Below are positions 1-64,000 of a DNA stretch of 64,000 nucleotides, in pieces. The translations under genes were made by a program, and so were the position numbers. The stretch comes from Verrucomicrobiota bacterium JB023 (lineage in GTDB: Bacteria; Verrucomicrobiota; Verrucomicrobiia; Verrucomicrobiales; Akkermansiaceae). The notes under the pieces were generated by a model, which saw nothing but the letters and a program-made list of their open reading frames with translations, did no database searches and had not been told where the DNA came from. The first letter of the stretch is position 1, and each line of letters starts with the position of its first letter. The stretch is from the NCBI GenBank assembly GCA_030673895.1, contig JAUTCR010000059.1, forward strand, positions 62,001 through 126,000. Direction: 5' to 3'.

Positions 1-419
1 AATCCCATCACCGCGCCCGATATCCCGAGCGAAGGCACGGGACTCCCCCATCGCATGGCCACGTCGCCCATCGCACCCGCTACCGCGGTGAGAGCCACGA
101 TAGCCATCATCCACCGACTCCCGAGCAGCTCCCGGATCAACGCGGCGAAGATCCAGAAGAAGAAAAGGTTCCCTCCCAGATGAATCGGATCGGCATGGAG
201 CAGAGGCCCGGTCAGCAGCGTGATGAAGACGGATAGCCGGGAAAAGGAGTAGTCACCGGATGTCACCCACTCCCAAGCAACCGCAATCCGATTAGGAAAG
301 GTGGAGAAATGAACCAGAAAATTGTCGCTCAAAAACTGGGCCACGTGAACCAACACGAGGCCCACCATGATGGCGATAACCGCGATGTTACTGCGAGCGA
401 CTGAGGACGAGCCTTCCAT
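1..419 (-). CDS. Rhomboid-family intramembrane serine protease (3' part outside window)
   Basis: The reverse strand reads about 139 residues from an ATG at 419 without a stop to the window edge. The visible part has a first membrane segment near residues 11-28, a loop ending in HLGGN (the H/N pair of the rhomboid core), two further hydrophobic segments, and GISGAVMG right at the edge, which contains the GxSG motif with the catalytic serine. The catalytic histidine in the next helix would lie outside the window. Rhomboids cleave membrane proteins within or next to their transmembrane helix; the substrate cannot be inferred. The gene lies 42 bp downstream of pdxH on the same strand and may be co-transcribed with it. 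Confidence 0.85.
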   Translation of the reverse strand, partial: MEGSSSVARSNIAVIAIMVGLVLVHVAQFLSDNFLVHFSTFPNRIAVAWEWVTSGDYSFSRLSVFITLLTGPLLHADPIHLGGNLFFFWIFAALIRELLGSRWMMAIVALTAVAGAMGDVAMRWGSPVPSLGISGAVMG

Positions 420-461
420 TGCGCCAACTTGCCCCAGACCACCGCGCGACACAAGGGGCGC

Positions 462-1121
462 TCAAGGACTGAGGCGTTCAATCTGCCAGCGGCCTTCCTC
501 AGTCTGCTGATATCGCAAGCGATCGTGGAGGCGCGATTCCCGGCCCTGCCAGAACTCCACGCTCGTCGGGACGAGAAGGTAGCCGCCCCAAAACTCCGGA
601 ACCGGCACGCCGGATTCCTCGGGAAATTGTGCAAGGAGCGCCTTTTCGCGATCGACGAGAACCTCACGACCATCAATCGCCTCAGACTGCCGCTCGGACA
701 CCCAGGCCCCGATTTGGGATCCATAGGGACGCGTCCGGAAGTAGTCCGCAGTCTCCTCGCGGGATGTTTTCTCGACGAAGCCTGTGATATTGACCTGGCG
801 CTCCAATTCGCGCCAGAGAAAGGAGAGAGCAGCCTTGGGGTTGCCCTCCAGATCGTTCCCTTTCTGCGAGCGATAATTGGTGAAGAACCGGAACCCTCTC
901 TCGTCCAACCCCTTGAGAAGAACAGTCCTCACACTTGGCTGACCCTCCTGATCGACCGTGGCCAAGGTCATGGCATTGGGCTCGACCAATCCGTGCCCGA
1001 TCGCCTCTTCCATCCAGGCCTGAAATTGGTCGATGGGACTCGCCTGAAGATCCCCGACCTCAAGTCCGCCGCGGGTGTAATTTTGCCGTAGGGCGGCGAT
1101 ATCTGTTTTCTCCCTGTTCAT
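462..1121 (-). CDS. pdxH: Pyridoxamine/pyridoxine 5'-phosphate oxidase
   Basis: This FMN enzyme oxidises pyridoxamine or pyridoxine 5'-phosphate to pyridoxal 5'-phosphate, the last step of vitamin B6 synthesis and salvage. The protein has the family pattern throughout: MTLATVDQEGQPSVRTVLLK (FMN and phosphate contacts), GFRFFTNYRSQKG, ALSFLWRELERQV, and the C-terminal FWQGRESRLHDR signature, which carries the substrate-contacting Arg and His. The ATG at 1121 gives 219 residues, close to the 218 of the E. coli enzyme. A longer reading frame to 1181 would only add a non-conserved extension. It is transcribed divergently from the GH1 gene, with 121 bp between the two starts. Confidence 0.96.
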   Translation of the reverse strand: MNREKTDIAALRQNYTRGGLEVGDLQASPIDQFQAWMEEAIGHGLVEPNAMTLATVDQEGQPSVRTVLLKGLDERGFRFFTNYRSQKGNDLEGNPKAALSFLWRELERQVNITGFVEKTSREETADYFRTRPYGSQIGAWVSERQSEAIDGREVLVDREKALLAQFPEESGVPVPEFWGGYLLVPTSVEFWQGRESRLHDRLRYQQTEEGRWQIERLSP

Positions 1122-1242
1122 GGGGCTCAAGCAAGCCTTCAGCCCGCCTGGTGGCAAGCGCGAAGCATTTCCCGCAAACAATTGGCCAAGAACTGCTCAC
1201 TCGACTTCTTGACAGCGCCCATTCCCCCCGGAAACTGGCGCC

Positions 1243-3375
1243 GTGACTTTCCCCGACTCCCTCCTCTTTGGCGTGGCGAATGCCGACCATCAAGTTGAGG
1301 CCTACGATCCTGACCATCCCGACGTCTGGGACCTCTGGGAAAAGACCCAAAAGCTGACGCCACGGAAGCGAGCCGCCGACTTCTGGCATCGCTACCCGGA
1401 GGACCTCGAGCGCGCTGCCTCCCTCGGTTGCAAGATCTTCCGCTTCTCCATCTCCTGGGCCCGGGTGCAGGAGGCCGATGGCTCTTGGAATATCGAGGCG
1501 CTCGATCATTACCGCAAAATCGCCGAGCAAATCCGCTCCCACGGCATGAAGGTCATGGTGACCCTCGTCCACTTCACGTGGCCGGTTTGGCTGGAACGGG
1601 AGGGCGGCCTCATCGCCTCCACCTTTCCCGACCGGTTCGCCGCCTATGCGAAGAAGGTCGCCACCCATCTCGGAGACCTCGTCGATTACTGGGTCAGCTT
1701 CAATGAGCCGACCCAGCTCGTTTACGGCTTCATCAAACCTTGGTGGCAGAACCGCTATTACATGCCCCCCGGTCTCCCTGCCGGTTCAGGTGCCTCTGGT
1801 GAGGCGGAGGCTCTGGGCAAGCTGATTCCCAATCTCTTCCTCGCCCACACCCGGGCCCGGGTGTGCATTAAGGAGCTACGTCCCGAGGCCAAGGTCGGGG
1901 TCAATCCACTCGTCACGGGATTCCCTCCCTGGCTCCAGAACTTTCTCGACAATCAACTGCGCAGGGAATGGCTCCTCCGCGCGATGTATCGCTTCAGCAT
2001 GGCCGAGCCCCTCATCACCGAGCGGGCGAAGGTGGACATCGTGATCGGGGGCCTCACCTCCGAGAGCCATCATCGCCTCAGCTACTCGACGCCCTACGCC
2101 GTGACCGGCAAGGCCATCATCGTGCTGGCCGACTCCTCCATCCAAGACCTTGATGACTTGGCGGGGAAAAAGGCCGCCTACGTGGGCGAAACCGGAGTGG
2201 GAAAAATCGCAACCACTCACTTGCCGGACGGCTGTGAGCTGGTCCGCTTCAATCATGTTGAGAAGGCCAGACAAGCTCTCACCTCCGGCGAGGTGAGCGC
2301 AATTTACGGGGATGAACTCCTCATCCTACCTGATCAATTGGGTGACAAGGACCGCTTCCGGCTCCTCGTCAAGGGGCTCACCCGCGAGACTCACGCCGTT
2401 GGCCTCCCCATCGGCCACAGCGGACTCCTCCATCTGGTGGACAACGTGATCGCGGATTTCCGATGCGAGTATTTCGGAGCCTGCGAGGTGGAAAGCGAGG
2501 AGGAAGCCACGGGCGATACGGTCATCCCCCTCTCGCTGGCTGACTACTTTGCGGGGAAAGTGGGTAAGCCGAAGCTGAAGGATGGCGAGGGACTGCGCCG
2601 CATCCGGCGTCGCGGTCGCCTGAAGGTCGGCATCCGGGAGGACGCTCCCGGCATGTGTGAGAGCTGCCCCACCCCCGGCCTCGAGGTAGCGCTCGCCAAG
2701 GCGGTGGCCCAAGCCATCTTCGAGGATCCCGACAAGGTGGAGTTCATCAAGCTGGCCCCCACCCACAGCATCAAGGCACTGGAGACCAAGGCCGGAGTTA
2801 TCAACAAGGTCTGGCGCTATACGGGCACCATCGGCCTGATCGCGAACTCCAATTGGTGGTATCTCGGCTCGAAGGGCAAGCTTCCCGAGAACCTCTGTCC
2901 CGCTGAGTGCCACGGGGCCCACGACTTCGTCGGCCTCGATTATTATTGGGGGCTCCCCACCACTCGTCTCCATGAATTCCACCGTCTCATCGAGGCCGGA
3001 GAGGGACGCTTCCTCAATGCCCCCGTCTGGCCGGAGGGCCTCGGCCACGCGCTCCGCCACCTCCATCGGTGGTTTCCCGATCAAGAGCTTCTCATCATTG
3101 AGAATGGCTGCGTCCCCATCGCCGATGGCGTCACCCGGCAAGAATACCTGCGGGTCCACCTGGATCAGGTCGCCCAAGCCTGCGCGGACGGGCTCCCCAT
3201 CTCCGCCTACCTCTGCTGGTCCCTCACCTCCAATCGGGAGTGGGGCCACCCCTTCACCGATCAGACCGACTTTGGCCTCTACCACATCGCCATGGATACC
3301 GATCCCGATCTCAAGCGTGTCCCTAGCCCGGAGGTCGACTACTATCGGAAGGTCATCGCGAATCGCTCAATCTGA
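1243..3375 (+). CDS. GH1 glycosidase with an inserted, circularly permuted solute-binding (SBP_bac_3) domain
   Basis: Glycoside hydrolase family 1 retaining beta-glycosidase of 710 residues; members normally have about 440-480. The GH1 parts are residues 1-262 and about 517-710: FPDSLLFGVANADHQ at the start (Q17), HFTWPVWL, the acid/base motif SFNEP (E155), FVGLDYYWG, the nucleophile motif IIENG (E620) and CWSLTSNREW near the end. All expected catalytic positions are present, so an active enzyme is likely. Residues 263-516 are foreign to GH1 and match an amino-acid-type periplasmic binding protein with its two lobes in swapped order (separate entry). There is no signal peptide, so it should act in the cytoplasm on imported oligosaccharides. 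GTG start; an unusual feature is that removing the insert leaves a normal 456-residue GH1. Substrate unknown. Confidence 0.93.
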   Translation: MTFPDSLLFGVANADHQVEAYDPDHPDVWDLWEKTQKLTPRKRAADFWHRYPEDLERAASLGCKIFRFSISWARVQEADGSWNIEALDHYRKIAEQIRSHGMKVMVTLVHFTWPVWLEREGGLIASTFPDRFAAYAKKVATHLGDLVDYWVSFNEPTQLVYGFIKPWWQNRYYMPPGLPAGSGASGEAEALGKLIPNLFLAHTRARVCIKELRPEAKVGVNPLVTGFPPWLQNFLDNQLRREWLLRAMYRFSMAEPLITERAKVDIVIGGLTSESHHRLSYSTPYAVTGKAIIVLADSSIQDLDDLAGKKAAYVGETGVGKIATTHLPDGCELVRFNHVEKARQALTSGEVSAIYGDELLILPDQLGDKDRFRLLVKGLTRETHAVGLPIGHSGLLHLVDNVIADFRCEYFGACEVESEEEATGDTVIPLSLADYFAGKVGKPKLKDGEGLRRIRRRGRLKVGIREDAPGMCESCPTPGLEVALAKAVAQAIFEDPDKVEFIKLAPTHSIKALETKAGVINKVWRYTGTIGLIANSNWWYLGSKGKLPENLCPAECHGAHDFVGLDYYWGLPTTRLHEFHRLIEAGEGRFLNAPVWPEGLGHALRHLHRWFPDQELLIIENGCVPIADGVTRQEYLRVHLDQVAQACADGLPISAYLCWSLTSNREWGHPFTDQTDFGLYHIAMDTDPDLKRVPSPEVDYYRKVIANRSI
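2029..2790 (+). other. Circularly permuted SBP_bac_3 insert inside the GH1 protein
   Basis: Residues 263-406 (2029-2460) match the second half of an SBP_bac_3 domain: KVDIVIGGLT, YSTPYAVTGKAIIV, DLDDLAGKKAAYVG, ALTSGEVSAIYGD and GLPIGHSGLLHLVDNVI. Residues 407-453 are a charged linker. Residues 454-516 (2602-2790) match the first half: RGRLKVGIREDAPG, GLEVALAKAVAQAIF, DPDKVEFI and SIKALETK. In an ordinary domain KALETK would run directly into KVDIVIGG, so the natural chain has been opened there and its original ends joined by the linker. The Arg that holds the alpha-carboxylate of amino-acid ligands (in the usual ITPER motif) aligns with S275, while the lobe-2 Asp (D357) is kept. The ligand is therefore probably not a standard amino acid. 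Family assignment is from motif reading. Confidence 0.85.
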
Positions 3376-3507
3376 CGACCTTCCAATTTCCCCACAAAAG
3401 ACCGAAAGAATACAACTGCCCACCAAGTAACCGAGACACAATTGGCAAACTTAATGTTTGCTATACAGAAAGAACAAGCCGTCGCCTCCGCGCGCAACCT
3501 ACATTTC

Positions 3508-5076
3508 ATGAAGCCACTTCTTCTCCTCCTCGCCTCCGCGTCCCTGCTCATGGCAGACAAGAAGCCCAACATCGTCTTCTTCCTCGTTGACGATCTGGGC
3601 ATCCAGGACCTCACCATCGAGGGCTCGACCTTTTACGAGACCCCACGCATCAGCCAACTTGCCAAAGAGTCGATGCGCTTCACCAACGGGTACTCCACCT
3701 GCCAGGTCTGCTCCCCTTCCCGCGCCTCGATCATGACCGGCCAATACCCGCCCCGCGTCGGGATCACTGACTACATCGGTGCTCCCACCGGTCTCGACTG
3801 GAAGCGGAATGACCCCGTCATGCCTGCTGAATATGTGCGCAACCTGCCGCAGGAGCTGACCACCTTGCCCGAGGCACTCAAAGCTGGAGGCTACGCCACC
3901 TGGTTCTTCGGCAAGTGGCACCTGAACGCGCTCACAGATAAGGAGAACTTCCCCGAGCACCACGGATTCGACGTCAACGTCGCCGGCCACCACCGCGGCC
4001 AACCGCCTGCGGGCTTCTTCGCCCCCTTCGAGAATCCCCGCATCCCCGAGGAGCCGGAGCCGGGCACCAATCTCACCCTCTGGCTCGCCGAGCAAACCAG
4101 CGAAACAATCAAAAAGCACCAAGAGTCGAACGCCGAGCAACCCTTCCTCGCCTACCTCTCCTTCTATACCGTCCACAGCCCCATCCAGTCGACGAAAGAA
4201 CTTTGGTCCAAGTACCGCGACAAGGCGGCTAAGAATCCACATGAGGGCGACCGCTTCATCATCGACCGCACCTCTCCCGTCCGCCAAGTGCAGGACCACC
4301 CCGTCTATGCCGGCATGATGGAGATTCTCGACGACGCCGTGGGCAACGTTCTGGACACCATCTCCGAGCTGGGCTTGGAGAACGATACCATCGTCATCTT
4401 CACCGGTGACAATGGCGGCGTGTCCGCTGGTGATGGCAAGGCGACCGCCTGCCTTCCCTTCCGTGGAGGCAAGGGCCGTCAATGGGAGGGTGGCATCCGC
4501 GCCCCCCTTTACTTCAAGGTCCCCGGCGTGACCAAGCCTGGGTCCACTACCGATGTCCCTGCTACCGGGACCGACTTCTTCCCGACCTTGCTCGATCTCG
4601 CAGGGCTTCCTCTCCTCCCGGAAAGCCACGTCGACGGGGTTTCCCTCAAGCCCCTTCTCTCCGGCGAGGGCTCCATCCCCGAGCGCGCCCTCTTCTGGCA
4701 TTACCCACACTTTGGCAATCAGGGCGGTGAGCCTTCTTCCATCATCCGTGAGGGTGACTGGAAGCTGATCCAATACTTGGAAGATGGCCGGCTCGAGCTC
4801 TACAATCTGGCCGAGGATATCGGCGAGCAAAACAACCTCGCCGAGGAGCACCCGGATAAGGTCAAGGATCTCGTCGCCAAGTTGCTTCAGTTCCAGATCG
4901 ACACCAAGGCCAAGTTCCCACCGAAGGATCCCCGCTTCGATCCCGAGCGGAAGAAGGAATACCTTCACCGCATGCACACCGTGCACAAGGCTCGCCTCGA
5001 GAAGCAGGCCGCAGCCTTTCTGGAGCCTGACTACCAGCCCAATGAAGACTGGTGGGGTTCCCTTCCCAAGGACTGA
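3508..5076 (+). CDS. Secreted type I sulfatase (arylsulfatase A-like)
   Basis: Formylglycine-dependent sulfatase, 522 residues from the ATG at 3508, which begins a signal peptide (MKPLLLLLASASLLMA, cleavage near residue 16). The modification motif is CSPSR with the formylglycine cysteine at C68. Metal-binding DD (D28, D29) lies in FFLVDDLG, and FFGKWHL and FTGDNGG are the later conserved motifs. A C-terminal subdomain with WKLIQYLEDGRLELYNL is typical of S1 sulfatases. It would remove sulfate esters from a polysaccharide or glycan outside the cytoplasm; the exact S1 subfamily and substrate cannot be read by eye. It follows the GH1 gene by 132 bp on the same strand, so the two may serve degradation of one sulfated glycan. 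The longer frame back to 3442 is rejected because it would bury the signal peptide. Confidence 0.94.
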   Translation: MKPLLLLLASASLLMADKKPNIVFFLVDDLGIQDLTIEGSTFYETPRISQLAKESMRFTNGYSTCQVCSPSRASIMTGQYPPRVGITDYIGAPTGLDWKRNDPVMPAEYVRNLPQELTTLPEALKAGGYATWFFGKWHLNALTDKENFPEHHGFDVNVAGHHRGQPPAGFFAPFENPRIPEEPEPGTNLTLWLAEQTSETIKKHQESNAEQPFLAYLSFYTVHSPIQSTKELWSKYRDKAAKNPHEGDRFIIDRTSPVRQVQDHPVYAGMMEILDDAVGNVLDTISELGLENDTIVIFTGDNGGVSAGDGKATACLPFRGGKGRQWEGGIRAPLYFKVPGVTKPGSTTDVPATGTDFFPTLLDLAGLPLLPESHVDGVSLKPLLSGEGSIPERALFWHYPHFGNQGGEPSSIIREGDWKLIQYLEDGRLELYNLAEDIGEQNNLAEEHPDKVKDLVAKLLQFQIDTKAKFPPKDPRFDPERKKEYLHRMHTVHKARLEKQAAAFLEPDYQPNEDWWGSLPKD

Positions 5077-5101
5077 TCCTTCACCTCTCTCTCATCATGT
5101 C

Positions 5102-5127
5102 GCTCCCGTTCCTCGCGGTTCGGGAGC
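5102..5127 (+). terminator. Weak hairpin after the sulfatase gene
   Basis: gctcccg and cgggagc form a 7-bp stem around a 12-nt loop, 25 bp after the sulfatase stop. No T-run follows, so it is at best a weak terminator or attenuator ahead of the XapX gene. Confidence 0.3.
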
Positions 5128-5150
5128 AGGGAGGTAGAGTCTCTCATCGC

Positions 5151-5321
5151 ATGAATGAGATTCTCCTTTCCCTCTTAGCCGGCCTTTTGGTCGGCTTCCT
5201 TTTTAGCGCGATCAAGCTCCCCTTGCCCGCTCCTCCGGTCTTGGCCGGGGTCATGGGCATCGTCGGCATCTGGCTCGGCGGGGCCTTGTGGAAATTCGTC
5301 GTGGTTCAATTTTTCTCCTAA
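5151..5321 (+). CDS. XapX (DUF1427) small membrane protein
   Basis: A 56-residue protein starting at the ATG at 5151. It has the XapX layout: a first helix ([18 protein letters not shown]), a short [11 protein letters not shown] turn that corresponds to the family's R/S-PAPP signature, and a second helix with [12 protein letters not shown]. The family's function is unknown; members are small two-helix membrane proteins. The gene lies 7 bp ahead of deoA, so translation is probably coupled. A longer frame from 5052 overlaps the sulfatase end and is not supported. Confidence 0.82.
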
Positions 5322-5328
5322 CAAGGCC

Positions 5329-6648
5329 ATGCTACCTCAGGAAATCATTCGCAAGAAGCGCGACGGCAGCAAACTGTCTACCGACGAGCTCCGTTACTTT
5401 GCCCAAGGCATCGCCGACGGCTCAATCACCGAAGGCCAGGTGGCGGCCTTTGCGATGGCCGTCTTTTTCCAACACTTGGACGCGGACGAGTGCGCGGCCC
5501 TCACCCTCGCGATGAGGGATACCGGTGAGGTGATGGAATGGGCTTCACTCAATCTGCCCGGCCCCGTCATCGACAAGCACTCCACCGGCGGCGTGGGTGA
5601 TGTGGTCTCCCTCATGCTGGGACCGCTGCTCGCAGCCTGCGGAGGCTATGTGCCCATGATATCCGGGCGCGGGCTCGGCCACACCGGGGGCACCCTCGAC
5701 AAGCTCGACTCCATCCCCGGCTACCAGAGCACTCCAGACAACGGGCTCTTCCGCCACACCGTGCAGCAGGCCGGGGTCGCCATCATTGGGCAGACAGCCT
5801 GCCTCGCACCTGCGGACAAGCGCTTCTACGCCACCCGCGACATCACTGCCACGGTTGAGAACATCGGCCTCATCACCGCCTCCATCCTTTCCAAGAAACT
5901 GGCAGCCGGACTCGACGCCCTGGTCATGGACGTTAAGGCGGGCAATGGAGCCTTCATGCCCACCTACGAGGAATCTCGTCGCTTGGCCCAGAGCATTGCC
6001 GAGGTCGCCAGTAAGGCTGGCACACCCACCACCGCGCTGCTCACGGATATGAACCAGCCCCTCGCTGCCAGTGCAGGGAATGCCATCGAAGTCTTGGAGG
6101 CTATCCGCTTCCTAAAGAACGAGTGCGTCAACGAGCGGCTCAAGGAAGTCACCTTCGCTCTCTGCTCCGAAGTCCTGCAAACCTCCGGGCTCGCTCGGAA
6201 TGATAGCGAGGCTCTCGCCAAGCTGCAGCAGGCTCTGGATTCCGGCCAAGCCGCGGAACGCTTCGCGCTCATGGTCCGTAGCCTGGGAGGCCCCGCCGAT
6301 CTGATGGAGCGCCCCGAGTCCCATCTCCCTGCCGCTCCCGTCATCCTCCCCGCATTGGCGGAGGAAGAAGGGTATCTCTCCTCTTACCACACCCGCTCTC
6401 TGGGCTTGGCGGTGGTTCAGTTGGGAGGCGGTCGCACGCGCGCCGAGCAGACCATCGACCACCGGGTCGGCTTCGATGGCTTCCTGCCCCTTGGTCACAA
6501 AGTGAGCCCCGGGACGCCCCTGGCCCGCATTCATGCCCGCTCGGAGGACGACGCTCGTCTCGCGCTCCAAGCCTTCAAGGAGAGCATCGTCATCTCCCCC
6601 GAGCCTCCGGAATCCGCACCGGCAATCTACGAAAGAATCAGTAGCTAA
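5329..6648 (+). CDS. deoA: Thymidine phosphorylase
   Basis: Phosphorolysis of thymidine (and deoxyuridine) to the free base and 2-deoxyribose 1-phosphate, part of pyrimidine nucleoside salvage in the cytoplasm. The 439 residues match the 440 of the E. coli enzyme. The family signature is clear: [17 protein letters not shown] (phosphate site), [20 protein letters not shown], and [15 protein letters not shown]. The N-terminal alpha domain and C-terminal beta-hammerhead ([20 protein letters not shown]) are both complete. Pyrimidine nucleoside phosphorylases are close relatives, so the base preference is an inference. The ATG at 5329 is followed at once by the conserved [11 protein letters not shown] start. 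The gene converges on corA with only 16 bp between stops. Confidence 0.95.
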
Positions 6649-6664
6649 GCCCTGATTGGAGAGT

Positions 6665-7411
6665 TCATCTTTTTCTCGTCGCGAAGGTCACCGTCATCAC
6701 CCCGGCTAAAAGACCGAGAGAGAGGATCACGTAGAACGAATTCCGCACGAAGGGCGGCAGATTGACGTTCATCCCGAACAAGCCGGATAAGGCAACCACC
6801 GGGAGAAAGAAGCCAGCGAGAAGATTGAGGCGAAAGAGAATCTTGTTGAGTCTCTCGGAATGCTCGCTCTGTTCCTCCGCGCTCTCGGCCTGCCAGAAGC
6901 TCAGTGTGTCCCTCGCATCGGAGAGCAAGAGCTCCGCCGCCCGCTCCAACTCGCGCGCCCGGTCCAAGAGATTCCTCACCGTCCGATCCTCATCGTCATG
7001 ATTCAGCGTCTGCTGCAGGGCAGCCACCATGTTGCGTAGGGAGCGAGCCAAGGGGCTGGCATGGCGAACAATGCCGAAGACCTCTTCGGCGGTATCCGCC
7101 TCATCGATGGTCTCCTCGTGGGCGTCGATGGTGCGCGCATAGCGCCGTAGCAAGTCCGAGAGAGCCTTGAGCCCGCTGCTTCCCTCCGCGCCGAGCCATT
7201 GACCCTCACCGGTCTTCCAGAAGAACAAGGCGTCGCGCTCCGGCTCCTTAGCCTTCGGAACCTCATGCACCACGAGCAGCAACTCGTTCTCCCCTTCAAT
7301 GCACCGCTGATGCCCCGGGCGAACACCCAGCTGGTCCACCAGTTCTTCCTCGATCCCGAAATTCTCCGGGAGATAGCTGAACTCGTTTTTCCGACGCGCG
7401 CTAGGCTTCAT
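6665..7411 (-). CDS. Short CorA-family divalent-cation channel
   Basis: A 248-residue CorA/ZntB-type protein with the usual tail: a long charged helix (residues about 130-190, rich in Glu/Arg heptads), a first transmembrane helix (about 197-214) ending in the selectivity motif GMN within LFGMNVNLP, and a second helix (about 223-242) followed by a basic ATRKR end. Full-length CorA proteins have about 315 residues, so the N-terminal cytosolic domain is shortened here. The family moves Mg, Co, Ni or Zn across the inner membrane as a pentamer; the ion is not predictable. It is the last gene of a minus-strand run (secreted unknown, SET protein, thioredoxin-fold protein, CorA), 16 bp after its upstream neighbour. 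Confidence 0.88.
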   Translation of the reverse strand: MKPSARRKNEFSYLPENFGIEEELVDQLGVRPGHQRCIEGENELLLVVHEVPKAKEPERDALFFWKTGEGQWLGAEGSSGLKALSDLLRRYARTIDAHEETIDEADTAEEVFGIVRHASPLARSLRNMVAALQQTLNHDDEDRTVRNLLDRARELERAAELLLSDARDTLSFWQAESAEEQSEHSERLNKILFRLNLLAGFFLPVVALSGLFGMNVNLPPFVRNSFYVILSLGLLAGVMTVTFATRKR

Positions 7412-7427
7412 GCAAGAGACAGAGAGA

Positions 7428-8498
7428 CTACTCTTTCAGCAACGCTTCCGCGGTCAGGTCCATGAAGGCACCGGGAACGCCACGGTAGGCCACCCGGCCA
7501 TTTTGGTCGAGAACCCAAGCCATCGGGTAACGATTCACCTGATAGATCTTGGCTAGCTCACTCTTGGGATCGACAAAATTCTCCCAAGTCACCGTCCCTT
7601 CTTTCACATAAGAGCGTAGAGCAGTCGTGCTTTCGCAGGCCACTCCCAGAACGACGATTCCCTTGGGAACCAGACGTTCTTGGATACCGCGCAGGTATTC
7701 CACCGTCTCTTCGGCGGCCTGCATCCGGGCATGCCAGAAGACGAGGGCCACGGGCTTACCCCGGTAATCACTGAGGCGCAGGGCATCACCAGAGACATTC
7801 CAGCCCAGCAAATCGGGGGCCTGCATGCCCTTCTCCAAGGTGGTGATCTGCTTAATGAGAGCCTGCGCGCGCTCCGCCACCGGCATGCCGGCAGCATCAG
7901 CTTGAGCGGAATTAATGATGGCTTTCTCAATCAACTTCAAACGCCGCGCGTTGAGTTCGGCGTTGCCACCCGCTTCACCCAGCAACATGGCGAGAGCCAA
8001 AGCGGCCTGCCCTTGGACCTTCTTGCTCGCATGAGTTGCTTCCAGCCGCTCGATCAGTTCCCGCGTCTTCGGACCATTATCAACCATGACAAGCGAGACC
8101 GCCAAATCGCCAATCTTCTCACTCGTGAAATGAAATCGCTCCGCTGAATCGCGAATCACTCCCAACGGCGTCTTGTCAGGACGATAGGGAGACGGCTCCT
8201 TGACGTAGCGAGGAGCGAGCTGAATCAACTTGGGTGAGTAATCCAAGGTCCATTCCTTCGACCAAAAGTCGTCCATCTCGCGCAGCATCCGCTCGCCAAA
8301 GACCCTCGTATCCGGAGCCTGCTCCCACAATGCGCGACGATCTTCCACCGTCTCCGCAGCATTGATTCGCCGGGTCCAGTCATCCCGCTCCTGCTCAAAG
8401 GCAGCGACGATCGACGCCGCATTCTCAGGGGAAGCTCCCACCGAGCCGAGCCCCAGGAGCGCCGCGCTCACCCATCTCACAATCTTTTTCATCATCAT
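7428..8498 (-). CDS. Secreted TlpA/AhpC-type thioredoxin-fold protein without the CxxC cysteines
   Basis: A 356-residue exported protein. It starts at the first of three consecutive ATG codons at 8498 (the TTG at 8504 is less likely) and opens with a signal peptide (KKIVRWVSAALLGLGSVGAS). The N-terminal 230 residues are helical and unassigned. The C-terminal 130 residues are a thioredoxin fold of the TlpA/AhpC-TSA type: PDLLGWNVSGDALRLSDYRG, GKPVALVFW, IVVLGVACES and a cis-Pro segment NRYPMAWVLDQNGRVAYRG. Where TlpA has FWATWCGPC this protein has FWHARMQAA (near residue 252), so both redox cysteines are lost. It probably acts as a binding or chaperone-like domain rather than an oxidoreductase. 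It lies 33 bp after the SET gene. Confidence 0.85.
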   Translation of the reverse strand: MMMKKIVRWVSAALLGLGSVGASPENAASIVAAFEQERDDWTRRINAAETVEDRRALWEQAPDTRVFGERMLREMDDFWSKEWTLDYSPKLIQLAPRYVKEPSPYRPDKTPLGVIRDSAERFHFTSEKIGDLAVSLVMVDNGPKTRELIERLEATHASKKVQGQAALALAMLLGEAGGNAELNARRLKLIEKAIINSAQADAAGMPVAERAQALIKQITTLEKGMQAPDLLGWNVSGDALRLSDYRGKPVALVFWHARMQAAEETVEYLRGIQERLVPKGIVVLGVACESTTALRSYVKEGTVTWENFVDPKSELAKIYQVNRYPMAWVLDQNGRVAYRGVPGAFMDLTAEALLKE

Positions 8499-8531
8499 TT
8501 CCAACGTTTTCTGCTCCGGCCTTTGTCTCTT

Positions 8532-9128
8532 TCAAGACTTCGCCGCCTTCTTCTTTTTCTTCTTCGTGAGCTTCTCCAGCTCATCCCACTGCTCTTGGCT
8601 CACGATATAGCCCACGCAATTGTCGGAGCCACAGCGACAAGGATGGTCCTCGTAGCACTCGAGGTCGAACCCGTAATCAAAACTTAACTCTTCGCCCTTC
8701 TTCAAGTCACGCTTGGCGTAGATGAAGATGCGATCCTCCTCCGTATAAGCTTCGCAATTGGGGTCACAAGAATGGTTGATGAGGCGCGCGATGTTCCACT
8801 CGACGCTCCCATCGAGATCCCATTCCTCATTGAGAGTGAAGATGTAAACTGCGGCATCGCCCGTCTCCTTCGCCCTGTCGATTTGGGCCCAAGCCCGTCG
8901 CTCGCTCTCTTCCTTGTCGATCTTCTCTCCAACGTACTCGACGATGCGAGTCTCCTCCGGGATGTCCATGGCAGCATAGACTCCCCGTCCGTGGATTTCA
9001 GAATCGCGCACCTCCACCCACTTGCTTTGGCCCCGCTTTTTGAGCTTCTCAAGCTGTCGCTGGGCAGCTGCTGCGTTCTTGAGCGCCTTGCGCTTTTTCT
9101 TGGCCGATCGGCCGTCCTTTTTTGCCAT
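8532..9128 (-). CDS. SET-domain protein lysine methyltransferase with post-SET zinc site
   Basis: A 198-residue SET protein. Residues 1-35 are very basic (KK, RK and Ala-rich). The SET core runs from about residue 38: RDSEIHGRGVYA (SAM-binding N-part), RLINHSCDPN at 115-124 (the NHS/C pseudoknot), and KKGEELSFDYGF at 143-154. A post-SET cysteine cluster follows (C164, C166 and C171 in HPCRCGSDNC), which with C121 could hold one zinc. The end is a Lys-rich tail (KKKKKKAAKS). The family transfers methyl groups from SAM to lysine side chains; bacterial targets are mostly unknown. It lies 11 bp after a secreted protein gene and before the thioredoxin-fold gene, so it is operonic, but the neighbours do not reveal a target. 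Confidence 0.92.
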   Translation of the reverse strand: MAKKDGRSAKKKRKALKNAAAAQRQLEKLKKRGQSKWVEVRDSEIHGRGVYAAMDIPEETRIVEYVGEKIDKEESERRAWAQIDRAKETGDAAVYIFTLNEEWDLDGSVEWNIARLINHSCDPNCEAYTEEDRIFIYAKRDLKKGEELSFDYGFDLECYEDHPCRCGSDNCVGYIVSQEQWDELEKLTKKKKKKAAKS

Positions 9129-9139
9129 CTTCCGTCAGG

Positions 9140-9745
9140 TTACTTCACGACACGACCTCCGACCTCTGGCCAACCCAACACATCCTTATCGGCGGGGAGG
9201 GTCGGGAATAGCTGGCGGAGCTCCTGCACGCGCAAACCAGAACCATTAATAAAGGTCCACTCCGAGCCTTCTTTGCGACTGCGTACCGCAACTTGAAAGT
9301 CCCTGGACTCGACCACGACCACTTTTCCGTTCTGGGGGATGACTCCGCGAAGGGTTTTGACCGTCGGCACAAAGACGAGCCATTCATCGTGCGAAGGCAC
9401 ATGATAGCCGGAGACGGCGGGCTCCGCGCGAAAATCGATCAAATCGACCCCCTGCTCGGCCAGCTCGTTGAAAAGCTTGAGGACTGCGGCTTCCACCGCT
9501 GCCTCACCGCCGAAGCGCTTGGCCGCTTGCTTGCGGAAGCGGGGATACATCTTCTCGACGGCGAACTTCATGTTCCCCTTCAAAATCTCATTCCCGAGGG
9601 TCTGCACCTCGCGGGTCGCCTCGGCGAGGATCTCCGGCGGAACGACATCTCTCTCAAATGAGTTATCCGAATCGAGCACGACCTGCCCGGAAGCCAGACC
9701 GGCGGAAAACATGGAGAGAAAAAGGACCTTGAAGAGGACTCGCAT
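9140..9745 (-). CDS. Secreted protein of unknown function
   Basis: A 201-residue protein from the ATG at 9745 with a clear signal peptide (MRVLFKVLFLSMFSAGLASG). The mature part begins with an acidic stretch, continues with an amphipathic helical region (about residues 40-100) and ends with beta-strand-like sequence (EWLVFVPTVKTLRGVIPQNG, ESRDFQVAVRSRK, WTFINGSGL). The pattern of a helix pair followed by a strand-rich tail resembles small nuclear-transport-factor-like domains, but no family motif is certain. First gene of the minus-strand run into the SET gene. Confidence 0.75.
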   Translation of the reverse strand: MRVLFKVLFLSMFSAGLASGQVVLDSDNSFERDVVPPEILAEATREVQTLGNEILKGNMKFAVEKMYPRFRKQAAKRFGGEAAVEAAVLKLFNELAEQGVDLIDFRAEPAVSGYHVPSHDEWLVFVPTVKTLRGVIPQNGKVVVVESRDFQVAVRSRKEGSEWTFINGSGLRVQELRQLFPTLPADKDVLGWPEVGGRVVK

Positions 9746-9874
9746 GCCCTACCCCTGCACCCTTCCCTGCCCTAGGTCAAGCTTGCGGGTCCAAGTCAAC
9801 CCTGAATTGTCTCAGGTGATTTTTAGATTTTTCCGCTTTGCCCGAGCCCATCCATTTGTCACTAAGCTTCCGGA

Positions 9875-10780
9875 ATGGCGAAACAAGCGTTAGGCAAGGG
9901 TTTGGGCGCTCTCATCAAGAAGGGAAACGACAACGCACCGACTCAGCCCGCCCATTCTCTTGCAGTGGTCGATGGAGACGCCACCGCCTCGGTGCGGGAG
10001 GTCTCGATCGATAAAGTCGTGCCCTCGCCTCTGCAGCCCCGCATGCATTTCGTCGAAGGTGAGCTCGATGAGCTCATGGAGTCGATCCGCCACCACGGGG
10101 TGATCCAGCCTCTCATTGTCCGACCTGTCGACGGCAAGCTGGAACTGATTGCAGGTGAACGACGTTGGCGAGCCTCGAAGAAGGTCGGTCTGGACAAAGT
10201 GCCGGTCATCGAGCGGGAGGCGACCGACCGCGAGGTCTTGGAGATGGCTCTCATCGAGAACCTTCAACGAGCCGATCTCAATCCCATGGAGGAAGCCTCC
10301 GGCTACGTCCGCCTCGCTCGCGAGTTCGGGCTCAAGCAGGAGGAAATCGCCAAAACTGTCGGCAAATCACGCGCTTCCGTGGCCAACTCGATGCGCCTGC
10401 TCGACCTGCACAAGGACGTCCAGCCCCTCGTGGCCCAAGGAACAATCTCCGTCGGACATGCCAAAGCCATCCTCTCTCTCAAGGACGGCAAGGCACAAAA
10501 AGTGGCGGCGCAAGAAGTCATCCGTCGCAAGCTCACCGTCCGGGCGACCGAGAAGTTGATTCAAGACTTCCACCGCGAGACCAATGGCGCCCAGCGCAAG
10601 AAGGCGAAAGCCAACGAACCGGATCCAGAGAAGGAAGCTCTTTACCGTCAGATTCAATCAAAGCTGCGCCAGAAGTTTCAGACGCAGATCAATCTCAAGA
10701 AAGGTCGCATCGAAATCGAATACTACGGAGACGACGACCTCAACCGGGTGCTCGAAATTATCGGCGTCAATCTCGATTAA
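9875..10780 (+). CDS. parB: Chromosome-partitioning protein ParB
   Basis: A 301-residue ParB CTPase/DNA clamp that binds parS sites near the replication origin and spreads along DNA for chromosome segregation. It has the N-terminal ParA-contact stretch (KQALGKGLGALI), the ParB/Spo0J N domain with PSPLQPRMHF and the CTP-binding GERRWRA motif, ALIENLQRADLNPMEEA, a helix-turn-helix (TVGKSRASVANSMRLLDL) and a basic linker before the C-terminal dimer segment. No parA is adjacent; the next gene is unrelated, and no consensus parS was noticed here. The ATG at 9875 follows a GGAATGG-like context. Confidence 0.95.
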   Translation: MAKQALGKGLGALIKKGNDNAPTQPAHSLAVVDGDATASVREVSIDKVVPSPLQPRMHFVEGELDELMESIRHHGVIQPLIVRPVDGKLELIAGERRWRASKKVGLDKVPVIEREATDREVLEMALIENLQRADLNPMEEASGYVRLAREFGLKQEEIAKTVGKSRASVANSMRLLDLHKDVQPLVAQGTISVGHAKAILSLKDGKAQKVAAQEVIRRKLTVRATEKLIQDFHRETNGAQRKKAKANEPDPEKEALYRQIQSKLRQKFQTQINLKKGRIEIEYYGDDDLNRVLEIIGVNLD

Positions 10781-10890
10781 TTGCGTTCGTCGACCGCTCC
10801 GCGCCGATTACCGTTCAGCCGGCAGGACGCCTGTCCGGAACTTGCAAAGATTGCTGGCAATCCGTCCCCCTCTTCTGATTCTCTCGCCGG

Positions 10891-11799
10891 GTGCACCGCG
10901 CTCTCATCCTCCTCGCCCTTGCCCTCGTCGCTTGCGATAAGAAAAGCGAACCGTCAAGCCAGCTCACCAGCTCCTACCCGAAGGGCTCGCCCATGGCCCA
11001 TACCGAGGCCATACTCTCCTTCGGCCCTCGTCCGCCAGGGTCCAGCGCGCTCAACAAGGTCCGCCAATATGTGAGCGGCGAACTGAAAAAATCAGGCTGG
11101 GTGGTTGGCACGCAAACCTTTACTGCCCGCACTCCCTACGGCGAACGGAGCTTCACCAATCTCATCGCCCGCTTCCCCTCCGGGCAACCCGACAAGGTCT
11201 GGACTCAGAAAATCGACGGCCTGCTCTGCGCTCACATCGACTCGAAGCTCTACCCCAACAAACGCTTCCTGGGAGCCGACGACGCCGCAAGCGCCTGCGG
11301 CCTCATCGTGACCTTGGCAGAGGAATTGGCAAAGAAGCCCGAGCAGGCTGCCCGTATGGAAATCATCTTCTTCGATGGCGAGGAGGCGCTGCAGGAAAAC
11401 ATCACACCCTACGACGGCCTCTATGGCTCCAAGGCCTATGCCGCGCGCTGGCGGGCCACCAGCCGCAAGCCGGAGTTCGGCATTCTTCTCGATATGGTGG
11501 GGCATAAGAATCTCTCCATCAAGGTCCCGAGTGACTCTCCCAAAGAGCTGCTCACCCTCATGCAGAAGCAGGCCAAGCAGCTGGGCCACGACGACCACTT
11601 CGGGGTCGCGCGAGGCCCCATCATTGATGACCACGTGCCTCTCAATCAGGCCGGCATCCCGACCATCGACTTAATCGGTGATTTCAGCGCATCCAATTGG
11701 TGGCACACGGAGCGCGATAACATCGGCATCCTCAGTGCCGAATCCTTGGAAATCACCCGCCAAGTGGTCAGTGGCATGCTTGCCGACCTTCTCGAATAG
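10891..11799 (+). CDS. Glutaminyl-peptide cyclotransferase-like M28 lipoprotein
   Basis: A 302-residue lipoprotein of the M28 metallopeptidase clan. A GTG at 10891 starts a lipoprotein signal peptide with lipobox LVAC (C15). The single-zinc glutaminyl cyclase pattern is visible: GADD (D130 as first metal ligand), DGEEA (E164/E165, base and ligand) and NWWHTERDN with H272, where WHT followed by Asp-Asn is characteristic of glutaminyl cyclases. These enzymes convert N-terminal Gln to pyroglutamate; an aminopeptidase role is the alternative. The protein should sit in the cell envelope. It ends in a convergent hairpin shared with the MFS transporter gene. Confidence 0.85.
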   Translation: MHRALILLALALVACDKKSEPSSQLTSSYPKGSPMAHTEAILSFGPRPPGSSALNKVRQYVSGELKKSGWVVGTQTFTARTPYGERSFTNLIARFPSGQPDKVWTQKIDGLLCAHIDSKLYPNKRFLGADDAASACGLIVTLAEELAKKPEQAARMEIIFFDGEEALQENITPYDGLYGSKAYAARWRATSRKPEFGILLDMVGHKNLSIKVPSDSPKELLTLMQKQAKQLGHDDHFGVARGPIIDDHVPLNQAGIPTIDLIGDFSASNWWHTERDNIGILSAESLEITRQVVSGMLADLLE

Positions 11800-11817
11800 G
11801 CCCCGGTTGCAAACAAA

Positions 11818-11846
11818 AAGCGGCCTCCCTCACCAGGAAGCCGCTT
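11818..11846. terminator. Convergent bidirectional terminator
   Basis: aagcggc and gccgctt pair across a short loop between the convergent ends of the M28 gene (plus) and the MFS gene (minus). A-rich sequence on the left (caaaaag) gives T-rich RNA for the minus strand. Confidence 0.7.
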
Positions 11847-11874
11847 ATTGAAAAACGAAATTGTCGCAACGCGA

Positions 11875-13503
11875 TTAGGCCTCGCCCGCATGCGCGGCAG
11901 CGGCCTTGGCCACCTTCTGCCCTTCTTCCTCTGCAATCGTGAGAGGCTTGTATCCCCCGATCTTCTTGAAGTAGAACAGCATTCCGAGATAGATGAGAGC
12001 CATCGCGGCAGGGATGAGCGAATCGGTCCTCAAGACACTACGGGCTCCACGCACGTCCGCCTCGATAACCGCAGTTTGTTCGGCAGTAGGCTCTTCCGCG
12101 CTCTTGGCAACTTCCAATTTCGCGCCATCAAGCGGCTGCACTTCACCGATTCCAAAGAACGAGCTTGGGTCTCCTTCACTCTTGTATTCTGCATACAGAG
12201 CCGCGTTGGCGCTTTGCAGCTCGTCGACGGAATAACGGTCTTTCAGGTATCCCAGACCGACGTTACCAATGAGACCGGCAGACATCATGCCCACGCCACC
12301 CATCAAGCTCATGGCCACCGCACCTGTGGAAGGAAAACGGTCACCAACAACCGCCAACATGGTCGGCCAGAAGAAAGTCTTGCCCACGGCGTAAACGGCA
12401 ACCGCGCCCAGCGCGAAACCGAATCCAGTCACAGCGGCAATCATGTTCAAGCCAATGACCGCGAAAATCGCACAGGCCAGGAGCAAGCTCACGGGGCTCA
12501 TGCGCAGGTTTTTCTCAATCGCGTCCGCACCGAAGCGAAGAACAAACATCAACAAGGAGGTGACCACGAAGAGGATTTTACCCTGAGTTGGGTTAAGAAG
12601 AACTCCGGTGATATTCTGGATCCAACCATCGGTGCCGAGCTCTACCGCACCGACCAGCACGTGGGCGATGAAGAGGAAAAAGAGCAGGACGCTTCCAGCG
12701 TACCCGCCGGTGAGCTTGAGAGTAAATGCAAAGAGGCCAATTCCCACCACGAAGGCGGCGACGGTAGGAAGCACGCTGCCGGGCGCAGTAAGGGTGTTCA
12801 CGGTATCCCGTGCGAAAAGCGCGAGGAGGAAGCAGACGACGGCACCACTCAGGTAACCGACCTGACGGAACATTTGCGCAAAGGAAAGACCTTGGGCAGA
12901 AGCCTCGGATTGAGGGTACTTCTGACCGAAGAACATGATGCCCCATGCGAAAGTAGGAACGAGGAAAAGAGCATACTGCCATTTCCAATGCCAAGCATCA
13001 GCGCCACTTCCGAGGAACCAGCCAATCAAACCACCGACAACCATACCCAACGGCCAACTTGCGTGGAGAATGTTGAGGTAATGGGTGCGCTTGTTCGGGT
13101 AAAGAGTCGCTACCAGAGGATTGGAAACCGCTTCCAAAGCCCCGTGACCGAGGCCAAAAATGAAGGTCCCCCAATAGAGGAAATTGAATGCAGTTTCGGT
13201 GCTTTGTCCCTCGGCTGCGCCGAAGGTCACTAGCGCGGAAATCATATGGCAAACGAAGGCAGCCAAGACAATTTTGCCATAGCCCAATTTGTCGACCACC
13301 ACTCCGCCCACGATGATGCCGAAGCAGAATCCCGTGAACACCGCGCCCCCGATCATCCCCATCTGCGCTCCCGAGAAGCCGAATTCTTGCGCCCAGTTGC
13401 CATAGATACCGCCCCGGACTCCGAAACCGACTCCGGCCGCCAAGATCGCCACGAATCCTGCCCAGAGGAGACGACTGCGATTTACTTCATTTGCTTTAGT
13501 CAT
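11875..13503 (-). CDS. MFS transporter, sugar-permease-like
   Basis: A 542-residue major facilitator with about 12 hydrophobic segments. The ATG at 13503 precedes a short basic stretch (NEVNRSR) and the first helix LLWAGFVAILAAGVGFG. GGVVVDKLGYGK is the loop 2-3 signature motif. The stretch WGTFIFGLGHGALEAVSNPLV resembles FucP-like (FHS) sugar permeases, where helix 4-5 carries a GLGxGxxE..NP pattern, so a sugar/proton symporter is the best guess. A hydrophilic insert of about 70 residues comes before the last helix, and the C-terminus is Ala/Glu-rich. A frame extending to 13596 lacks conserved sequence. Substrate not determinable. Confidence 0.88.
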   Translation of the reverse strand: MTKANEVNRSRLLWAGFVAILAAGVGFGVRGGIYGNWAQEFGFSGAQMGMIGGAVFTGFCFGIIVGGVVVDKLGYGKIVLAAFVCHMISALVTFGAAEGQSTETAFNFLYWGTFIFGLGHGALEAVSNPLVATLYPNKRTHYLNILHASWPLGMVVGGLIGWFLGSGADAWHWKWQYALFLVPTFAWGIMFFGQKYPQSEASAQGLSFAQMFRQVGYLSGAVVCFLLALFARDTVNTLTAPGSVLPTVAAFVVGIGLFAFTLKLTGGYAGSVLLFFLFIAHVLVGAVELGTDGWIQNITGVLLNPTQGKILFVVTSLLMFVLRFGADAIEKNLRMSPVSLLLACAIFAVIGLNMIAAVTGFGFALGAVAVYAVGKTFFWPTMLAVVGDRFPSTGAVAMSLMGGVGMMSAGLIGNVGLGYLKDRYSVDELQSANAALYAEYKSEGDPSSFFGIGEVQPLDGAKLEVAKSAEEPTAEQTAVIEADVRGARSVLRTDSLIPAAMALIYLGMLFYFKKIGGYKPLTIAEEEGQKVAKAAAAHAGEA

Positions 13504-13640
13504 TGATAGTGTTTTAGGTTTTTTGTGCAGGTTTTTGTAAAGCCTAGCGCGGAGTCTGAACAAATCAGGCTTCACCTCAAGGCAATCCTTGCCCATACGC
13601 AGCTAAAAGCTTGGACTAACAGCTTTTCGACGGAAAAAGT

Positions 13641-13670
13641 AAAGCCGCGTGGCCCCCACCACGCGGCTTT
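13641..13670 (-). terminator. Terminator of ilvC
   Basis: Perfect 12-bp stem (aaagccgcgtgg / ccacgcggcttt) with a 6-nt loop. On the minus strand it is followed by tactttttcc, a U-rich tail, 58 bp after the ilvC stop. Confidence 0.88.
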
Positions 13671-13727
13671 GTATTGGGGGCCTGTCCCCACAGGCGTATC
13701 CCCAAAGTCGATGAATATCTTAAAACT

Positions 13728-14774
<1,047 letters not shown>

Positions 14775-14923
14775 GCTCTTGAAAGGGGGGCGAAGGCTGC
14801 ATGGACCTTCCATTGCCGTCAAGCAGACAAATGCGTCCCGACTCGAGGAATTTCCATTTTTTTCTCGCAGTAACGAACTTGGCACCGTAACTGCCTTGCT
14901 TCAGCTCAATTAGACATATACTT

Positions 14924-14937
14924 TTGATAAATATCAA
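14924..14937. promoter_or_regulatory. TTGATA-AA-TATCAA dyad between divergent genes
   Basis: A perfect 6-bp inverted repeat with a 2-nt centre lies in a strikingly AT-rich stretch (about 14905-14965) between the divergent starts of ilvC (14774) and the small membrane protein gene (14964). It could be an operator or part of overlapping promoters. No specific regulator is implied. Confidence 0.4.
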
Positions 14938-14963
14938 GCGTAATAAATTTTAACTTTTTAATT

Positions 14964-15236
14964 ATGAAAAAAACAACGCCATCGTTCAGTCCCAACTTGA
15001 ATAAAAATATTGGCCCAACCCAGGGCAGTCATCAGATCAAGGCTTCGGACATGAATTTCCGTAGCTGGGAATATGCCAAGAAGGAAGCCGCTCCGACCCG
15101 AGCCACCGGAGGAACGGGACGGCGCCCAGGAAACCAAGGACTCTTCAACCGGGACCTTCAAGTCATCCTCTCCTTCGCCGGGGCTGCGCTCCTTGCAGGG
15201 GTCGTCTACCTCTTCGTCAAAAGCCAAGGGGGTTGA
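14964..15236 (+). CDS. Small single-pass membrane protein, unknown function
   Basis: A 90-residue protein with a polar, basic N-terminal 60 residues (KKTTPSFSPNLNKN..., then RATGGTGRRPGNQG) and one C-terminal transmembrane helix (VILSFAGAALLAGVVYLFV, about residues 67-85), ending in KSQGG. The ATG at 14964 follows AT-rich DNA (ttttaactttttaatt). No family is recognised. The tail-anchored layout suggests a small membrane-associated factor with its soluble part in the cytoplasm. Coding sense is supported by the sharp hydrophobic segment and by the AT-rich promoter-like leader. Confidence 0.7.
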   Translation: MKKTTPSFSPNLNKNIGPTQGSHQIKASDMNFRSWEYAKKEAAPTRATGGTGRRPGNQGLFNRDLQVILSFAGAALLAGVVYLFVKSQGG

Positions 15237-15309
15237 ATCTCCGGCGCAAGAGTTTCGCCGAGCCCGCCGTGGTGCCGGCATGCTCCCTTCGAGGGGCACT
15301 CAGAGACAA

Positions 15310-16134
15310 TTAAGAGGGAATCTGCTGCGCTTCTTGAGAAAAGAGCGAAGGCTCCAAACCCGAGATAACCAGATCGGGATCTTCTGCGCGACCGAGGAGA
15401 ACGGGGAGAAGCCTCTTAAGAACGTCCGGATCCCCGCTAGTCAAAAAGGCAGTTCCCCCCTGCCCGCTTCCCGGCCCACTTCGCTTGAGTCGGAGCACAT
15501 CCTTCACCCGCCTGGCCACGGCCAAGCCTGTATCAATCAAGGTCATCCCCGGATAAAGCCGGGCAACCTCCTGCTTAAGAAAAGGATAATGGGTGCAACC
15601 CAGCACGAGAACGTCCGCTCCCTCGGAAGCCAAAGGCTCGACGTACTCCCGCACCGCGGACTGAGCTTCCTCCCCGCTTAGCCTCCCCTCCTCGACCAGC
15701 TCCACGAAGCGGGGACAAGCCTGCGTGAGGATGCGACAACCCTCACCACATCGCTCGACCAAACGGGCAAACATCTCGCCCGTCAGACTGGCCTCGGTAG
15801 CGAGCACGCCAATGATGCGGCTCCGACTGGCGGCGACTGCCGGCTTCACTCCTGGCTCCATCCCAACGAAGGCGATCTCCGGCCAGGTCTCCCGGCACCA
15901 CTCGATAGCTTGGATGGTGGCTGAATTACAGGCAAGAACGATCACCTCGGCCTCCCGACTGATGAGATAGCGGACGATACCTCCCACCCGCTCCCGCAAC
16001 ACCTCCGGCGGCTTGGCTCCGTAAGGGCAAAAGGCCGAATCACCCACGTAGACCAAGTCCTCGCCTGGCAGGAGGGCCCTGACCTCACGCCAGACCGACA
16101 GGCCCCCGACTCCGGAATCCATAATGCCGATCAT
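15310..16134 (-). CDS. murI: Glutamate racemase
   Basis: Converts L-glutamate to the D-glutamate used in peptidoglycan stem peptides. The protein is 274 residues, typical length. It begins with IGIMDSGVGGLSVWREV (family N-terminal motif) and has VYVGDSAFCPYGAK. The two catalytic cysteines lie in ACNSA and GCTHYP. It starts at the ATG at 16134, 164 bp from the divergent lysA start, so two cell-wall precursor genes (D-Glu, and DAP/lysine metabolism) sit back to back. Confidence 0.96.
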   Translation of the reverse strand: MIGIMDSGVGGLSVWREVRALLPGEDLVYVGDSAFCPYGAKPPEVLRERVGGIVRYLISREAEVIVLACNSATIQAIEWCRETWPEIAFVGMEPGVKPAVAASRSRIIGVLATEASLTGEMFARLVERCGEGCRILTQACPRFVELVEEGRLSGEEAQSAVREYVEPLASEGADVLVLGCTHYPFLKQEVARLYPGMTLIDTGLAVARRVKDVLRLKRSGPGSGQGGTAFLTSGDPDVLKRLLPVLLGRAEDPDLVISGLEPSLFSQEAQQIPS

Positions 16135-16298
16135 CTCTTCTCACGCATTGTCTTCATTCTCTCCCTTCTGTCCATTCCCTCTTTCACCGATTCGTGTCGT
16201 CCAACCGCTCGACCCGGGCCCTCCAAGGGCCGAAAACGCGCCCCCCTCGACTTTGCCTTGCCCCCTTCCCCTTTATTCGCGAACTTCCCGCCGACCAA

Positions 16299-17585
16299 AT
16301 GCACGATTTCTCTTTTCACGAAAACACCCTGCATGCCGAGAAAGTCTCCCTCCGCAATCTCGCGGATGAGCATGGCACTCCCCTCTTCGTCTATTCCGCC
16401 AACACCATCCGCGACCACTACCGCCGCCTTGATGAGGCTCTCGCCCCGCTCGACCACGAGATTGCTTTCGCCGTCAAAGCGAATTCCAACATTCACATCC
16501 TTTCTCTCCTCGGTGAGCAAGGAGCGTCCTTTGACATCGTCTCCGGCGGAGAACTCTTCCGGGTGGTCAAGGCGGGCGGCGATCCCGCGAAGTGCACCTT
16601 CGCTGGCGTGGGAAAGACTCGCGAGGAGATTGAATACGCCCTCGAACTCGGCATTCACGCCTTCAATGTCGAGAGCGAAGCCGAATTACAGTTTATCAAT
16701 CAGGTCGCATCCGAGATGGGGAAAATCGCTCCTGTCTCCATCCGGGTGAATCCCAACGTCGATGCCAAAACGCACAAATACATCTCCACCGGCAAGGCGG
16801 AGAACAAGTTTGGCATCGATTTCGAGCGCATTCCGGAGGTCTATGAGAATGCGGAGAATCTCTCCAATATTCTCCTCAAGGGGCTCCAGATGCACATCGG
16901 CTCCCAGCTGACCTCGCACCAACCCTTCCTGGATGCGGTGACCAAGGTCGCGCCTCTCGCGGCCGAACTCAAGCAGACCCACGGCATCGAATTCTTCTCC
17001 ATCGGCGGAGGCATCGGCATCGTTTACGACCCGGCTCTGGAGTCCGGCTCGGAAGACTGGTGGGACTCCTTCGAGCCCGACCAACGCCCGCTCACCGCCG
17101 CAGCTTATGCCGAGGCAATCGTCCCAATCCTCAAGCCTCTTGGGCTGAAGATTTTACTCGAGCCCGGCCGCTTTATTGTTGGCAATGCCGGCGTGATGCT
17201 CACCCGTTGCCTCTATGAGAAGAAGGGCAGCGCGAAGACTTTTAAGATCGTCGACGCGGGGATGAATGACCTCATCCGCCCGGCACTTTACCAAGGTTAT
17301 CATGAGATCGTCCCCGTCCAGCAGAGCGGTCCCCGTTCGACGATCAAGACGGACGTGGTGGGCCCCGTTTGCGAGACGGGAGACTTTTTCTGCCAGGATC
17401 GCAGTCTGCCTGACTTCCAGGAGGGAGAACTTCTCGCGCTGATGTCCGCAGGCGCTTATGGCGCTGTCATGGGCTCGACCTACAACTCCCGCCCGCTCCC
17501 CGCCGAGATTCTTGTCGATGGCGCGGAAGCCAAGGTCATTCGCAAGCGCCAGACCTTCGAGGATCTGATCGCGCAGGAGCTTTGA
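16299..17585 (+). CDS. lysA: Diaminopimelate decarboxylase
   Basis: PLP enzyme that decarboxylates meso-diaminopimelate to lysine, the last step of lysine synthesis. From the ATG at 16299 the protein has 428 residues. K60 in FAVKANSN forms the PLP aldimine, MHIGSQLT and FSIGGGIGI are phosphate-binding loops, LEPGRFIVGNAGV and CETGDFF are the C-terminal catalytic motifs, and YGAVMGSTYN closes the domain. The frame extends upstream to 16194 but with no conserved sequence. It ends before a strong hairpin with eight T residues. Confidence 0.96.
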   Translation: MHDFSFHENTLHAEKVSLRNLADEHGTPLFVYSANTIRDHYRRLDEALAPLDHEIAFAVKANSNIHILSLLGEQGASFDIVSGGELFRVVKAGGDPAKCTFAGVGKTREEIEYALELGIHAFNVESEAELQFINQVASEMGKIAPVSIRVNPNVDAKTHKYISTGKAENKFGIDFERIPEVYENAENLSNILLKGLQMHIGSQLTSHQPFLDAVTKVAPLAAELKQTHGIEFFSIGGGIGIVYDPALESGSEDWWDSFEPDQRPLTAAAYAEAIVPILKPLGLKILLEPGRFIVGNAGVMLTRCLYEKKGSAKTFKIVDAGMNDLIRPALYQGYHEIVPVQQSGPRSTIKTDVVGPVCETGDFFCQDRSLPDFQEGELLALMSAGAYGAVMGSTYNSRPLPAEILVDGAEAKVIRKRQTFEDLIAQEL

Positions 17586-17622
17586 TTGCGCGGCGACCAC
17601 CGCTCAAATCTCGATTCAATGA

Positions 17623-17652
17623 CGCGACCGGGTGACCGGCCGCGTTTTTTTT
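17623..17652 (+). terminator. Rho-independent terminator of lysA
   Basis: cgcgaccgg and ccggccgcg form a stem with a gtga loop and one mismatch, followed by eight T residues, 37 bp after the lysA stop. Confidence 0.9.
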
Positions 17653-17673
17653 AGGGGCCGCATTGCCGACGAT

Positions 17674-18945
17674 CTATTCCACCGGAATCGCGCGGATCGG
17701 CTCTTTCTCCTTAACCTCGTCGACCTTTGGCGCGGGCGGAGGCTCTTCCTCGACAGGGATGGCCCGCAGTGGCTCATCCTCCTCGACGGGAATGGCAGGA
17801 ATGATCTTCTCCTCCACTGGCTGCGCGGGGATGGGAGTCCGCTCAACCGGCTGGGCCGGGATGGGCGCCTTCTCGGGCGCGGCCACCTCGACGGGAGCAG
17901 GTTGCTTGGTCAATTCGGCAGGCAAATCCTTCCGCATCAGAATGTCCACCCGTCGATTGAGAGCCTGCTCGGTGATGCTCCCCGTCCGGACCTTGGGCCG
18001 GGCTTTCCCGTAGCCGACCACGATGATGCGATTGCCACTGAGCATCATTGAATTGACCAGCCAATTCTTCACCGCAGCGGCCCTCCGTCGAGAAAGCTCG
18101 AGATTGTAGGCCTCCCCTCCGTAGAGGTCCGTGTGCCCCTCGAGAATGCAATACATCTCAGGATTGCGATCAATGAGCATGGCGAGCTTCATGAGTCCGA
18201 ATCGTGCCGTCTCTTTGAGGTCCGCGCTGTCATACTCGAAGAGCAAATCACTCGGCAGAGCCGCCCGGCTGCGCGTCAGCTCGCCTGTCGCCATCTGTAG
18301 GAGGCCATCAATACTCGCGTAGCCGCTCGGCAATCCTTCGTCGGAAAGGCCGCCGCTCCCCTTCTCCGTCATATCACTGAGAAACTCGTCCGGATCGACG
18401 ATGTCTGCTTTCACCGAACCTTCCTCGATCACCACTTGGCCACTCGATGCCTCTTGGAAGAGATTCTCGGTGCGGCCTATCTGGTCAAGCACATGGCTGA
18501 CTTCCGGGGCGGCTACGGGTTCGAGCAAGGTGCCAAACTCTTCTCCGGAATCCAGCGGCACACTTGACTCCAGGGCGAGCTCCGGCCTCTCAATCTCGGG
18601 CGAAATATCCAGCTCAGTCTCATCAAGCTCGGGGATCAGCTCCTCGATTTCCGCCAAGAGCTCGCTGGTCGTTTCTTCCGGTGGGACGATTTCTTCGGGA
18701 ACGACTTCCGGCAGCGGCTCCGCATTCAGTTCAATCTCATTGACCTGCACCTGCTGGGTCCGGATTTCCACCGGCTTGGCGATGCCGAGCCAGAGAGACA
18801 CCCGATCCAGCCCGAAGATGAGCAAGCCGAACACGATCAGGCCCGCCAGCGTTGCCGTCACCACCGCGAAGCCGTTCCCACCGGTCGTGCTCCGCGGATT
18901 CCAGCTCTCGCCCTTGGACTTTTCCCATGAATAGCCTCCTGCCAT
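17674..18945 (-). CDS. Inner-membrane-anchored OmpA-domain protein with Pro-Val-Glu repeats
   Basis: A 423-residue protein. One transmembrane helix lies near residues 26-48 (FAVVTATLAGLIVFGLLIFG), placing the rest in the periplasm. A long acidic, Pro/Glu-rich stretch (about 65-190) follows. An OmpA C-terminal peptidoglycan-binding domain comes next, with LLFEYDSADLKETA, LEGHTDLYGGEAYNLELSRR (the TD..G..YN..LS.RR signature) and VVGYGKARP. The end carries tandem repeats of PIPAQPVE, IPAIPVE and RAIPVE. It lies 36 bp after pqiC in the same orientation, so it probably helps the PqiABC lipid-transport system by tying the inner membrane to the cell wall. That role is inference from context. Confidence 0.85.
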   Translation of the reverse strand: MAGGYSWEKSKGESWNPRSTTGGNGFAVVTATLAGLIVFGLLIFGLDRVSLWLGIAKPVEIRTQQVQVNEIELNAEPLPEVVPEEIVPPEETTSELLAEIEELIPELDETELDISPEIERPELALESSVPLDSGEEFGTLLEPVAAPEVSHVLDQIGRTENLFQEASSGQVVIEEGSVKADIVDPDEFLSDMTEKGSGGLSDEGLPSGYASIDGLLQMATGELTRSRAALPSDLLFEYDSADLKETARFGLMKLAMLIDRNPEMYCILEGHTDLYGGEAYNLELSRRRAAAVKNWLVNSMMLSGNRIIVVGYGKARPKVRTGSITEQALNRRVDILMRKDLPAELTKQPAPVEVAAPEKAPIPAQPVERTPIPAQPVEEKIIPAIPVEEDEPLRAIPVEEEPPPAPKVDEVKEKEPIRAIPVE

Positions 18946-18981
18946 CTTGCTCAGTATAACGTCGCTGCGGGCAGGCGCAAT

Positions 18982-19548
18982 TCAGGGAAATTTCAGCGAA
19001 CGAGCAATGACGTCGGCCAATCGGTCAATCAAACGGCTTTCGGCGGCGGCCAATTCCTCGAAGCCATCAACCTGCAGGTCTTCCCGCAAGGTGGTGTTCC
19101 GCGAGGCAATGAGACGGCTCTCCGGCAAGGCATAGACTCGCCAAGCAGCCTCCAGCACGGCTTCTCCATCATGGGTGCCGTGGAGACGAGTCACGTCGAC
19201 CGTGATTTGGTAATCGAGCTCGCTCTCCCGGTCCCACGGGTAGTAGCGGATACGGCCGGTGCCAACGTGCCGACCCAGACCGATGCCCAAGACGCGGGTG
19301 AAGTCATCTTCAAGTTCGCCCGCCCACTCGTGCTCCGTGGAGAATTCCAGCCGGTTCGCCGAACTCTTGAAAACCAGGTTCGGACGCTCGGTCAGGTAAG
19401 GGGCCAGCGTCACTGGTCCGACACCCAGGGTCAACAAACCTCCGGCAGGAGCCGAACCGGCTGCGGAGAGGACGTAGTACTGCGTCGTTGGAGCACATGC
19501 GGAGAGCCACAACAGCGCGAGGGGGAGGAAGCAGAGAGGGAATTTCAT
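18982..19548 (-). CDS. pqiC: PqiC-type outer-membrane lipoprotein (ABC-type transport auxiliary)
   Basis: A 188-residue lipoprotein; the signal peptide ends in the lipobox LSAC (C18). It belongs to the PqiC/ABC-transport auxiliary family: YYVLSAAGS at the start of the mature part, VGPVTLAPYLTERP, and LEFSTEHEWAGELEDDFTRV, which fits the family's W.E.L...F pattern. PqiC forms an outer-membrane ring that receives the tip of the PqiB needle and so completes a lipid path across the periplasm. It starts 3 bp after pqiB. Confidence 0.87.
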   Translation of the reverse strand: MKFPLCFLPLALLWLSACAPTTQYYVLSAAGSAPAGGLLTLGVGPVTLAPYLTERPNLVFKSSANRLEFSTEHEWAGELEDDFTRVLGIGLGRHVGTGRIRYYPWDRESELDYQITVDVTRLHGTHDGEAVLEAAWRVYALPESRLIASRNTTLREDLQVDGFEELAAAESRLIDRLADVIARSLKFP

Positions 19549-19551
19549 CGT

Positions 19552-21252
19552 TCAACGTTTGGCTCGCGGGATCAGTTTGCTCGAACGGTCGCGACCAAAA
19601 AGGAGAGAATTGGGCTTCTCGCTGATGGTGTCCGTCATCCGCTCCACCGAGCGGAGAGCAGCGCGCATTTCATCCAGCGTGCGGCGGAGGTCGCCATAGA
19701 CCTGGCCTTCGTTGGATAACGGCTTCAAGCCATCCCGCACCTGAGCCAGGGTCTCGCGGATATCGGCCGGGATGGCGCGGGTGGAATCGTCGTCCAGAAT
19801 CTCCTCGAGCGAGGCCAAGGTGCTCTGCATATCGCGCAGGGTAAGCTGGGACTCCAGCATCACGCTCTCGCTTCCCGCCAGCGCCCGGTTCATCGTCTGC
19901 ATCGTGTTGCGCGCGTCACCGGCAGTGGCTTCCACCTCGGCAAGCAGAGACTCCAGGGGAAGGTCGTTGATCTTGTCGAGCACCGCAGCCAGCCGATCTT
20001 CCAGTCTCTCCAGACCCGTCTCAACTGTGGGAAGGACAGGGTAACTGCCCACCATCGCGAACTTTTCCACCGGGAGATCGGGATAGTAGTCCAAGTCCAC
20101 GAACACCTGTCCGGTGAGTAGGTTACTGGATTTTAGGGAGGCCTTCAGGCCATCTTGCAAGGCCTGTAGCAGGCCATCCCCTCCCTCATCCACAAGCGCG
20201 GGAGGGAAATGCTTCTCCAATAGATGCTGGTTGAGCGCAATGAGAACCGGGGTTTCAGTCACTTCGTTATCCGTCACCAAATCGTAGGCGATGCGCTGCA
20301 CGCGGCCGACCCGGAGGCCTCGATACTCGACGGCAGCTCCTTCCGAGAGCCCTCTCACCGATTGCTTGAGAAGGAGCAAGAGCTCCGCCGCCGCGACAAA
20401 GGAGCTGGCCTCCGCCTCTTGCTCACTGGCGTAGAGGATGACTCGGTCCCCCTCCTCCACCGGCTGACCTCGGTCCGCGCCATCGGGCACGTCGAAGGAA
20501 ATCTTACCTGAGAAAAGCGCCTCCACCGATGACATCTCGACGGCCACTCCCTGCGCCCCCACATTCAGCTGAAGCGCCTTGCCAATCCAGAAGCGGCTCC
20601 CGGTGGTGACAAGTCGCTGAAATTGCTCCTCGATGAAGATGCCGAAGGTCACTTGCTCAGTGACCGGATCGAAGGTCCGGCTCTCCACCTTGCCCACCAA
20701 GGTATTCTTGAAGTAAACCCCGCTGCCCAGTCCCACGGAGCCCGGCTCGGTGCAGGTGAGCTCCATCCGCAGCCCGGGCACGGTCAATGGCGTCAGAGGA
20801 GGCGTCTCAAGCCCGACGAAAAACTCCTTCGTCTCCTCGGCTTCCCCGGGCTCCACCTCGACATAGGCTCCGCTCAGGATGGTCCCCAAGCCCGAGACCG
20901 TCCCGGCCCGGATCCGGGCCCGCGTCACCCAGAAGTTTGAGTCTGACCGAATCAGGTGCGTGTGCTGGGGGCGGATCCGGAGGCCGACCTCGACCTTGAG
21001 ATCCTCGGTCAGGTCAATGGCCTCCACCTCCCCTATCTCGACGTCCCGGCATTTGACCTTGGTTTTATCCACTTCCAAGCCCTCCGCATTCTCGAAGGTC
21101 ACGATGATCACTTCGCCCCGGTCGTCCTGGTAGCGCTTGACCAACCAGAGGCCGAGAAGCAAAGCCACGAGTGGGATGATCCAGACAACGCTGATGCGGC
21201 GGCCCCGCTTCACTTCAGGCTCGGGCAATGGTTCTTCGTTCAGAGCATTCAT
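19552..21252 (-). CDS. pqiB: PqiB, MCE-domain lipid-transport tunnel protein
   Basis: A 566-residue MCE protein with one N-terminal transmembrane helix (VVWIIPLVALLLGLWLV). Three MCE (MlaD) units follow: VIIVTFENAEGLEVDKTKV near residue 50, a second unit containing GLGSGVYFKNTLVGKV, and a third with GLSEGAAVEYRGLRVGRV. The long C-terminal helical part (LPLESLLAEVEATAGDARNT and following) forms the needle coiled coil. PqiB hexamers bridge inner and outer membranes and carry lipids. The ATG at 21252 is chosen over a TTG two codons upstream. The gene begins 2 bp after the pqiA2 stop. Confidence 0.93.
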   Translation of the reverse strand: MNALNEEPLPEPEVKRGRRISVVWIIPLVALLLGLWLVKRYQDDRGEVIIVTFENAEGLEVDKTKVKCRDVEIGEVEAIDLTEDLKVEVGLRIRPQHTHLIRSDSNFWVTRARIRAGTVSGLGTILSGAYVEVEPGEAEETKEFFVGLETPPLTPLTVPGLRMELTCTEPGSVGLGSGVYFKNTLVGKVESRTFDPVTEQVTFGIFIEEQFQRLVTTGSRFWIGKALQLNVGAQGVAVEMSSVEALFSGKISFDVPDGADRGQPVEEGDRVILYASEQEAEASSFVAAAELLLLLKQSVRGLSEGAAVEYRGLRVGRVQRIAYDLVTDNEVTETPVLIALNQHLLEKHFPPALVDEGGDGLLQALQDGLKASLKSSNLLTGQVFVDLDYYPDLPVEKFAMVGSYPVLPTVETGLERLEDRLAAVLDKINDLPLESLLAEVEATAGDARNTMQTMNRALAGSESVMLESQLTLRDMQSTLASLEEILDDDSTRAIPADIRETLAQVRDGLKPLSNEGQVYGDLRRTLDEMRAALRSVERMTDTISEKPNSLLFGRDRSSKLIPRAKR

Positions 21253-21254
21253 CG

Positions 21255-21860
21255 TCAAATTGGTTCCTTGTTCAACCTATCCCAGATTAGCCGGGGGTCG
21301 AATGCATGGGCAGAGAGCATGGTCAGGATCACCATTAGCCCGAAGGCGAGCGAGGCCCCACCGGGCTGGATGGTCATCAGATTACCCAGCTGGATCACCC
21401 CGGCCAGGATCACCACCACAAAGACATCCACCATGGACCAGCGCCCGACCAACTCGGTGAGATAATACATCGTATTAGCCAAGCGGCCCTCCAGTCTCAA
21501 CTTCCCCGCTGCAGCCGCGCATAGCAAACCGAGGGAGACAAACTTGAGCCCCGGTATGAGGACACTGGCGATGAAGATCGTGATCGCCACGGGGTAGGCG
21601 TGCATCCGCCAAAAGGTGAAAACTCCTCCTAAAATGGTATTGGCCTGCTCGATCCCGAGCTGATTCACAATCATGATCGGCATCACATTGGCCGGGATGT
21701 AAGCCAAGATGCCGGCGAAGCCGAAGGCCAGGCAGCGCTGCAGGCTCGCTTCCTTGCGCACATGCAAGGCCGCGCCACACCGTCCGCAGCGGTGATGGCT
21801 CGCACTCTCCACCCGGCCACAGGTATGGCAGGAGGCCAGTCCTTCATCCACGGCTCTCAT
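21255..21860 (-). CDS. PqiA half-protein (second domain)
   Basis: A 201-residue PqiA-family inner-membrane protein. It has a zinc-ribbon-like start (CHTCG ... CGRCG), then the conserved IPANVMPIMIVNQLG segment after the first membrane helix, an HAYPVAITIFIASVLIPGLK stretch, and two more helices (VVVILAGVIQLG). E. coli PqiA is one chain of about 417 residues with two such halves; here each half is a separate gene. The protein should sit under PqiB in the inner membrane. It overlaps the upstream half gene by 4 bp, indicating translational coupling. Confidence 0.88.
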   Translation of the reverse strand: MRAVDEGLASCHTCGRVESASHHRCGRCGAALHVRKEASLQRCLAFGFAGILAYIPANVMPIMIVNQLGIEQANTILGGVFTFWRMHAYPVAITIFIASVLIPGLKFVSLGLLCAAAAGKLRLEGRLANTMYYLTELVGRWSMVDVFVVVILAGVIQLGNLMTIQPGGASLAFGLMVILTMLSAHAFDPRLIWDRLNKEPI

Positions 21861-22516
21861 CGCTCCCTCCTCTCCTTCGCATGCTCGATCCGGTCCCAGA
21901 GCTCCAGCCGGTCAATACCTGCCAGCGCACCGGCCAGGCACACCATCAGCCCCGCCATAGACCAGAATCCGATCTCCAGCTCGACCTTGGCCAGCTTCAC
22001 CAGCTTGAGCAAGCTGACCAAGGCTCCGAGGAAAAAGACCTCGACCATCACCCAATGCTCGGTGGCCTGCAGCAGCCTCATCACCACCTCCATCCCCGGC
22101 AGATACCGGCGCCGAGACAAGGGCAGGCAAAGAAAAAGCAGCCCCGCACCGAGAAATATTGGCAGACCCAGGACAAAGAGCCCCACGGCAAGGGAAACCA
22201 ATGGACTCCCCGCCTCCCACATGTGGACTACCGCGCCCACGATCCCCATACGGGATTCCACCCCCTTGGCATCCAGACTGATGAAGGGGAAAAACATCAT
22301 CAGACCCGTCAACAAAAGCACGGACACACCGAGCGCAATGGCCCGCTGGAGACTCTCGGGACGGTTTTGGTAAAGGAGCTTCCCACAGTTTGTGCAATGC
22401 GCGGCCTTCCCCTCAGGAAGGAGCAGAACCTCATGCAGGGTATCACAGTATTCGCACGCCACCCGGTGGCGAACGGATCCGGCCCGCGGCCATCCCGAAG
22501 AGACTGACTGATGCAC
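21857..22516 (-). CDS. PqiA half-protein (first domain)
   Basis: Inner-membrane PqiA-family protein of about 219 residues. Two CxxC pairs form a rubredoxin-like zinc ribbon (CEYCDTLHEVLL ... CTNCGKLLY). Four hydrophobic segments follow, with the family hallmark FFPFISLDAKGVESRMG after the first helix and ALVSLLKLVKLAKVELEIGF near the end. No ATG is available near the conserved start; GTG at 22516 is the choice here and GTG at 22564 is the alternative. First gene of the pqi block, 78 bp after truB. Confidence 0.85.
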   Translation of the reverse strand: MHQSVSSGWPRAGSVRHRVACEYCDTLHEVLLLPEGKAAHCTNCGKLLYQNRPESLQRAIALGVSVLLLTGLMMFFPFISLDAKGVESRMGIVGAVVHMWEAGSPLVSLAVGLFVLGLPIFLGAGLLFLCLPLSRRRYLPGMEVVMRLLQATEHWVMVEVFFLGALVSLLKLVKLAKVELEIGFWSMAGLMVCLAGALAGIDRLELWDRIEHAKERRER

Positions 22517-22594
22517 AGCGATGATCCGCAGTCTAGCAGCGGCGCACGGATACGCAACGTCCACCTACCCGGTCGCCCAGGCAGAGCTTCGGGC

Positions 22595-23320
22595 TCAAGC
22601 TCCCCGCATGATGGAGATCTCGGCCAGCGTGACCAAGGAATTGAATAGCTCGGAGCGCTCTCCTTCCTTCAGTTGCTGCACGGAGATGGCCCGCTCGAGG
22701 TTGAATTTGCCTGAGCGAGTCCGGCGCAAGGCACTCAAGTGACCGCCGCAAGAAAGCGTCTGCCCGATATCGTGGGCGTAGGTCCGCACGTAAAAGCCCT
22801 TGGAGCAATTCACCACGAAGTCGACCTCCGGCAGATCGATGCGGGTGATCTCGTAGCCGGTCACATAGACCTGCCGGGGATCCCGCTTCACTTCCTGCCC
22901 TTTGCGAGCCAATTTATAAAGCGGCACGCCATCCTTCTTGATGGCAGATACCATGGGGGGGATTTGCTCAAATTCCCCGGTGAACTCGCCAAAGGCAGCC
23001 CGCACGGCCTCCTCGGTGACTTCCTCGGTAGAGCGTTCTTCGAGGATCTCGCCCTCTTTATCCTGAGTGCTGGTGGTCGCTCCCAAGGAAAGCGTGCCCA
23101 CATACTCCTTATCCTCACTCATGAGAAGATCCTGGATCTTCGTCGCCTTGCCCACCACCAGCATAAGCAGCCCGGTCGCCATCGGATCCAAGGTCCCGCA
23201 ATGGCCAATTTTCTTAATCCCCAACGACCGGCGAGCGATAGCCACCACATCGTGGGACGTCATTCCCGGCTCCTTGTCCACGAGGAGAACCCCGCTCTGC
23301 ATGATCTCTTCTCTATTCAT
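22595..23320 (-). CDS. truB: tRNA pseudouridine(55) synthase
   Basis: Makes pseudouridine at position 55 of the tRNA T-loop. It is 241 residues; bacterial TruB is often about 300, so the C-terminal PUA region is mostly absent. The N-terminal SGVLLVDKEPGMTSHDVV and GHCGTLDPMATGLL with catalytic D45 are diagnostic, as are QIPPMVSAIKKDGVPLYKLARKG (longer than shown in most motifs) and KGFYVRTYAHDIG. It lies 30 bp after nrnA, a common bacterial linkage in the nusA-infB-rbfA-truB neighbourhood. Confidence 0.95.
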   Translation of the reverse strand: MNREEIMQSGVLLVDKEPGMTSHDVVAIARRSLGIKKIGHCGTLDPMATGLLMLVVGKATKIQDLLMSEDKEYVGTLSLGATTSTQDKEGEILEERSTEEVTEEAVRAAFGEFTGEFEQIPPMVSAIKKDGVPLYKLARKGQEVKRDPRQVYVTGYEITRIDLPEVDFVVNCSKGFYVRTYAHDIGQTLSCGGHLSALRRTRSGKFNLERAISVQQLKEGERSELFNSLVTLAEISIMRGA

Positions 23321-23350
23321 TTCGATCCCAAAACTTCATTGGCTTCACGC

Positions 23351-24331
23351 TCAGGCCGCAGCCCGACCCAGCTCCGCCAGCACTCGCTGCCGAGCCTCTT
23401 CCAAGGGGCCCTCCAAACGGGCCCCCGCCGCCAAAATATGTCCTCCCCCTCCGAAGCTCCCGCAAACCTCGCTCACATTCACCGAGGCATCCTTCGAGCG
23501 CATGGAAACACGTATCGTCCCATCACTGATCTCCTCGAAAAAGACACAGGCCACCACCTCATCAATGCCGCGCATCACGTCGACCAATCCCTCCGAGTCC
23601 CCAGGCTGGTAACCCGCCTCTTTTTTCATCGCCAAGGTCAGGCTCCACCAAGCAAGGCGGCCATCGTCGCTACGCTGCAAGGTCGCTAGAAGAGAGGTGA
23701 GCAGCTGCACCCGGCGATAAGGAAAGTTGTGATAAGTGAGGCGATTGACCTCGGCGACATCGAGCCCGGCGGCGAGCAAATCAGCCGCCATCTCATGCGT
23801 GCGGGCTGTCGTATTCGCATACTGGAAGGAGCCCGTGTCGGTGGAAGCTCCCACATAGAGAGCGGTCCTTGCCTCGGCGGGAATCTCCCAACCTCCGGCC
23901 TTGGCCAGTTCCCAGACCATCTGCGCGGTCGCGGGGGCTTGATCATCCACCCAGACCAGATCGCCGTAACGCTCATTGGTGATGTGATGATCAATCGTCA
24001 CCCCCAAGGCCTTCTCCGGCTTCCGCGCCAAGGCGGTATCTCCAAGGCGCTCCTGATTCGCTGTGTCGAGAGCAATGAAGACATCGCAATCCAGCACCTT
24101 CACCTCTCGTGAGCGCCGCACCCGCTGACCGGCATCCAGGAAGGCCAGGTTGCCAGGCACACCATCCTCATTAAGATAGACCACCTCCTTACCCATCGCC
24201 TCCAGCATCAGGCCCAGACCCAACATGGAACCGATGGCATCACCATCGGGCCGCAGATGACTCACCAACACGAAACGCTCGTGCTGCGCCAACACCGCGA
24301 CCAAGTCCTCAGCTGTCACATCCTTTGCCAT
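23351..24331 (-). CDS. nrnA: DHH/DHHA1 phosphoesterase (NrnA-type nanoRNase/pAp phosphatase)
   Basis: A 326-residue cytoplasmic enzyme that degrades 2-5-mer oligoribonucleotides and, in many members, dephosphorylates pAp. The DHH domain has VSHLRPDGDAIGS (H25, D29, D31 metal ligands), DVFIALDTAN, the name-giving IDHH triad and GASTDTGSFQ. The DHHA1 domain ends with SFGGGGHILAAGA, the RNA-end binding loop. Together with truB it is part of an RNA-metabolism gene pair ahead of the pqi genes. Confidence 0.94.
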   Translation of the reverse strand: MAKDVTAEDLVAVLAQHERFVLVSHLRPDGDAIGSMLGLGLMLEAMGKEVVYLNEDGVPGNLAFLDAGQRVRRSREVKVLDCDVFIALDTANQERLGDTALARKPEKALGVTIDHHITNERYGDLVWVDDQAPATAQMVWELAKAGGWEIPAEARTALYVGASTDTGSFQYANTTARTHEMAADLLAAGLDVAEVNRLTYHNFPYRRVQLLTSLLATLQRSDDGRLAWWSLTLAMKKEAGYQPGDSEGLVDVMRGIDEVVACVFFEEISDGTIRVSMRSKDASVNVSEVCGSFGGGGHILAAGARLEGPLEEARQRVLAELGRAAA

Positions 24332-24422
24332 ACCAACGGGGGCGCATCCTCAACACGGTGGACGGCTGCGTGCAAGGTCAATGTGAAGACTGTCTCCGCC
24401 CGCTCCCCGTCCTCTCGGCCCT

Positions 24423-25469
24423 CTAGCGGACGTCGTCCGCGATGATCGCCCTCGCCGTCTCCAAACCCGAGCGCAAAGCCATGGAAATTCGCGCCTTCCC
24501 CGTCGTTCCATCACCCGAAAAGAAGAGCCCCGCCGCCTCGGCAAGGCGAAGCCCCTCACCCTGAAGCACTCCCTCGGGACGAGCGAGCATCCACCGCTGG
24601 CTGTCCCACCACGCAGGCTCCTCTGGTAGCTTTGGAACGAGCTTGCGCGCCTCGGTCAGAACTTCAGCCAACAGCTTCTCCCGGGATTCCTCCAATCGCG
24701 CCGCTGACCAAGCGGTGGCCATCTGCACAATGAGGACACTCTCACCCTCCGGCACGTGGCCGGCCTTATCCTCCTCAAAGCTTAGCCAAGAGACCGCATG
24801 CTGCCCGTCCTCATTGACCAATGCATAGCAATCGAGCGGGCGCTCAATCCGCGAGGAGTAGCCTAGAATGAAGGAGAATTGCGGTCGGTAAGGCACTTGA
24901 AGAAGGGAGCTGATCACCTCTTCGCGATAGTCCGCATCCACGGAACTGGCCTCCAGGATACGAGCCGCCTGGGGGGCGGGTGCGGTGATCACCACGCGCG
25001 AGAAAATACCCAACGACTCCCCTCCCTCGGCAAGGAGCAGCCACGCGCCTCCCTCCCTCGCCAGCGAGTGGATGCGCACCTGGGTCCGCACCTCGACCGC
25101 GGCCTCTTGCCTCAAGAGCTTGCCCAAGGTGCTGATGCCCGCGCGGTAGGAGTATTTGGGACGCGCATTCTGGGCAGGATCCCCGCGCTTAATCCGGGAG
25201 TCACCGTCGAAGGTGCAGACATCACCAGCAATCTCAATCAGCTCGTCCGTGGGAAGAACTTGATGGACCAAGCTGTCGACTTCGGGGTCATCGGTGCGGA
25301 AAAAGTTGGCTCCATGGTCGAAATGCAGCCCCTCCCGGCGGCGGGTTGCCGCTCGTCCTGAGACTCCCCGACTTTTCTCGAATACGACGACCCGATAGCC
25401 GGCCTTCGTCAGCTCATAAGCCGCAGCCATTCCCGCCACTCCCGCACCGATGATCGCGATATCCTGCAT
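24423..25469 (-). CDS. Renalase-like NAD(P)/FAD-dependent oxidoreductase
   Basis: A 348-residue amine-oxidase-clan flavoprotein. The ADP-binding fold is at the N-terminus (IAIIGAGVAGMAAAYELTKAG, then VVVFEKSRGVSGRAATRR). HFDHGANFF follows in the pattern of renalase-type proteins, which have DxGAQYF at this place. The C-terminal FFSGDGTTGKARISMALRSG carries the second FAD motif. Bacterial renalase-like enzymes oxidise aberrant dihydro forms of NAD(P); this exact role is only likely, not proved. It is the first gene of the long minus-strand run, 91 bp before nrnA. Confidence 0.85.
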   Translation of the reverse strand: MQDIAIIGAGVAGMAAAYELTKAGYRVVVFEKSRGVSGRAATRRREGLHFDHGANFFRTDDPEVDSLVHQVLPTDELIEIAGDVCTFDGDSRIKRGDPAQNARPKYSYRAGISTLGKLLRQEAAVEVRTQVRIHSLAREGGAWLLLAEGGESLGIFSRVVITAPAPQAARILEASSVDADYREEVISSLLQVPYRPQFSFILGYSSRIERPLDCYALVNEDGQHAVSWLSFEEDKAGHVPEGESVLIVQMATAWSAARLEESREKLLAEVLTEARKLVPKLPEEPAWWDSQRWMLARPEGVLQGEGLRLAEAAGLFFSGDGTTGKARISMALRSGLETARAIIADDVR

Positions 25470-25721
25470 CGCGACAGACTCGCCTCACTCACGACTTCTG
25501 CAACTCTTCATCCAAAGCTATCTTGACCCGACCTCGGAATGGCTCAACTCGCCCCAAAGATAGCGGATTAAACTGGCAACGACCCCGGCGCAATCGAATC
25601 CCCTTGTCTCCCCGAGTGGGCTCCCTCTTTAATTAACTACCCTCCTCAACCACGGTCGGCCTTGTTTAACCCAAGAGCCTGACGAGGAGGCATTGACAAA
25701 ATCCCACTAGCTCACGATTCG

Positions 25722-28700
25722 ATGAAACTTGCCACGCTCGCCTTCTCCCTTCCACTCCTCATTCCCGGTCTGCAAGCTGCGGAGATCACATGGGGAGAAG
25801 CCCGGGACATCGTCTCGAGAGACGACGTGAATCAAACCGGCACCCTCATCGAAGCCTATAACCTTGGCGGCACCGCAGCCGCCAACGTCACCATCCTCGG
25901 CACGACCTTCTTGGCCAAGACCGACCTTCTCCCCCAAAGCACAAATATTGATTCGTTCACCGGGAGTACCGGCGATGATGGCTATGACCAGCTCCTGAGT
26001 CAGATCGACTACGGCGGCGGCACCAATACGGTAACCTTGAGCGTGGGCAATCGCCTGCTGACCCCGGGAACCACCTATGATATCCAGGTTTGGTTCGTTG
26101 ACTCCCGTTTTACCAACCGCGAGACACCGGTCGGAGATGGACAGGGAAATCAGGTCACCCTCTCTTCCACCGGGCAGCATGCGCGCGGCACCTTCACCGC
26201 CGACGGCAGCACGCAAACACTAACGCTGGAATCCCCCTCCTTTGGGAACGCCCACCTCAATGCCTACCAGATCAGGGAGACCAGCTCTCGCCCGATGCCC
26301 ACACTCTCCGCCGATGCTCCCACCGCTTCCGGCCCGTTCCCAGTCGAGCTCTCCTTCTCCGAAGCGGTTAGCGGATTAGAGGAAGCAGACTTCCAAGTCA
26401 CCAACGGCCAGGTCAGCCCGGGAAGCTTGAGCGGGAACGAAACCTACTACACTCTTAGTATTATCCCCCTCGCCAATGGAGAAGTCACCCTCTTCCTCCC
26501 CGCGGCCTCTGTCATTGATACGGATGGCGACACCAACGAGAACCTCGCCTCCAACCTGCTCAACGTTTTCCACCTCGCGCCCGGTGCCGACCAACCCGAA
26601 GTTTCTCTAACGACCGATGCCTCAACCGTCAACCAACCCTTCGACGTGACGGTCTCCTTCACCGAAGCGGTCACCGGCTTGGAGGTGACCGACTTCGCCA
26701 GCTCCAATGCCTCCCTTTCGTCCCTTGCGGGCTCGGGATCGACTTACACCCTGCTCGTCACTCCGCTGAGCGACGGTGAGGTCGTCCTCTCTCTCCCTGC
26801 CGGTCGCGTCACTGATACCGATGGCGACGAGGTGATTAACTCGGCATCCAATGAACTAATCGTCGCCTACAGCGAGCCGGACATCCCCAGCGTCACCATC
26901 TATAGCCAGCTAGAGACCACCGTGCCGGACTACACGATTTATCTCACTTTCTCCGAGGAGGTCAGCGGCCTAACAGATGACGATTTCGCAGTCGTCAATG
27001 GCACCGTCTCCGGGACCTCGGGCTCGGGCCGCTATTGGTCCGCCTTGGTGACTGCTTCGGCGCAAGGAGCTGTCGAGGTCTCCCTTCCGGCAGATTCAGT
27101 GACTGATCTTGATGCGGACGGAGCAGGCAACTCGGCTTCTAACACCTTCACCACCCAATGCCTCGCGGATTTCGGTGAGCGCTGGTTGATCGACGATGAG
27201 GAGGATTGGGCCGCAGCCTCCGCAGTGGTCAGCAGTCTGAAACTGGAAGACGGATACGCCGAACCAACCGGGGCATCTTCCCAATTCACCAGCACCCTCT
27301 TCACCCTCTCGGGGAAGAGAAAAGCGAAGTCGCTCACCTTCACCCAATCCCCTGCCTGGGACAATTGGACTGCTATCCCCGACGTGCAGCCAGACGGGGC
27401 GAATGATGCCCCCGTCCTCGTCCCGGTGGGCCCGGACAATTACTACCTCCTCGCACGGGATCACTCGAACAACTACTACGCGGCCTGGCACAGCGAGGAC
27501 ATGGAGAACTGGACCTATCGCGGCCCCGTCACCCCGGCCACAACCGGGCGCTGGGTCACGACGGCGGAATATGTCGATGGCAATTTCTACATCTATTCCG
27601 ATTACTTCAATGACCACACGCCCCGCCTCTTCGTCGACGACGATCTCGACGACGGCGTCCCGGGTATCGACTACGGCTTCGTCTTCATCAAAGAGGCAAG
27701 CGGCTCTGATAACAGCCTCATCCGGAACGATGAGGACGGGCTTTGGCACATGATCTATGAGGACTGGAGCCCGATCAATGCCCGGACGCACTCCTGGGAC
27801 TCGCCTCTCGCCGGCCATACGAGCAGCCCCGACGGCATCAATGGCTTCACCGAAAACAAGCACCAACCAGCCGTCGACCACCGCACCACGCCGACGGGCA
27901 CCTTCGGCACCTACGATCATCCCAATGTCCCCAATGAAACTTACGAAATCCACACACCTGCACAAGATGCGTTCGGGGATTGGACATCGGTCAAGATTGG
28001 CTCCCGCTTCTTTCTCTTCGGAGATTACGACCCTCATGGCGAGGGCATCAAGCTGGCCCGCTTCGCCAGCGATTCCATCTACGAGGAGTTCGAGTTCACC
28101 GGAGAGATGCACGCCGGGCACCCCGACCCGACCGTCGGCTTTGCCGAAGGGCAGTTCTACCTCATTACCCAACAAGACACCGACTACGTCAGCCCGGGTC
28201 CTTGGGTGGAAGGCGTGGAAGCCCGGGCGGGCGTTGATACCGATGGAGATGGCACCATCGACGAATGGACCTCATGGGAAACCATCTCCGAACAATACGA
28301 TTATACCCCAAACTATATCCGGGTCGTCACCCTGACCCCCGCGGGCCTGGACTTGAGCAATCTTTCCGCCGGCTATGGCTTTCAATTTGAATTTCGAATC
28401 GACGACACCGTCGTTCCCGGGGTGTCGCCGATCATGGATTCTGTAGAAATGACCTTCCAGCCGAGCAACTTCCAAGTGTGGGCCAATGAGCAAGGGATCG
28501 CCGCAGATGCCGATCAAGACCGGAACGAAAACGGGAGGCCCGACATCATCGACTTCACCTTCGGCGACGACGCCTTCCAACCCGTTCGCCAGCCTGACGG
28601 TAGCCTCACTCTCACCGCCCGCAGCGAAGCCATTGAGGATGGAGTCACCATTGACCTCTATTTCAGCGATGACTTGCAGGAATGGTTCGTCGCGGATGAA

Positions 28701-28826
28701 GAGACCGAAGGCGTGAAGTTCCTTGGCAGCCAAGCCAACGAGCAAGGAGACTACGAACTGTCTTTTGAGATCTTCGACCGCAATGGGAAGAGTATCTTCT
28801 GGCACTTCCTCATCACCATGCCTTGA
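25722..28826 (+). CDS. Secreted multidomain protein: three Ig-like domains and a glycosidase-type beta-propeller
   Basis: A 1034-residue exported protein. A signal peptide (residues 1-19) is followed by an unassigned strand-rich module (20-187). Three Ig-like repeats of the Big_12 type begin near residues 193, 294 and 388, each with a SFSEAVSGL...DF..NG pattern and a closing LPA..V.D.DGD. Residues about 535-850 resemble a five-bladed GH43/GH32-like propeller (YYLLARDHSNNYY, WHSEDMENWTYRG, YVDGNFYIYSD, FGDYDPHGEG, FYLITQQDT). The C-terminus has a calcium-loop-like DADQDRNENGRPDIIDF and an end domain common to secreted proteins of this phylum. It probably acts on or binds an extracellular glycan; catalytic residues were not securely identified. 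Confidence 0.8.
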   Translation: MKLATLAFSLPLLIPGLQAAEITWGEARDIVSRDDVNQTGTLIEAYNLGGTAAANVTILGTTFLAKTDLLPQSTNIDSFTGSTGDDGYDQLLSQIDYGGGTNTVTLSVGNRLLTPGTTYDIQVWFVDSRFTNRETPVGDGQGNQVTLSSTGQHARGTFTADGSTQTLTLESPSFGNAHLNAYQIRETSSRPMPTLSADAPTASGPFPVELSFSEAVSGLEEADFQVTNGQVSPGSLSGNETYYTLSIIPLANGEVTLFLPAASVIDTDGDTNENLASNLLNVFHLAPGADQPEVSLTTDASTVNQPFDVTVSFTEAVTGLEVTDFASSNASLSSLAGSGSTYTLLVTPLSDGEVVLSLPAGRVTDTDGDEVINSASNELIVAYSEPDIPSVTIYSQLETTVPDYTIYLTFSEEVSGLTDDDFAVVNGTVSGTSGSGRYWSALVTASAQGAVEVSLPADSVTDLDADGAGNSASNTFTTQCLADFGERWLIDDEEDWAAASAVVSSLKLEDGYAEPTGASSQFTSTLFTLSGKRKAKSLTFTQSPAWDNWTAIPDVQPDGANDAPVLVPVGPDNYYLLARDHSNNYYAAWHSEDMENWTYRGPVTPATTGRWVTTAEYVDGNFYIYSDYFNDHTPRLFVDDDLDDGVPGIDYGFVFIKEASGSDNSLIRNDEDGLWHMIYEDWSPINARTHSWDSPLAGHTSSPDGINGFTENKHQPAVDHRTTPTGTFGTYDHPNVPNETYEIHTPAQDAFGDWTSVKIGSRFFLFGDYDPHGEGIKLARFASDSIYEEFEFTGEMHAGHPDPTVGFAEGQFYLITQQDTDYVSPGPWVEGVEARAGVDTDGDGTIDEWTSWETISEQYDYTPNYIRVVTLTPAGLDLSNLSAGYGFQFEFRIDDTVVPGVSPIMDSVEMTFQPSNFQVWANEQGIAADADQDRNENGRPDIIDFTFGDDAFQPVRQPDGSLTLTARSEAIEDGVTIDLYFSDDLQEWFVADEETEGVKFLGSQANEQGDYELSFEIFDRNGKSIFWHFLITMP

Positions 28827-28864
28827 CCGGAGTGAGGTCTGAAGCTCTCACCCAGCAAACAAAA

Positions 28865-28888
28865 AACCCGGGAGTCTCCTCCCGGGTT
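28865..28888. terminator. Bidirectional terminator
   Basis: Perfect 10-bp stem (aacccgggag / ctcccgggtt) with a tctc loop, flanked by an A-run on the left and ttccaatc on the right. It lies between the convergent propeller-protein and TonB-receptor genes. Confidence 0.88.
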
Positions 28889-28919
28889 CCAATCAAAACG
28901 ATCTCGCTCGAGAAAGAGC

Positions 28920-30944
28920 TTACCAATGATAGGTCACATTGGCCCGAACCTGCCGAGGTTCGGCAGGATGGTAGTGCAAGTCTTGCACGGGTGAGGTTTC
29001 GTTCGCCAGTTGGCTCTCGTAGTAGTACTCGATATCACGATCCTTGCGGTCGAGGATATTGAGCACATCCAAGGACACCTCAAGCTGGTCCCAGCGATAG
29101 CCGAGGCGGCCATTCACCTGAATACTCTCACGGGACTTCACCATATCATCCTCGCCTAACAAGGGACGAGGCGAGAAGTAGCGCCCGCGCAAGCTCCCGA
29201 ACCAGCCCAGCTCGCCGCCGACAGTCACCCCCGCACTCGCCATGTGCGGAACGGCATTGTCAATTTTATCGAATTCGCCATTTGGCACGTCTGCTCTCGC
29301 GAAGCTCCACGCATACTCGGCGTCGAAGGTGAGGCACTCATTGGGCCGCCAATAGACTGCAGCTTCCACACCATACCGCTCACTCGCAGGGCCCGCCTCG
29401 GTCGTCCCCTCGTCTCCCACATAAACCAGCTCACTGTCGCTATCCAGCCACCAGAGGCCGACACTGGCCGTCACGTTCTCGATCGCGCGCGTGCGCACCC
29501 CGACTTCCGCACCGCGGGTCCTTACCAAGGCGTCAACGGGATCCACCGCCGCCGTGACTCCCCGGGCATCGTTACTATGGAAGCCCATGCCAGCATTAAG
29601 ATACAGCTCGGTCTCGTTCCAAGGTCCCAAAACCAAGCCCGCCTTGGGGCTGAAGATCGCGTCCCATTTATCCCCCGTATCCGCCGGGTTGTCCTGGCTC
29701 TCGACGTCGAAGTAAAAGATGTCGCCCCGCGCACCCATAATCAGGCGAGCCCAATCAGTCACTTGGGTTTCATTCTTCAGATAGACTCCGTAGCTGGCCT
29801 GATAGACGTCATCCACATTGGTGACGCCCGTGCGGGAAGTGGCCGTAGTCGGATAGAGACCGATGTCATCGATCCAATCGTGTTGCGTCTGGAAGCCCAG
29901 AGTACTGCGGCTTTGCAACGAGCCGATGCCATGCAGCCAATCAACGGCAACATTCAAGCCCGCGAAGATGCGCTCCTCGTCTTGCTCGAACTGATCGCCA
30001 TTCACCGGATCGGTGAAGTAGGTGAAGTTTGAAAACAGGTTAAGGGCGTAGCGTCCCACCCAAGCCTCGGAGCGGACGATAAAGTCTCCCTCGGTTCGCT
30101 TCATCTTCATGGAGAGGGTCTGCCGCTCGGTATCGCCGCCGGTGGTGTCATCAATAGCGCCGAAGCGGTCGATGGTTCCGTCCTCGACGGCCCGTGAAGG
30201 AATCTGGTCACTCGAATCCCAATCACCATCGTGGAGAAGAGCGGTGACACTGAGGAAATTCTCTTCGTCGCCCGCGTGCCACTTCATAAAGCCATTGTAG
30301 CGGTTGTAGTCATTCCCCTTCACCCAAGGACCGTCCTCATGAGTGTATTCACCGCCCAGGGTCAAGGTGCCGACTCCAGCCTCCCAGCTATCGCCTAACA
30401 GGATACGATAGTAATCGTTCTCACCGTAGGAAAAGCTCGCGATGCCCTCCTCGAGATACGGGACCAAGGTGTATTCCGCGCCCCCGGCCGTCGAGAGATC
30501 GCCGTGGTCGGCGAAGAAGGGGCCCTTGAAGTAATCAAGCCGCTGGACGAACTCGGGGACGATGAAATTCAAATCAGCATATCCCTGGCCGTGCGCGTGG
30601 GTGCGGTAATTCGCCGGCATACCATCCACGGAGATATTGAAATCCGTTCCGTGGTCGAGATTGTAGCCGCGGACGAAGTACTGATTGGCCTTACCGCCAC
30701 CAGCATGCTGGGTGATGACGACACCCGGGACGACCTCGAGCAGCTCACCCCGGCGGAGGAATGGCCGTTGGCTCAGCTCCTCCCGGTTGGCTTGGCCTTG
30801 GGTGGCGGTCGCAGCTTCACCAATGACATCCTCGGCCTTGCCAGTCACGACGACCTCGTCCACTTGATACACATCGGAGGTGATCTCCTCGTGGGCAGAA
30901 GTCAGACCCAGCCCGAACAAACTAAAAACTGTGATGGGTTTCAC
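28920..30944 (-). CDS. TonB-dependent outer-membrane receptor
   Basis: A receptor of about 674 residues. A short signal peptide (KPITVFSLFGLGLTSA) precedes DEVVVTGKAED, a typical TonB-box region. The plug domain has RRGELLEVVPGVVITQHAGG, QYFVRGYNLDHGTDF and VDGMPANYRTHAHGQG; the barrel ends in the aromatic ANVTYHW that BAM recognises. The HAHGQGY stretch near the apex is His-rich. TonB receptors import iron chelates, metals, cobalamin or glycans; no tonB/exb or SusD-like gene is adjacent, so the ligand is open. The start is a GTG at 30944 preceded by a G-run; TTG at 30953 is the alternative. Confidence 0.93.
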   Translation of the reverse strand: MKPITVFSLFGLGLTSAHEEITSDVYQVDEVVVTGKAEDVIGEAATATQGQANREELSQRPFLRRGELLEVVPGVVITQHAGGGKANQYFVRGYNLDHGTDFNISVDGMPANYRTHAHGQGYADLNFIVPEFVQRLDYFKGPFFADHGDLSTAGGAEYTLVPYLEEGIASFSYGENDYYRILLGDSWEAGVGTLTLGGEYTHEDGPWVKGNDYNRYNGFMKWHAGDEENFLSVTALLHDGDWDSSDQIPSRAVEDGTIDRFGAIDDTTGGDTERQTLSMKMKRTEGDFIVRSEAWVGRYALNLFSNFTYFTDPVNGDQFEQDEERIFAGLNVAVDWLHGIGSLQSRSTLGFQTQHDWIDDIGLYPTTATSRTGVTNVDDVYQASYGVYLKNETQVTDWARLIMGARGDIFYFDVESQDNPADTGDKWDAIFSPKAGLVLGPWNETELYLNAGMGFHSNDARGVTAAVDPVDALVRTRGAEVGVRTRAIENVTASVGLWWLDSDSELVYVGDEGTTEAGPASERYGVEAAVYWRPNECLTFDAEYAWSFARADVPNGEFDKIDNAVPHMASAGVTVGGELGWFGSLRGRYFSPRPLLGEDDMVKSRESIQVNGRLGYRWDQLEVSLDVLNILDRKDRDIEYYYESQLANETSPVQDLHYHPAEPRQVRANVTYHW

Positions 30945-31052
30945 GGCCCCCAAGCAAGCCAGTTGCTATCAACTTACAAGGTAAATCGGCTCTAACAAAT
31001 TGATTGTCTGTAAGGCCCCCGAAATGGCGCTTCACCACCGTCCCAATAATGC

Positions 31053-31083
31053 AAAAAGCAGGTTCCCCGGCGGGAAACCTGCT
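31053..31083 (-). terminator. Terminator of the TlpA-like gene
   Basis: agcaggttccc and gggaaacctgct pair with one bulge; on the minus strand the hairpin is followed by tttttgc. It lies 43 bp after the thioredoxin gene stop. Confidence 0.8.
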
Positions 31084-31126
31084 CCTCTACTTCCCCTCTC
31101 TCTTGGCAGGAAAGGTTTGGCGAGCC

Positions 31127-32122
31127 TTAACTCTTTTCTTCGGCCAAGGCGGCACGAACAGCCTCCTTGATTCCCTTGCCACGAAGGTCACGGGCGATGA
31201 CGTCGCCATCCGGACCAATCAGCCAAATCGATGGAATGCCGCTGACCCCATAGGCTCGTTGTGCATTCGCGCCTCGTGCCCCCTTGCCCAGGAAGACATG
31301 TTCGTAGGGTGAAGGATTCTTCTGCTCAAATTTGATTGGCAGCTCGATCTTGTTATCGATGCTGAGGCCGACGACGGTGAAGCGGTCACCTCCGAACTCC
31401 TTGTAAACTTCCTTGAGGTTAGGAATCTCGCCGATGCAAGGACCGCACCAGGTGGCCCAGAAGTCGAAGAGCACGTACTTGCCTTCGTAGTCCGAGAGCT
31501 TCACCTCATTCCCCTCATAATCGGTGCCAACCCACTCGGGAGCTTCATCTCCGGGCAGGACCACATTCTGCAGCTTCAGTGTCTTCGTCCCCACATCGAA
31601 CTGGCTTTCCCCCTCCTCGATGATGAACTGATGCAAGGCCCAGGCCCGTGCGGTGCGTGGAGTTGGTTTTCCCTCCATGCCCTCGCGGCCGATCATGATG
31701 CTCAGCTGATACCAAGACGGCTTGATTCCCTCGAAGACAAAGGAGCCATCTTCCTTCAAACTGGTGGTGAAGACCGGGCGGGCAGCACGCGCTGCTTCCG
31801 CCTTCTCAACATACTCCTCGTACTCTTTCGTCTTCATGAACTCATCCCGCCAGGCGATGCGCTCCTTGGGAGCCATCTCCTTCCAGTTCTCCGGATAAGG
31901 GATGCGAGGCCGCTCGTATTTCCCCTCCAACATAACGAGCGCTTCACTCAAATCGAGCCCTTCAGTATCGATCTCCTCAGGCACCTTGGCCGGCATCTCA
32001 ACTTGACCAGTAACCGATGCCAAGGCGATCTCCTGCACCCCCTCTGAGGCAGCGAACAAGGGCGTGGCAACCAACCCGGCCATCAAACCGGCAGATAAGA
32101 AAAACGGCAGACTTCTTTTCAT
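31127..32122 (-). CDS. TlpA-family thiol:disulfide oxidoreductase
   Basis: A 331-residue exported protein from the ATG at 32122 with a signal peptide (MKRSLPFFLSAGLMAGLVA). The N-terminal 190 residues hold a helical, charged region (KERIAWRDEFMKTKEYEEY) and a beta-sandwich-like piece (VFTTSLKEDGSFVFEGIKPS). The C-terminal thioredoxin domain begins at GDEAPEWVGTDYEGNEVKL and keeps the active FDFWATWCGPC motif and the cis-Pro segment VSGIPSIWLIGPDG. It should reduce periplasmic disulfides or partner a cytochrome-maturation type pathway. It is an intact counterpart to the cysteine-less protein at 7428-8498. Confidence 0.93.
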   Translation of the reverse strand: MKRSLPFFLSAGLMAGLVATPLFAASEGVQEIALASVTGQVEMPAKVPEEIDTEGLDLSEALVMLEGKYERPRIPYPENWKEMAPKERIAWRDEFMKTKEYEEYVEKAEAARAARPVFTTSLKEDGSFVFEGIKPSWYQLSIMIGREGMEGKPTPRTARAWALHQFIIEEGESQFDVGTKTLKLQNVVLPGDEAPEWVGTDYEGNEVKLSDYEGKYVLFDFWATWCGPCIGEIPNLKEVYKEFGGDRFTVVGLSIDNKIELPIKFEQKNPSPYEHVFLGKGARGANAQRAYGVSGIPSIWLIGPDGDVIARDLRGKGIKEAVRAALAEEKS

Positions 32123-32203
32123 ATTCTGCCCAACTACTAGGGAAGCCCCGGTGCGGACGCAATGCAATTCGCCGGATAATGCCAGCTTTGCACGCCAAGG
32201 TTT

Positions 32204-32290
32204 TTGTTGGGTTTATTGACTCATAAACCCAACAATCACCCTGCTTACAGGGGAATGAAAAGCTTCCCCTCTCATTGCTTCAGTAAGCAA
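32204..32290. promoter_or_regulatory. Cluster of three hairpins between divergent genes
   Basis: Three dyads occur within 87 bp. First, ttgttgggttta and taaacccaacaa form a perfect 12-bp stem around ttgactca (32204-32235). Second, aggggaa and ttcccct (32249-32270). Third, ttgctt and aagcaa (32275-32290). They lie between the TlpA-like gene start (32122, minus) and DUF423 (32365, plus). None has a terminator-like T-run on its downstream side. They may be operators or a structured leader of the DUF423 transcript. Confidence 0.5.
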
Positions 32291-32364
32291 CGCAAGAGGG
32301 GTCACCCCAATCGGAGAAAAGTTCGGGCTTAACCTCGCTCCTTTTCCGCCTAAGCTGCCGCCTC

Positions 32365-32730
32365 ATGAAAACCAACCTGGTCAACGCGCTCTCCGCCTTC
32401 TCGGGAGGCCTTGCTGTCATCTTGGGAGCCCTTGCTGCTCACGCCCTTCACGATACTCTCGAATCCGCAGGTCACCTGGAGTCATGGAATACGGCAGCTC
32501 TCTATCACCTCACCCACTCCATCCTCGCATTGGTGGTGGCCATGGCGGGCTATCGTAAGATTGCCTGGAGCTTGCTTCTCGGCATCCTGCTCTTCTCCGG
32601 TAGCATCTATCTCCTTTGCTTGGTGGAAGGCGTTTCGTGGCTAGGCCCCATCACCCCGCTCGGCGGCTTGCTCCTGATTGGGGCTTGGTTCGCGCTTGGA
32701 GTGACCTTTTGTCAAAAGAGGAAGTCCTGA
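32365..32730 (+). CDS. DUF423 membrane protein
   Basis: A 121-residue protein of four hydrophobic helices in the DUF423 (YgdD) family. The signature is the start (N-terminal Gly/Ala-rich GGLAVILGALAAHAL), then WNTAALYHLTHSILAL, LLFSGSIYLLCL and a final ITPLGGLLLIGAWFAL. The first helix pair with GA.AAH and the YHL.H motif are diagnostic. Function is not established for the family; it is an inner-membrane protein. The ATG at 32365 follows a cluster of hairpins. CotH follows 81 bp later. Confidence 0.9.
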   Translation: MKTNLVNALSAFSGGLAVILGALAAHALHDTLESAGHLESWNTAALYHLTHSILALVVAMAGYRKIAWSLLLGILLFSGSIYLLCLVEGVSWLGPITPLGGLLLIGAWFALGVTFCQKRKS

Positions 32731-32811
32731 GTCGACCTCCGCTTTCTTTGCAACTTTTTCGTCACGCAAGGGTTACTCTCCATCAACAAGATCAGAGAAA
32801 CCCATTTATTG

Positions 32812-34326
32812 ATGATGCGCTTGACCACTTTCCTCACCCTCCCGCTCACCTTCCTCGCCTCCATCCAATTGTCCTCCGCGCAATTCAGCCCGGGCCAAGG
32901 GCCTCCGGACGGGCCTCCGCCCCCAGGCTCACGCGGACCCGGCGGCAATGGAGGAGCTGGACGCCCCGGAGGCGGCCCCGATACCGAAGACGTCGATCTG
33001 GTTGACGACTACGATAAGAATGACGATGGCTGGCTCAATCAGGAAGAGCGCGCGGAAGCCCGCGCCGCGCTGAAGGCTAAACAAGCCGACGCACCCAATC
33101 AGCGTCGTCGCGGAGGCCGCGGTAACAACCTTCCGCCATCTTCCCCCGGACCTGCCGTCTCACCGGATGAGGTCGCCACCTATCCCGACGCTTCGCTCTA
33201 TGATCCCGACACCTTCCGCACCCTCTTCCTCACCTTCGAGAACGAGGATTGGGAGAGCGAGCTGCAGGACTTCAAATTCACCGATGTCGACGTTCCCGCC
33301 GAACTGACTGTCGATGGCAAAAGCTACTCCGGCGTCGGCGTCTCCTTCCGGGGAGCCTCTTCCTACTTTCGCATCCCGGCCGGACACAAGCGCTCTTTCA
33401 ATCTCACCCTCGACTTAGTAGATGACGATCAGCGCCTCTATGGCTACAAGAACATGAACCTGCTCAATAGCAACGGCGACTCATCGCTGATGAGCACCGT
33501 TCTCTACTCCGAGCTTGCCGGCGAACACATGCCGGTACCCAAGGCCAACTTCGTCAAAGTCGTCGTCAATGGCGAATACTGGGGCGTCTATGTCAGCGTG
33601 CAGCAATTCGATAAAAACTTCACCGAGGAGAACTACGGCTCCTCCAAGGGGACACGCTGGAAAGTCCCCGGCAGCCCGCGTGGCGATGGCGGCTTGGCCT
33701 ATGACGGTGATGAGCTTGCCCCCTACCTCGAGCGCTACGACATGAAGTCCAACGATGGCAAAAAAGCTTGGAACGCCCTCATCGAGCTCTGCGAAGTGCT
33801 CAATGAAACGCCCTTGGATCAGCTTGAACAGGAACTCGAACCTCTGCTCGCCATTGATGAAACACTTTGGTTCCTCGCCTACGACATCGTTCTAGGCAAC
33901 AGCGACGGCTACTGGACCCGCGCCAGCGACTACTACATCTTTCGTGACAAGGATGGCCGCTTCCACATCATCCCCCATGATATGAACGAGTCCTTCCGCC
34001 TCTCCCACGGACGAGGAAGCAATGGCTCACAGACGGATCCCTTGACCGGACTCGATGACGCCCGCAAGCCACTTCGCAGCCGACTCCTGCAAGTCCCCGC
34101 CCTGCGGGAACGCTATCTCAGCTACGTGCGCGAGATCGCCGAGGAGCAACTCGCCTGGGACAACCTTGGACCGAAGGTGGCCAAGTATCGCGAACTGATC
34201 CGGGACGCACTGGAAGATGACACCCGCAAGCTCTCCAGCGACGCGGACTTCCTCAAGGCCACCTCCCCCACGGGCACGCTCTATCAATTCGCGGAGAAAC
34301 GCCGCGACTTCATTCTCGCCCGCTGA
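32812..34326 (+). CDS. Secreted CotH-kinase-family protein with Gly/Pro-rich and EF-hand segments
   Basis: A 504-residue exported protein. After the signal peptide (to about LSSAQ) comes a collagen-like Gly/Pro/Arg stretch, then an EF-hand-like calcium loop DYDKNDDGWLNQEE and a basic region (RRRGGRG). The CotH domain covers about residues 165-440: GVSFRGASSYF, KRSFNLTLD, YGYKNMNLLNSNGD, VVNGEYWGVYVSVQQFDKNF and, for the kinase-like active site, IPHDMNESF. CotH proteins are atypical protein kinases first found in spore coats and common in secreted proteins. ATG at 32812 is preferred over the preceding TTG. Followed 25 bp later by a DUF4956 gene, a frequent partner. Confidence 0.9.
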   Translation: MMRLTTFLTLPLTFLASIQLSSAQFSPGQGPPDGPPPPGSRGPGGNGGAGRPGGGPDTEDVDLVDDYDKNDDGWLNQEERAEARAALKAKQADAPNQRRRGGRGNNLPPSSPGPAVSPDEVATYPDASLYDPDTFRTLFLTFENEDWESELQDFKFTDVDVPAELTVDGKSYSGVGVSFRGASSYFRIPAGHKRSFNLTLDLVDDDQRLYGYKNMNLLNSNGDSSLMSTVLYSELAGEHMPVPKANFVKVVVNGEYWGVYVSVQQFDKNFTEENYGSSKGTRWKVPGSPRGDGGLAYDGDELAPYLERYDMKSNDGKKAWNALIELCEVLNETPLDQLEQELEPLLAIDETLWFLAYDIVLGNSDGYWTRASDYYIFRDKDGRFHIIPHDMNESFRLSHGRGSNGSQTDPLTGLDDARKPLRSRLLQVPALRERYLSYVREIAEEQLAWDNLGPKVAKYRELIRDALEDDTRKLSSDADFLKATSPTGTLYQFAEKRRDFILAR

Positions 34327-34351
34327 CCACCCCCTCCCCGTCTCCGTCCCC

Positions 34352-35002
34352 ATGTTCGCGCTCATCGACATCCCTTTCTACGATAACGACCTTCTCAAGC
34401 TCGCCTTTCGCTTCCTCCATGACGTCCTCTTCCTCGGGCTCGTCATCCGCTTCGCCTGGCAGCCCAACGGTCGTGATCGCGAGTTCGCCTTCACGGCGAT
34501 GATGCTGAATATCACGGTCTTCTTTATCTGCTTCGCGATGAAGAAGCTCGAACTGGGGCTCGGGATGGCTCTCGGCCTCTTCGCCATCTTTGGCGTCCTG
34601 CGCTACCGGACAGAGTCCATCCGGACCAAGGATTTGACCTATCTCTTCATCGTCGTCGGCCTGGCCGTGATCAATGCGCTGTCGAACCGGAAAACGAGTT
34701 ACCTCGAGTTGCTCGCGGTCAATTCCCTCATCGTCGGCGCCTCCCTTTTTGGTGAACGCTTGGTCAATGGAGCCAAGGCGAGCAAAGTCACCGTTGACCC
34801 TGCGGAACCTCTCAAGCGCAAGAAGCAATCCGTCGATTACGACCGGCTTGACCTCCTTGCTCCCGAGCGCCGGGACGACCTCCTTGCCGACCTCTGCCAG
34901 CGCACTTATCAACCCGTAAGCCACGTGCGGGTCGACTCCATCGACCTCGCCAGGGGCACGGCCAGCCTCTCCATCTGGGTTACCGAGAAGAACGGCCATT
35001 AG
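34352..35002 (+). CDS. DUF4956 membrane protein
   Basis: A 216-residue protein with three to four hydrophobic helices in its N-terminal 130 residues (LHDVLFLGLVIRFAW, MMLNITVFFICFAMKKLELGLGMALGLFAIFG as neighbouring segments, YLFIVVGLAVINAL). The central GLFAIFGVLRYRTESIRTKDLTYLF is the family signature. A charged cytosolic tail follows. DUF4956 genes usually travel with CotH and with a polyphosphate-polymerase-like VTC gene; here CotH is present directly upstream but no VTC gene is in the window. ATG at 34352 chosen because upstream sequence overlaps the CotH gene end. Confidence 0.9.
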   Translation: MFALIDIPFYDNDLLKLAFRFLHDVLFLGLVIRFAWQPNGRDREFAFTAMMLNITVFFICFAMKKLELGLGMALGLFAIFGVLRYRTESIRTKDLTYLFIVVGLAVINALSNRKTSYLELLAVNSLIVGASLFGERLVNGAKASKVTVDPAEPLKRKKQSVDYDRLDLLAPERRDDLLADLCQRTYQPVSHVRVDSIDLARGTASLSIWVTEKNGH

Positions 35003-35119
35003 GGGAATCGTCGCCGGGGCCATTTGGCTTGGCAACCTCGTTCCATCCCCCTCTCGACAATTGTTCAAAAAACCACCTTCCTCCTTGCTTTGTGGTCGAC
35101 GCTTTTCCATGATCGCGCC

Positions 35120-36658
35120 ATGATCACCCGCTTGTTCTCTGCCGCTCTCCGTGGCGTGGATGCCGTGGAAGTCGAGGTCGAAGTCAACGGACGCGAGGCG
35201 GAGAAGCCCACCCATATCCTCGTCGGCCTCCCGGATGCCGCCGTGCGGGAGTCCACCATGCGGGTCCTCTCCGCTCTCAGTTCGTCCGCTCTCAAGGGGG
35301 CCCATTCCCACACCATCAATCTGGCCCCCGCCGACCTCAAGAAGGAGGGCCCTTCTTTTGATCTCCCCATCGCCTTGGCCATGGCCGCCTGCGGCATGGA
35401 GGTCGCCTTTCCCCAAGAAGAGGAATACTGCATAGTCGGCGAGCTATCCCTCGACGGCTCGGTGCGCCCGGTCAAGGGGGCCCTCTCCATCGCCATCGAG
35501 GCGAAACGCCAGGGTCGCACCCGCCTTCTCGTGCCCGCCGCCAATGCGGCTGAGGCTGCCATCGCGGATGGGGTGCAAGTCTTTCCCATCACCCATCTCA
35601 ATGAAGCCTTCCGCTTCCTCACGGGAGAGCAAGAGATCAAACCTTATGTTCTCGACCGGCAGGCCTTCTTCAATTCCCAGCGCAGCTACCAGGTCGACTT
35701 CGAGGACGTGAAGGGCCAAGCTCACGTCAAACGGGCTCTCGAGGTCGCCGTCGCGGGAGGTCACAATCTCCTGATGGTGGGTCCGCCGGGCACTGGCAAG
35801 TCGATGCTCGCCAAGCGCATCCCCACCATCATGCCCGACATGAGCGAAGATGAAGCCATTGAGACAACCAAGATTCACTCCATCGCCGGATTGCTCGATA
35901 CGAAAAATTCCTTTCTCACCACCCGCCCCTTCCGCGCTCCCCACCACACCATCTCCGATGCCGGGCTGCTTGGCGGAGGCTCCAATCCCGGGCCGGGCGA
36001 GATCTCGCTTGCTCATAATGGCGTCCTCTTCCTTGACGAATTGCCGGAATTCCGCCGGTCAACTCTAGAGGTGCTCCGCCAACCCCTCGAAGATGGCGAG
36101 GTGACCATTACCCGGGCTGCCGGCTCCCTCTGCTTCCCCAGCCGCTGCGTGGTCGTGGCCGCTCTCAACCCCTGCCCCTGCGGCTTCTTCGGCGACCCGC
36201 GCCGCGACTGCCGTTGCTCGCCCAGACAGGTGGAGAACTACCGCCAACGCATCTCCGGCCCCCTGCTTGATCGAATTGATCTCCACGTCGAGGTGCCTCT
36301 CGTGGAATACAAGGAACTGTCTGCCGCCGTCACCGGAGAGAAGTCCACTCCGATTCGCGAGCGGGTAATCCGCGCCCGCGAGGTGCAGGCCCAGCGCTTT
36401 ACCAAGCAGGAGGGGCTCCTTGTGAATGCCGCAATGCCGGCCCGACAGGTCAGGGAGCATTGCCAGCTGGATGCCGAATCCTCGCGCCTGCTTGAACAGG
36501 CGATGGAGCAGCTCAATTTCTCCGGGCGGGCTCACGACCGCATCCTCAAGGTCGCCCGTACCCTGGCCGATCTGGCTGGAGAAGAACACATCGGAGCACC
36601 CCAAATCATGGAAGCAATTCAATACCGCTCCCTCGATCGCCGGTTGGCTTTTTCCTGA
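35120..36658 (+). CDS. comM: ComM/YifB Mg-chelatase-like AAA+ helicase
   Basis: A 512-residue AAA+ protein. An N-terminal ChlI/Lon-like domain (VEVEVNGREAEKPTHILVGL, then NLAPADLKKEGPSFDLPIAL) precedes the ATPase core with Walker A GPPGTGKS, the AAA motif FRAPHHTISDAGLLGG, Walker B LFLDELPEF and the cysteine cluster NPCPCGFFG...CRCS. A C-terminal lid ends in QIMEAIQYRSLDR. ComM helps branch-migrate incoming single-stranded DNA during natural transformation in several bacteria, so it is consistent with DNA uptake or recombination. ATG at 35120 gives the conserved start ITRLFSAALRGVDAVEV. Confidence 0.94.
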   Translation: MITRLFSAALRGVDAVEVEVEVNGREAEKPTHILVGLPDAAVRESTMRVLSALSSSALKGAHSHTINLAPADLKKEGPSFDLPIALAMAACGMEVAFPQEEEYCIVGELSLDGSVRPVKGALSIAIEAKRQGRTRLLVPAANAAEAAIADGVQVFPITHLNEAFRFLTGEQEIKPYVLDRQAFFNSQRSYQVDFEDVKGQAHVKRALEVAVAGGHNLLMVGPPGTGKSMLAKRIPTIMPDMSEDEAIETTKIHSIAGLLDTKNSFLTTRPFRAPHHTISDAGLLGGGSNPGPGEISLAHNGVLFLDELPEFRRSTLEVLRQPLEDGEVTITRAAGSLCFPSRCVVVAALNPCPCGFFGDPRRDCRCSPRQVENYRQRISGPLLDRIDLHVEVPLVEYKELSAAVTGEKSTPIRERVIRAREVQAQRFTKQEGLLVNAAMPARQVREHCQLDAESSRLLEQAMEQLNFSGRAHDRILKVARTLADLAGEEHIGAPQIMEAIQYRSLDRRLAFS

Positions 36659-36795
36659 TTTCCCAACGGGTTCCCCAATGGCCTCACTGCCACCACGGTC
36701 TGTCTCCGATCATGGAGCACACCGCCGCGCATTATCCGAACAAACGATGAGAGCCAACCCGCCCATGAGTCGGCTTGCGGAACCGGCAACCATCC

Positions 36796-37452
36796 TTAGA
36801 GACTCTCCAACAGGTAGAGCAAACGCTTACCAGCCTTCCCCACCTTCCGCTCCTCCAAAGTGACCTTGGTCCGGAGTAGCTGCTCCATCATCTGCTGCTC
36901 AAAGCGACGGGCGCCAGGATAGCGAGCGTAGATTCTCTTCATCGGATTGTGAAACTCCTCAATGCGCAGCCCTTCCAGGGGGGTATGATGAATCGTCGCG
37001 GAGGCACCGGCCTTCTCCCAAAGGTCGACAAAACGGCTGCACCGCTCAAGTAGTGACTGAGCGCTTGTTAGCTTCTTCTGCCACTCTTCCCTCCGATCCT
37101 GGAAGTAGCGAAAGAGCAGCTTCTCCGGCATGGTCTCCCCATATTGCAGGCCGATCGCCTCCATGAAGGAGAGCGTCAGATCGACCCCGGCTTGCGGAAA
37201 AAGGGGCTCGGCCTTTTCGGTGAGCCGATAGAGCTTCTCGGGTCTCCCCACCCCCGCTTCCTCGCGGGGGACGCGCCAACTCTCCAAATAGCCTTTCTTC
37301 TCGAGGTTGACGCAGTGCTGCTTCACCCCCATGTAGCTCATCCCCAGCTCACGAGCCAAATCCGAAATTGGCATCCCTTCCGAGCACTTCAGCGTCTCAA
37401 GGATCTCGGCATGCGAAGGCCTGGAGATATCGCGCAAAGCTTGAGAAAACAT
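36796..37452 (-). CDS. Winged-helix transcriptional regulator (ArsR/SufR-like)
   Basis: A 218-residue regulator from the ATG at 37452. The N-terminal winged helix reads SRPSHAEILETLKCS, then MPISDLARELGMSYMGVKQH (helix-turn-helix) and KKGYLESWRVP, with the wing followed by GRPEKLYRLTEKAEPLFP, the GRP..Y.LT pattern of SufR-type and ROK-associated regulators. The C-terminal 130 residues are helical. Iron-sulfur SufR needs several C-terminal cysteines; only one (in ERCSRF) is evident, so an iron-sulfur sensor is unlikely. The target is unknown. The gene faces away from a 765-bp gene-poor stretch. Confidence 0.82.
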   Translation of the reverse strand: MFSQALRDISRPSHAEILETLKCSEGMPISDLARELGMSYMGVKQHCVNLEKKGYLESWRVPREEAGVGRPEKLYRLTEKAEPLFPQAGVDLTLSFMEAIGLQYGETMPEKLLFRYFQDRREEWQKKLTSAQSLLERCSRFVDLWEKAGASATIHHTPLEGLRIEEFHNPMKRIYARYPGARRFEQQMMEQLLRTKVTLEERKVGKAGKRLLYLLESL

Positions 37453-38218
37453 ACGAAACAGGTTGTGCCCCAACCCTTTTCCTAAACCAGCCCAGCGAAA
37501 TGCCAACGGAAGGCTCTGACATGTTCCCGCAATGGGCCCACTCAGCCCTTACTCCGTAGCAATTTTACTCATCATCTCCTTTTCTATTCACTTTCGCTAG
37601 AAAATCATCAGGAACAAGCCAAGACGATCCGTCAGCTTCCCGTATCATCCGCTAATCTTACGATGACTGAATCCTTCAAGTTCACCACCGCCGATAGCGC
37701 CCGGGACGCGCTTTCCGCAGGCCGGTGCGTGCGAACGGCTCAGCGGTCGTCGGCGGGTGAAGAGGGAGAAGCCAAAGGCCGGATCACGCCAAGAGCTGGC
37801 CTCACTGCGGAGCTGGCAAGGGTTTCTAACCAATTACTCTATCAGACCTTGGCGACCAATCCTCTTCGCCTGCACAAAGAGCTGGCTCGGCAATGGGATT
37901 ACAGAGCAAGGTGGTCACCTCGGTCATCTAACATAACGATTGCCTCGTTTGAGGAATCGACGTCTTTTGAGGCTTTTCAAAGCGGCACTGATGAGCGCAA
38001 TATGACCCCGTCCAGCATGGAGGAGGAATCATCCACCGCGACGCTCTTGACCATCCGCCGTCACCAGTCACAATTGACTCTTCATGAACCCTTTCGGAAC
38101 CATCATCACCTTACCTCAGCCCCTGTCGGGAGAGGACTGATGCTCCCTCGCAACCAAGTGTCTGCCACGCGAGCCAATCGAGGCGACGAACAACCCCTTT
38201 CATCCAACTGACTCATCT
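37453..38218. other. 765-bp gene-poor region upstream of ald
   Basis: No convincing gene is seen. A plus-strand frame 37663-38211 (182 codons) lacks hydrophobic order, family motifs and a clear ribosome site; its composition (Ser/Arg/Thr-rich) is that of chance translation. The last 120 bp before ald have short dyads: gggag and ctccc (about 38134-38155), and ctcgc with gcgag (about 38155-38178). The region also has lower GC at 37560-37660. It might hold the HTH gene promoter and an ald leader RNA. Confidence 0.4.
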
Positions 38219-39331
38219 ATGAAAATCGGCGTTCCTACAGAAATTAAAGCGCAAGAAAACCGCGTCTCGGTCATCCCCGCCGTGGTCAAGAACCTCGTCT
38301 CCAAGGGGCACGAGGTCTTTGTGCAGAAAGGTGCCGGAGACGGAGCTTCCTACCCGGATGAGCAGTATCAAACGGCTGGTGCCAAAATTGTCGCGACCGC
38401 GGAAGACGTCTTTGCAGAAGGCGAACTCATTGTGAAGGTCAAGGAACCCCAGCCTTCTGAAATTGCGATGCTCAATGAATCGCACACCCTTTTCACTTAC
38501 CTGCACCTCGCCGCTTCCCAAACCCTGACTGAAGGATTGGTGAAGAGCGGGTGCACTTCGATTGCCTATGAGACCGTCAAGGTTGGCAATCATCTGCCGC
38601 TCCTCGAGCCGATGTCGGAAATCGCGGGGCGGATGGCTTCCATCGTTGGTTCCTATCATCTGGCCAACCATCGGGGAGGCCGGGGAGTTCTCCTGGGAGG
38701 TGTTCCCGGAGTCGCCCCGGGCCGTGTTGTCGTCATCGGAGGGGGAACCGCTGGCGTTAATGCGGCTCGGGTTGCGGCCGGGATCGGGGCGGATGTCACC
38801 ATTCTCGAGATCGATATGGAGCGGATGCGATTCCTGGACATCACCATGTCAGGCACCCGCACCCTGTTCTCTAATGAGGCCAATCTGGCCGATCTTTTGC
38901 CCCGCGTGGATCTCGTTATCGGCGCGGTCCTCATCCCTGGTGCCGCCGCGCCGAAGCTGATTACCCGCGAGATGCTCCGCCTGCTCCAGCCTGGCTCGGT
39001 CCTTGTCGATATTGCCGTCGATCAAGGCGGATGCGCGGAAACCACCCGCCCCACGACTCACGATAATCCCACCTACGTGGAAGAAGATGTTCTGCACTAC
39101 TGCGTCGCCAATATGCCCGGCGCCTATGCGAGGACATCCACCCAGGCTCTCAATAACGTGACCGAGCGGTACATCCTCTCCATCGCCTCAGACGGACCTC
39201 TCGAAGCCATGCGGAAGAACAAGCCTCTCGCCGATGGCTTGAGCACGCATGCCGGACAATTGACCTCGGAACCTGTCGGCACGGCACACAACATGCCCTT
39301 CGTCACGGCTGACCAAGTCCTCGCGGGTTGA
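38219..39331 (+). CDS. ald: Alanine dehydrogenase
   Basis: Reversible NAD-dependent deamination of L-alanine to pyruvate and ammonia. It has 370 residues, matching the family. The start [17 protein letters not shown], the substrate-binding [10 protein letters not shown], the catalytic histidine region [34 protein letters not shown], the Rossmann motif [17 protein letters not shown], and the C-terminal [18 protein letters not shown] are all present. It is monocistronic: a gene-poor region lies upstream and a good terminator downstream. Confidence 0.97.
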
Positions 39332-39379
39332 GGCCTAGCAAGGCCTTGGATTCATCGCTCGCACCCGACTGACCTGCCG

Positions 39380-39407
39380 AGGGAGACATCATGTCTCCCT
39401 TGTTTTA
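39380..39407 (+). terminator. Terminator of ald
   Basis: agggagaca and tgtctccct form a 9-bp stem with a 3-nt loop, followed by tgtttta. It lies 49 bp after the ald stop. Confidence 0.85.
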
Positions 39408-39487
39408 TTAGGCCATCGAGCTCTTGTGAGTGGGAAAGGCACCCTTGACGAGATCCATCCCTCGCTTGACTCTGTCCCTCGCTACCC

Positions 39488-40090
39488 ATGCAGATCAGCC
39501 AAACATCCTTCGTCCTCTCCGCACCCGACCTTGAGTCTTGCCCCGAGACTCCCTTGCCCGAGGTCGCCTTCATCGGCCGGTCGAACGTTGGGAAATCGTC
39601 GCTCCTCAACATGCTGACCAACCGCAAGGATCTGGCCAAGACCTCGTCCCGCCCGGGCCATACCGAGCTTCTGAACTACTTCTTCGTCCCCCCAAAGTCC
39701 GGCCACTTGGTGGACCTTCCGGGCTACGGCTATGCCAGCCGTTCCAAGGAGCACCGCGACCGCTTCACTGACCTGATTCAGAGCTACTTCACTGGTCGCG
39801 AGAACCTCGCCCACACCTTCATCCTCATCGACAGCAAGATTTCCCTGCAGCAGATCGACCTTGATTTCATCCTCTGGCTCGCCGACCTCGGACGACCCCA
39901 TTCCCTGCTCTTCACGAAGACCGACCGGCTCAAGAAGACCCCGCTCGCAAAGAACATCGCCAAGATTGAGGCCGACTTATCCGAGCATTACAATCCCCTC
40001 CCCGAGCGCATCCTCACCTCGTCAAAAACAGGCACCGGCAAGAGCGAAATCCTCGCCGCCATCCGGGACGCCTTCGCGGCGAGCCGGTAA
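39488..40090 (+). CDS. engB: Ribosome-biogenesis GTPase EngB/YsxC
   Basis: A 200-residue TrmE-Era-EngA-EngB-type GTPase needed for assembly of the large ribosomal subunit. G1 is GRSNVGKSSLLN, switch I includes KTSSRPGHTELLNYFFV (where most EngB have PGRTQ), G3 is DLPGYGYA, G4 is TKTD and G5 is TSSKTGTG near the end. The ATG at 39488 gives the usual short N-terminus (QTSFVLSAPDLESCPETPLP). It is followed by a divergent-ended minus-strand gene 35 bp away. Confidence 0.95.
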   Translation: MQISQTSFVLSAPDLESCPETPLPEVAFIGRSNVGKSSLLNMLTNRKDLAKTSSRPGHTELLNYFFVPPKSGHLVDLPGYGYASRSKEHRDRFTDLIQSYFTGRENLAHTFILIDSKISLQQIDLDFILWLADLGRPHSLLFTKTDRLKKTPLAKNIAKIEADLSEHYNPLPERILTSSKTGTGKSEILAAIRDAFAASR

Positions 40091-40125
40091 CCTTAGTCCC
40101 CTCGCGCTCAGGACTGGGCATCGTG

Positions 40126-40563
40126 CTAGATCTCATAATCGAGCGAGCACCCGATGGTGATTCGCGGCGTCAAGGAGCCATCGGTCTCCCTCGGATCGGT
40201 GGCTTCCAGAACGGCTCCGAATCGGCTGCGATAGCTATTCTCATCCTTCTCCAGCACCTTCTCGCTGTCAGGAATCATCCAGAGCCGGAATTCCTTCGCC
40301 CCAGCATTCAGCACCAAAAAATAGACTCCGTTCGCCTGATCGCGAACGACACTCTGAAAGGTCATTTCATCCTCGCTGATTCGGTAACTCTCTCCATCGA
40401 TGGTCAGCGCGACGGAACGAACTAGGCCGTCGATATCACCGACCAAAATCTCGATCTCAGTGCGACCGGACTCGGTCTTGCCACGAATCACAGCATCGGC
40501 GCTACCAGCGCGCACCGTCAAAAGGGAGAGAAAGAAAACAGCAAACCCGAGGAATCTGATCAT
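40126..40563 (-). CDS. Small secreted protein, unknown function
   Basis: A 145-residue exported protein with a signal peptide (MIRFLGFAVFFLSLLTVRAG) and a strand-rich mature domain: DAVIRGKTESGRTEIEILVG, VALTIDGESYRIS, MTFQSVVRDQANGVYFLVL, EFRLWMIPDS, and ITIGCSLDYEI at the end. It has one cysteine. No family is recognised; the size and alternating strands suggest a single beta-sandwich or barrel-like periplasmic domain. Confidence 0.7.
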   Translation of the reverse strand: MIRFLGFAVFFLSLLTVRAGSADAVIRGKTESGRTEIEILVGDIDGLVRSVALTIDGESYRISEDEMTFQSVVRDQANGVYFLVLNAGAKEFRLWMIPDSEKVLEKDENSYRSRFGAVLEATDPRETDGSLTPRITIGCSLDYEI

Positions 40564-40718
40564 TCCGCAAGCTAGCTTCCTCGCTGCCCGAGGGAAGCCT
40601 TAAAGCTCGGTTGTCCGGAGGTCATCAAGAGGTGGTCTGACGAAATTTTTTTCCTTCGACCAGTAACCTTCACGAGAAGAGTCCGTGGAATGGGGTGGAA
40701 AACGACCCCATTCATCCC

Positions 40719-43700
40719 ATGAACTTAAAAACAACGCTCATCACCTTAATCGCTGCTCTCGCTGCCAGCCTTTCCGCACAGGAGATTTCTGTCCGGGGAG
40801 GCAATGGACTCGACCTCTTCATCGCCAGTGGCGACACCAGCCCAAGGTCGGCCGATGGAACCGACTTTGGCTCAACCAATGTCACCGGCGGAGCCATCGA
40901 ACGCACCTTCCGCATCCGGAACTTGCAACCATCGGACGGCTTTCCCTTCACCGGCGACCTCACCGTTTTAATTACCGAGAACTCCAGCCACTTCAGCATC
41001 ACAGCGGCACCCCTCTTTCCCATCGCGGAAGATAGCTTCGCCGACTTCACGATACGCTACGACCCGACGAGCACAGGCACACACACCGCAACCATCTCGA
41101 TTGCCAATAATGATCCCGATGGAAATGAGAACCCCTACACCTTTCGAGTCACCGGAGCCGGAGTGGGAGTTCCGGAAATTTCGGTCTTCGGTAGCCCGAA
41201 CTTGTTAGGTGATGGCGATCCGATCTCCGATGGCCAAACCACGACCAGTACCAGCGAGGGGACAAACTTCGGAACAGTCGACGCCCTCGGTATCGACGTC
41301 AGCAAGACCTTTCGCATCAGGAATACAGGCACTGGCACCTTGACCTTATCGTATTCCGATAACTCGAACGAGTTCACCGCATCAGGACTCTCCTCCTCCA
41401 TTGCTCCAGGTTCTTTCGACGACTTCACCATCACCTTCAATCCCCGGCAAAGCGGCACTAGAACCGCGACGGTCTCTCTCACCACCAATGACTCGAACGA
41501 AAACCCCTTCACCTTCGCTCTGCGCGGGCTCGCGCAAGCACCGGAAATTCAAGTTCGTAATGAAGGAGACACCCTCAACATCAATGATGGGGACACCACC
41601 CCGAACACAGTCGATGGGACAGACTTTGGCAGCGTTCTCGTTACGGCAGGTGCCGTAGAAAGAGTCTTCCGAATCGAAAACCAAGGTTCCTCCAGCGGTC
41701 TCCTATTCGCGACGGGACTCACCGTCGACATCAGTGACAGCTCCAGCCAATTCACCGTTCTCGATGATCCCTTGTTCGCAATTCCCCCGGGAGGTTTTCA
41801 CGAGTTCCGGATCCTCTTCAATCCTAGCGTCCCCGGCACCCACGATGCCACCATCACCCTGACCCACAACGATCCCGACGGCGACGAAAACCCCTACACT
41901 TTCAGGGTCACCGGCGTTGGCGTGGGCAGTCCCGAGATACAGGTATTCGGTAGTCCCAATCTCATCAGCGATGGCGACCCGATCATCGACGGACAAACCT
42001 CGGTCGACCAATCCGAGGGCACCGACTTCGGAACGGTTGATGCCCTGGCCCTCATCGACGCAACCAGAACCTTCCGCATCCGGAACACCGGCTCCGCTCC
42101 TCTGACGATTGGCTACTCGGACGACTCTGACGAGTTCACCGCATCGGGGGTCGCGCCGACTATCTCGCCGGGTTCCTTCGACGACTTCACCATCACCTTC
42201 AATCCGCAACAAAGCGGAACCCGGACCGCGACGGTATCGCTCAATACAAACGACTCCAACGAGGATCCCTTCACCTTCACTCTGCGGGGATTCGCACAAG
42301 CACCGGAAATCCAAGTCCGCGACGAAGGCGACACGCTGAGCATCAATGATGGCGATAGCATCCCTTCCTCCGCGGATGGAACCGACTTCGGAAGCCGGGA
42401 CTTGGCAGAGCTGCCCCGCGACCACGTCTTCCGGATTGAGAACCAAGGCTCCTCAAGCGGTCTTCTACTGCCCGCCACTCCGCTCACGGTCACTCTCTCG
42501 GAGGACTCACCCCATTTTTCCATCGTATCCGCCCCACCTCTTCCCATCCCAGCCGGCGGCTTTGCCGAATTCACCGTCCGCTACCACCCCACTTCCACCG
42601 GCCTTCACGAGGCCACCATCACTCTTCGTCACAACGATCCCGATGGGGGTGAGGATCCCTACAACTTCTCGGTGCAAGGTGAAGCCACCGGAGAATCCGA
42701 GATCGCGGTCTTCGTCAATCCGCTTCTCCTCCTCGATGGCGAAGCTCTGTCTAACAACGCCGCTACGAGTTCTCTCACCGGCACCGATTTTGGCATCGTT
42801 GATGCCCTCTTTCCCATCGACAAATTCATCACCTTCCGGGTGAAGAACCTGGGTTCTATCCCTCTAACAACCGGACCCATCTCGGTATCAGGCGACCGCA
42901 ACCACTTCGACATCTCCGAACCCTTGTCCTCATCCATCCCTGCGGGAGGTTTCGATGATTTCACCATCACCTTCGATCCCGTGGCCAGTGGTCAACTGAG
43001 TGCGACCCTTTCCATTCCGAACAACGATCCGGATGGCAACGAGGACCCCTTTCTCATTAACCTGACAGGCTTTGCCCGTGCTCCCGAGATCGAGGTCGCG
43101 GGAGGCCAGCTCTTTGAGCATGTCATCCGCCATGGAGACCTCACCCCTCGTCCGGAGGATAATACCGATTTTGGCACGACCAACGTGACGGGCGGAGCCA
43201 TCGAGAACACCTTCCGCATTCTCAATCTGGAAGAACCCGACGGCGTCCCCGGCAGCGGCACGTTGACCGTGCTCAGCGTGACTGTCGATGACCCCAATTT
43301 CTCCGTAGCCTTCCCTCCTTTGCCCGTCTTCCCCTTGGTCATCGATGAGCAAGCGGTCGGCGAGATTCGCCTCCGTTTCGATCCCCTCACGCCGGGGACT
43401 CACACCGCCAACGTCACCATCGTTCATAATGATCCCGATGGCTTCGAGTCTCCTTACACCTTTCAAATTCGTGGAGTCGCGGACGAGCCTATCCTGTCGG
43501 TCTTCGGTGGTCGCGGAGGGAGCATCGAGCTCCTCGATGATGCTCCCGCGCGAGGAGAATCAGGTACTATCTTTCCGGTAGTTGAGTTTAGCGACGCTCC
43601 CGGAGCGCCCCTGACGTTTACAATCCGCAATGCCGGCCTCGACGATCTCCTCTGCTCCTACACCCCAACAATTCCCGAGTTCAGGGTCGATACCAGGACA

Positions 43701-44453
43701 ACCCGCGTTCTCCCCGGCGAGAGCGAAGCCTTTGAGGTGAGCTTCGAACCCACGCGTCCGGGGGAATATGAAGGGAGTATTGCCATCATCAGCAACGACA
43801 TCGATCAATCCCCCTTCTTCATCAACCTTCGCGCCGAGTCCACTGCGCCCGCTATCGAAGTCTTCGGTGGAGCTTCCCTTGATCTTCCGCTCGGTAATGG
43901 AGCGACCGCTACCTCTCCTGAAACGGGCACCGACTTGGGCGAGCTTGAGCAGAATGCGGAGGCAGTGACCCGCTCCTTCCTGGTGAAGAATTCCGGCAAC
44001 AGCGACCTCGCCATCACGAGTATCGCCTGCGACCATCCAGCCTTTCCGATCTCCTCCCCGCCCGGAACTCTCGCCCCCGATGGCGGTGGCAAGTTCAACC
44101 TCACCTTCTCACCCGAAGAAATTGGTGAGCAGCTCGCTACGGTCACTCTCGTAACCAACGATCCGCTGAGTTCCCCGTTCACATTCACGGTGAAGGGCGA
44201 GGTTCTCCCCCCTCAGCTCACTCACCAAAAGCTTATCCAATCCTTCTCCTTCTCGAATGAGCAAAAGGAACTGATCTTTCGCCCCCAAACCGGGAAGACC
44301 TACTGCGTGACCACCTCGGTCGACGGTCAAGTCTGGCTTGAGGTTGACGGTCTCACCGGCTTGAGCGGAGAAGAGGACATTCAGGTAGACCTCTCCGGAT
44401 TCCAACCTTCTCCGGAATCTCCCACCCGATTTTTCCGAGTGGAAGAAGAGTGA
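40719..44453 (+). CDS. Secreted ASH-repeat (choice-of-anchor D) giant protein
   Basis: A 1244-residue exported protein: signal peptide (LKTTLITLIAALAASLSAQ) then nine ASH/HYDIN-type Ig-like repeats of about 120 residues, each ending in a pattern like ATISIANNDPDGNENPYTF. The repeats alternate in two kinds. Type A has TDFGS...GAIER.FRI.N and ends NDPDGNENPYTFRV; type B has SEGT.FGTVDAL and ends SGTRTATVSLTTNDSNENPF. The order is A-B-A-B-A-B-A-B-A, with the first two pairs the most alike. A C-terminal domain (EQKELIFRPQTGKTYCVTTS) is shared with other secreted proteins of this phylum. ATG at 40719 fits the signal peptide. Likely a surface or adhesion protein. Confidence 0.88.
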   Translation: MNLKTTLITLIAALAASLSAQEISVRGGNGLDLFIASGDTSPRSADGTDFGSTNVTGGAIERTFRIRNLQPSDGFPFTGDLTVLITENSSHFSITAAPLFPIAEDSFADFTIRYDPTSTGTHTATISIANNDPDGNENPYTFRVTGAGVGVPEISVFGSPNLLGDGDPISDGQTTTSTSEGTNFGTVDALGIDVSKTFRIRNTGTGTLTLSYSDNSNEFTASGLSSSIAPGSFDDFTITFNPRQSGTRTATVSLTTNDSNENPFTFALRGLAQAPEIQVRNEGDTLNINDGDTTPNTVDGTDFGSVLVTAGAVERVFRIENQGSSSGLLFATGLTVDISDSSSQFTVLDDPLFAIPPGGFHEFRILFNPSVPGTHDATITLTHNDPDGDENPYTFRVTGVGVGSPEIQVFGSPNLISDGDPIIDGQTSVDQSEGTDFGTVDALALIDATRTFRIRNTGSAPLTIGYSDDSDEFTASGVAPTISPGSFDDFTITFNPQQSGTRTATVSLNTNDSNEDPFTFTLRGFAQAPEIQVRDEGDTLSINDGDSIPSSADGTDFGSRDLAELPRDHVFRIENQGSSSGLLLPATPLTVTLSEDSPHFSIVSAPPLPIPAGGFAEFTVRYHPTSTGLHEATITLRHNDPDGGEDPYNFSVQGEATGESEIAVFVNPLLLLDGEALSNNAATSSLTGTDFGIVDALFPIDKFITFRVKNLGSIPLTTGPISVSGDRNHFDISEPLSSSIPAGGFDDFTITFDPVASGQLSATLSIPNNDPDGNEDPFLINLTGFARAPEIEVAGGQLFEHVIRHGDLTPRPEDNTDFGTTNVTGGAIENTFRILNLEEPDGVPGSGTLTVLSVTVDDPNFSVAFPPLPVFPLVIDEQAVGEIRLRFDPLTPGTHTANVTIVHNDPDGFESPYTFQIRGVADEPILSVFGGRGGSIELLDDAPARGESGTIFPVVEFSDAPGAPLTFTIRNAGLDDLLCSYTPTIPEFRVDTRTTRVLPGESEAFEVSFEPTRPGEYEGSIAIISNDIDQSPFFINLRAESTAPAIEVFGGASLDLPLGNGATATSPETGTDLGELEQNAEAVTRSFLVKNSGNSDLAITSIACDHPAFPISSPPGTLAPDGGGKFNLTFSPEEIGEQLATVTLVTNDPLSSPFTFTVKGEVLPPQLTHQKLIQSFSFSNEQKELIFRPQTGKTYCVTTSVDGQVWLEVDGLTGLSGEEDIQVDLSGFQPSPESPTRFFRVEEE

Positions 44454-44604
44454 CCCTTTCCGTCGCCAATCCCCTTGACCGGCCGCTGCTCTTCGATTGA
44501 ATGGCAGCGGTCGGCATCGTTTCCGGCCGAGTGAGCCCCTCCACCAAATGACCGCTCCGTTCCAGAGCCCGGCAAGCGGATTTCGCTGCAACTCAGGGCG
44601 AATC

Positions 44605-45333
44605 TCAAGCTCGCTCCAGCACCGCGCGAACGAAGCGCAGTTCATCTTCAAGCTCGTCCTGTCCATCGACCGTTTCCGCCACCGCCTGTTCGAAGTGGCT
44701 CCGGTAACGCTCGCGAAAGCGAAAAATTGCCACCTTCACCGCGCTTTCCCGCAGCCCAAGGGCAGCGCCCACTTCCCTCAACTTGCTCCCCGCATCACCC
44801 TGCAGGAACGGGACAAAGGCCTCGAACAACTCGCCCTTGCCGTTCCTACGATAATCATCCTCCAATCGTACCATGGCTTCATCCATCAATTGCCAGACCC
44901 ATTGCCGCTCGAAGGCCTCCGCCGGTGTCTCCTCAGAGTCTGTGAGCGTGTCGTCAATGCCCTCGCCGTTGACGGGCAAGAACGAGATCGTCCCGCCACG
45001 TTTGGCCGCACTCTCCTTCCTCGCCTGATCGATGAGGAAGTTCTTCAAAGCAGCGAGAAGATAAGATCGCAATCGCCCGCCACCCTCCCGTATCGAGAGG
45101 AAACTGTCCTTCGCCAGAAGCGCGGCGAGAAAATCCTGAGTCAGATCCTCCGCTGCTTCGCGGCTGCGCCCATTCCGCCGCACGAAAGCATACAGCGGAG
45201 CCCAATAGCTACGGCATATCTCGTCCAATGCCCGGTCCGCCCGACTACTGCCTGTGGAGCCCGCCGCCCGCACCAGGCTCCAGCGCGTCTCAGGAAATCT
45301 GGCCTGAATCCGACTCTCGGGCTCATCCCTCAT
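44605..45333 (-). CDS. ECF-family RNA polymerase sigma factor
   Basis: A 242-residue sigma factor. FPETRWSLVRAAG at the start is the signature of a group of ECF sigma factors common in Planctomycetota and Verrucomicrobiota. Region 2 covers YWAPLYAFVRRNGRSREAAE, DLTQDFLAALL and a GRLRSYLLAALKNFLIDQAR helix; region 4 is LREVGAALGLRESAVKVAIF. A spacer of about 50 residues (RGGTISFLPV...) separates them. It is transcribed divergently from a Ser/Thr kinase gene with 48 bp between the starts, so the two likely form one signalling unit in which phosphorylation or autoregulation controls the sigma factor. That partnership is inference. Confidence 0.9.
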   Translation of the reverse strand: MRDEPESRIQARFPETRWSLVRAAGSTGSSRADRALDEICRSYWAPLYAFVRRNGRSREAAEDLTQDFLAALLAKDSFLSIREGGGRLRSYLLAALKNFLIDQARKESAAKRGGTISFLPVNGEGIDDTLTDSEETPAEAFERQWVWQLMDEAMVRLEDDYRRNGKGELFEAFVPFLQGDAGSKLREVGAALGLRESAVKVAIFRFRERYRSHFEQAVAETVDGQDELEDELRFVRAVLERA

Positions 45334-45381
45334 CGTGCGTCATCCTCCTTATTGGGCGGCTAAACTCAATTCTGAAATCCC

Positions 45382-47592
45382 ATGCTCTCTCCGCAACCCG
45401 AACGCTGCCCCCAGTGCACCCGGCCTCTTCACAAGAGCCGGGACCAATCCTGGTGCCCCGTCTGCGTCGCGAAGACCACCCTCACGGAGGGGGCGGCACA
45501 GCGCCATCTTCGCCCCGTCATCTCCCCCGCAGAGCTGGCTCCCCTCTTCCCCCAGCTTGCCATCGAGGATCTCCTCGGCATCGGAGGCATGGGCCTCGTC
45601 TATCGCGTGCGCCAGTTGAGCCTTGAGCGGCTCGCCGCTTTGAAGGTCATCCCTGACGATGAAACCAATCCAGCCTTCGCTGAACGCTTCGAGCGAGAGG
45701 CCCGCTCCCTCGCCCGGCTCAATCATCCGGACATCATCCAAATCTACGACCATGGCCGGGTGGAAGGCTGGTTCTATATCCTGATGGAATACGTCGAAGG
45801 GCCCGACCTCGCCACCGTGATGCAGGACCGTGGCAAGCTACCCGCCTCCGAGGCGATCCCGCTCTTCACCCGCCTCTGCACAAGTCTTGCAGCAGCCCAC
45901 CAGGCCGGCATCGTCCACCGGGACCTCAAGCCTGCCAACCTGCTCTGTACAAAGAACTGCCTCAAAATCGCGGACTTCGGACTCGCCAAGCTTTCTGAGG
46001 CTGGCGACCTCTCCCTGTCATTGACCGGTGCGCAAGACACCCTGGGGACTCCCTACTACATGGCTCCCGAGCAACATGCTACGGGAACCGTGGTAGATGA
46101 ACGGGCCGACATCTATGCGCTGGGTGTCTTACTCTACCAGATGTTGACCGGAACCTTGCCCAAAGGCCGCTTCAAGCCTGCGTCCAAGTTGGCGAAAATC
46201 CCCTCCCGACTCGATGCCATCATTCACCAAGCCCTGCAGCCCGATCCTGCGGACCGCTTCCGCTCGGTCAACGAGCTCCTCGCCGCCCTGAAGCGCACGA
46301 CCCGTCCTTGGAAGCTCCTTCTTGTTCTTATCATCAGCTCGCTGGCTACCGCGACAGCTTTCCTCCTACCAGGCGAACCCGAGCCTCCCGATTCACAGCC
46401 CTCTTCCCCCCGGCAGTTCAGCCCCACCTTCATCCCGCTCTCCCCGCCCAAGCCTTCACCGTCCTACTACGGCACCTTCAGTTCCGCAGCCGCCAATCTT
46501 CTCGCCATAGGCGCGCCCGACGAAGGCTACTTCTCGGGCAAGAGCGACGAGCCCGGAGCCATCCACCTTTACGAAATCGGCAATGCCAGAAAACGACCAA
46601 AGCTGATCTCGACCCTCCGCTCACCCTCCGCAGCCGCAGGAGACTTGTTTGGCACCTGCCATTTATTCTCTGACGACGGTCGCCTTCTCACAGCTTCCGC
46701 TCTCGCCTTCGGCGCCGAGGGTCATTCTGAGCCGGTGATTCATCTCTTCGAAGCAGTCGGGGGAAATTGGTCCGCAACGACAACCCTCACTTTCCCCGGT
46801 CGGCTCGACTTTGGAAAGGTCGCTCCTCGGGCCTTCCCCATCGGGCAGCAACAACTCGTGGTCACCTTCCCCGACCTCCCCGCCGCGGAAGCCATCCTTA
46901 TCTACGAGAAAGACCGGAGTTCCTCATGGACGAGGATCGACCGACTGGCTCCTCCGGTCGGCCTCAATCGGGACTCCCAATTCGGCTTCCAATGCAAAGT
47001 CTTTGCCGACCAACTTTTCATCTCTTGTCACCGGCGCAATGATGGCTTCGCCCAGCGTTCCGGAGCCCTCTATGTTTATGAGAAAGACGAGTCCGGGCGG
47101 TGGGAGCTCTTCCAATCACTCTATCATCCCGATCCAAACCTTCTCTCCTACTTCGGCCTCGACTTCACCCAACCAGCTCCCGGGGTGCTCGCGGTCAGTG
47201 CCTTCGGCCACCCCGCCAATGGCCTGATCGGCACTGGCTCCGTTGTCATCTTCAAGAAGAACCCCGCAAGCCGACGCTGGCAAGCTAGCCAAACGCTTAC
47301 TCCCAGCGAACCGACGGGGAGCCCGGAAGCCTTCGGGCAACAACTCCTCACCTTCGGCAAGCACCTTGTAGTCCTCGGCTTGGCCGGGTCCCGCGGTGAC
47401 AAGAGCCTATCCTCGCGGGCTCACTTTTTCATCCAAACTAATGGGCACTGGGAAGCCGACGGAATCCTTGATAGCCGGGAAAAGGGCTGGCTTTGGCAGG
47501 GCCGCGCATTGGGCCTCCCTCATCACCTTCTCCTCCCTTCGCCAAAAGAAAACCTGGTGGAACTCTTCCCTCTTCAGCCGCCGGGCCAGTGA
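45382..47592 (+). CDS. Transmembrane Ser/Thr protein kinase with periplasmic FG-GAP-like propeller
   Basis: A 736-residue receptor kinase. Residues 9-28 are a zinc ribbon (C9, C12, C25, C28). The kinase domain follows: glycine loop GIGGMG at 66-71, K88, HRDLKPAN with D181, DFG at 198-200, and GTPYYMAPEQ. One transmembrane helix lies at about 310-329 (WKLLLVLIISSLATATAFLL). The outer part is a repeat array of seven or so strands-rich units (LLAIGAPDEGYFSGKSD, LFGTCHLFSDDG, FGFQCKVFADQLFISCHRR, YFGLDFTQ) like FG-GAP/beta-propeller proteins. It may sense an envelope ligand. It is divergent from the ECF sigma gene. Confidence 0.92.
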   Translation: MLSPQPERCPQCTRPLHKSRDQSWCPVCVAKTTLTEGAAQRHLRPVISPAELAPLFPQLAIEDLLGIGGMGLVYRVRQLSLERLAALKVIPDDETNPAFAERFEREARSLARLNHPDIIQIYDHGRVEGWFYILMEYVEGPDLATVMQDRGKLPASEAIPLFTRLCTSLAAAHQAGIVHRDLKPANLLCTKNCLKIADFGLAKLSEAGDLSLSLTGAQDTLGTPYYMAPEQHATGTVVDERADIYALGVLLYQMLTGTLPKGRFKPASKLAKIPSRLDAIIHQALQPDPADRFRSVNELLAALKRTTRPWKLLLVLIISSLATATAFLLPGEPEPPDSQPSSPRQFSPTFIPLSPPKPSPSYYGTFSSAAANLLAIGAPDEGYFSGKSDEPGAIHLYEIGNARKRPKLISTLRSPSAAAGDLFGTCHLFSDDGRLLTASALAFGAEGHSEPVIHLFEAVGGNWSATTTLTFPGRLDFGKVAPRAFPIGQQQLVVTFPDLPAAEAILIYEKDRSSSWTRIDRLAPPVGLNRDSQFGFQCKVFADQLFISCHRRNDGFAQRSGALYVYEKDESGRWELFQSLYHPDPNLLSYFGLDFTQPAPGVLAVSAFGHPANGLIGTGSVVIFKKNPASRRWQASQTLTPSEPTGSPEAFGQQLLTFGKHLVVLGLAGSRGDKSLSSRAHFFIQTNGHWEADGILDSREKGWLWQGRALGLPHHLLLPSPKENLVELFPLQPPGQ

Positions 47593-47651
47593 CAGCACAG
47601 CCAGAGATTCAGCTTGGCGCGCCTACTGGCATCGTCTGGTATGGGTTCGCT

Positions 47652-47987
47652 ATGTCAGCAGAAGAAAATATCGAAAAATCGAAAGCTCAGTTGGAAGAGA
47701 TCGGAGTCAGCGTCGACGACGCTCTCCTGTCCAAGATTGTGAAAGGCTTTGGCATCGCCAATCAAAGCCTGGACGCCTCCCTCGTCTCGGCAAGCGACAA
47801 GTCCGAAGTCGCGACCCTCAAGAATGGATTCATGACCAAAAAGCTCGGCCTGGAAGACGAAGCTGAGAAAGACGCTGCGGTCTCCTCCGTCATGGAGAAG
47901 ATGAAACCCTTCAAGCAGAAGCGCCGCGGTGCCGTTTGTTACCTGCTGACTACCGAACTCGGTAAGGAAAGCGCCATCCTGGGCTGA
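47652..47987 (+). CDS. DUF2853 family small protein
   Basis: A 111-residue soluble protein from the ATG at 47652; the start is downstream of the frame's upper limit because the N-terminus MSAEENIEKSKAQLEE matches the family start. It reads IVKGFGIANQSLDASLVSASDKSEV, AKKLGL-like TKKLGLEDEAEKDAAVSSVM and KMKPFKQKRRGAVCYLLT. The family is a compact helical cytoplasmic domain of unknown function. It lies 59 bp after the kinase gene and ends in its own terminator. Confidence 0.87.
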   Translation: MSAEENIEKSKAQLEEIGVSVDDALLSKIVKGFGIANQSLDASLVSASDKSEVATLKNGFMTKKLGLEDEAEKDAAVSSVMEKMKPFKQKRRGAVCYLLTTELGKESAILG

Positions 47988-48011
47988 GCGCCCCGCCACC
48001 CCATTCCCTTC

Positions 48012-48044
48012 AAAAGCGGGGCTCAGCAGCCTCCGCTTTTTTTT
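48012..48044 (+). terminator. Terminator of the DUF2853 gene
   Basis: aaagcggggct and agcctccgctt pair across cagc with one mismatch, followed by eight T residues, 25 bp after the stop. The T-run is also the start of a 26-bp direct repeat. Confidence 0.88.
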
Positions 48045-48063
48045 ATGGTCACGCCCAGCGCCA
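48038..48063 (+). repeat. 26-bp direct repeat, left copy
   Basis: Seven T residues followed by atggtcacgcccagcgcca. An identical 26-bp sequence occurs at 48784-48809, where it covers the last codons and stop of the MBL-fold gene. The left copy therefore contains a detached 3' end of that gene. The pair bounds a 746-bp interval. Confidence 0.9.
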
Positions 48064-48094
48064 AAGACCCATCATTGTTTCGAGCCCTGATGGG

Positions 48095-48190
48095 TTAGAG
48101 TCGGGGAAGGCCGATTTCCTTCAGATATTCGTTATGCTTTTGAGTGAATTTCTCTACGCGTTTGGCGTCATCTGTAAAGAAAAGTGGCAT
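48095..48190 (-). pseudogene. C-terminal gene remnant (about 31 codons)
   Basis: The minus strand reads an open, protein-like stretch ending in a stop at 48095: charged amphipathic sequence DDAKRVEKFTQKHNEYL followed by KEIGLPRL. It continues upstream with APPDSLNPP-like sequence into the hairpin repeat, with no promoter or full domain. It looks like the surviving tail of a lost gene. The parent family is not recognised. Confidence 0.4.
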
Positions 48191-48241
48191 TGGGGGATTT
48201 AACGAATCAGGAGGTGCGGCGATGTTTGAGGCACGGAGAAT

Positions 48242-48332
48242 TGCGGCGTTCCTTCAGAACGCGGGAACGGGGGGGAATATGCAAACCCGGGGCTTTGGCC
48301 CCGGGCTGATATGCGGACGTCCCTTCGGGACT
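48242..48332 (-). repeat. Three-hairpin repeat, copy A
   Basis: Holds three dyads: gcggcgttcc with the reverse of gaaggaacgc, cccggggc with gccccggg, and gtcccttcgggac. Joined by the conserved spacer tgatatgcgg (reverse ccgcatatca). Nearly the same as copy B at 48621-48708. Confidence 0.85.
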
Positions 48333-48383
48333 CGAAAAATCGACCACTCATGCCTGGCTCCTTTCCGAGGGGAAGAATTTTTA

Positions 48384-48494
48384 CATGAGCCTTCCAAGCA
48401 ACTTGAGAGCGGCGATGTGCTCGGTCTCGGCGGAGATTAGAGCGTCGAGCGAGCTGAGGCAGGAGGCGATTTTTGTTGTTCGGAGTTGCTCGGA
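48384..48494 (-). pseudogene. Type I restriction specificity subunit (hsdS) relic
   Basis: On the minus strand the translation reads EQLRTTKIASCLSSLDALIS then AETEHIAALKLLGRLM. This matches the conserved C-terminal half-domain end of HsdS proteins (EQQKIA.CLSSLD..I.A...K...LK..K.GLM). The usual continuation QQLFP is broken by a stop at 48381-48383, after which KFFPSERSQA still reads in frame. No other part of hsdS is present and no hsdM or hsdR is in the window. Confidence 0.75.
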
Positions 48495-48497
48495 AAA

Positions 48498-48583
48498 CGC
48501 CCCAACGGGGCGATGCATACCAGCGCGGGGTGCAACCCCGGGATCGGGACCGTGGAGTCGTTGCGTTCTGAAGGAACGCCGCA
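48498..48583 (+). repeat. Three-hairpin repeat, copy C (inverted)
   Basis: Same layout as copies A and B but on the plus strand and more diverged: cgccccaacggggcg, spacer gatgcataccagc, a gcgcggggtgcaaccccgg dyad, and gcgttctgaaggaacgccgc. It lies directly next to copy B head to head, so their shared gcgttctgaaggaacgc ends form an inverted pair. Confidence 0.75.
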
Positions 48584-48620
48584 TTGTGGCCGGTTGGATA
48601 CGGGCCGGTGGTTCGATGAT

Positions 48621-48708
48621 TGCGGCGTTCCTTCAGAACGCGGGAACGGGGGACATGCAAACCCGGGGCCTTGGCCCCGGGCTGGTATGCGGACGTCCCT
48701 TCGGGACT
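48621..48708 (-). repeat. Three-hairpin repeat, copy B
   Basis: Same three dyads as copy A (gcggcgttccttcagaacgc, cccggggccttggccccggg, gtcccttcgggac). It differs from A by small changes and a 3-nt deletion in the G-run, so the two copies derive from a fairly recent duplication. Confidence 0.85.
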
Positions 48709-48723
48709 CGGGAAATTGGACAC

Positions 48724-48771
48724 TCATGCTTGGCTCCTTTCCGGGTTGGGAAAGAGTTTTTGCATGAGGCC
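48724..48771 (-). pseudogene. Second hsdS C-terminal relic
   Basis: The minus strand reads GLMQKLFPNPERSQA followed by a stop. GLMQ.LFP is the terminal motif of HsdS proteins. The trailing ERSQA-stop is shared with relic 1, showing that the hsdS end and the hairpin repeat were duplicated together. Confidence 0.6.
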
Positions 48772-48783
48772 TTCCTAGCAAAC

Positions 48784-48809
48784 TTTTTTTATGGTCACGC
48801 CCAGCGCCA
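48784..48809 (+). repeat. 26-bp direct repeat, right copy
   Basis: Identical to 48038-48063. Here the sequence is native: it contains the reverse complement of the last codons (Trp-Arg-Trp-Ala-stop) of the MBL-fold hydrolase gene, preceded by a T-run. Confidence 0.9.
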
Positions 48810-49793
48810 GGGCTCGGCGGCCCAGCGGTATTTGCGCCCCTGTTGCACGATATAGCCCAGACCCGGCCAAGGGAGATGGAAGCCGTAGCAGCGGGTCCCT
48901 TGTGCGGCCGCTTGCTCCCAATATTTCTTCCGCGTGACGACGGCCAGCTTCGGATCATGGTCGAAGGCAATGGTCCAATTCGGATCCGCAAACATCAGCA
49001 GATCGTGGTGAGCCAGATCCATCAGATGCAGCAATTCCTCGCCAGCGGAACGGATCCGGAAGCAGCTGTGGCCTGAAGTATGCCCCGGCGCGGCTTCCAC
49101 GCGGACGAGACCTCCGAAGAGCTCGTCGCCATCCTTCACAAGCTTGGTATTCTCTCCAAGAATCTCGAAATTTTTCCGCACCGTCTTAATCATTCCCGGC
49201 AGGCTCTTCTTGTTCCGCTTCGACTTCGAAAAATCAGGATCCTTGCCCTGCCAGAAGTCGAGTTCCTCCTGGCGAAGATAGAAGGCGGCGTTCGGGAAGG
49301 CGGCGCGGTCCTCCGCTACGAAGCCATTGAGGTGATCGCTGTGCGCATGGCTCAGGAAGCCGGCGGTGACCTGCTCCGGGGTGATTCCAATCTGTGCGAG
49401 GCCATGGCGTAGCCATCCCACGGTGCGGCGATTACTCCCACCGAAGCCCGCATCAAAGAGGATGATCTCCTTGTCCTTCCTCAGGAGGAGGACGTTGGCA
49501 TAGAGCGGGATACTATCGGTCTCGCGCCCCTCCCGGCTCAGCAAACCCTTCATCTCCTCACGGCTTTCCTCAGGCCACATCAGCCCCAGTCCTTCCCGGA
49601 TAGGAAAATAGGCGTCCGAGATGGTCCAGGCGTCCACCTCTCCGATCTTAAAGTGATAGGTGTATGGGTTTGATGGCCCGGCCGGTGGCTCGGGAGGCGC
49701 GGTCTTTTCTGCCTTCACCAGCTGCGGCATTCCGGCCAAGGCTGCGGAAACGACAAATCCACGGCGGCTCAAGTTCACGACTGAGTCATTCAT
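48795..49793 (-). CDS. Exported MBL-fold metallo-hydrolase
   Basis: A 332-residue protein with a Tat-type signal (SRRGFVVSAALAG, residues 9-21). The metallo-beta-lactamase fold is clear: IILFDAGFGGS, the metal motif HAHSDH in GFLSHAHSDHLNGF, a later APGHTSGHSCF, and LMDLAHHDLL with further metal ligands. Such enzymes hydrolyse lactones, thioesters or phosphodiesters; N-acyl-homoserine lactonases and alkylsulfatase-like members share this layout, so the substrate is open. Its 3' end is duplicated at 48038-48063, on the far side of a repeat island. Confidence 0.9.
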   Translation of the reverse strand: MNDSVVNLSRRGFVVSAALAGMPQLVKAEKTAPPEPPAGPSNPYTYHFKIGEVDAWTISDAYFPIREGLGLMWPEESREEMKGLLSREGRETDSIPLYANVLLLRKDKEIILFDAGFGGSNRRTVGWLRHGLAQIGITPEQVTAGFLSHAHSDHLNGFVAEDRAAFPNAAFYLRQEELDFWQGKDPDFSKSKRNKKSLPGMIKTVRKNFEILGENTKLVKDGDELFGGLVRVEAAPGHTSGHSCFRIRSAGEELLHLMDLAHHDLLMFADPNWTIAFDHDPKLAVVTRKKYWEQAAAQGTRCYGFHLPWPGLGYIVQQGRKYRWAAEPWRWA

Positions 49794-50101
49794 TTGCTCA
49801 AAACGGACTTTTTCCTAGCTATCTTGCAAGCTTTTCCGAAGGGCACCTCGAGTTTTTCTGCAATCTCATGAAGATAGCACCCGCCTCTAGTCAATTCAGC
49901 GGATTAGGATTGACCTTGTTTTTTTCATCGAGAGAAGAAATTGACGGTCAATTAACAACGCATCCAATGAACGCTCTTTTCGAGTCTCCCCCGCAGCTCA
50001 ACGTATCCCCCTCCCTGCCCAATCTCTTGTAAGGCAGCTCTCAGCCTGGGGCGGGTCTCCTTCACCTCTCTCCCTCACTCCCTGATCATCTCGACAACGC
50101 A
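49794..50101. other. Intergenic region, 308 bp
   Basis: Between divergent starts of the MBL-fold gene (49793, minus) and the histidine kinase (50102, plus). It is less GC-rich than the genes (for example gaccttgtttttttcatcg near 49915). No gene, RNA or strong dyad is seen; it should hold both promoters. Confidence 0.5.
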
Positions 50102-52267
50102 ATGCCCCGCCCCATCAAGCGCCTGCCTCTCCAGCTTCCTGCCAAGACGTGGCTGACCTTGGCTCTCTTCATTGGATTGACGGTCTCCGGAGTCTCTCTT
50201 TTCTTCGCGCTCTCCCAGCCATGGCTGGGTCTTGAACTGGCCCTGGCGGAAGACGATCCGGAACGCATCGTCATTGAGGCCGCGACTGGGCCCTCAGCCC
50301 ATCTGCCCATCGGAGCGGAGGTCACTTCCTTGGAGGCGGATGGCAAACGCCTTACGCTCGAACCCTTGGATCTCATCACCGAACCGGACGGAATGATGAA
50401 GGATTATGCGGAATACGATCGCTTCCTCTCCCGTCAGCATCGCCTGAGACAGCTGCAAGACACATCCTCGCTGCGGGTTCTTGGCCCCGAAGGGGAAATC
50501 GATTCCATTGCGCCTGTGGCCGCCGGCCGCCCGCTTTCCAGCCTGCCTCCAGACTTCTGGGTCCAAGTCTTGGTCGGGTTCATCGCTTGGATGGTGTCTG
50601 CTTCGGTCTTCATTTTCCGCTCCTCCCAGACGAGCGCCCGCTATCTGCTGCTCAGTGGAGCGTCCACTTTGGTTTTCACTACGGCGGCAGCCAGCTACAC
50701 CACGCGGGAGCTGGGCTATGATGGCACCCTCTTCCGCTGGGTCTGCGACATCAACTTTCTTGGAGGCAGTATCTTCACCGCCAGCTTCGTCGCCCTGCTT
50801 CTCTACTATCCTCGCCGTATCGCGCCCCGGTGGGCGGGCCGGGCGGTTGTCGCGCTCTTCGCCGTCTGGTTCATCCTGCAGGAGGTGGGAGCCTTTGAGT
50901 CAATGACCTTCGCGCGTCGCTTTCTGGTCATGTTGGGCGTGCTGTCCACTTTCGTCCTCGCAGGCATCCAGTGGTGGGGCACGCGTAAGGAGCCTCTAGC
51001 GCGGGCTTCGCTGCAATGGTTCCTGCTCTCCTGGCTGTTGGGCACCAGTCTCTTCGCTACCTTTATTCTTCTCCCGCAGATGTTCGGGGTCGATACCTCC
51101 CCGATTCAAGGTTATGCCTTCTCGCTCTTTCTCCTCGTTTATGGAGGGCTCGCGTTCGGGATTCTTCGTTTCCGCTTGTTCGAGATTGGGGATTGGTGGC
51201 GGGGCATCCTCATCTGGACGGGCTCGGTCCTCTTCCTTGTCTTGCTGGATATGCTGTTCCTCTATGGGTTGCGATGGTCCACCGAGACGTCTTTTTCCCT
51301 CGCCCTCCTCATTTCAGGAGCGATTTGGCTCCCCTTGAGAGGGTGGTTCTGGCGCCTCATTACGGGACGAAGGGACAGGGGCTTCCGTTCTCATTTTGAC
51401 CAATTGATGAAGGTCGCGGTCTCGCCCTCCGAGGGGGTGGACTTGAACACGGCCTGGATCGCTCTTTTGAAGCGCCAATTCGCCGCCCTTGAGGTGGACG
51501 TTGGCAAGCACTCCGCATCCGCGGTCACCCTGGCCCGGAGCGGACTAGAGCTGTTGATCCCGGCCCTCCCCGACCATGAGGCGGTCACTCTCCGCCATGC
51601 CAGCGAGGGTCGCCGTCTCTATAATCAACGTGATGTGGCCGAGGCCGGTGAGCTCCGTTCCATGCTTCTCCACATCCTCGATAGCCTGGATTCCTATCGG
51701 AAAGGCATCCTCGAGGAGCGCAAGCGCATCGCTCGTGACGTCCATGACAACACTATGGGCAACCTCCTCAGTGCTCTCCATCAGGGGGAAACGACCTCAA
51801 AGGATGATCACATCCGCAATAGCATCCGCGAGCTGCGAGAAATCATCAATGATCACCCAGTCGAGATGACCGATGTCCAAGCGATCGTCCAGGCCTTGGA
51901 AAACGATTGCCTCGAGCGGTCGCGTGGCAGTGGCCTCGCTATCGACTGGGATTGCTCCCTCCCTCCCCACCTGGGGGTGAACCGGGCGCAAATGCACGCG
52001 CTCTCTTCCATCATCCGGGAGGCCCTGACCAATACCTTGAAGCATGCCCAAGCCACTCGCTTCTCGGTCTCTCTCTCCTGCTGCGACAACGGCGTGGAGT
52101 TAAGCATCGAAGATAACGGCCATGGCTTATCTTCCAAGGTTCCGGGCCACGGACATGGCTTGCAAAATATCAAATCGAGAATCACCGAATTAGGCGGTAA
52201 GCTCACGCTGACGTCCACGGAGAATGGAACCACCCTCAACATCTTCCTCCCCACCTCCCATCAATGA
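50102..52267 (+). CDS. Sensor histidine kinase (NarX/DesK-type HisKA_3)
   Basis: A 721-residue membrane kinase. One helix near residues 16-38 leads to an outer loop with a PDZ-like stretch (LPIGAEVTSLEADGKRLTLEP), then seven or so membrane segments between about 155 and 420. The cytoplasmic part has the HisKA_3 box EERKRIARDVHDNTMGNLLS with H548 as the phosphorylated histidine, and a HATPase domain with SSIIREALTNTLKHAQATRF, IEDNGHGL and GHGLQNIKSRI. The stimulus is unknown. Its stop overlaps the start of the response regulator by 4 bp (ATGA), so the two are a translationally coupled two-component system. Confidence 0.94.
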   Translation: MPRPIKRLPLQLPAKTWLTLALFIGLTVSGVSLFFALSQPWLGLELALAEDDPERIVIEAATGPSAHLPIGAEVTSLEADGKRLTLEPLDLITEPDGMMKDYAEYDRFLSRQHRLRQLQDTSSLRVLGPEGEIDSIAPVAAGRPLSSLPPDFWVQVLVGFIAWMVSASVFIFRSSQTSARYLLLSGASTLVFTTAAASYTTRELGYDGTLFRWVCDINFLGGSIFTASFVALLLYYPRRIAPRWAGRAVVALFAVWFILQEVGAFESMTFARRFLVMLGVLSTFVLAGIQWWGTRKEPLARASLQWFLLSWLLGTSLFATFILLPQMFGVDTSPIQGYAFSLFLLVYGGLAFGILRFRLFEIGDWWRGILIWTGSVLFLVLLDMLFLYGLRWSTETSFSLALLISGAIWLPLRGWFWRLITGRRDRGFRSHFDQLMKVAVSPSEGVDLNTAWIALLKRQFAALEVDVGKHSASAVTLARSGLELLIPALPDHEAVTLRHASEGRRLYNQRDVAEAGELRSMLLHILDSLDSYRKGILEERKRIARDVHDNTMGNLLSALHQGETTSKDDHIRNSIRELREIINDHPVEMTDVQAIVQALENDCLERSRGSGLAIDWDCSLPPHLGVNRAQMHALSSIIREALTNTLKHAQATRFSVSLSCCDNGVELSIEDNGHGLSSKVPGHGHGLQNIKSRITELGGKLTLTSTENGTTLNIFLPTSHQ

Positions 52268-52896
52268 TGAAAAAAGCTCTCGTCGTCGAAGATAACTCGG
52301 CAACGGCCGACTGGGTCCGGCAGGTCTTGGCCAGCACCTTCCCCTCCTGTCACATCACAGTTTGCCACAGCTTACGGGAAGCGGTCCCGCTGGTGCAGAA
52401 AGAATGCTTCGACTTGGCTCTCATTGACCTTGGCCTCCCCGACGGTTCCGGCTTGGAGATTCTGCGCTGGTTCACTCGGCAAGGCAGCAAGACGCTTAGC
52501 GTCGTTCTCACCGTCATGGCCGAGGACGAGATGCTCTTGGCCGCCTTCTCCGCAGGTGCCTCTGGCTATCTTCTCAAAGAACAAAGCGCGGAGGAGATGC
52601 GTGAGAGCCTGCTGAGGCTGAAGAACGGCGATCCAGCCCTCTCCGCCTCGATTGCCCGACGTCTTATTGACCATTTTCGGCAGACGGGCCCGGCCCGCCC
52701 GGAGGACAGCGGACTCACCCCACGGGAAGTGGAGATCCTGGCTCTCATTGCCCGCGGCTATCGGAACAAGGATGTCGCGGAAAACCTCGCAATCACCGAA
52801 CATACCGTGGCAAGTCACATCAAATCCATCTATCAGAAGTTAGCTATCTCCTCGCGCGCGGAAGCCTCCTTCTACGCGACCAAATTTGGACTTTAG
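52264..52896 (+). CDS. NarL/LuxR-type response regulator
   Basis: A 210-residue DNA-binding response regulator. The receiver has the acidic pair E9/D10 in VVEDNSA, the phosphoacceptor D55 in LIDLGLPDGSG, T83-like LTVMAEDE, and the lysine in YLLKEQ. The C-terminal LuxR domain reads LTPREVEILALIARGYRNKD, then VAENLAITEHTVASHIKSIY. It starts at the ATG overlapping the kinase stop (a second ATG follows at once). It probably controls the genes downstream, but no site could be assigned. Confidence 0.95.
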   Translation: MMKKALVVEDNSATADWVRQVLASTFPSCHITVCHSLREAVPLVQKECFDLALIDLGLPDGSGLEILRWFTRQGSKTLSVVLTVMAEDEMLLAAFSAGASGYLLKEQSAEEMRESLLRLKNGDPALSASIARRLIDHFRQTGPARPEDSGLTPREVEILALIARGYRNKDVAENLAITEHTVASHIKSIYQKLAISSRAEASFYATKFGL

Positions 52897-53208
52897 CCGC
52901 CCCCCCTGTTCAGGGGATAGACGCCGGAGACCGCTTCAGCCTAAGCTCATAGCGAGCTAAGGAATTGACACTCTTTACCCTAGAGAAACATCCCCCGTTT
53001 CTTGGGAACAACCACGCAGGCCATGGTAAAGGGTGACATCCACCCTGAGCTCAATCCACTGTCTCCATTCCCCCATGGGGATGGTGGCTTCCCAACCCGA
53101 ACAACAAACTAAAACACGCAAAATCCTCCTCACAAAGGCCCTTGTCCGCCCCTTCTTCGTTGGGGCGCGGCACCATGGTCGTTGTGATCTAACAACGCCT
53201 TCCTCGAT
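52897..53208. other. Leader region of the delta-60 giant gene, 312 bp
   Basis: Contains a TTGACA hexamer at 52965-52970 without a well-spaced -10, short dyads (agaaac/gtttct at about 52983-53003; ctttacc/ggtaaag spanning 52974-53031) and a ccatgg palindrome. It may be a structured leader of the 2201-residue protein gene. No RNA family could be confirmed. Confidence 0.4.
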
Positions 53209-56200
53209 ATGAAGATGAAGTTCATTTCTCTTTTCTCGGCACTTGCCGTCTCCTCACTTCTCGCAGCGCCCGACACCGTTGACCCCACTTTCCAAGCCAA
53301 CGCCGGGACCTATTTCGATGCCGACTCCTTCGGAGGAATCTCCTCATCCCTGGTGCAGCCTGATGGCAAGATCATCTTCGGCTCCAATGAGATGCCCGCC
53401 TTGGGTGATACCAAACAAGTCTCCCTGCTCCGGCTCAATCCAGATGGCACCTTGGACACCGACTTCCAAGCCGACAATGACCCCGATGGTGCAGGAAATG
53501 GCATTCTCTACGTAGGCCAAGGTTGGCCCGAAGTCCACGCCGTCGACCTTCAATCCGACGGCAAGATCATCGCCGCCGGCGTGATGAATGGCTATAAGGA
53601 CGACACGCTCCCAAGCATTGAGTACGTCTCTAGTATCCTCCGCTTCAATGCGGATGGCAGCTACGACGACAGCTTCCTTGCCTATGGCACACAGCCGGAC
53701 GGGGGGCTGAATTATATTGAGGAGATCGCCATCCAGCCTGACGACAAGATCCTCTGCATGGGCGGATTCCGAGGGTTTCGAGGAAAGAACGATGCCTCTT
53801 ATGCCACCCGCTACGGGATTGCCCGGCTCAATGCCGACGGCTCGCTCGATACTTCCTTCGAGGTATCGCCCCAAGACTTCGCGGTTCCTCTCGGTGCAGC
53901 CAATGTATCCGGCTTCTTCCGCCAAGCGTCGGTTGCTCCGGATGGCGATATTTATGTGATCGGGGAATGGTCTTGGGGGACCTCCTTCCCCAAGGAAAGC
54001 TTGCCCGTGCTGGCCCGGCTCAATGCGGATGGCTCCCGTGACTTTTCCTTTAACCCCACTCTCCCGACCGATCTCTCCTACCTTACCGGAATCGCTCTCG
54101 AGCCGAATGGGGAACTCACCTTCCTCGCAGAGAGAGAGACCGGGGACTCCATCATGCTCCGCTACACTCCCTCCGGCGGCATCTCCTCCTCCTTTAATCT
54201 CGCCAGCGGGCTCGGCCTGTTAGACGCCCGCCCCCTCCGCCGCGACCCCACCGGCAAGTTTCTGCTCACCTCGCGCGCGAACACCTCCGAGCCCCGCAAT
54301 CATCTCATCCGGCTCAACAACGACGGGAGCATTGACTCCTCCTTCGAGGCCACCGCCGCCTGGGTCACCGACGCCTCCCGGCCCCCCTTCTTCAGCAGCT
54401 TCATCACCAGTGCCGACGGCAGCATCTACTCAGGTGCGTTCTTTGACCGCGTGGAGGGAGAGACCTTTCACAAGATCGTCAAGTTCGAAGGTGACGCCAT
54501 CCCTAGTAGCCCGGGCACCATCCTGATGGCCAGCTTTGCTCTCTCGGTAAACGAGGAGGACGGCTCACTCCTCATCCCTGTCACCCGCACAGGCGGCACC
54601 ACCGGAGCGGCCAGCATCGACTATTCCTTCTCCGACACAAATGCCACCAATGGAGATGATTACACGGGCACCAGCGGCACCATCACCTTCCCGGCCGGTA
54701 TCGGTGGGACGAAGTATATCAACGTCCCCATCACCATCGACACCGACGTGGAGACGGTGGAAGTCTTTTCTGTCACTCTCTCCAATGCGACCGGAGCGGT
54801 CGCCGGCAATCAGCTGACGACCCAAGTCACCATCCTCGATTCCAACTCGCCGCCGCAGATCATCTCCCAGCCCTTTGGTCTGGAAGTCTCTGCCTACGAG
54901 GCCTTCGTGCTATCCGTGGGAGCGCTCTCCGGAGCCAACCCGGTCACCTATCAGTGGCAGAGGGACGGCGTCGATATCCCCGGGGCCACTGATCCTCTCT
55001 ACTTCATCAGCAATGCGGATCCAGCGGCAGACCATGGCGATTACACCGTGACGGTAACGAACCGCAATGGTTCGGTGACCTCCTCGGTCGCCACCATCGA
55101 CGTCCTGCCCGTCCTGGCCAATCTTGATCCCAGCTTCTCGATCAGTGGCGTTAACCAGCCAGGTAGTTTCGTTCTCCTCCCCGACGATTCCGCGCTCATG
55201 CTGGATGGCAATTCCTTCAACGGCTACACTCTCCGCAAGCTAGACAGCACCTTCACCGCTGATCCGGCCTTCACCGTCACCACAACACCCTCGGGTAACA
55301 ATCCCGCGAACCAAGCCTACCCGAATCCTATCCCTCTGCCCAATGGCCAATTGCTCGTCCGGGGCAGCTTCTCGCAGGTCAATGGCGAGGATCACCTCTA
55401 CCTCGCCCGCCTCAATGCCGACGGCACCGTAGATCCCTCATTCAATGCCTTCTTCAACGACACATTTCAGATCAACGGCAATGACACTTACATCCAGTTT
55501 CTCACTGGCGTCGGGGTGACAGCTGACGGCTCGGTCCATGTGATGGTGCGCTCGGCGACCCAAGGTAGCCGCCTCTACCGTCTCAATTCGGATGGCTCCA
55601 TCGACGACAGCTTCGATCATCCTATCAATTACTCGACCAACGCCTACCTCGACAGCTTTCTGGAAGTCGATGACGGCTCCATCCTGATTGGATACACCGC
55701 GGGTGGCTTCGGGTCCCTGCAGCGGGGTATCCGAAAAATCCGCCCCGATGGCAGCCTCGATCCCGACTTCAATCATTCAACGGGATACAACGGTAATATT
55801 GTCGACATGGAGCAACTCCCTGATGGTCGGATTGCGGTCATCTACTGGAACAAGCTCGAATTCCTCGCTCCCGACGGAACGGTTTTGGAAACCCACACCT
55901 TCACCACCAACCCGACCTCGCTCAATCTCTTTCGTGGACGCCTCCTCATCACCGGTATCAACGAAGCGGAGGGCACAACCCTCCCTGGTGTTGCTCTCTT
56001 CTCCCTCGATGGAACTCTCGATAGCGACTTCCCCGGCGGCCCCGGTCCCGATGGCAACGTGATTGAAGCCGAAATTGATTCCAGTGGTCGCATCATCGTG
56101 CAGGGCAGCTTCACCTCCTGGAACGGCACTCCTGCTCCCGGCATCGCGCGTCTCGTCATCGACCGCGCGGAAATCTCCCTGGCCTCAGGCACGGCCCAGG

Positions 56201-59200
56201 TCATGGAGAACGCTGGACCTCTTACTATCGAACTCGTCCGCTACGGTGATACCAGTAGCCTGGCATCCGTCCGAGTCACCAGCACCGATGGCTCCGCGCT
56301 TGCCGGAGCAGACTACCTTGCCTTGGACGAAGTCGTCACTTGGGCTGCCGGTGATTCCTCTCCGAAATCGGTCTCCCTCACCCTCATCGACGATCCTGAT
56401 ATCGAACCAGCCGAATCGCTGACCCTCCACCTGTCCGAAGCCAGCGGCGGCGCCCCGGTCATCACCGAGATGGCCATCACCCTTCTTGATGACGACTCCC
56501 TTCCGCAGATCACCCAGCAACCTCTCAACGTCGCCGTCTTAGATGGCAATCCCGCATCCTTCACCGTCGCCGCAACCAGCCCCGAAGCGTTGAGTTACCA
56601 ATGGTTTTTCAATGGCCAGGCCATCGCTGGTGCGACCGCGGATACTTACAGCCTCCCAATGGTCACGACAGCGGAAGAAGGCGACTACCATGTCGTCCTT
56701 ACCAACCTCTACGGCAGCACAACGTCGGCCACGGCCAAGCTGGAGATCATTCCCGATCCCACCTTGATCTCGCCTCTCTATAGCAACCCTGCGACTTGGG
56801 CCGGAGGAACCATTTTCATCGTCGTGCCCGCCCCTGATGGCGGGGCTTACCTCGGCGGCAGCTTCATCAACTTCGACGGAGACGACGACCGCGACTACCT
56901 CGTCAAAATCAACGAGGACGGCAGCGTGGACGAAGCTTTCGATCCCCCCCTCCTCACTAGCAGCGTAACCGATATGGCACTCTCCTCATCTGGAGACCTA
57001 ATTGTGGTGGGCTCCTTCCCAGGGCGAGTCTTGAAGCTCGCGGCTGATGGCACCGAGGACACCTCCTTCAGCTCGGCTCGTGGAACTGGAGGAAATGAAG
57101 AGGCCAAGTCGGTAGCTCTTCTTCCCGACGGCACCATTCTCGTCGCCGGTGACTTCTTGAGCTGGAACGGCACCACCATTGCCCAGTATAACTTGAACAA
57201 CTCTCACGTCGTTCGATTGAATCCCGACGGAACCCTTCACCCCGTCCGTTACCCCAACCCCGGCCATAGTAACCACTACAATATCGACTCGAACGAACTC
57301 AAGGTCCTCCCCGACGGTTCCTTCCTCGTCAGCTATGACTCGACGTCCAGCTCCTACGCCGTCGTCCGGCGCTACCAGGCAGACGGGTCCGAGGTGACCA
57401 GCTTCAATTACTCCTTCAACTCCCCGCGGGTCGATCATATCGACGTCTTTCCCGACGGCGACTACCTCTTCGCCGGTGACAACTCCCTCTACAAAGTCAG
57501 CCCGACGGGAAGCGTAGTAGCAAGCTATGATACCAGCTCGGACTGGTTCACCGCCGAGATCCAAATTGACGGAAAGCTCATCGCCAGCCGCAACTTCAAT
57601 CAGCCAAGAGTCAGCCGCTACCTAACCGATCAGCAAACTGACCCCAGCTACAATATGGGGTCTAAGTTCCCCTCTAACGTCCACTCGCTAGCGCTCCGCC
57701 CTGACGGTCGCCTCTGGGCTGCGGGGCAATTCTCAAGCTTCAATGGCATCAGCGTGCCCGGCGTCGTCTTGTTGGACAACACCCTCATCCCCCTTGCGAT
57801 CTCCAGCCAGCCAGGCTCCCTCGTTCTGGACCCAGGCAGCACTGCCACCTTCACCTGCGAAGCGGTAGGGACCAGCGCCATCAGCTACCAATGGTCAAAG
57901 GATGGTGACCTACTACCAGGCGAGACCTCTCCCTCCCTCACCTTGCCTAATGCGCAAGAGGCTGACGAGGGCAGCTACACCTGCACCGTGACCAATGGAT
58001 CCGGCAGTGTGACCTCCCAGACGGCCACCCTCGACGTCCTCGGCGCCCCGGAGATTACCGCTCTCTCCCCCGATGCTTCAGCCTACGAGGGGTCCAGTAT
58101 TTCTCTCACTGTCGAAGCCTTTGGCGCCGGCACCCTCGCTTACCAATGGCGCAGAGACGGCTCCGACCTCCCGGGTGAAACGGACGCCACTCTCACCCTC
58201 TCGCCCGTCCAAGCCAGCGAGGCCGGCAGCTACCAAGTCACCATCAGCAACTCGCTCGGCTCCATCGTGAGCGATCCCATCATCGTCACGGTCACCCCGA
58301 ATCTCGCCGCCGTGCAACCCGACTTCACCGCCCTCACCCTCGGTAGTGGAAGCGTCTATGCCATCCTGCCCCTCGCTGATGGCAACGCCCTCGTGGGTGG
58401 CGATTTCACTTCCCTCAGCGATGGCATCAACACGTCTGGCGCTCGACTCGCCCTCGTCTCCCCAGCAGGGGAAGTTCTCAGCGATAGCTCACTCAGCGCG
58501 AACAGCACCGTCTACGACTTCTTCCTCCAAGCTGATGGCAAGATCCTCCTCACCGGGAACTTCACCGACGTCAATGGCTCGCCGCGAGGCAAAGCAGCCC
58601 GTCTCAATAGCGACCTCACGCTCGATACCTCCTTTGTGCCTGTTAATGCCGGGTTCGGCACCGCCCGCGCCATTATCGAGGATACCGATGGCAAGGTGGT
58701 CATCAGCGGAGAATTCTTCAATTGGAATGGGCTCCCCGACACCTCCTACCTTGTCCGCCTCAATAGCGACGGCAGCCACGACGACACCTTCAAGAGCTAC
58801 GCTGGCAGCTACGTCCGCAGCCTCCAGCTGCTTCCTAACAACCAGTATCTACTTGGCGGCTGGATCCTCGATTACAACGGCCAGACCAATGCCGACGGCC
58901 TTGTCCAAATCAATAATGATGGCACCGCCGTCACCCCTCCGCCTTACGCTCCCGGCTTCTTCTATTCTGATGCCGCCCTCCTCTCCTCCACCGGCGACCT
59001 CTATTCGGCGAATGCCTTTGGCAATGACCTTCGCAAGTATTCTCCCACTGGCACTAACGACCCGACCTTCTGGTCCTCGATCAATGCGAACGGCAAAACC
59101 CTTGCTATTGCAGAGACCCCCGACGGTAAGATTCTCCTCGGCGGCGACTTCACCACCGCCCATGCGCAGACGACCAATCGCATCACCCTCGTCAATCCGG

Positions 59201-59814
59201 ATGGAACCGCTGAACCCGCCTTCCGCTCCGGCACCGGCTTCGACGCCAGTGTTCGGGCCCTTGCCCCCACTACGGATGGCACAATCTGGGTCGGAGGCAG
59301 CTTCGCCAACTACAACGGGGAGCCCTTCCCCGGCCTTATCCTCCTCAAGGGCTCTTCCCAATCAATCTCGACCGATCCGTGGGATGACTTCATCGCCACC
59401 CTCCCCCCCAACGAACAAGGCGAGGATGACGACCCTGACGGCGATGGACTCGACAACCTGTTGGAATTCGCCTACGGCACGTCACCAGACGACCGCTATA
59501 GTAGCGTCCGCCTTGCGGATTCCAGCAATCTGATTGGCAGTGCGGAAATCAACACTCTCGCCCCGGGAAGCAATCTCCCAGACGGCGAGATCTACTACAC
59601 GGTCACCTACCGCTTCCCGGATGACAGCAGAGGTGTCACCCTCACCCCGCAGGCGACCATGAACCTTCCCGACTTCAGCGATGGTTCGGCGCAAATCATC
59701 CCCGTTGGCGACCCTGTCGATGATGGCGATTATTACCTGCAGCGCTACTACCTCACGCCGTCCCGTAGCACCGCCACCCGCGCGTTCACCCGTCTGCAAG
59801 CCATCCGGAACTGA
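53209..59814 (+). CDS. Giant secreted delta-60 / Calx-beta / Ig-like protein
   Basis: A 2201-residue exported protein. The signal peptide is MKFISLFSALAVSSLLA after two extra residues. Four blocks of delta-60 beta-propeller repeats (pattern QPDGKI...G.F...NG......LARLNADGSLD..F) lie at about 30-430, 635-984, 1184-1527 and 1698-2051. Between them are Calx-beta domains at about 436-545 and 988-1098 (GDDYTGTSGTITFPAG; DYLALDEVVTWAAGDSSPK) and Ig-like domains at about 548-634, 1099-1181, 1530-1611 and 1613-1696 (YQWQRDGVDIPGAT type). The tail has a calcium-loop DPDGDGLDNLLEFAYGT and a closing domain frequent in this phylum. Likely a cell-surface or secreted binding protein; no catalytic site seen. 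Confidence 0.92.
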   Translation: MKMKFISLFSALAVSSLLAAPDTVDPTFQANAGTYFDADSFGGISSSLVQPDGKIIFGSNEMPALGDTKQVSLLRLNPDGTLDTDFQADNDPDGAGNGILYVGQGWPEVHAVDLQSDGKIIAAGVMNGYKDDTLPSIEYVSSILRFNADGSYDDSFLAYGTQPDGGLNYIEEIAIQPDDKILCMGGFRGFRGKNDASYATRYGIARLNADGSLDTSFEVSPQDFAVPLGAANVSGFFRQASVAPDGDIYVIGEWSWGTSFPKESLPVLARLNADGSRDFSFNPTLPTDLSYLTGIALEPNGELTFLAERETGDSIMLRYTPSGGISSSFNLASGLGLLDARPLRRDPTGKFLLTSRANTSEPRNHLIRLNNDGSIDSSFEATAAWVTDASRPPFFSSFITSADGSIYSGAFFDRVEGETFHKIVKFEGDAIPSSPGTILMASFALSVNEEDGSLLIPVTRTGGTTGAASIDYSFSDTNATNGDDYTGTSGTITFPAGIGGTKYINVPITIDTDVETVEVFSVTLSNATGAVAGNQLTTQVTILDSNSPPQIISQPFGLEVSAYEAFVLSVGALSGANPVTYQWQRDGVDIPGATDPLYFISNADPAADHGDYTVTVTNRNGSVTSSVATIDVLPVLANLDPSFSISGVNQPGSFVLLPDDSALMLDGNSFNGYTLRKLDSTFTADPAFTVTTTPSGNNPANQAYPNPIPLPNGQLLVRGSFSQVNGEDHLYLARLNADGTVDPSFNAFFNDTFQINGNDTYIQFLTGVGVTADGSVHVMVRSATQGSRLYRLNSDGSIDDSFDHPINYSTNAYLDSFLEVDDGSILIGYTAGGFGSLQRGIRKIRPDGSLDPDFNHSTGYNGNIVDMEQLPDGRIAVIYWNKLEFLAPDGTVLETHTFTTNPTSLNLFRGRLLITGINEAEGTTLPGVALFSLDGTLDSDFPGGPGPDGNVIEAEIDSSGRIIVQGSFTSWNGTPAPGIARLVIDRAEISLASGTAQVMENAGPLTIELVRYGDTSSLASVRVTSTDGSALAGADYLALDEVVTWAAGDSSPKSVSLTLIDDPDIEPAESLTLHLSEASGGAPVITEMAITLLDDDSLPQITQQPLNVAVLDGNPASFTVAATSPEALSYQWFFNGQAIAGATADTYSLPMVTTAEEGDYHVVLTNLYGSTTSATAKLEIIPDPTLISPLYSNPATWAGGTIFIVVPAPDGGAYLGGSFINFDGDDDRDYLVKINEDGSVDEAFDPPLLTSSVTDMALSSSGDLIVVGSFPGRVLKLAADGTEDTSFSSARGTGGNEEAKSVALLPDGTILVAGDFLSWNGTTIAQYNLNNSHVVRLNPDGTLHPVRYPNPGHSNHYNIDSNELKVLPDGSFLVSYDSTSSSYAVVRRYQADGSEVTSFNYSFNSPRVDHIDVFPDGDYLFAGDNSLYKVSPTGSVVASYDTSSDWFTAEIQIDGKLIASRNFNQPRVSRYLTDQQTDPSYNMGSKFPSNVHSLALRPDGRLWAAGQFSSFNGISVPGVVLLDNTLIPLAISSQPGSLVLDPGSTATFTCEAVGTSAISYQWSKDGDLLPGETSPSLTLPNAQEADEGSYTCTVTNGSGSVTSQTATLDVLGAPEITALSPDASAYEGSSISLTVEAFGAGTLAYQWRRDGSDLPGETDATLTLSPVQASEAGSYQVTISNSLGSIVSDPIIVTVTPNLAAVQPDFTALTLGSGSVYAILPLADGNALVGGDFTSLSDGINTSGARLALVSPAGEVLSDSSLSANSTVYDFFLQADGKILLTGNFTDVNGSPRGKAARLNSDLTLDTSFVPVNAGFGTARAIIEDTDGKVVISGEFFNWNGLPDTSYLVRLNSDGSHDDTFKSYAGSYVRSLQLLPNNQYLLGGWILDYNGQTNADGLVQINNDGTAVTPPPYAPGFFYSDAALLSSTGDLYSANAFGNDLRKYSPTGTNDPTFWSSINANGKTLAIAETPDGKILLGGDFTTAHAQTTNRITLVNPDGTAEPAFRSGTGFDASVRALAPTTDGTIWVGGSFANYNGEPFPGLILLKGSSQSISTDPWDDFIATLPPNEQGEDDDPDGDGLDNLLEFAYGTSPDDRYSSVRLADSSNLIGSAEINTLAPGSNLPDGEIYYTVTYRFPDDSRGVTLTPQATMNLPDFSDGSAQIIPVGDPVDDGDYYLQRYYLTPSRSTATRAFTRLQAIRN

Positions 59815-59834
59815 TTGCCACAACCCTCTTGAAA

Positions 59835-60407
59835 ATGAAGCGTCTGACAATTGCCACCTGCCTCTTCGCTGCGCCCTTCGCCAGCGCAGCCATCACCGTC
59901 AATTCTTACAGCCATTCCCCGAATCCAAGCTCCTCTTACCCCGACTCGGGGAATCAGGAGCTCATCGATGGCGTCGCGGATGTCGTCACCTGGGGAGAAG
60001 GAGTTCCGATCGGCTCGTCTCAGGTCGGACCCTTTGTCGGTTGGCTCAATACAAATGCCTCCACCACCTTCACCTTCGATTCCGTCCAAACAGTCAGACA
60101 AGTGACCGTGTGGGCCGCCGATAGTGATTCTGCGGCGGGGGTCAATTTTCCATCGACCATCACCCTGACGGACCCCAACTCCTCCTTCACCCAAACCTTT
60201 GGCATCCCGAATCCCGCCGGTAGCGAGATGCGCCCCATCGTGATGGAGGGCTTTGCGGTCACAACCAATCAATTGCAGGTGGCCTTCACCCGCGGTGGCC
60301 AATGGACGATGTTGACCGAGGTCACCTTCGACACCATTCCCGAGCCCGGCGCTCCGGCTCTCCTCTCGCTCGCAATCATTTCACTGATTCGTCGTCGACA
60401 GAGGTAG
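59835..60407 (+). CDS. PEP-CTERM exported protein
   Basis: A 190-residue protein with a signal peptide (KRLTIATCLFAAPFASA), a strand-rich domain with galactose-binding-like sequence (TFTFDSVQTVRQVTVWAADS) and a C-terminal sorting signal: IPEPGAPALLSLAIISLI followed by RRRQR. The Pro-Glu-Pro, hydrophobic helix and Arg cluster fit the PEP-CTERM/exosortase signal, which routes proteins to the cell surface together with exopolysaccharide. ATG at 59835 is preferred over a TTG two codons earlier. It lies 20 bp after the delta-60 gene and may be co-expressed. No exosortase gene is in the window. Confidence 0.88.
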   Translation: MKRLTIATCLFAAPFASAAITVNSYSHSPNPSSSYPDSGNQELIDGVADVVTWGEGVPIGSSQVGPFVGWLNTNASTTFTFDSVQTVRQVTVWAADSDSAAGVNFPSTITLTDPNSSFTQTFGIPNPAGSEMRPIVMEGFAVTTNQLQVAFTRGGQWTMLTEVTFDTIPEPGAPALLSLAIISLIRRRQR

Positions 60408-60431
60408 AGCTTTTTCGTGAGGGTCAGAGCC

Positions 60432-61013
60432 ATGAAGAGTGCATCCTTCCTGCTCTGCGCCCTCGGGCTTGCCGCTTGTGCTCCATTGACGTCGGAAAAG
60501 GCGGCCCCCTCGTCCGCTTGGACCTCGGCCACCGTGGCGGCCATGGACAATCTCGGAGAGAAAGCGCTTGTCGCTGTTTCCTCCCATCCGATTCCAGTGC
60601 TGAGGTCCGCGAAGCTCGCGAAAGCTTGGGGTGAACCGACTTTCGAGTCCGCTCCTGATGGCACCTACCGGCTCTCCTATGCTAATCACGCAGCAGCTTT
60701 CGAGCGGCTCGTGATCTATGGTTACCCTCGTCCCCTACCGCATCTGACCGAGGCTCCGGATTTTTATTCTAACGAGATGGTGAACGACGAGCTTACCGCA
60801 GTCGCGCACTCCCAGCAGTTTCGCGAAGTGTCGATCCTGGGCAAACCAGTTCGCTGGTTCACCGAAACCACCGGAGGAGGAGCCGATGGTAATTATTACA
60901 CGACGGAAGGCTTCACCCTGATCGACCCGGCGGGGAAGATTGGCCACTACCGCTTGGTCATCGAGAGCATTTCAGGCGCGGCCCCCGCGCGTTTCCAGGC
61001 TGTCAGCTGGTGA
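60432..61013 (+). CDS. Lipoprotein of unknown function
   Basis: A 193-residue lipoprotein from the ATG at 60432, with a lipobox LAAC (C16) after KSASFLLCALG. The mature domain has FESAPDGTYRLSYANHAAAF and a strand-rich rest (VRWFTETTGGGADGNYYTTE, FTLIDPAGKIGHYRLVIES). No family is recognised. It is convergent with the Cys-rich gene, whose stop lies inside its 3' end, giving an 11-bp overlap of coding frames. Confidence 0.72.
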   Translation: MKSASFLLCALGLAACAPLTSEKAAPSSAWTSATVAAMDNLGEKALVAVSSHPIPVLRSAKLAKAWGEPTFESAPDGTYRLSYANHAAAFERLVIYGYPRPLPHLTEAPDFYSNEMVNDELTAVAHSQQFREVSILGKPVRWFTETTGGGADGNYYTTEGFTLIDPAGKIGHYRLVIESISGAAPARFQAVSW

Positions 61014-61608
61014 TGGTCCGCCCCAGGATTTTCATCAGAAAGTCAATCTCCGGCGCGAGCACCTCTCGGGCTGTCCGCTGGCCTGACGCAGGCACTCCAC
61101 AGGTGGTGCAGGACGCGAAGCCCGGATACCCCTCCTTTGCCTGGGGATCGTCCCCTGCGGTAGGCAAGGTCAGCATCGGCCTCCCGTTCGGCAGACGCAC
61201 AATCGTCAGCGGATGCAGCCAACAGGGCATCGGCTTGTAGAACCAAGGGTGCTTGCCTTCCTCTCCGGCGCGCTTCTGCAATTGACACAAATTGTTCTCG
61301 TCCAGGAAGATGCAGCGTGTTGCAGGGAAGTGTGCCGGGTATCCCTCGCCCAGCTCCTCCTCTCCAGCCGGCACCACTTTCGTCTTCCAGCGACCTTCCC
61401 GTTGCTCACAAACGGAGCTCCCCCATCGCCTCTCGATCACTTCCCGCTCCTCATGCCCTAGATAGACGCCATCGTGGCAACACATCCCTCGGCATCGGGA
61501 GAGATCACAGGTGCGGAGAGGTGTGGCGAGCGCACCCTCATCGACGACAAGATCCGCCAGGTTCTCCCTTAGCTCACTCTCCCGCCGCTCGTATGCCGTC
61601 TCTGCCAT
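61003..61608 (-). CDS. Cysteine-rich YkgJ/DUF3109-like protein
   Basis: A 201-residue cytoplasmic protein from the ATG at 61608. The cysteine pattern is CDLSRCRGMCCHDGVYL at about residues 33-49, CIFLDENNLCQL near 105, MPCWLHPL near 130 and CTTCG near 175. It resembles the YkgJ/DUF3109 (CxxCxxxCC) family, which probably binds a zinc or iron-sulfur centre; the reaction is unknown. The frame runs further upstream to 61899 but conserved sequence starts only here. It is divergent from the L,D-transpeptidase gene with 118 bp between starts. Confidence 0.8.
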   Translation of the reverse strand: MAETAYERRESELRENLADLVVDEGALATPLRTCDLSRCRGMCCHDGVYLGHEEREVIERRWGSSVCEQREGRWKTKVVPAGEEELGEGYPAHFPATRCIFLDENNLCQLQKRAGEEGKHPWFYKPMPCWLHPLTIVRLPNGRPMLTLPTAGDDPQAKEGYPGFASCTTCGVPASGQRTAREVLAPEIDFLMKILGRTITS

Positions 61609-61726
61609 GAGGGAGGCATTGGGACTGGGTTTGGAGGATTTGGCAATGGAAGATATGATCCCCACCCTCTCCCGAAATTCTCCATATTGGATGGACGAAT
61701 CCCGCTCAGCGTCCAAATTCACCCGC

Positions 61727-62473
61727 ATGAGCATCCGTCTGCTTCTCGCTCTTATCCTATCCTCTCTCACGGTCATCGTGTCCTGCTCGGCCCCGAGCGC
61801 TTCAGCCTCGCCCAACTCGCCGGCGCAGCGCTTGCTGGGCGCCAAGTGGACTGAGATCGAAACCGCCATTGCCGCCCAGCGCATGGCTGGCCATCCCAAC
61901 TACAATCCCGAGTGGCTCTACGTGGTCAATCCGGCGACCCAGCGGATGCACGTCATCTCCCTGCGGACGGGCGCCATCCGCGAGACCCTTCGCTGCGGCA
62001 CCGGCAAAAGGGGGCTTGGCTTGGGCGATGCCCAGACGCCTACCGGCTTCTTCACCATGGGCGGGGTGCGCATCGCCAAGGATGCGAACACATCCATCCA
62101 GACCGGAGACTCGAAGAAAGGCGTCAGCGGCATCTACGCGGAATTGCTCTTCCCTCCTTCCCACCCTGACCCCGCCAAGCGCGGCATGGTGCCCAATGGC
62201 GTGGTCATCCACTCCTACAATCCGGCCGCCAGCGAAATGCTCCGCCAGCGACGTGCCCAGCGCCTGATCGGCCGGGTACCCTGCACCACCGGATGCCCGG
62301 TGCCCGACATTGACGAGGCCCACAAGCTCGTGCCCTACCTCAAGCAAAGCGCGGGAAAGTTTGACCCCACCGCCAATCCCAATGCCAACTTGCGAGCCCT
62401 CATCAGCCAAGGGAAAGTGCGCGAGTATGAGCGGAACCAACTGGGTGCCGCCATCTACATCCTCGGCCAGTAA
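61727..62473 (+). CDS. YkuD-type murein L,D-transpeptidase lipoprotein
   Basis: A 248-residue lipoprotein from the ATG at 61727 with lipobox VSC (SLTVIVSCSAP). The catalytic domain resembles the YkuD_2 group: LYVVNPATQRMHVISLRTG, a GTGKRGLGLGDAQTPTGFFT stretch, VVIHSYNP with the catalytic His, and GRVPCTTGCPVPDID, where the second Cys is the likely nucleophile in place of the usual SHGC..(V/R). It would form 3-3 cross-links or attach lipoproteins to peptidoglycan in the periplasm. The upstream frame to 61511 is unsupported. Confidence 0.86.
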   Translation: MSIRLLLALILSSLTVIVSCSAPSASASPNSPAQRLLGAKWTEIETAIAAQRMAGHPNYNPEWLYVVNPATQRMHVISLRTGAIRETLRCGTGKRGLGLGDAQTPTGFFTMGGVRIAKDANTSIQTGDSKKGVSGIYAELLFPPSHPDPAKRGMVPNGVVIHSYNPAASEMLRQRRAQRLIGRVPCTTGCPVPDIDEAHKLVPYLKQSAGKFDPTANPNANLRALISQGKVREYERNQLGAAIYILGQ

Positions 62474-62486
62474 GGACCGGGCTCCC

Positions 62487-64000
62487 TCAGGCCCGGATGC
62501 CCAAGACCAGCGCAAGGGTGACAAGGAAGACCGCCGACAGGATAACGACGGCCGGCCGATTCCAGTAGAGACCCAGCGTGGTCTCTCCCTCCGCATCGGC
62601 CTTGCGCGATAGGAGCTCGGCTACGAGCCAGGCCACCGCTGCGCCGAGCAGATTCCACCACATCCAATGCAAGGGAGCCTGCAGCAGCCAAAGTGCGAGG
62701 TTCAATCCCACTCCCGCCACCACGCCCCAAGACATCGCGATGCCTTTGACATGACTCCTCCCGAGCCCCAGGAGGAAGGCGACAAGGACGGGACCATAAA
62801 ACGCCGACCCCACTTTGTTGATGGCCTCGATCACTGTTTTGGCCAAGGAGCCAGCCCCTAGCGCCATCAGGGTGACCGCCGTGCCCCAAGCGATGGTCAC
62901 CAGTCGCTCGCGCCACAAGGGAGTGCCGCCATCACCCTCGGAGAGGAAGTCCTTCACCGTCACTGCTGAAAGGGCATTGAGGGCCGAATCCAGGCTAGAC
63001 ATCGCCGCCGCCACGGTGGCGGCAAGAAGGAGCCCCTTCAGCCCGGTGGGCACGAATTCGAGGATGAAGACCGGGACAAGCAAATCCGGCTTCTGCCCCT
63101 CCATTTGTCCTTGGAAGATCGCACTCTCCTGCAGAAGCGCTGCCAAGGCGACGCCTAGGCCCACATACATGAGGGTGAGAGGCAATCGCAAGCTGCCACC
63201 CAGCAGCACCGCCTTCTGCGCTTCCTTGACTGACTTCGTTCCAAGCAGCCTCTGCACTTGGCTCTGATCCGTCCCGTAATAAGAAATGTAGAGAAACAAG
63301 CCTCCCACAAGAAAGGCCCAGAAGGGAACACCATCAGTGTCCCCCACTCCCGAGCTCCAATCCGCGGCCGTCTTCCGCTCCGCCTCCAAGGCTGCCCAAG
63401 CCGCGCCCCAACCGCCGACCTCACCGAGCGCCAACGCGATACCCATCGCCACGCCTCCGAAGATCAAGCCCATCTGGATAACATCCGAAACGACGACCGC
63501 CTTGAGCCCGCCTATCGCATCGTAGATGACTGCGGTCACCCCGATCAGCAAAATGGCAGCCCACACCGGCCACTGCAACATGGGTGCCAGCACCAGCCCG
63601 GTGGCATAAACCCCCACCGCCGTCGCCAGCCCACGGCTTAGCAAAAACACGCCTGCGAGTGTCTTTCCCGTCCCCACGCCGAAGCGGGTGCGGAGGAACT
63701 CATAAACACTCACCAGCTTCTTCTCCCGCAGCCGGGGAATGAGCACCAACAGCAAGAACAGCATCGCCAGCGGCACCCCCAGCTCGTATTGCAGCCAGGA
63801 GAGTCCACCGCCCTCGCGCACCGCAACGAAGGCGGGAATGGAAACAAAACTGATGGCCGAGCTCTGGGTCGCGACAATGGAGATCCCCACCGCCCACCAG
63901 CTGAGATTCCGCCCGCCAACGTAATAATCATCGGCCGTCTTCTGACGCTTTGCCAGCCAGAGGCTTAGCCCAATCATTCCCGCTAGATAGGCCACAAAGA
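62487..64000 (-). CDS. Sodium:solute symporter (SSS family), N-terminus outside window
   Basis: About 503 residues are visible and the frame stays open to the window edge (GTG at 63995 is in frame but the first helix seems to begin earlier). It has the SSS pattern: YLAGMIGLSLWLAKRQKTAD, YYVGGRNLSWWAVGISIVAT, SSAISFVSIPAFV, GGLKAVVVSDVIQMGLIFGG and ATVAAAMSSLDSALNALSAV. Thirteen or so transmembrane helices can be counted. The family couples sodium to uptake of sugars, sialic acid, amino acids or similar. It converges on the L,D-transpeptidase gene with 13 bp between stops. Confidence 0.92.
   Translation of the reverse strand, partial: FVAYLAGMIGLSLWLAKRQKTADDYYVGGRNLSWWAVGISIVATQSSAISFVSIPAFVAVREGGGLSWLQYELGVPLAMLFLLLVLIPRLREKKLVSVYEFLRTRFGVGTGKTLAGVFLLSRGLATAVGVYATGLVLAPMLQWPVWAAILLIGVTAVIYDAIGGLKAVVVSDVIQMGLIFGGVAMGIALALGEVGGWGAAWAALEAERKTAADWSSGVGDTDGVPFWAFLVGGLFLYISYYGTDQSQVQRLLGTKSVKEAQKAVLLGGSLRLPLTLMYVGLGVALAALLQESAIFQGQMEGQKPDLLVPVFILEFVPTGLKGLLLAATVAAAMSSLDSALNALSAVTVKDFLSEGDGGTPLWRERLVTIAWGTAVTLMALGAGSLAKTVIEAINKVGSAFYGPVLVAFLLGLGRSHVKGIAMSWGVVAGVGLNLALWLLQAPLHWMWWNLLGAAVAWLVAELLSRKADAEGETTLGLYWNRPAVVILSAVFLVTLALVLGIRA

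Follow-up and report, generated by a model that had tools for sequence, protein, structure and literature searches.

The gene described here raises the question of what a binding domain would be doing inside the barrel of a glycosidase, and whether it could switch the enzyme. The window, a 64,000-nucleotide stretch of DNA from Verrucomicrobiota bacterium JB023, contains an open reading frame of 710 codons on the forward strand (1243-3375) that starts with a GTG at 1243 (Table 1). Pfam recognizes GH1 in the window protein (E=4e-52) in two stretches, one on each side of an insert of about 254 residues, and an alignment of 20 full-length homologues shows E155 (in NEP) and E620 (in ENG) to be invariant. 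This agrees with the first-pass annotation, which had claimed complete GH1 motifs flanking the insert. Likewise invariant in these 20 homologues are Q17, H110, N154, Y568, W659, E666 and W667; together with the two glutamates we take these to be GH1 active-site residues, E155 presumably being the acid/base and E620 the nucleophile. The AlphaFold2 model of the whole 710-residue chain (mean pLDDT 74, pTM 0.63) contains the (beta/alpha)8 barrel and matches GH1 structures over a span of residues 1-709 (Z 35.4, 345 residues, rmsd 2.9). The family profile covers the whole barrel, with one glutamate in NEP after beta4 and the other in ENG after beta7. Judged from sequence and model, the open reading frame encodes a GH1 enzyme that retains the two catalytic glutamates and has a putative ability to hydrolyze beta-glycosides. 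We found no signal peptide in the 710-residue protein, whose GH1 domain begins at residue 2 and whose frame is open for only ten codons upstream of the GTG, and the enzyme is predicted to be cytoplasmic, as had been proposed.

The same annotation had read the insert between the catalytic motifs as an SBP_bac_3 domain in circularly permuted order, and profile, rotation, fold and homologue tests agree on this identification. In Pfam, the window protein alone gives no SBP_bac_3 match, only weak NMT1 and phosphonate-binding matches, and its SBP_bac_3 identity is thus shown through profiles and relatives. A Pfam SBP_bac_3 match is present in 6 out of 20 members (best 4.5e-7). Searching with and without swapped halves gave matches for just one of three other members, which the swap improved from 7e-4 to 1.1e-6. 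The re-ordered insert of member L040 exceeded the SBP_bac_3 gathering score. NCBIfam SBP models place residues 260-408 on the later part of the model and residues 450-519 on its N-terminal part (positions 30-98 of NF008885), that is, in swapped order; in the L049 insert, residues 263-405 correspond to positions 82-234 of TIGR01096 and residues 456-519 to positions 31-98 of NF008885. When re-ordered, a profile of seven inserts gives one collinear match to AncQR (4zv1), 5-212 to 8-219, with E=1.8e-27. In natural order, the insert profile matches AncQR in two out-of-order stretches, 1-148 to 68-220 and 198-234 to 8-47, the second of which is weak alone. With 15 binding proteins of native order from relatives, insert residues 263-409 align to the second part of each (22-32% identity), and with the insert re-ordered the alignment reaches well into the other part for 11 of these 15. 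In the rotation test, all 20 inserts were cut at every fifth residue, and each version was scored with a model built on native SBPs of the same order. Mean scores reached a plateau, at about 46.7 bits, when the cut fell between residue 413 and about residue 468-478; the natural order scored 38.4 bits, the worst cut (near residue 293) 16.7 bits and shuffles at most 1.7 bits. This plateau places the native ends within the linker and indicates that KALETK and KVDIVIGG, which had been proposed to be formerly contiguous, were adjacent in the ancestor. As sequence evidence, the profile and rotation tests are decisive for the permutation.

The fold points the same way. A fold search with the whole model returned only GH1 among the matches listed, and the insert was therefore folded apart (pLDDT 76, pTM 0.73). 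Family-3 binding proteins align to this model at Z 12-13.7 across some 140-166 residues (in one case lobe 2 alone, 89 residues); the best match has Z 13.7 over 163 residues at rmsd 5.7, and GlnBP (1wdn) gives Z 12.1 over 154 residues at rmsd 3.7. The matches listed are type-II binding proteins, in line with the two-lobed fold proposed earlier. They pair model residues of about 1-165 with residues of about 57-240 of the binding-protein chains; the fold aligner is sequential, so the moved N-terminal piece cannot be paired. With the SBP_bac_3 proteins of the GlnBP-LAO-ArgBP group of ABC binding proteins, the insert thus shares the type-II two-lobed fold and equivalents of T70 and D157. It differs from these exported or lipid-anchored transporter partners in that its elements are permuted, that it lies inside a predicted cytoplasmic enzyme with neither a signal peptide nor a conserved transporter neighbour, and that the carboxylate arginine and the aromatics of the pocket are lost; the native C-terminal tail is not recognizable in it. 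Chance resemblance, a frameshift or an assembly chimera is an exceedingly improbable explanation: the Pfam SBP_bac_3 model alone does miss the window protein, but it is contradicted by the profile match of E=1.8e-27, a frame open throughout, a predicted fold matching binding proteins, and orthologues that come from three named strains and from many separate assemblies. It is near certain, from sequence and model comparisons, that residues 263-517 are a circularly permuted SBP_bac_3 domain.

A type-II binding protein builds lobe 1 from the N- and C-terminal parts of its chain and lobe 2 from the middle. Here, the opening point falls within lobe 1, between the helix that ends in KALETK and the strand KVDIVIGG, so that lobe 1 consists of three pieces and lobe 2 is one continuous excursion (Table 1). 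The earlier description of lobes in swapped order, with lobe 2 first (263-406) and lobe 1 last, holds for the insertion and the permuted order, but it is imprecise, as the cut divides lobe 1 itself: residues 263-286 and also 382-411 are part of lobe 1, and lobe 2 is confined to 287-381. This boundary of lobe 2 is fixed independently by the isolated domain 2 of TmArgBP (6gpm), which matches insert-model residues 32-123 (chain residues 289-380). Within the linker of about 41 residues, pLDDT is below 50 for residues 418-447.

Table 1. Features of the GH1 gene, in window coordinates; lobe and domain assignments are predicted from sequence and model.
Feature	Residues	Position	Strand	Evidence
Whole gene, GH1 glycosidase with inserted permuted SBP_bac_3 domain	1-710 (710 aa)	1243..3375	+	ORF, Pfam, AlphaFold2 model
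GH1 barrel, first part (beta1-beta5)	1-262	1243..2028	+	Pfam, alignments, model
Codon of presumed acid/base	E155	1705-1707	+	GH1 alignment
Family-specific extra loop PWWQNRYYMPPGLP	166-179	1738-1779	+	Alignment with GH1 proteins
Inserted, circularly permuted SBP_bac_3 domain	263-517	2029..2793	+	Profile, rotation, fold and homologue tests
Lobe 1 piece A (KVDIVIGG...STPYA)	263-286	2029..2100	+	
Lobe 2 (absent in L054, L009 and L056; corresponds to isolated domain 2 of TmArgBP, 6gpm)	287-381	2101..2385	+	
Lobe 1 piece B (return strand and last helix)	382-411	2386..2475	+	
Linker, native C terminus to native N terminus	412-452	2476..2598	+	Model, identity, rotation
Lobe 1 piece C, native N-terminal part (RRRGRLKVGI...KALETKA)	453-517	2599..2793	+	
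GH1 barrel, second part (alpha5 to C terminus)	518-710	2794..3372	+	Pfam, alignments, model
Codon of presumed nucleophile	E620	3100-3102	+	GH1 alignment

Members with the whole insert number 32 (including two cut by contig ends), all from Akkermansiaceae/Verrucomicrobiaceae and 49-66% identical to the window protein. Three come from the named strains Roseibacillus persicicus KCTC 12988, R. ishigakijimensis KCTC 12986 and Luteolibacter marinus NBU1238, and the remainder from metagenome-assembled and other genomes; the insert is therefore not an assembly error, and a chimera is likewise ruled out by the many independent genomes. Among 384 genomes from the class, 14 contain the complete permuted insert, and only inside such GH1 open reading frames; nearly all other matches to the insert in these genomes are to the native second part alone. 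No permuted domain was found outside GH1 open reading frames in the 384 genomes, and none in plasmids; the contig scan of genomes finds close relatives only, and the architecture may also occur elsewhere. Viral contigs gave no relative. We also found no close GH1 relative without the insert in 388 genomes of the phylum, the best insert-free GH1 protein being 33% identical, and the top GH1 matches listed run unbroken through the family profile. No RNA elements scored above threshold. Several relatives carry both the native and the permuted SBP_bac_3 form; in the window's own genome, the Pfam model detects no native SBP_bac_3 protein at E 0.001. At one locus (L065, genome G366), about 500 stop-free codons in the same frame run ahead of the open reading frame, which may reflect a fusion or a chance open frame.

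Alignment with insert-free GH1 proteins places the insertion point after beta5 (VGVNPLVTGF) and before alpha5 (NWWYLG...). The beta-alpha side of the GH1 barrel is the active-site side, and by barrel topology the insert should leave the barrel at the rim of the catalytic face. In the whole-chain model, the junctions (237-262 and 511-527) have pLDDT below 50, and placement of the insert over the active site is thus not established by the model. Our favoured reading, which we hold tentatively and put slightly below an even chance, is that the insert is a ligand-closing lid that modulates the enzyme. The architecture shows that a domain derived from a family-3 SBP was opened inside lobe 1, had its native ends joined by the linker, and was put between beta5 and alpha5. 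In the proposed mechanism, the two-lobed insert would still close on a small molecule, and closure would move or rigidify the beta5-alpha5 region and so turn glycosidase activity up or down; lineages without lobe 2 would then have an ungated enzyme. The invariant GH1 catalytic residues and the position of the insert speak for this proposal, and the low confidence in the relative placement of the two domains speaks against it. The position in the beta5-alpha5 connection, on the catalytic face, would also suit an insert that forms part of the aglycone or leaving-group site and captures substrate, for instance a glycoside bearing a particular aglycone, above the catalytic pocket with no separate effector. 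An extra loop of 14 residues (WWQNRYYMPPGLP / PWWQNRYYMPPGLP) directly after the acid/base glutamate (NEP) favours such a substrate-capturing role: it is conserved and mostly invariant across members, has no counterpart in the other aligned GH1 proteins, and may contribute to the shape of the aglycone site. Replacement of the ancestral amino-acid pocket, described below, is also as expected on re-use for a new partner. However, domain placement is not confidently predicted and some members without lobe 2 keep the rest of the insert, and we consider this explanation unlikely.

In GlnBP-type proteins, the amino-acid ligand is held at positions 10, 13, 50, 75, 119 and 157. The 15 native relatives keep D/E10, aromatics at 13 and 50, Arg75, Thr at the 119 position and Asp157 (GlnBP numbering). 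Each of the 20 permuted members in the comparison has R/H at 10, A/T at 13 and P (in one case A) at 50, and in all 20 a two-residue deletion removes Arg75, the ligand-carboxylate arginine. Of the canonical pocket (acid at 10, aromatics at 13 and 50, Arg75, Asp157), only Asp157 is retained, as D357 in 20 out of 20 members, along with T70, as T272 in 18 out of 20. Newly conserved residues (R/H465, P506 and G356) occupy cleft positions beside D357, and a GNQP..W stretch in lobe 2 is invariant in 17 of the 20 members and missing in the window's genus. By alignment, the pocket of the native relatives is rebuilt in every one of the 20 members. As the carboxylate arginine is deleted and the aromatics are replaced, any ligand, including the one proposed to close the lid, would not be an amino acid bound in the canonical manner; more likely candidates are a sugar, a glycoside, an amine or another metabolite. 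No conserved neighbour hinting at a ligand was found in the gene neighbourhoods of family members. That none of the members compared retains the canonical amino-acid pocket weakens the gating proposal, and the new conserved residues at cleft positions help it.

Selection on lobe 2 also bears on gating. In eight of nine wider-clade pairs, dN/dS of lobe 2 is 0-0.13 (0.47 in the ninth), and that of the GH1 part is 0.02-0.13 in wider-clade pairs. Lobe 2 is thus under purifying selection in the majority of close pairs, which argues for gating; the faster evolution of lobe 2 in the window's genus (dN/dS 0.20-0.37), together with the missing GNQP motif there, argues against it. On average, pairs of members are 73-75% identical in GH1, 55-59% in the lobes and 37% in the linker. 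The faster evolution of the insert and the loss of canonical ligand residues would also fit a domain that was gained once and now serves as a spacer or as a folding or oligomer contact without ligand, decaying at lineage-specific rates. Against such decay stand an insert kept in frame in 32 members, lobe 2 dN/dS within the GH1 range in several close pairs, and the maintenance of D357, G356, T272 and the new conserved cleft residues.

The best argument for a decaying scaffold comes from three members (L054, L009 and L056; 602-619 aa matched; L008 is the same protein as L054) that lack residues of about 287-381, from one hinge to the other, with GH1 and the pieces of lobe 1 retained. When only GH1 columns are used, the tree places L054 and L009 with Roseibacillus and L056 in the other clade; a single clade of lobe-2-less members is rejected (p-AU 2e-88), and two changes are needed. 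Lobe 2 was lost at least twice independently with the enzyme retained, which weakens gating. We nevertheless regard a scaffold without ligand as improbable, to the same degree as a substrate-capturing insert; both are real rivals to the gating lid. The same hinge was used in the laboratory to part the lobes of TmArgBP into D1 and D2 (6gpc and 6gpm; PMC11328109), which are constructs of a free binding protein, unlike the natural members without lobe 2. The full reading that builds on the gating lid, a natural single-chain ligand-operated GH1 enzyme with a permuted SBP in the catalytic rim, a rebuilt pocket and a switch removed in two lineages by excision of lobe 2, is possible, somewhat short of an even chance.

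Known systems resemble this architecture in part, and two of them, MltF and a resurrected GH1 enzyme, serve as precedents for the proposed gating. GH1 beta-glucosidases (9u98/8kap, SGR_2426 of Streptomyces griseus; ancestral 6z1h) share the barrel, both catalytic glutamates and the -1 subsite residues; the GH1 structures listed are about 25-31% identical, lack the 14-residue loop after NEP, and none is long enough to hold such an insert. Lytic transglycosylase MltF has an N-terminal regulatory domain that we take to be SBP-like. Muropeptides engage this domain and thereby allosterically activate the enzyme (PMC10746161). MltF thus likewise carries an SBP-like regulatory domain on a glycan-cleaving enzyme, but it acts in the cell envelope, its domain is an N-terminal tandem fusion that is neither inserted nor permuted, its catalytic fold is unrelated, and gating is demonstrated for MltF and only inferred for the GH1 protein. 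In a resurrected ancestral GH1 enzyme, heme bound in the flexible region 227-334 allosterically raises activity; according to its authors, allosteric modulation had not been reported for modern glycosidases (PMC7810902). Residue 225 of the window protein aligns with residue 229 of the resurrected enzyme, which most likely puts the insertion within this flexible region too. Small-molecule allostery there acts through a region starting at the end of beta5, where our insert begins; the ancestral enzyme differs in being a reconstruction that holds its ligand in a flexible region with no extra domain. Among engineered switches, an MBP-beta-lactamase chimera (RG13; PMC3375305) and a xylanase-xylose binding protein chimera (PMC4896006) also have one partner inserted into the other, and in RG13 the inserted partner is circularly permuted. 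These are man-made, and the host is the binding protein in RG13 but the enzyme here.

We found no description of such a protein in the open-access literature. If gating is true, it would be a natural ligand-operated switch in GH1, one of the best-studied families, where none is known (PMC7810902). Nature apparently did what protein engineers do when they insert and permute binding proteins into enzymes. With 32 orthologues, and with the three members without lobe 2 as ready-made controls, the gating question becomes directly testable, and domain gain, permutation, pocket replacement and partial loss can be traced on one tree.

Directly downstream of the gene lies a sulfatase (3442-5076; PF00884 with SGSH_C). 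Two other Roseibacillus loci (L033 and L034) likewise have a sulfatase after the GH1 gene, an order that is not general in the family, and apart from it we found no operon or conserved neighbour of the gene. Elsewhere in the window, positions 8532-9128 on the reverse strand encode a 198-residue lysine-rich protein that reads like a SET-domain methyltransferase. At 40695-47592, a 1252-residue protein of repeated HYDIN/ASH-like immunoglobulin and DUF1573 domains adjoins a 288-residue open reading frame and a 736-residue Ser/Thr kinase-domain protein, and at 53209-59814 there is a 2201-residue protein with Calx-beta, immunoglobulin and DUF5122 beta-propeller domains.

Follow-up and report, generated by a model that had tools for sequence, protein, structure and literature searches.

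The window, a 64,000-nucleotide stretch of a contig from Verrucomicrobiota bacterium JB023, contains a minus-strand open reading frame at positions 8532..9128 that begins with an ATG codon and encodes a SET-domain protein-lysine methyltransferase of 198 amino acids, recognised from the list of reading frames, from Pfam and PDB matches and from a structural model. The gene belongs to a same-strand run (9140-9745, 8532-9128, 7428-8504 and 6665-7411) with gaps of 11, 27 and 16 bp between successive members. Its upstream partner, sec201 (9140..9745, minus strand), encodes a protein of about 201 amino acids with what by eye is a signal-peptide-like start; it has no Pfam match and, as far as Pfam goes, represents an undescribed conserved family. 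Downstream lie genes for a thioredoxin-fold (AhpC-TSA/Redoxin, TlpA-like) protein (7428..8504, minus strand) and for a CorA-like protein that ends the run (6665..7411, minus strand), while parB (9875..10780, plus strand) is divergent; these three were identified with Pfam. Terminator-like sites were not above expectation, with three found against a mean of 3.7 in shuffled sequence.

The Pfam SET profile (PF00856) was matched over its full length (positions 1-105 of 105, E 7e-26, 91.1 bits against a cut-off of 22.4) by residues 47-153 (8670..8990, minus strand), and this match, together with conservation in relatives, rules out a chance reading frame. The aligned domain has an HGxG motif at its edge (H46-G47-R48-G49) and includes Y65, N118-H119, F150 and Y152, residues whose roles are presumably those of their counterparts in known SET structures; position 150 we take to be, in name, place and meaning, the Phe/Tyr switch of SET enzymes. 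Pfam returned no post-SET match for the window protein. In PDB sequence alignments its C164-x-C166-x4-C171 cluster (8616..8639, minus strand) lines up with the post-SET of KMT2D and Set1, and the alignments and the model suggest that these cysteines would bind zinc, with C121 as the presumed fourth ligand. The window protein matched 136 distinct PDB sequences at E values up to 0.001; the best 60 of these 136 are histone-lysine methyltransferases, with KMT2D on top (E 3e-26), and a profile built from 58 orthologues matched KMT2A at E 8e-35.

An AlphaFold2 model computed from the 58 aligned sequences, an alignment from which the partial L082, L090 and L091 as well as L046 were left out, reached a mean pLDDT of 91.7 and a pTM of 0.82. 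Foldseek placed MLL4, NSD2 and MLL1 at the top of its matches, whereas VIA-align gave yeast Set1 as the best (Z 17.6, 1.5 Å over 131 residues, 40% identity), with which SETD8 and MLL3 count as tied because they lie within one Z unit of it. The model aligns to MLL and Set1 chains as far as residue 176. In all 58 aligned orthologues S43, H46, G47, G49, Y65, G67, N118, H119, C121, Y152, C164, C166 and C171 are invariant, so that both the GxG, NHxC and catalytic Tyr motifs (H46, G47, G49, N118, H119, C121, Y152) and the post-SET CxCx4C with the cysteine of NHSC (C164, C166, C171, C121) are kept in 58 of 58. Position 150 is F in 48 orthologues and Y in 10. The complete SET plus post-SET arrangement described in an initial annotation of this DNA is thus borne out, with intact motif residues, by the PDB alignments, the superposition of the model and this conservation, and the expected residues of the SAM pocket, on which that annotation had made its case depend, are in place in every aligned orthologue. 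In three of four pairs, those with computable dS, the core showed a dN of 0.13-0.19 against a dS of 1.6-2.4. We conclude that 8532-9128 is a genuine gene under constraint, and that its predicted product is a lysine methyltransferase of the SET/post-SET type shared across the family.

The core is flanked by basic extensions at both ends, as had been described initially and as the counts of K/R against D/E confirm (15 vs 2 in residues 1-36, 8 vs 4 in residues 178-198, and 16 vs 34 in the core). The N-terminal tail (9021..9128, minus strand) carries 11 lysines among 36 residues and a modelled helix at residues 6-32, and the C-terminal tail (8535..8597, minus strand) carries 8 among 21 and a modelled helix at residues 178-197. 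Across the 58 orthologues the net charge of the N-tail has a median of +6 and is positive in 55, that of the C-tail has a median of +2 and is positive in 67%, and that of the core has a median of -12. In four pairs the dN of the N-tail was 0.41-0.55 against 0.11-0.19 for the core, or about three to four times faster, with most dS values saturated or not computable; because its charge is kept while its dN is high, the N-tail seems to conserve composition more than sequence. The lysine-rich tails of the window protein would suit an enzyme whose main role is to methylate those very tails and so to switch its own binding to nucleic acid or to a partner, and a precedent exists in the chlamydial protein NUE, which according to the available part of the report (PMC2904774) automethylates lysines outside its own SET domain. 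This explanation is nevertheless improbable, given the fast divergence of the tails and the fact that members of the Opitutales, in a comparison that likewise leaves out L082, L090 and L091, almost lack the N-tail, which for the same reason is not needed for core function.

The initial annotation had also placed the gene within an operon of envelope proteins, and this holds for the window locus but is not conserved elsewhere. Counted over 61 named loci, the genes near SET include homologues of sec201 (41 loci), of parB (31) and of the thioredoxin-fold gene (17) and an M28 peptidase gene (26); no locus gave a CorA homologue. Gene maps of 20 of the 61 loci gave the type of gene immediately upstream: a DsbD_N-like cluster in nine (two members checked with Pfam), panB, for ketopantoate hydroxymethyltransferase of a cytoplasmic vitamin pathway, directly preceding SET in L085, L087, L089 and L092 (two checked), and a pseudouridine synthase gene in L088. 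Of 125 genomes from the family, 122 gave a match to sec201, while two genomes of genus g5 have SET and no sec201 match; conversely, genus g3, which has no SET match, has sec201-like proteins in 25 of 25 genomes searched, although at scores of 36-108 bits, when matches elsewhere reached as many as 268. A role in modifying or controlling the envelope and thiol products of the neighbouring genes (sec201, TlpA-like, CorA) would accord with the 41 loci that have sec201 nearby and with the nine others in which the DsbD_N-like upstream product is also presumably periplasmic. We regard this as quite unlikely, since the PanB of four Opitutales-type loci and the pseudouridine synthase are both cytoplasmic and since sec201 and SET each occur apart from the other in g3 and g5; a conserved role in an envelope operon was rejected on account of the changing upstream genes and of the sec201-like genes of SET-less g3. 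Because upstream partners vary and sec201 survives without SET in g3, the envelope setting is specific to one lineage, and the variation among neighbours suggests a self-contained enzyme. In two g3 genomes (L187 and L188), nothing beside the sec201-like gene matched SET at an E value below 0.4. As a separate observation, in these two genomes a divergent sec201-like gene (L187 4497-5105; L188 near 3974-4474) is followed 16-54 bases downstream by an open reading frame of about 660 amino acids.

The source genome (4.03 Mb in 77 contigs) contains one SET match, and the family was present in 36 of 38 relatives; within the order, 219 of the 279 genomes carry it, as do 40 of the 41 genera. In the class 83 of 189 genomes and in the phylum 96 of 387 gave matches, part of them weak matches to other SET proteins, and the family is therefore not universal beyond the order. 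Every title returned by a scan of genome contigs for the SET locus was from Verrucomicrobiota, including a 3,444-base contig titled Akkermansia muciniphila (L064, from a metagenome bin). The sole genus of the order without any SET match is g3, whose genomes are of 2.2-3.5 Mb and in several cases single-contig; at least 20 of the 60 order genomes without SET belong to it, and at least one genome outside it (G517, genus g10) is likewise not among the SET-matched genomes of the order. The absence from g3 indicates that some lineages can do without the gene. To describe SET plus post-SET as normally eukaryotic draws no useful contrast, since the arrangement is near-universal in genera of the order and is found as well on plasmids of Burkholderiales and Xanthomonas. 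The alternative that the initial annotation had set against its own reading, an ordinary, widespread bacterial clade with a known target, is borne out in its first half only.

This distribution bears directly on whether the protein is an exported effector that methylates the histones of a eukaryotic host, in the manner of chlamydial NUE or Legionella RomA/LegAS4. In its favour, the nearest solved structures are those of histone methyltransferases, and the sole NCBIfam match was to the model of the Dot/Icm effector AnkI/LegAS4 (NF043024), at 31.9 bits against a cut-off of 550. Against it, the family is missing from a single genus and not restricted to a handful of them; its carriers include Haloferula, Luteolibacter, Rubritalea and Roseibacillus, presumably environmental genera (named relatives with SET are Roseibacillus persicicus, R. 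ishigakijimensis, Haloferula luteola, Rubritalea marina and Luteolibacter pohnpeiensis), and no secretion-system gene was recognised among the scanned neighbours. The sub-threshold score and the near-universal presence lead us to reject the effector explanation as highly improbable.

The phylogeny proposed in the initial annotation was run against eukaryotic and other bacterial SET proteins, using 64 rows and 163 columns. L176, L183 and L184 were excluded from it, as were roughly half the core loci and the majority of the viral rows. All seven eukaryotic rows fell on one side of a branch with support of 83/89, recovered in 86% of 200 bootstrap trees. A second group (98/90), on a separate starred branch, joins four proteobacterial plasmid SET proteins to six distant verrucomicrobial proteins, and in a third (99/90) the window family is joined by further verrucomicrobial rows and by phage rows. 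The window protein did not group inside the eukaryotic rows, as a member of KMT2/Set1 would, in a comparison limited by the short alignment and long branches. Recent capture from a eukaryote is disfavoured by the 83/89 branch, whose support is moderate and not decisive; the alignment is short and two long eukaryotic branches meet, leaving the deep order unsettled.

A scan of viral contigs yielded 37 SET loci, of which 18 (L124-L141) encode proteins 38-46% identical to the window protein. These contigs come from apparently marine sources, and we infer that the phages are T4-like. In L127 and L133 the SET/post-SET genes (1935-2444 and 2016-2504, respectively) have neighbours that match the PHROGs families DNA ligase, 2OG-Fe(II) oxygenase and DnaB-like helicase, so that these contigs look like phage. 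In the tree, ten of the 18 nest with verrucomicrobial rows on two separate long branches. Among 50,697 phage records the window protein had no match, and the L127 and L133 proteins matched at only three weak places, in uncultured phages. A second type of SET protein on viral contigs (L142-L160) is 21-38% identical to the window protein; most of its members lack the middle part and align to the profile as two separate segments.

We propose that the product of 8532-9128 is a protein-lysine N-methyltransferase of the SET/post-SET class, that it works in the cytoplasm with SAM as methyl donor and that it serves the physiology of the bacterium itself, a prediction that we consider probable, and the best reading of the data is that of a housekeeping enzyme predicted to act on an endogenous basic protein. 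SAM would be held in a pocket formed by HGxG, Y65 and N118-H119, with Y152 as the putative catalytic tyrosine, while a zinc cluster of C121, C164, C166 and C171 would close the lysine channel. The Phe at the switch (F150) would permit di- or trimethylation. The acidic core would accept a basic substrate, most likely a protein bound to nucleic acid in the nucleoid or the ribosome, and the fast-evolving basic tails may help the enzyme to reach it, with automethylation of the tails as a possible accompaniment. A search of the source genome for Hc1 found nothing, with one control recovered, and the two HU proteins of this genome lack Lys-rich tails; a substrate of the sort best known for bacterial SET enzymes is thus not evident there. 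A SWIB search of the source genome gave zero matches, but its controls were silent as well. More tentatively, nearly all genera of the order may methylate lysines of their own nucleoid or translation proteins, as a bacterial counterpart to histone methylation, with a dedicated enzyme that was inherited, lost in small-genome g3 and taken up by marine phages for use on host proteins. Bacterial SET enzymes have been studied mostly as effectors that rewrite host chromatin, and an enzyme of SET/post-SET type that nearly every genus of an order carries offers a clean case in which to ask how such enzymes serve their own bacterium, the more so as cultured relatives exist.

Bacterial SET plus post-SET proteins are already annotated and reviewed, and the window protein is not exotic among them. 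The available part of a 2014 review (PMC3980110) counts SET genes in more than 500 bacterial genomes, Opitutus terrae included, and argues for a bacterial origin. Among the papers listed on SET in Verrucomicrobia, PVC and phages and on methyllysine in Verrucomicrobia, none dealt with the window protein or with a phage SET enzyme. Outer-membrane lysine methylases have been described, in a report whose main text, as available, does not use the term 'SET domain' (PMC11784438). Proteins annotated as 'SET domain-containing protein-lysine N-methyltransferase' on plasmids of Burkholderiales and Xanthomonas (20 among the matches listed) are 35-41% identical over 70-79% of the window query, and their annotated genes are shorter, at 147-155 codons. 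KMT2/MLL and yeast Set1, which are eukaryotic H3K4 methyltransferases, have the same SET plus post-SET fold as the window model, which differs from KMT2A and KMT2D in having Phe rather than Tyr at the switch position. The chlamydial proteins NUE and cpnSET, from a phylum of the same superphylum, are likened here by description only: in the portions available, methylation of Hc1 is reported for cpnSET (PMC3980110, PMC2904774) and was not seen for NUE (PMC2904774), and SWIB is said often to co-occur with SET, a chlamydial chromatin-modifying complex being suggested (PMC6426960). NUE is an injected effector, unlike the endogenous role proposed for the window protein. For that role a likeness, again by description only and from the available part of the review (PMC3980110), is the archaeal Go1-SET of Methanosarcina mazei, a prokaryotic SET protein with an endogenous DNA-binding substrate, MC1-alpha.
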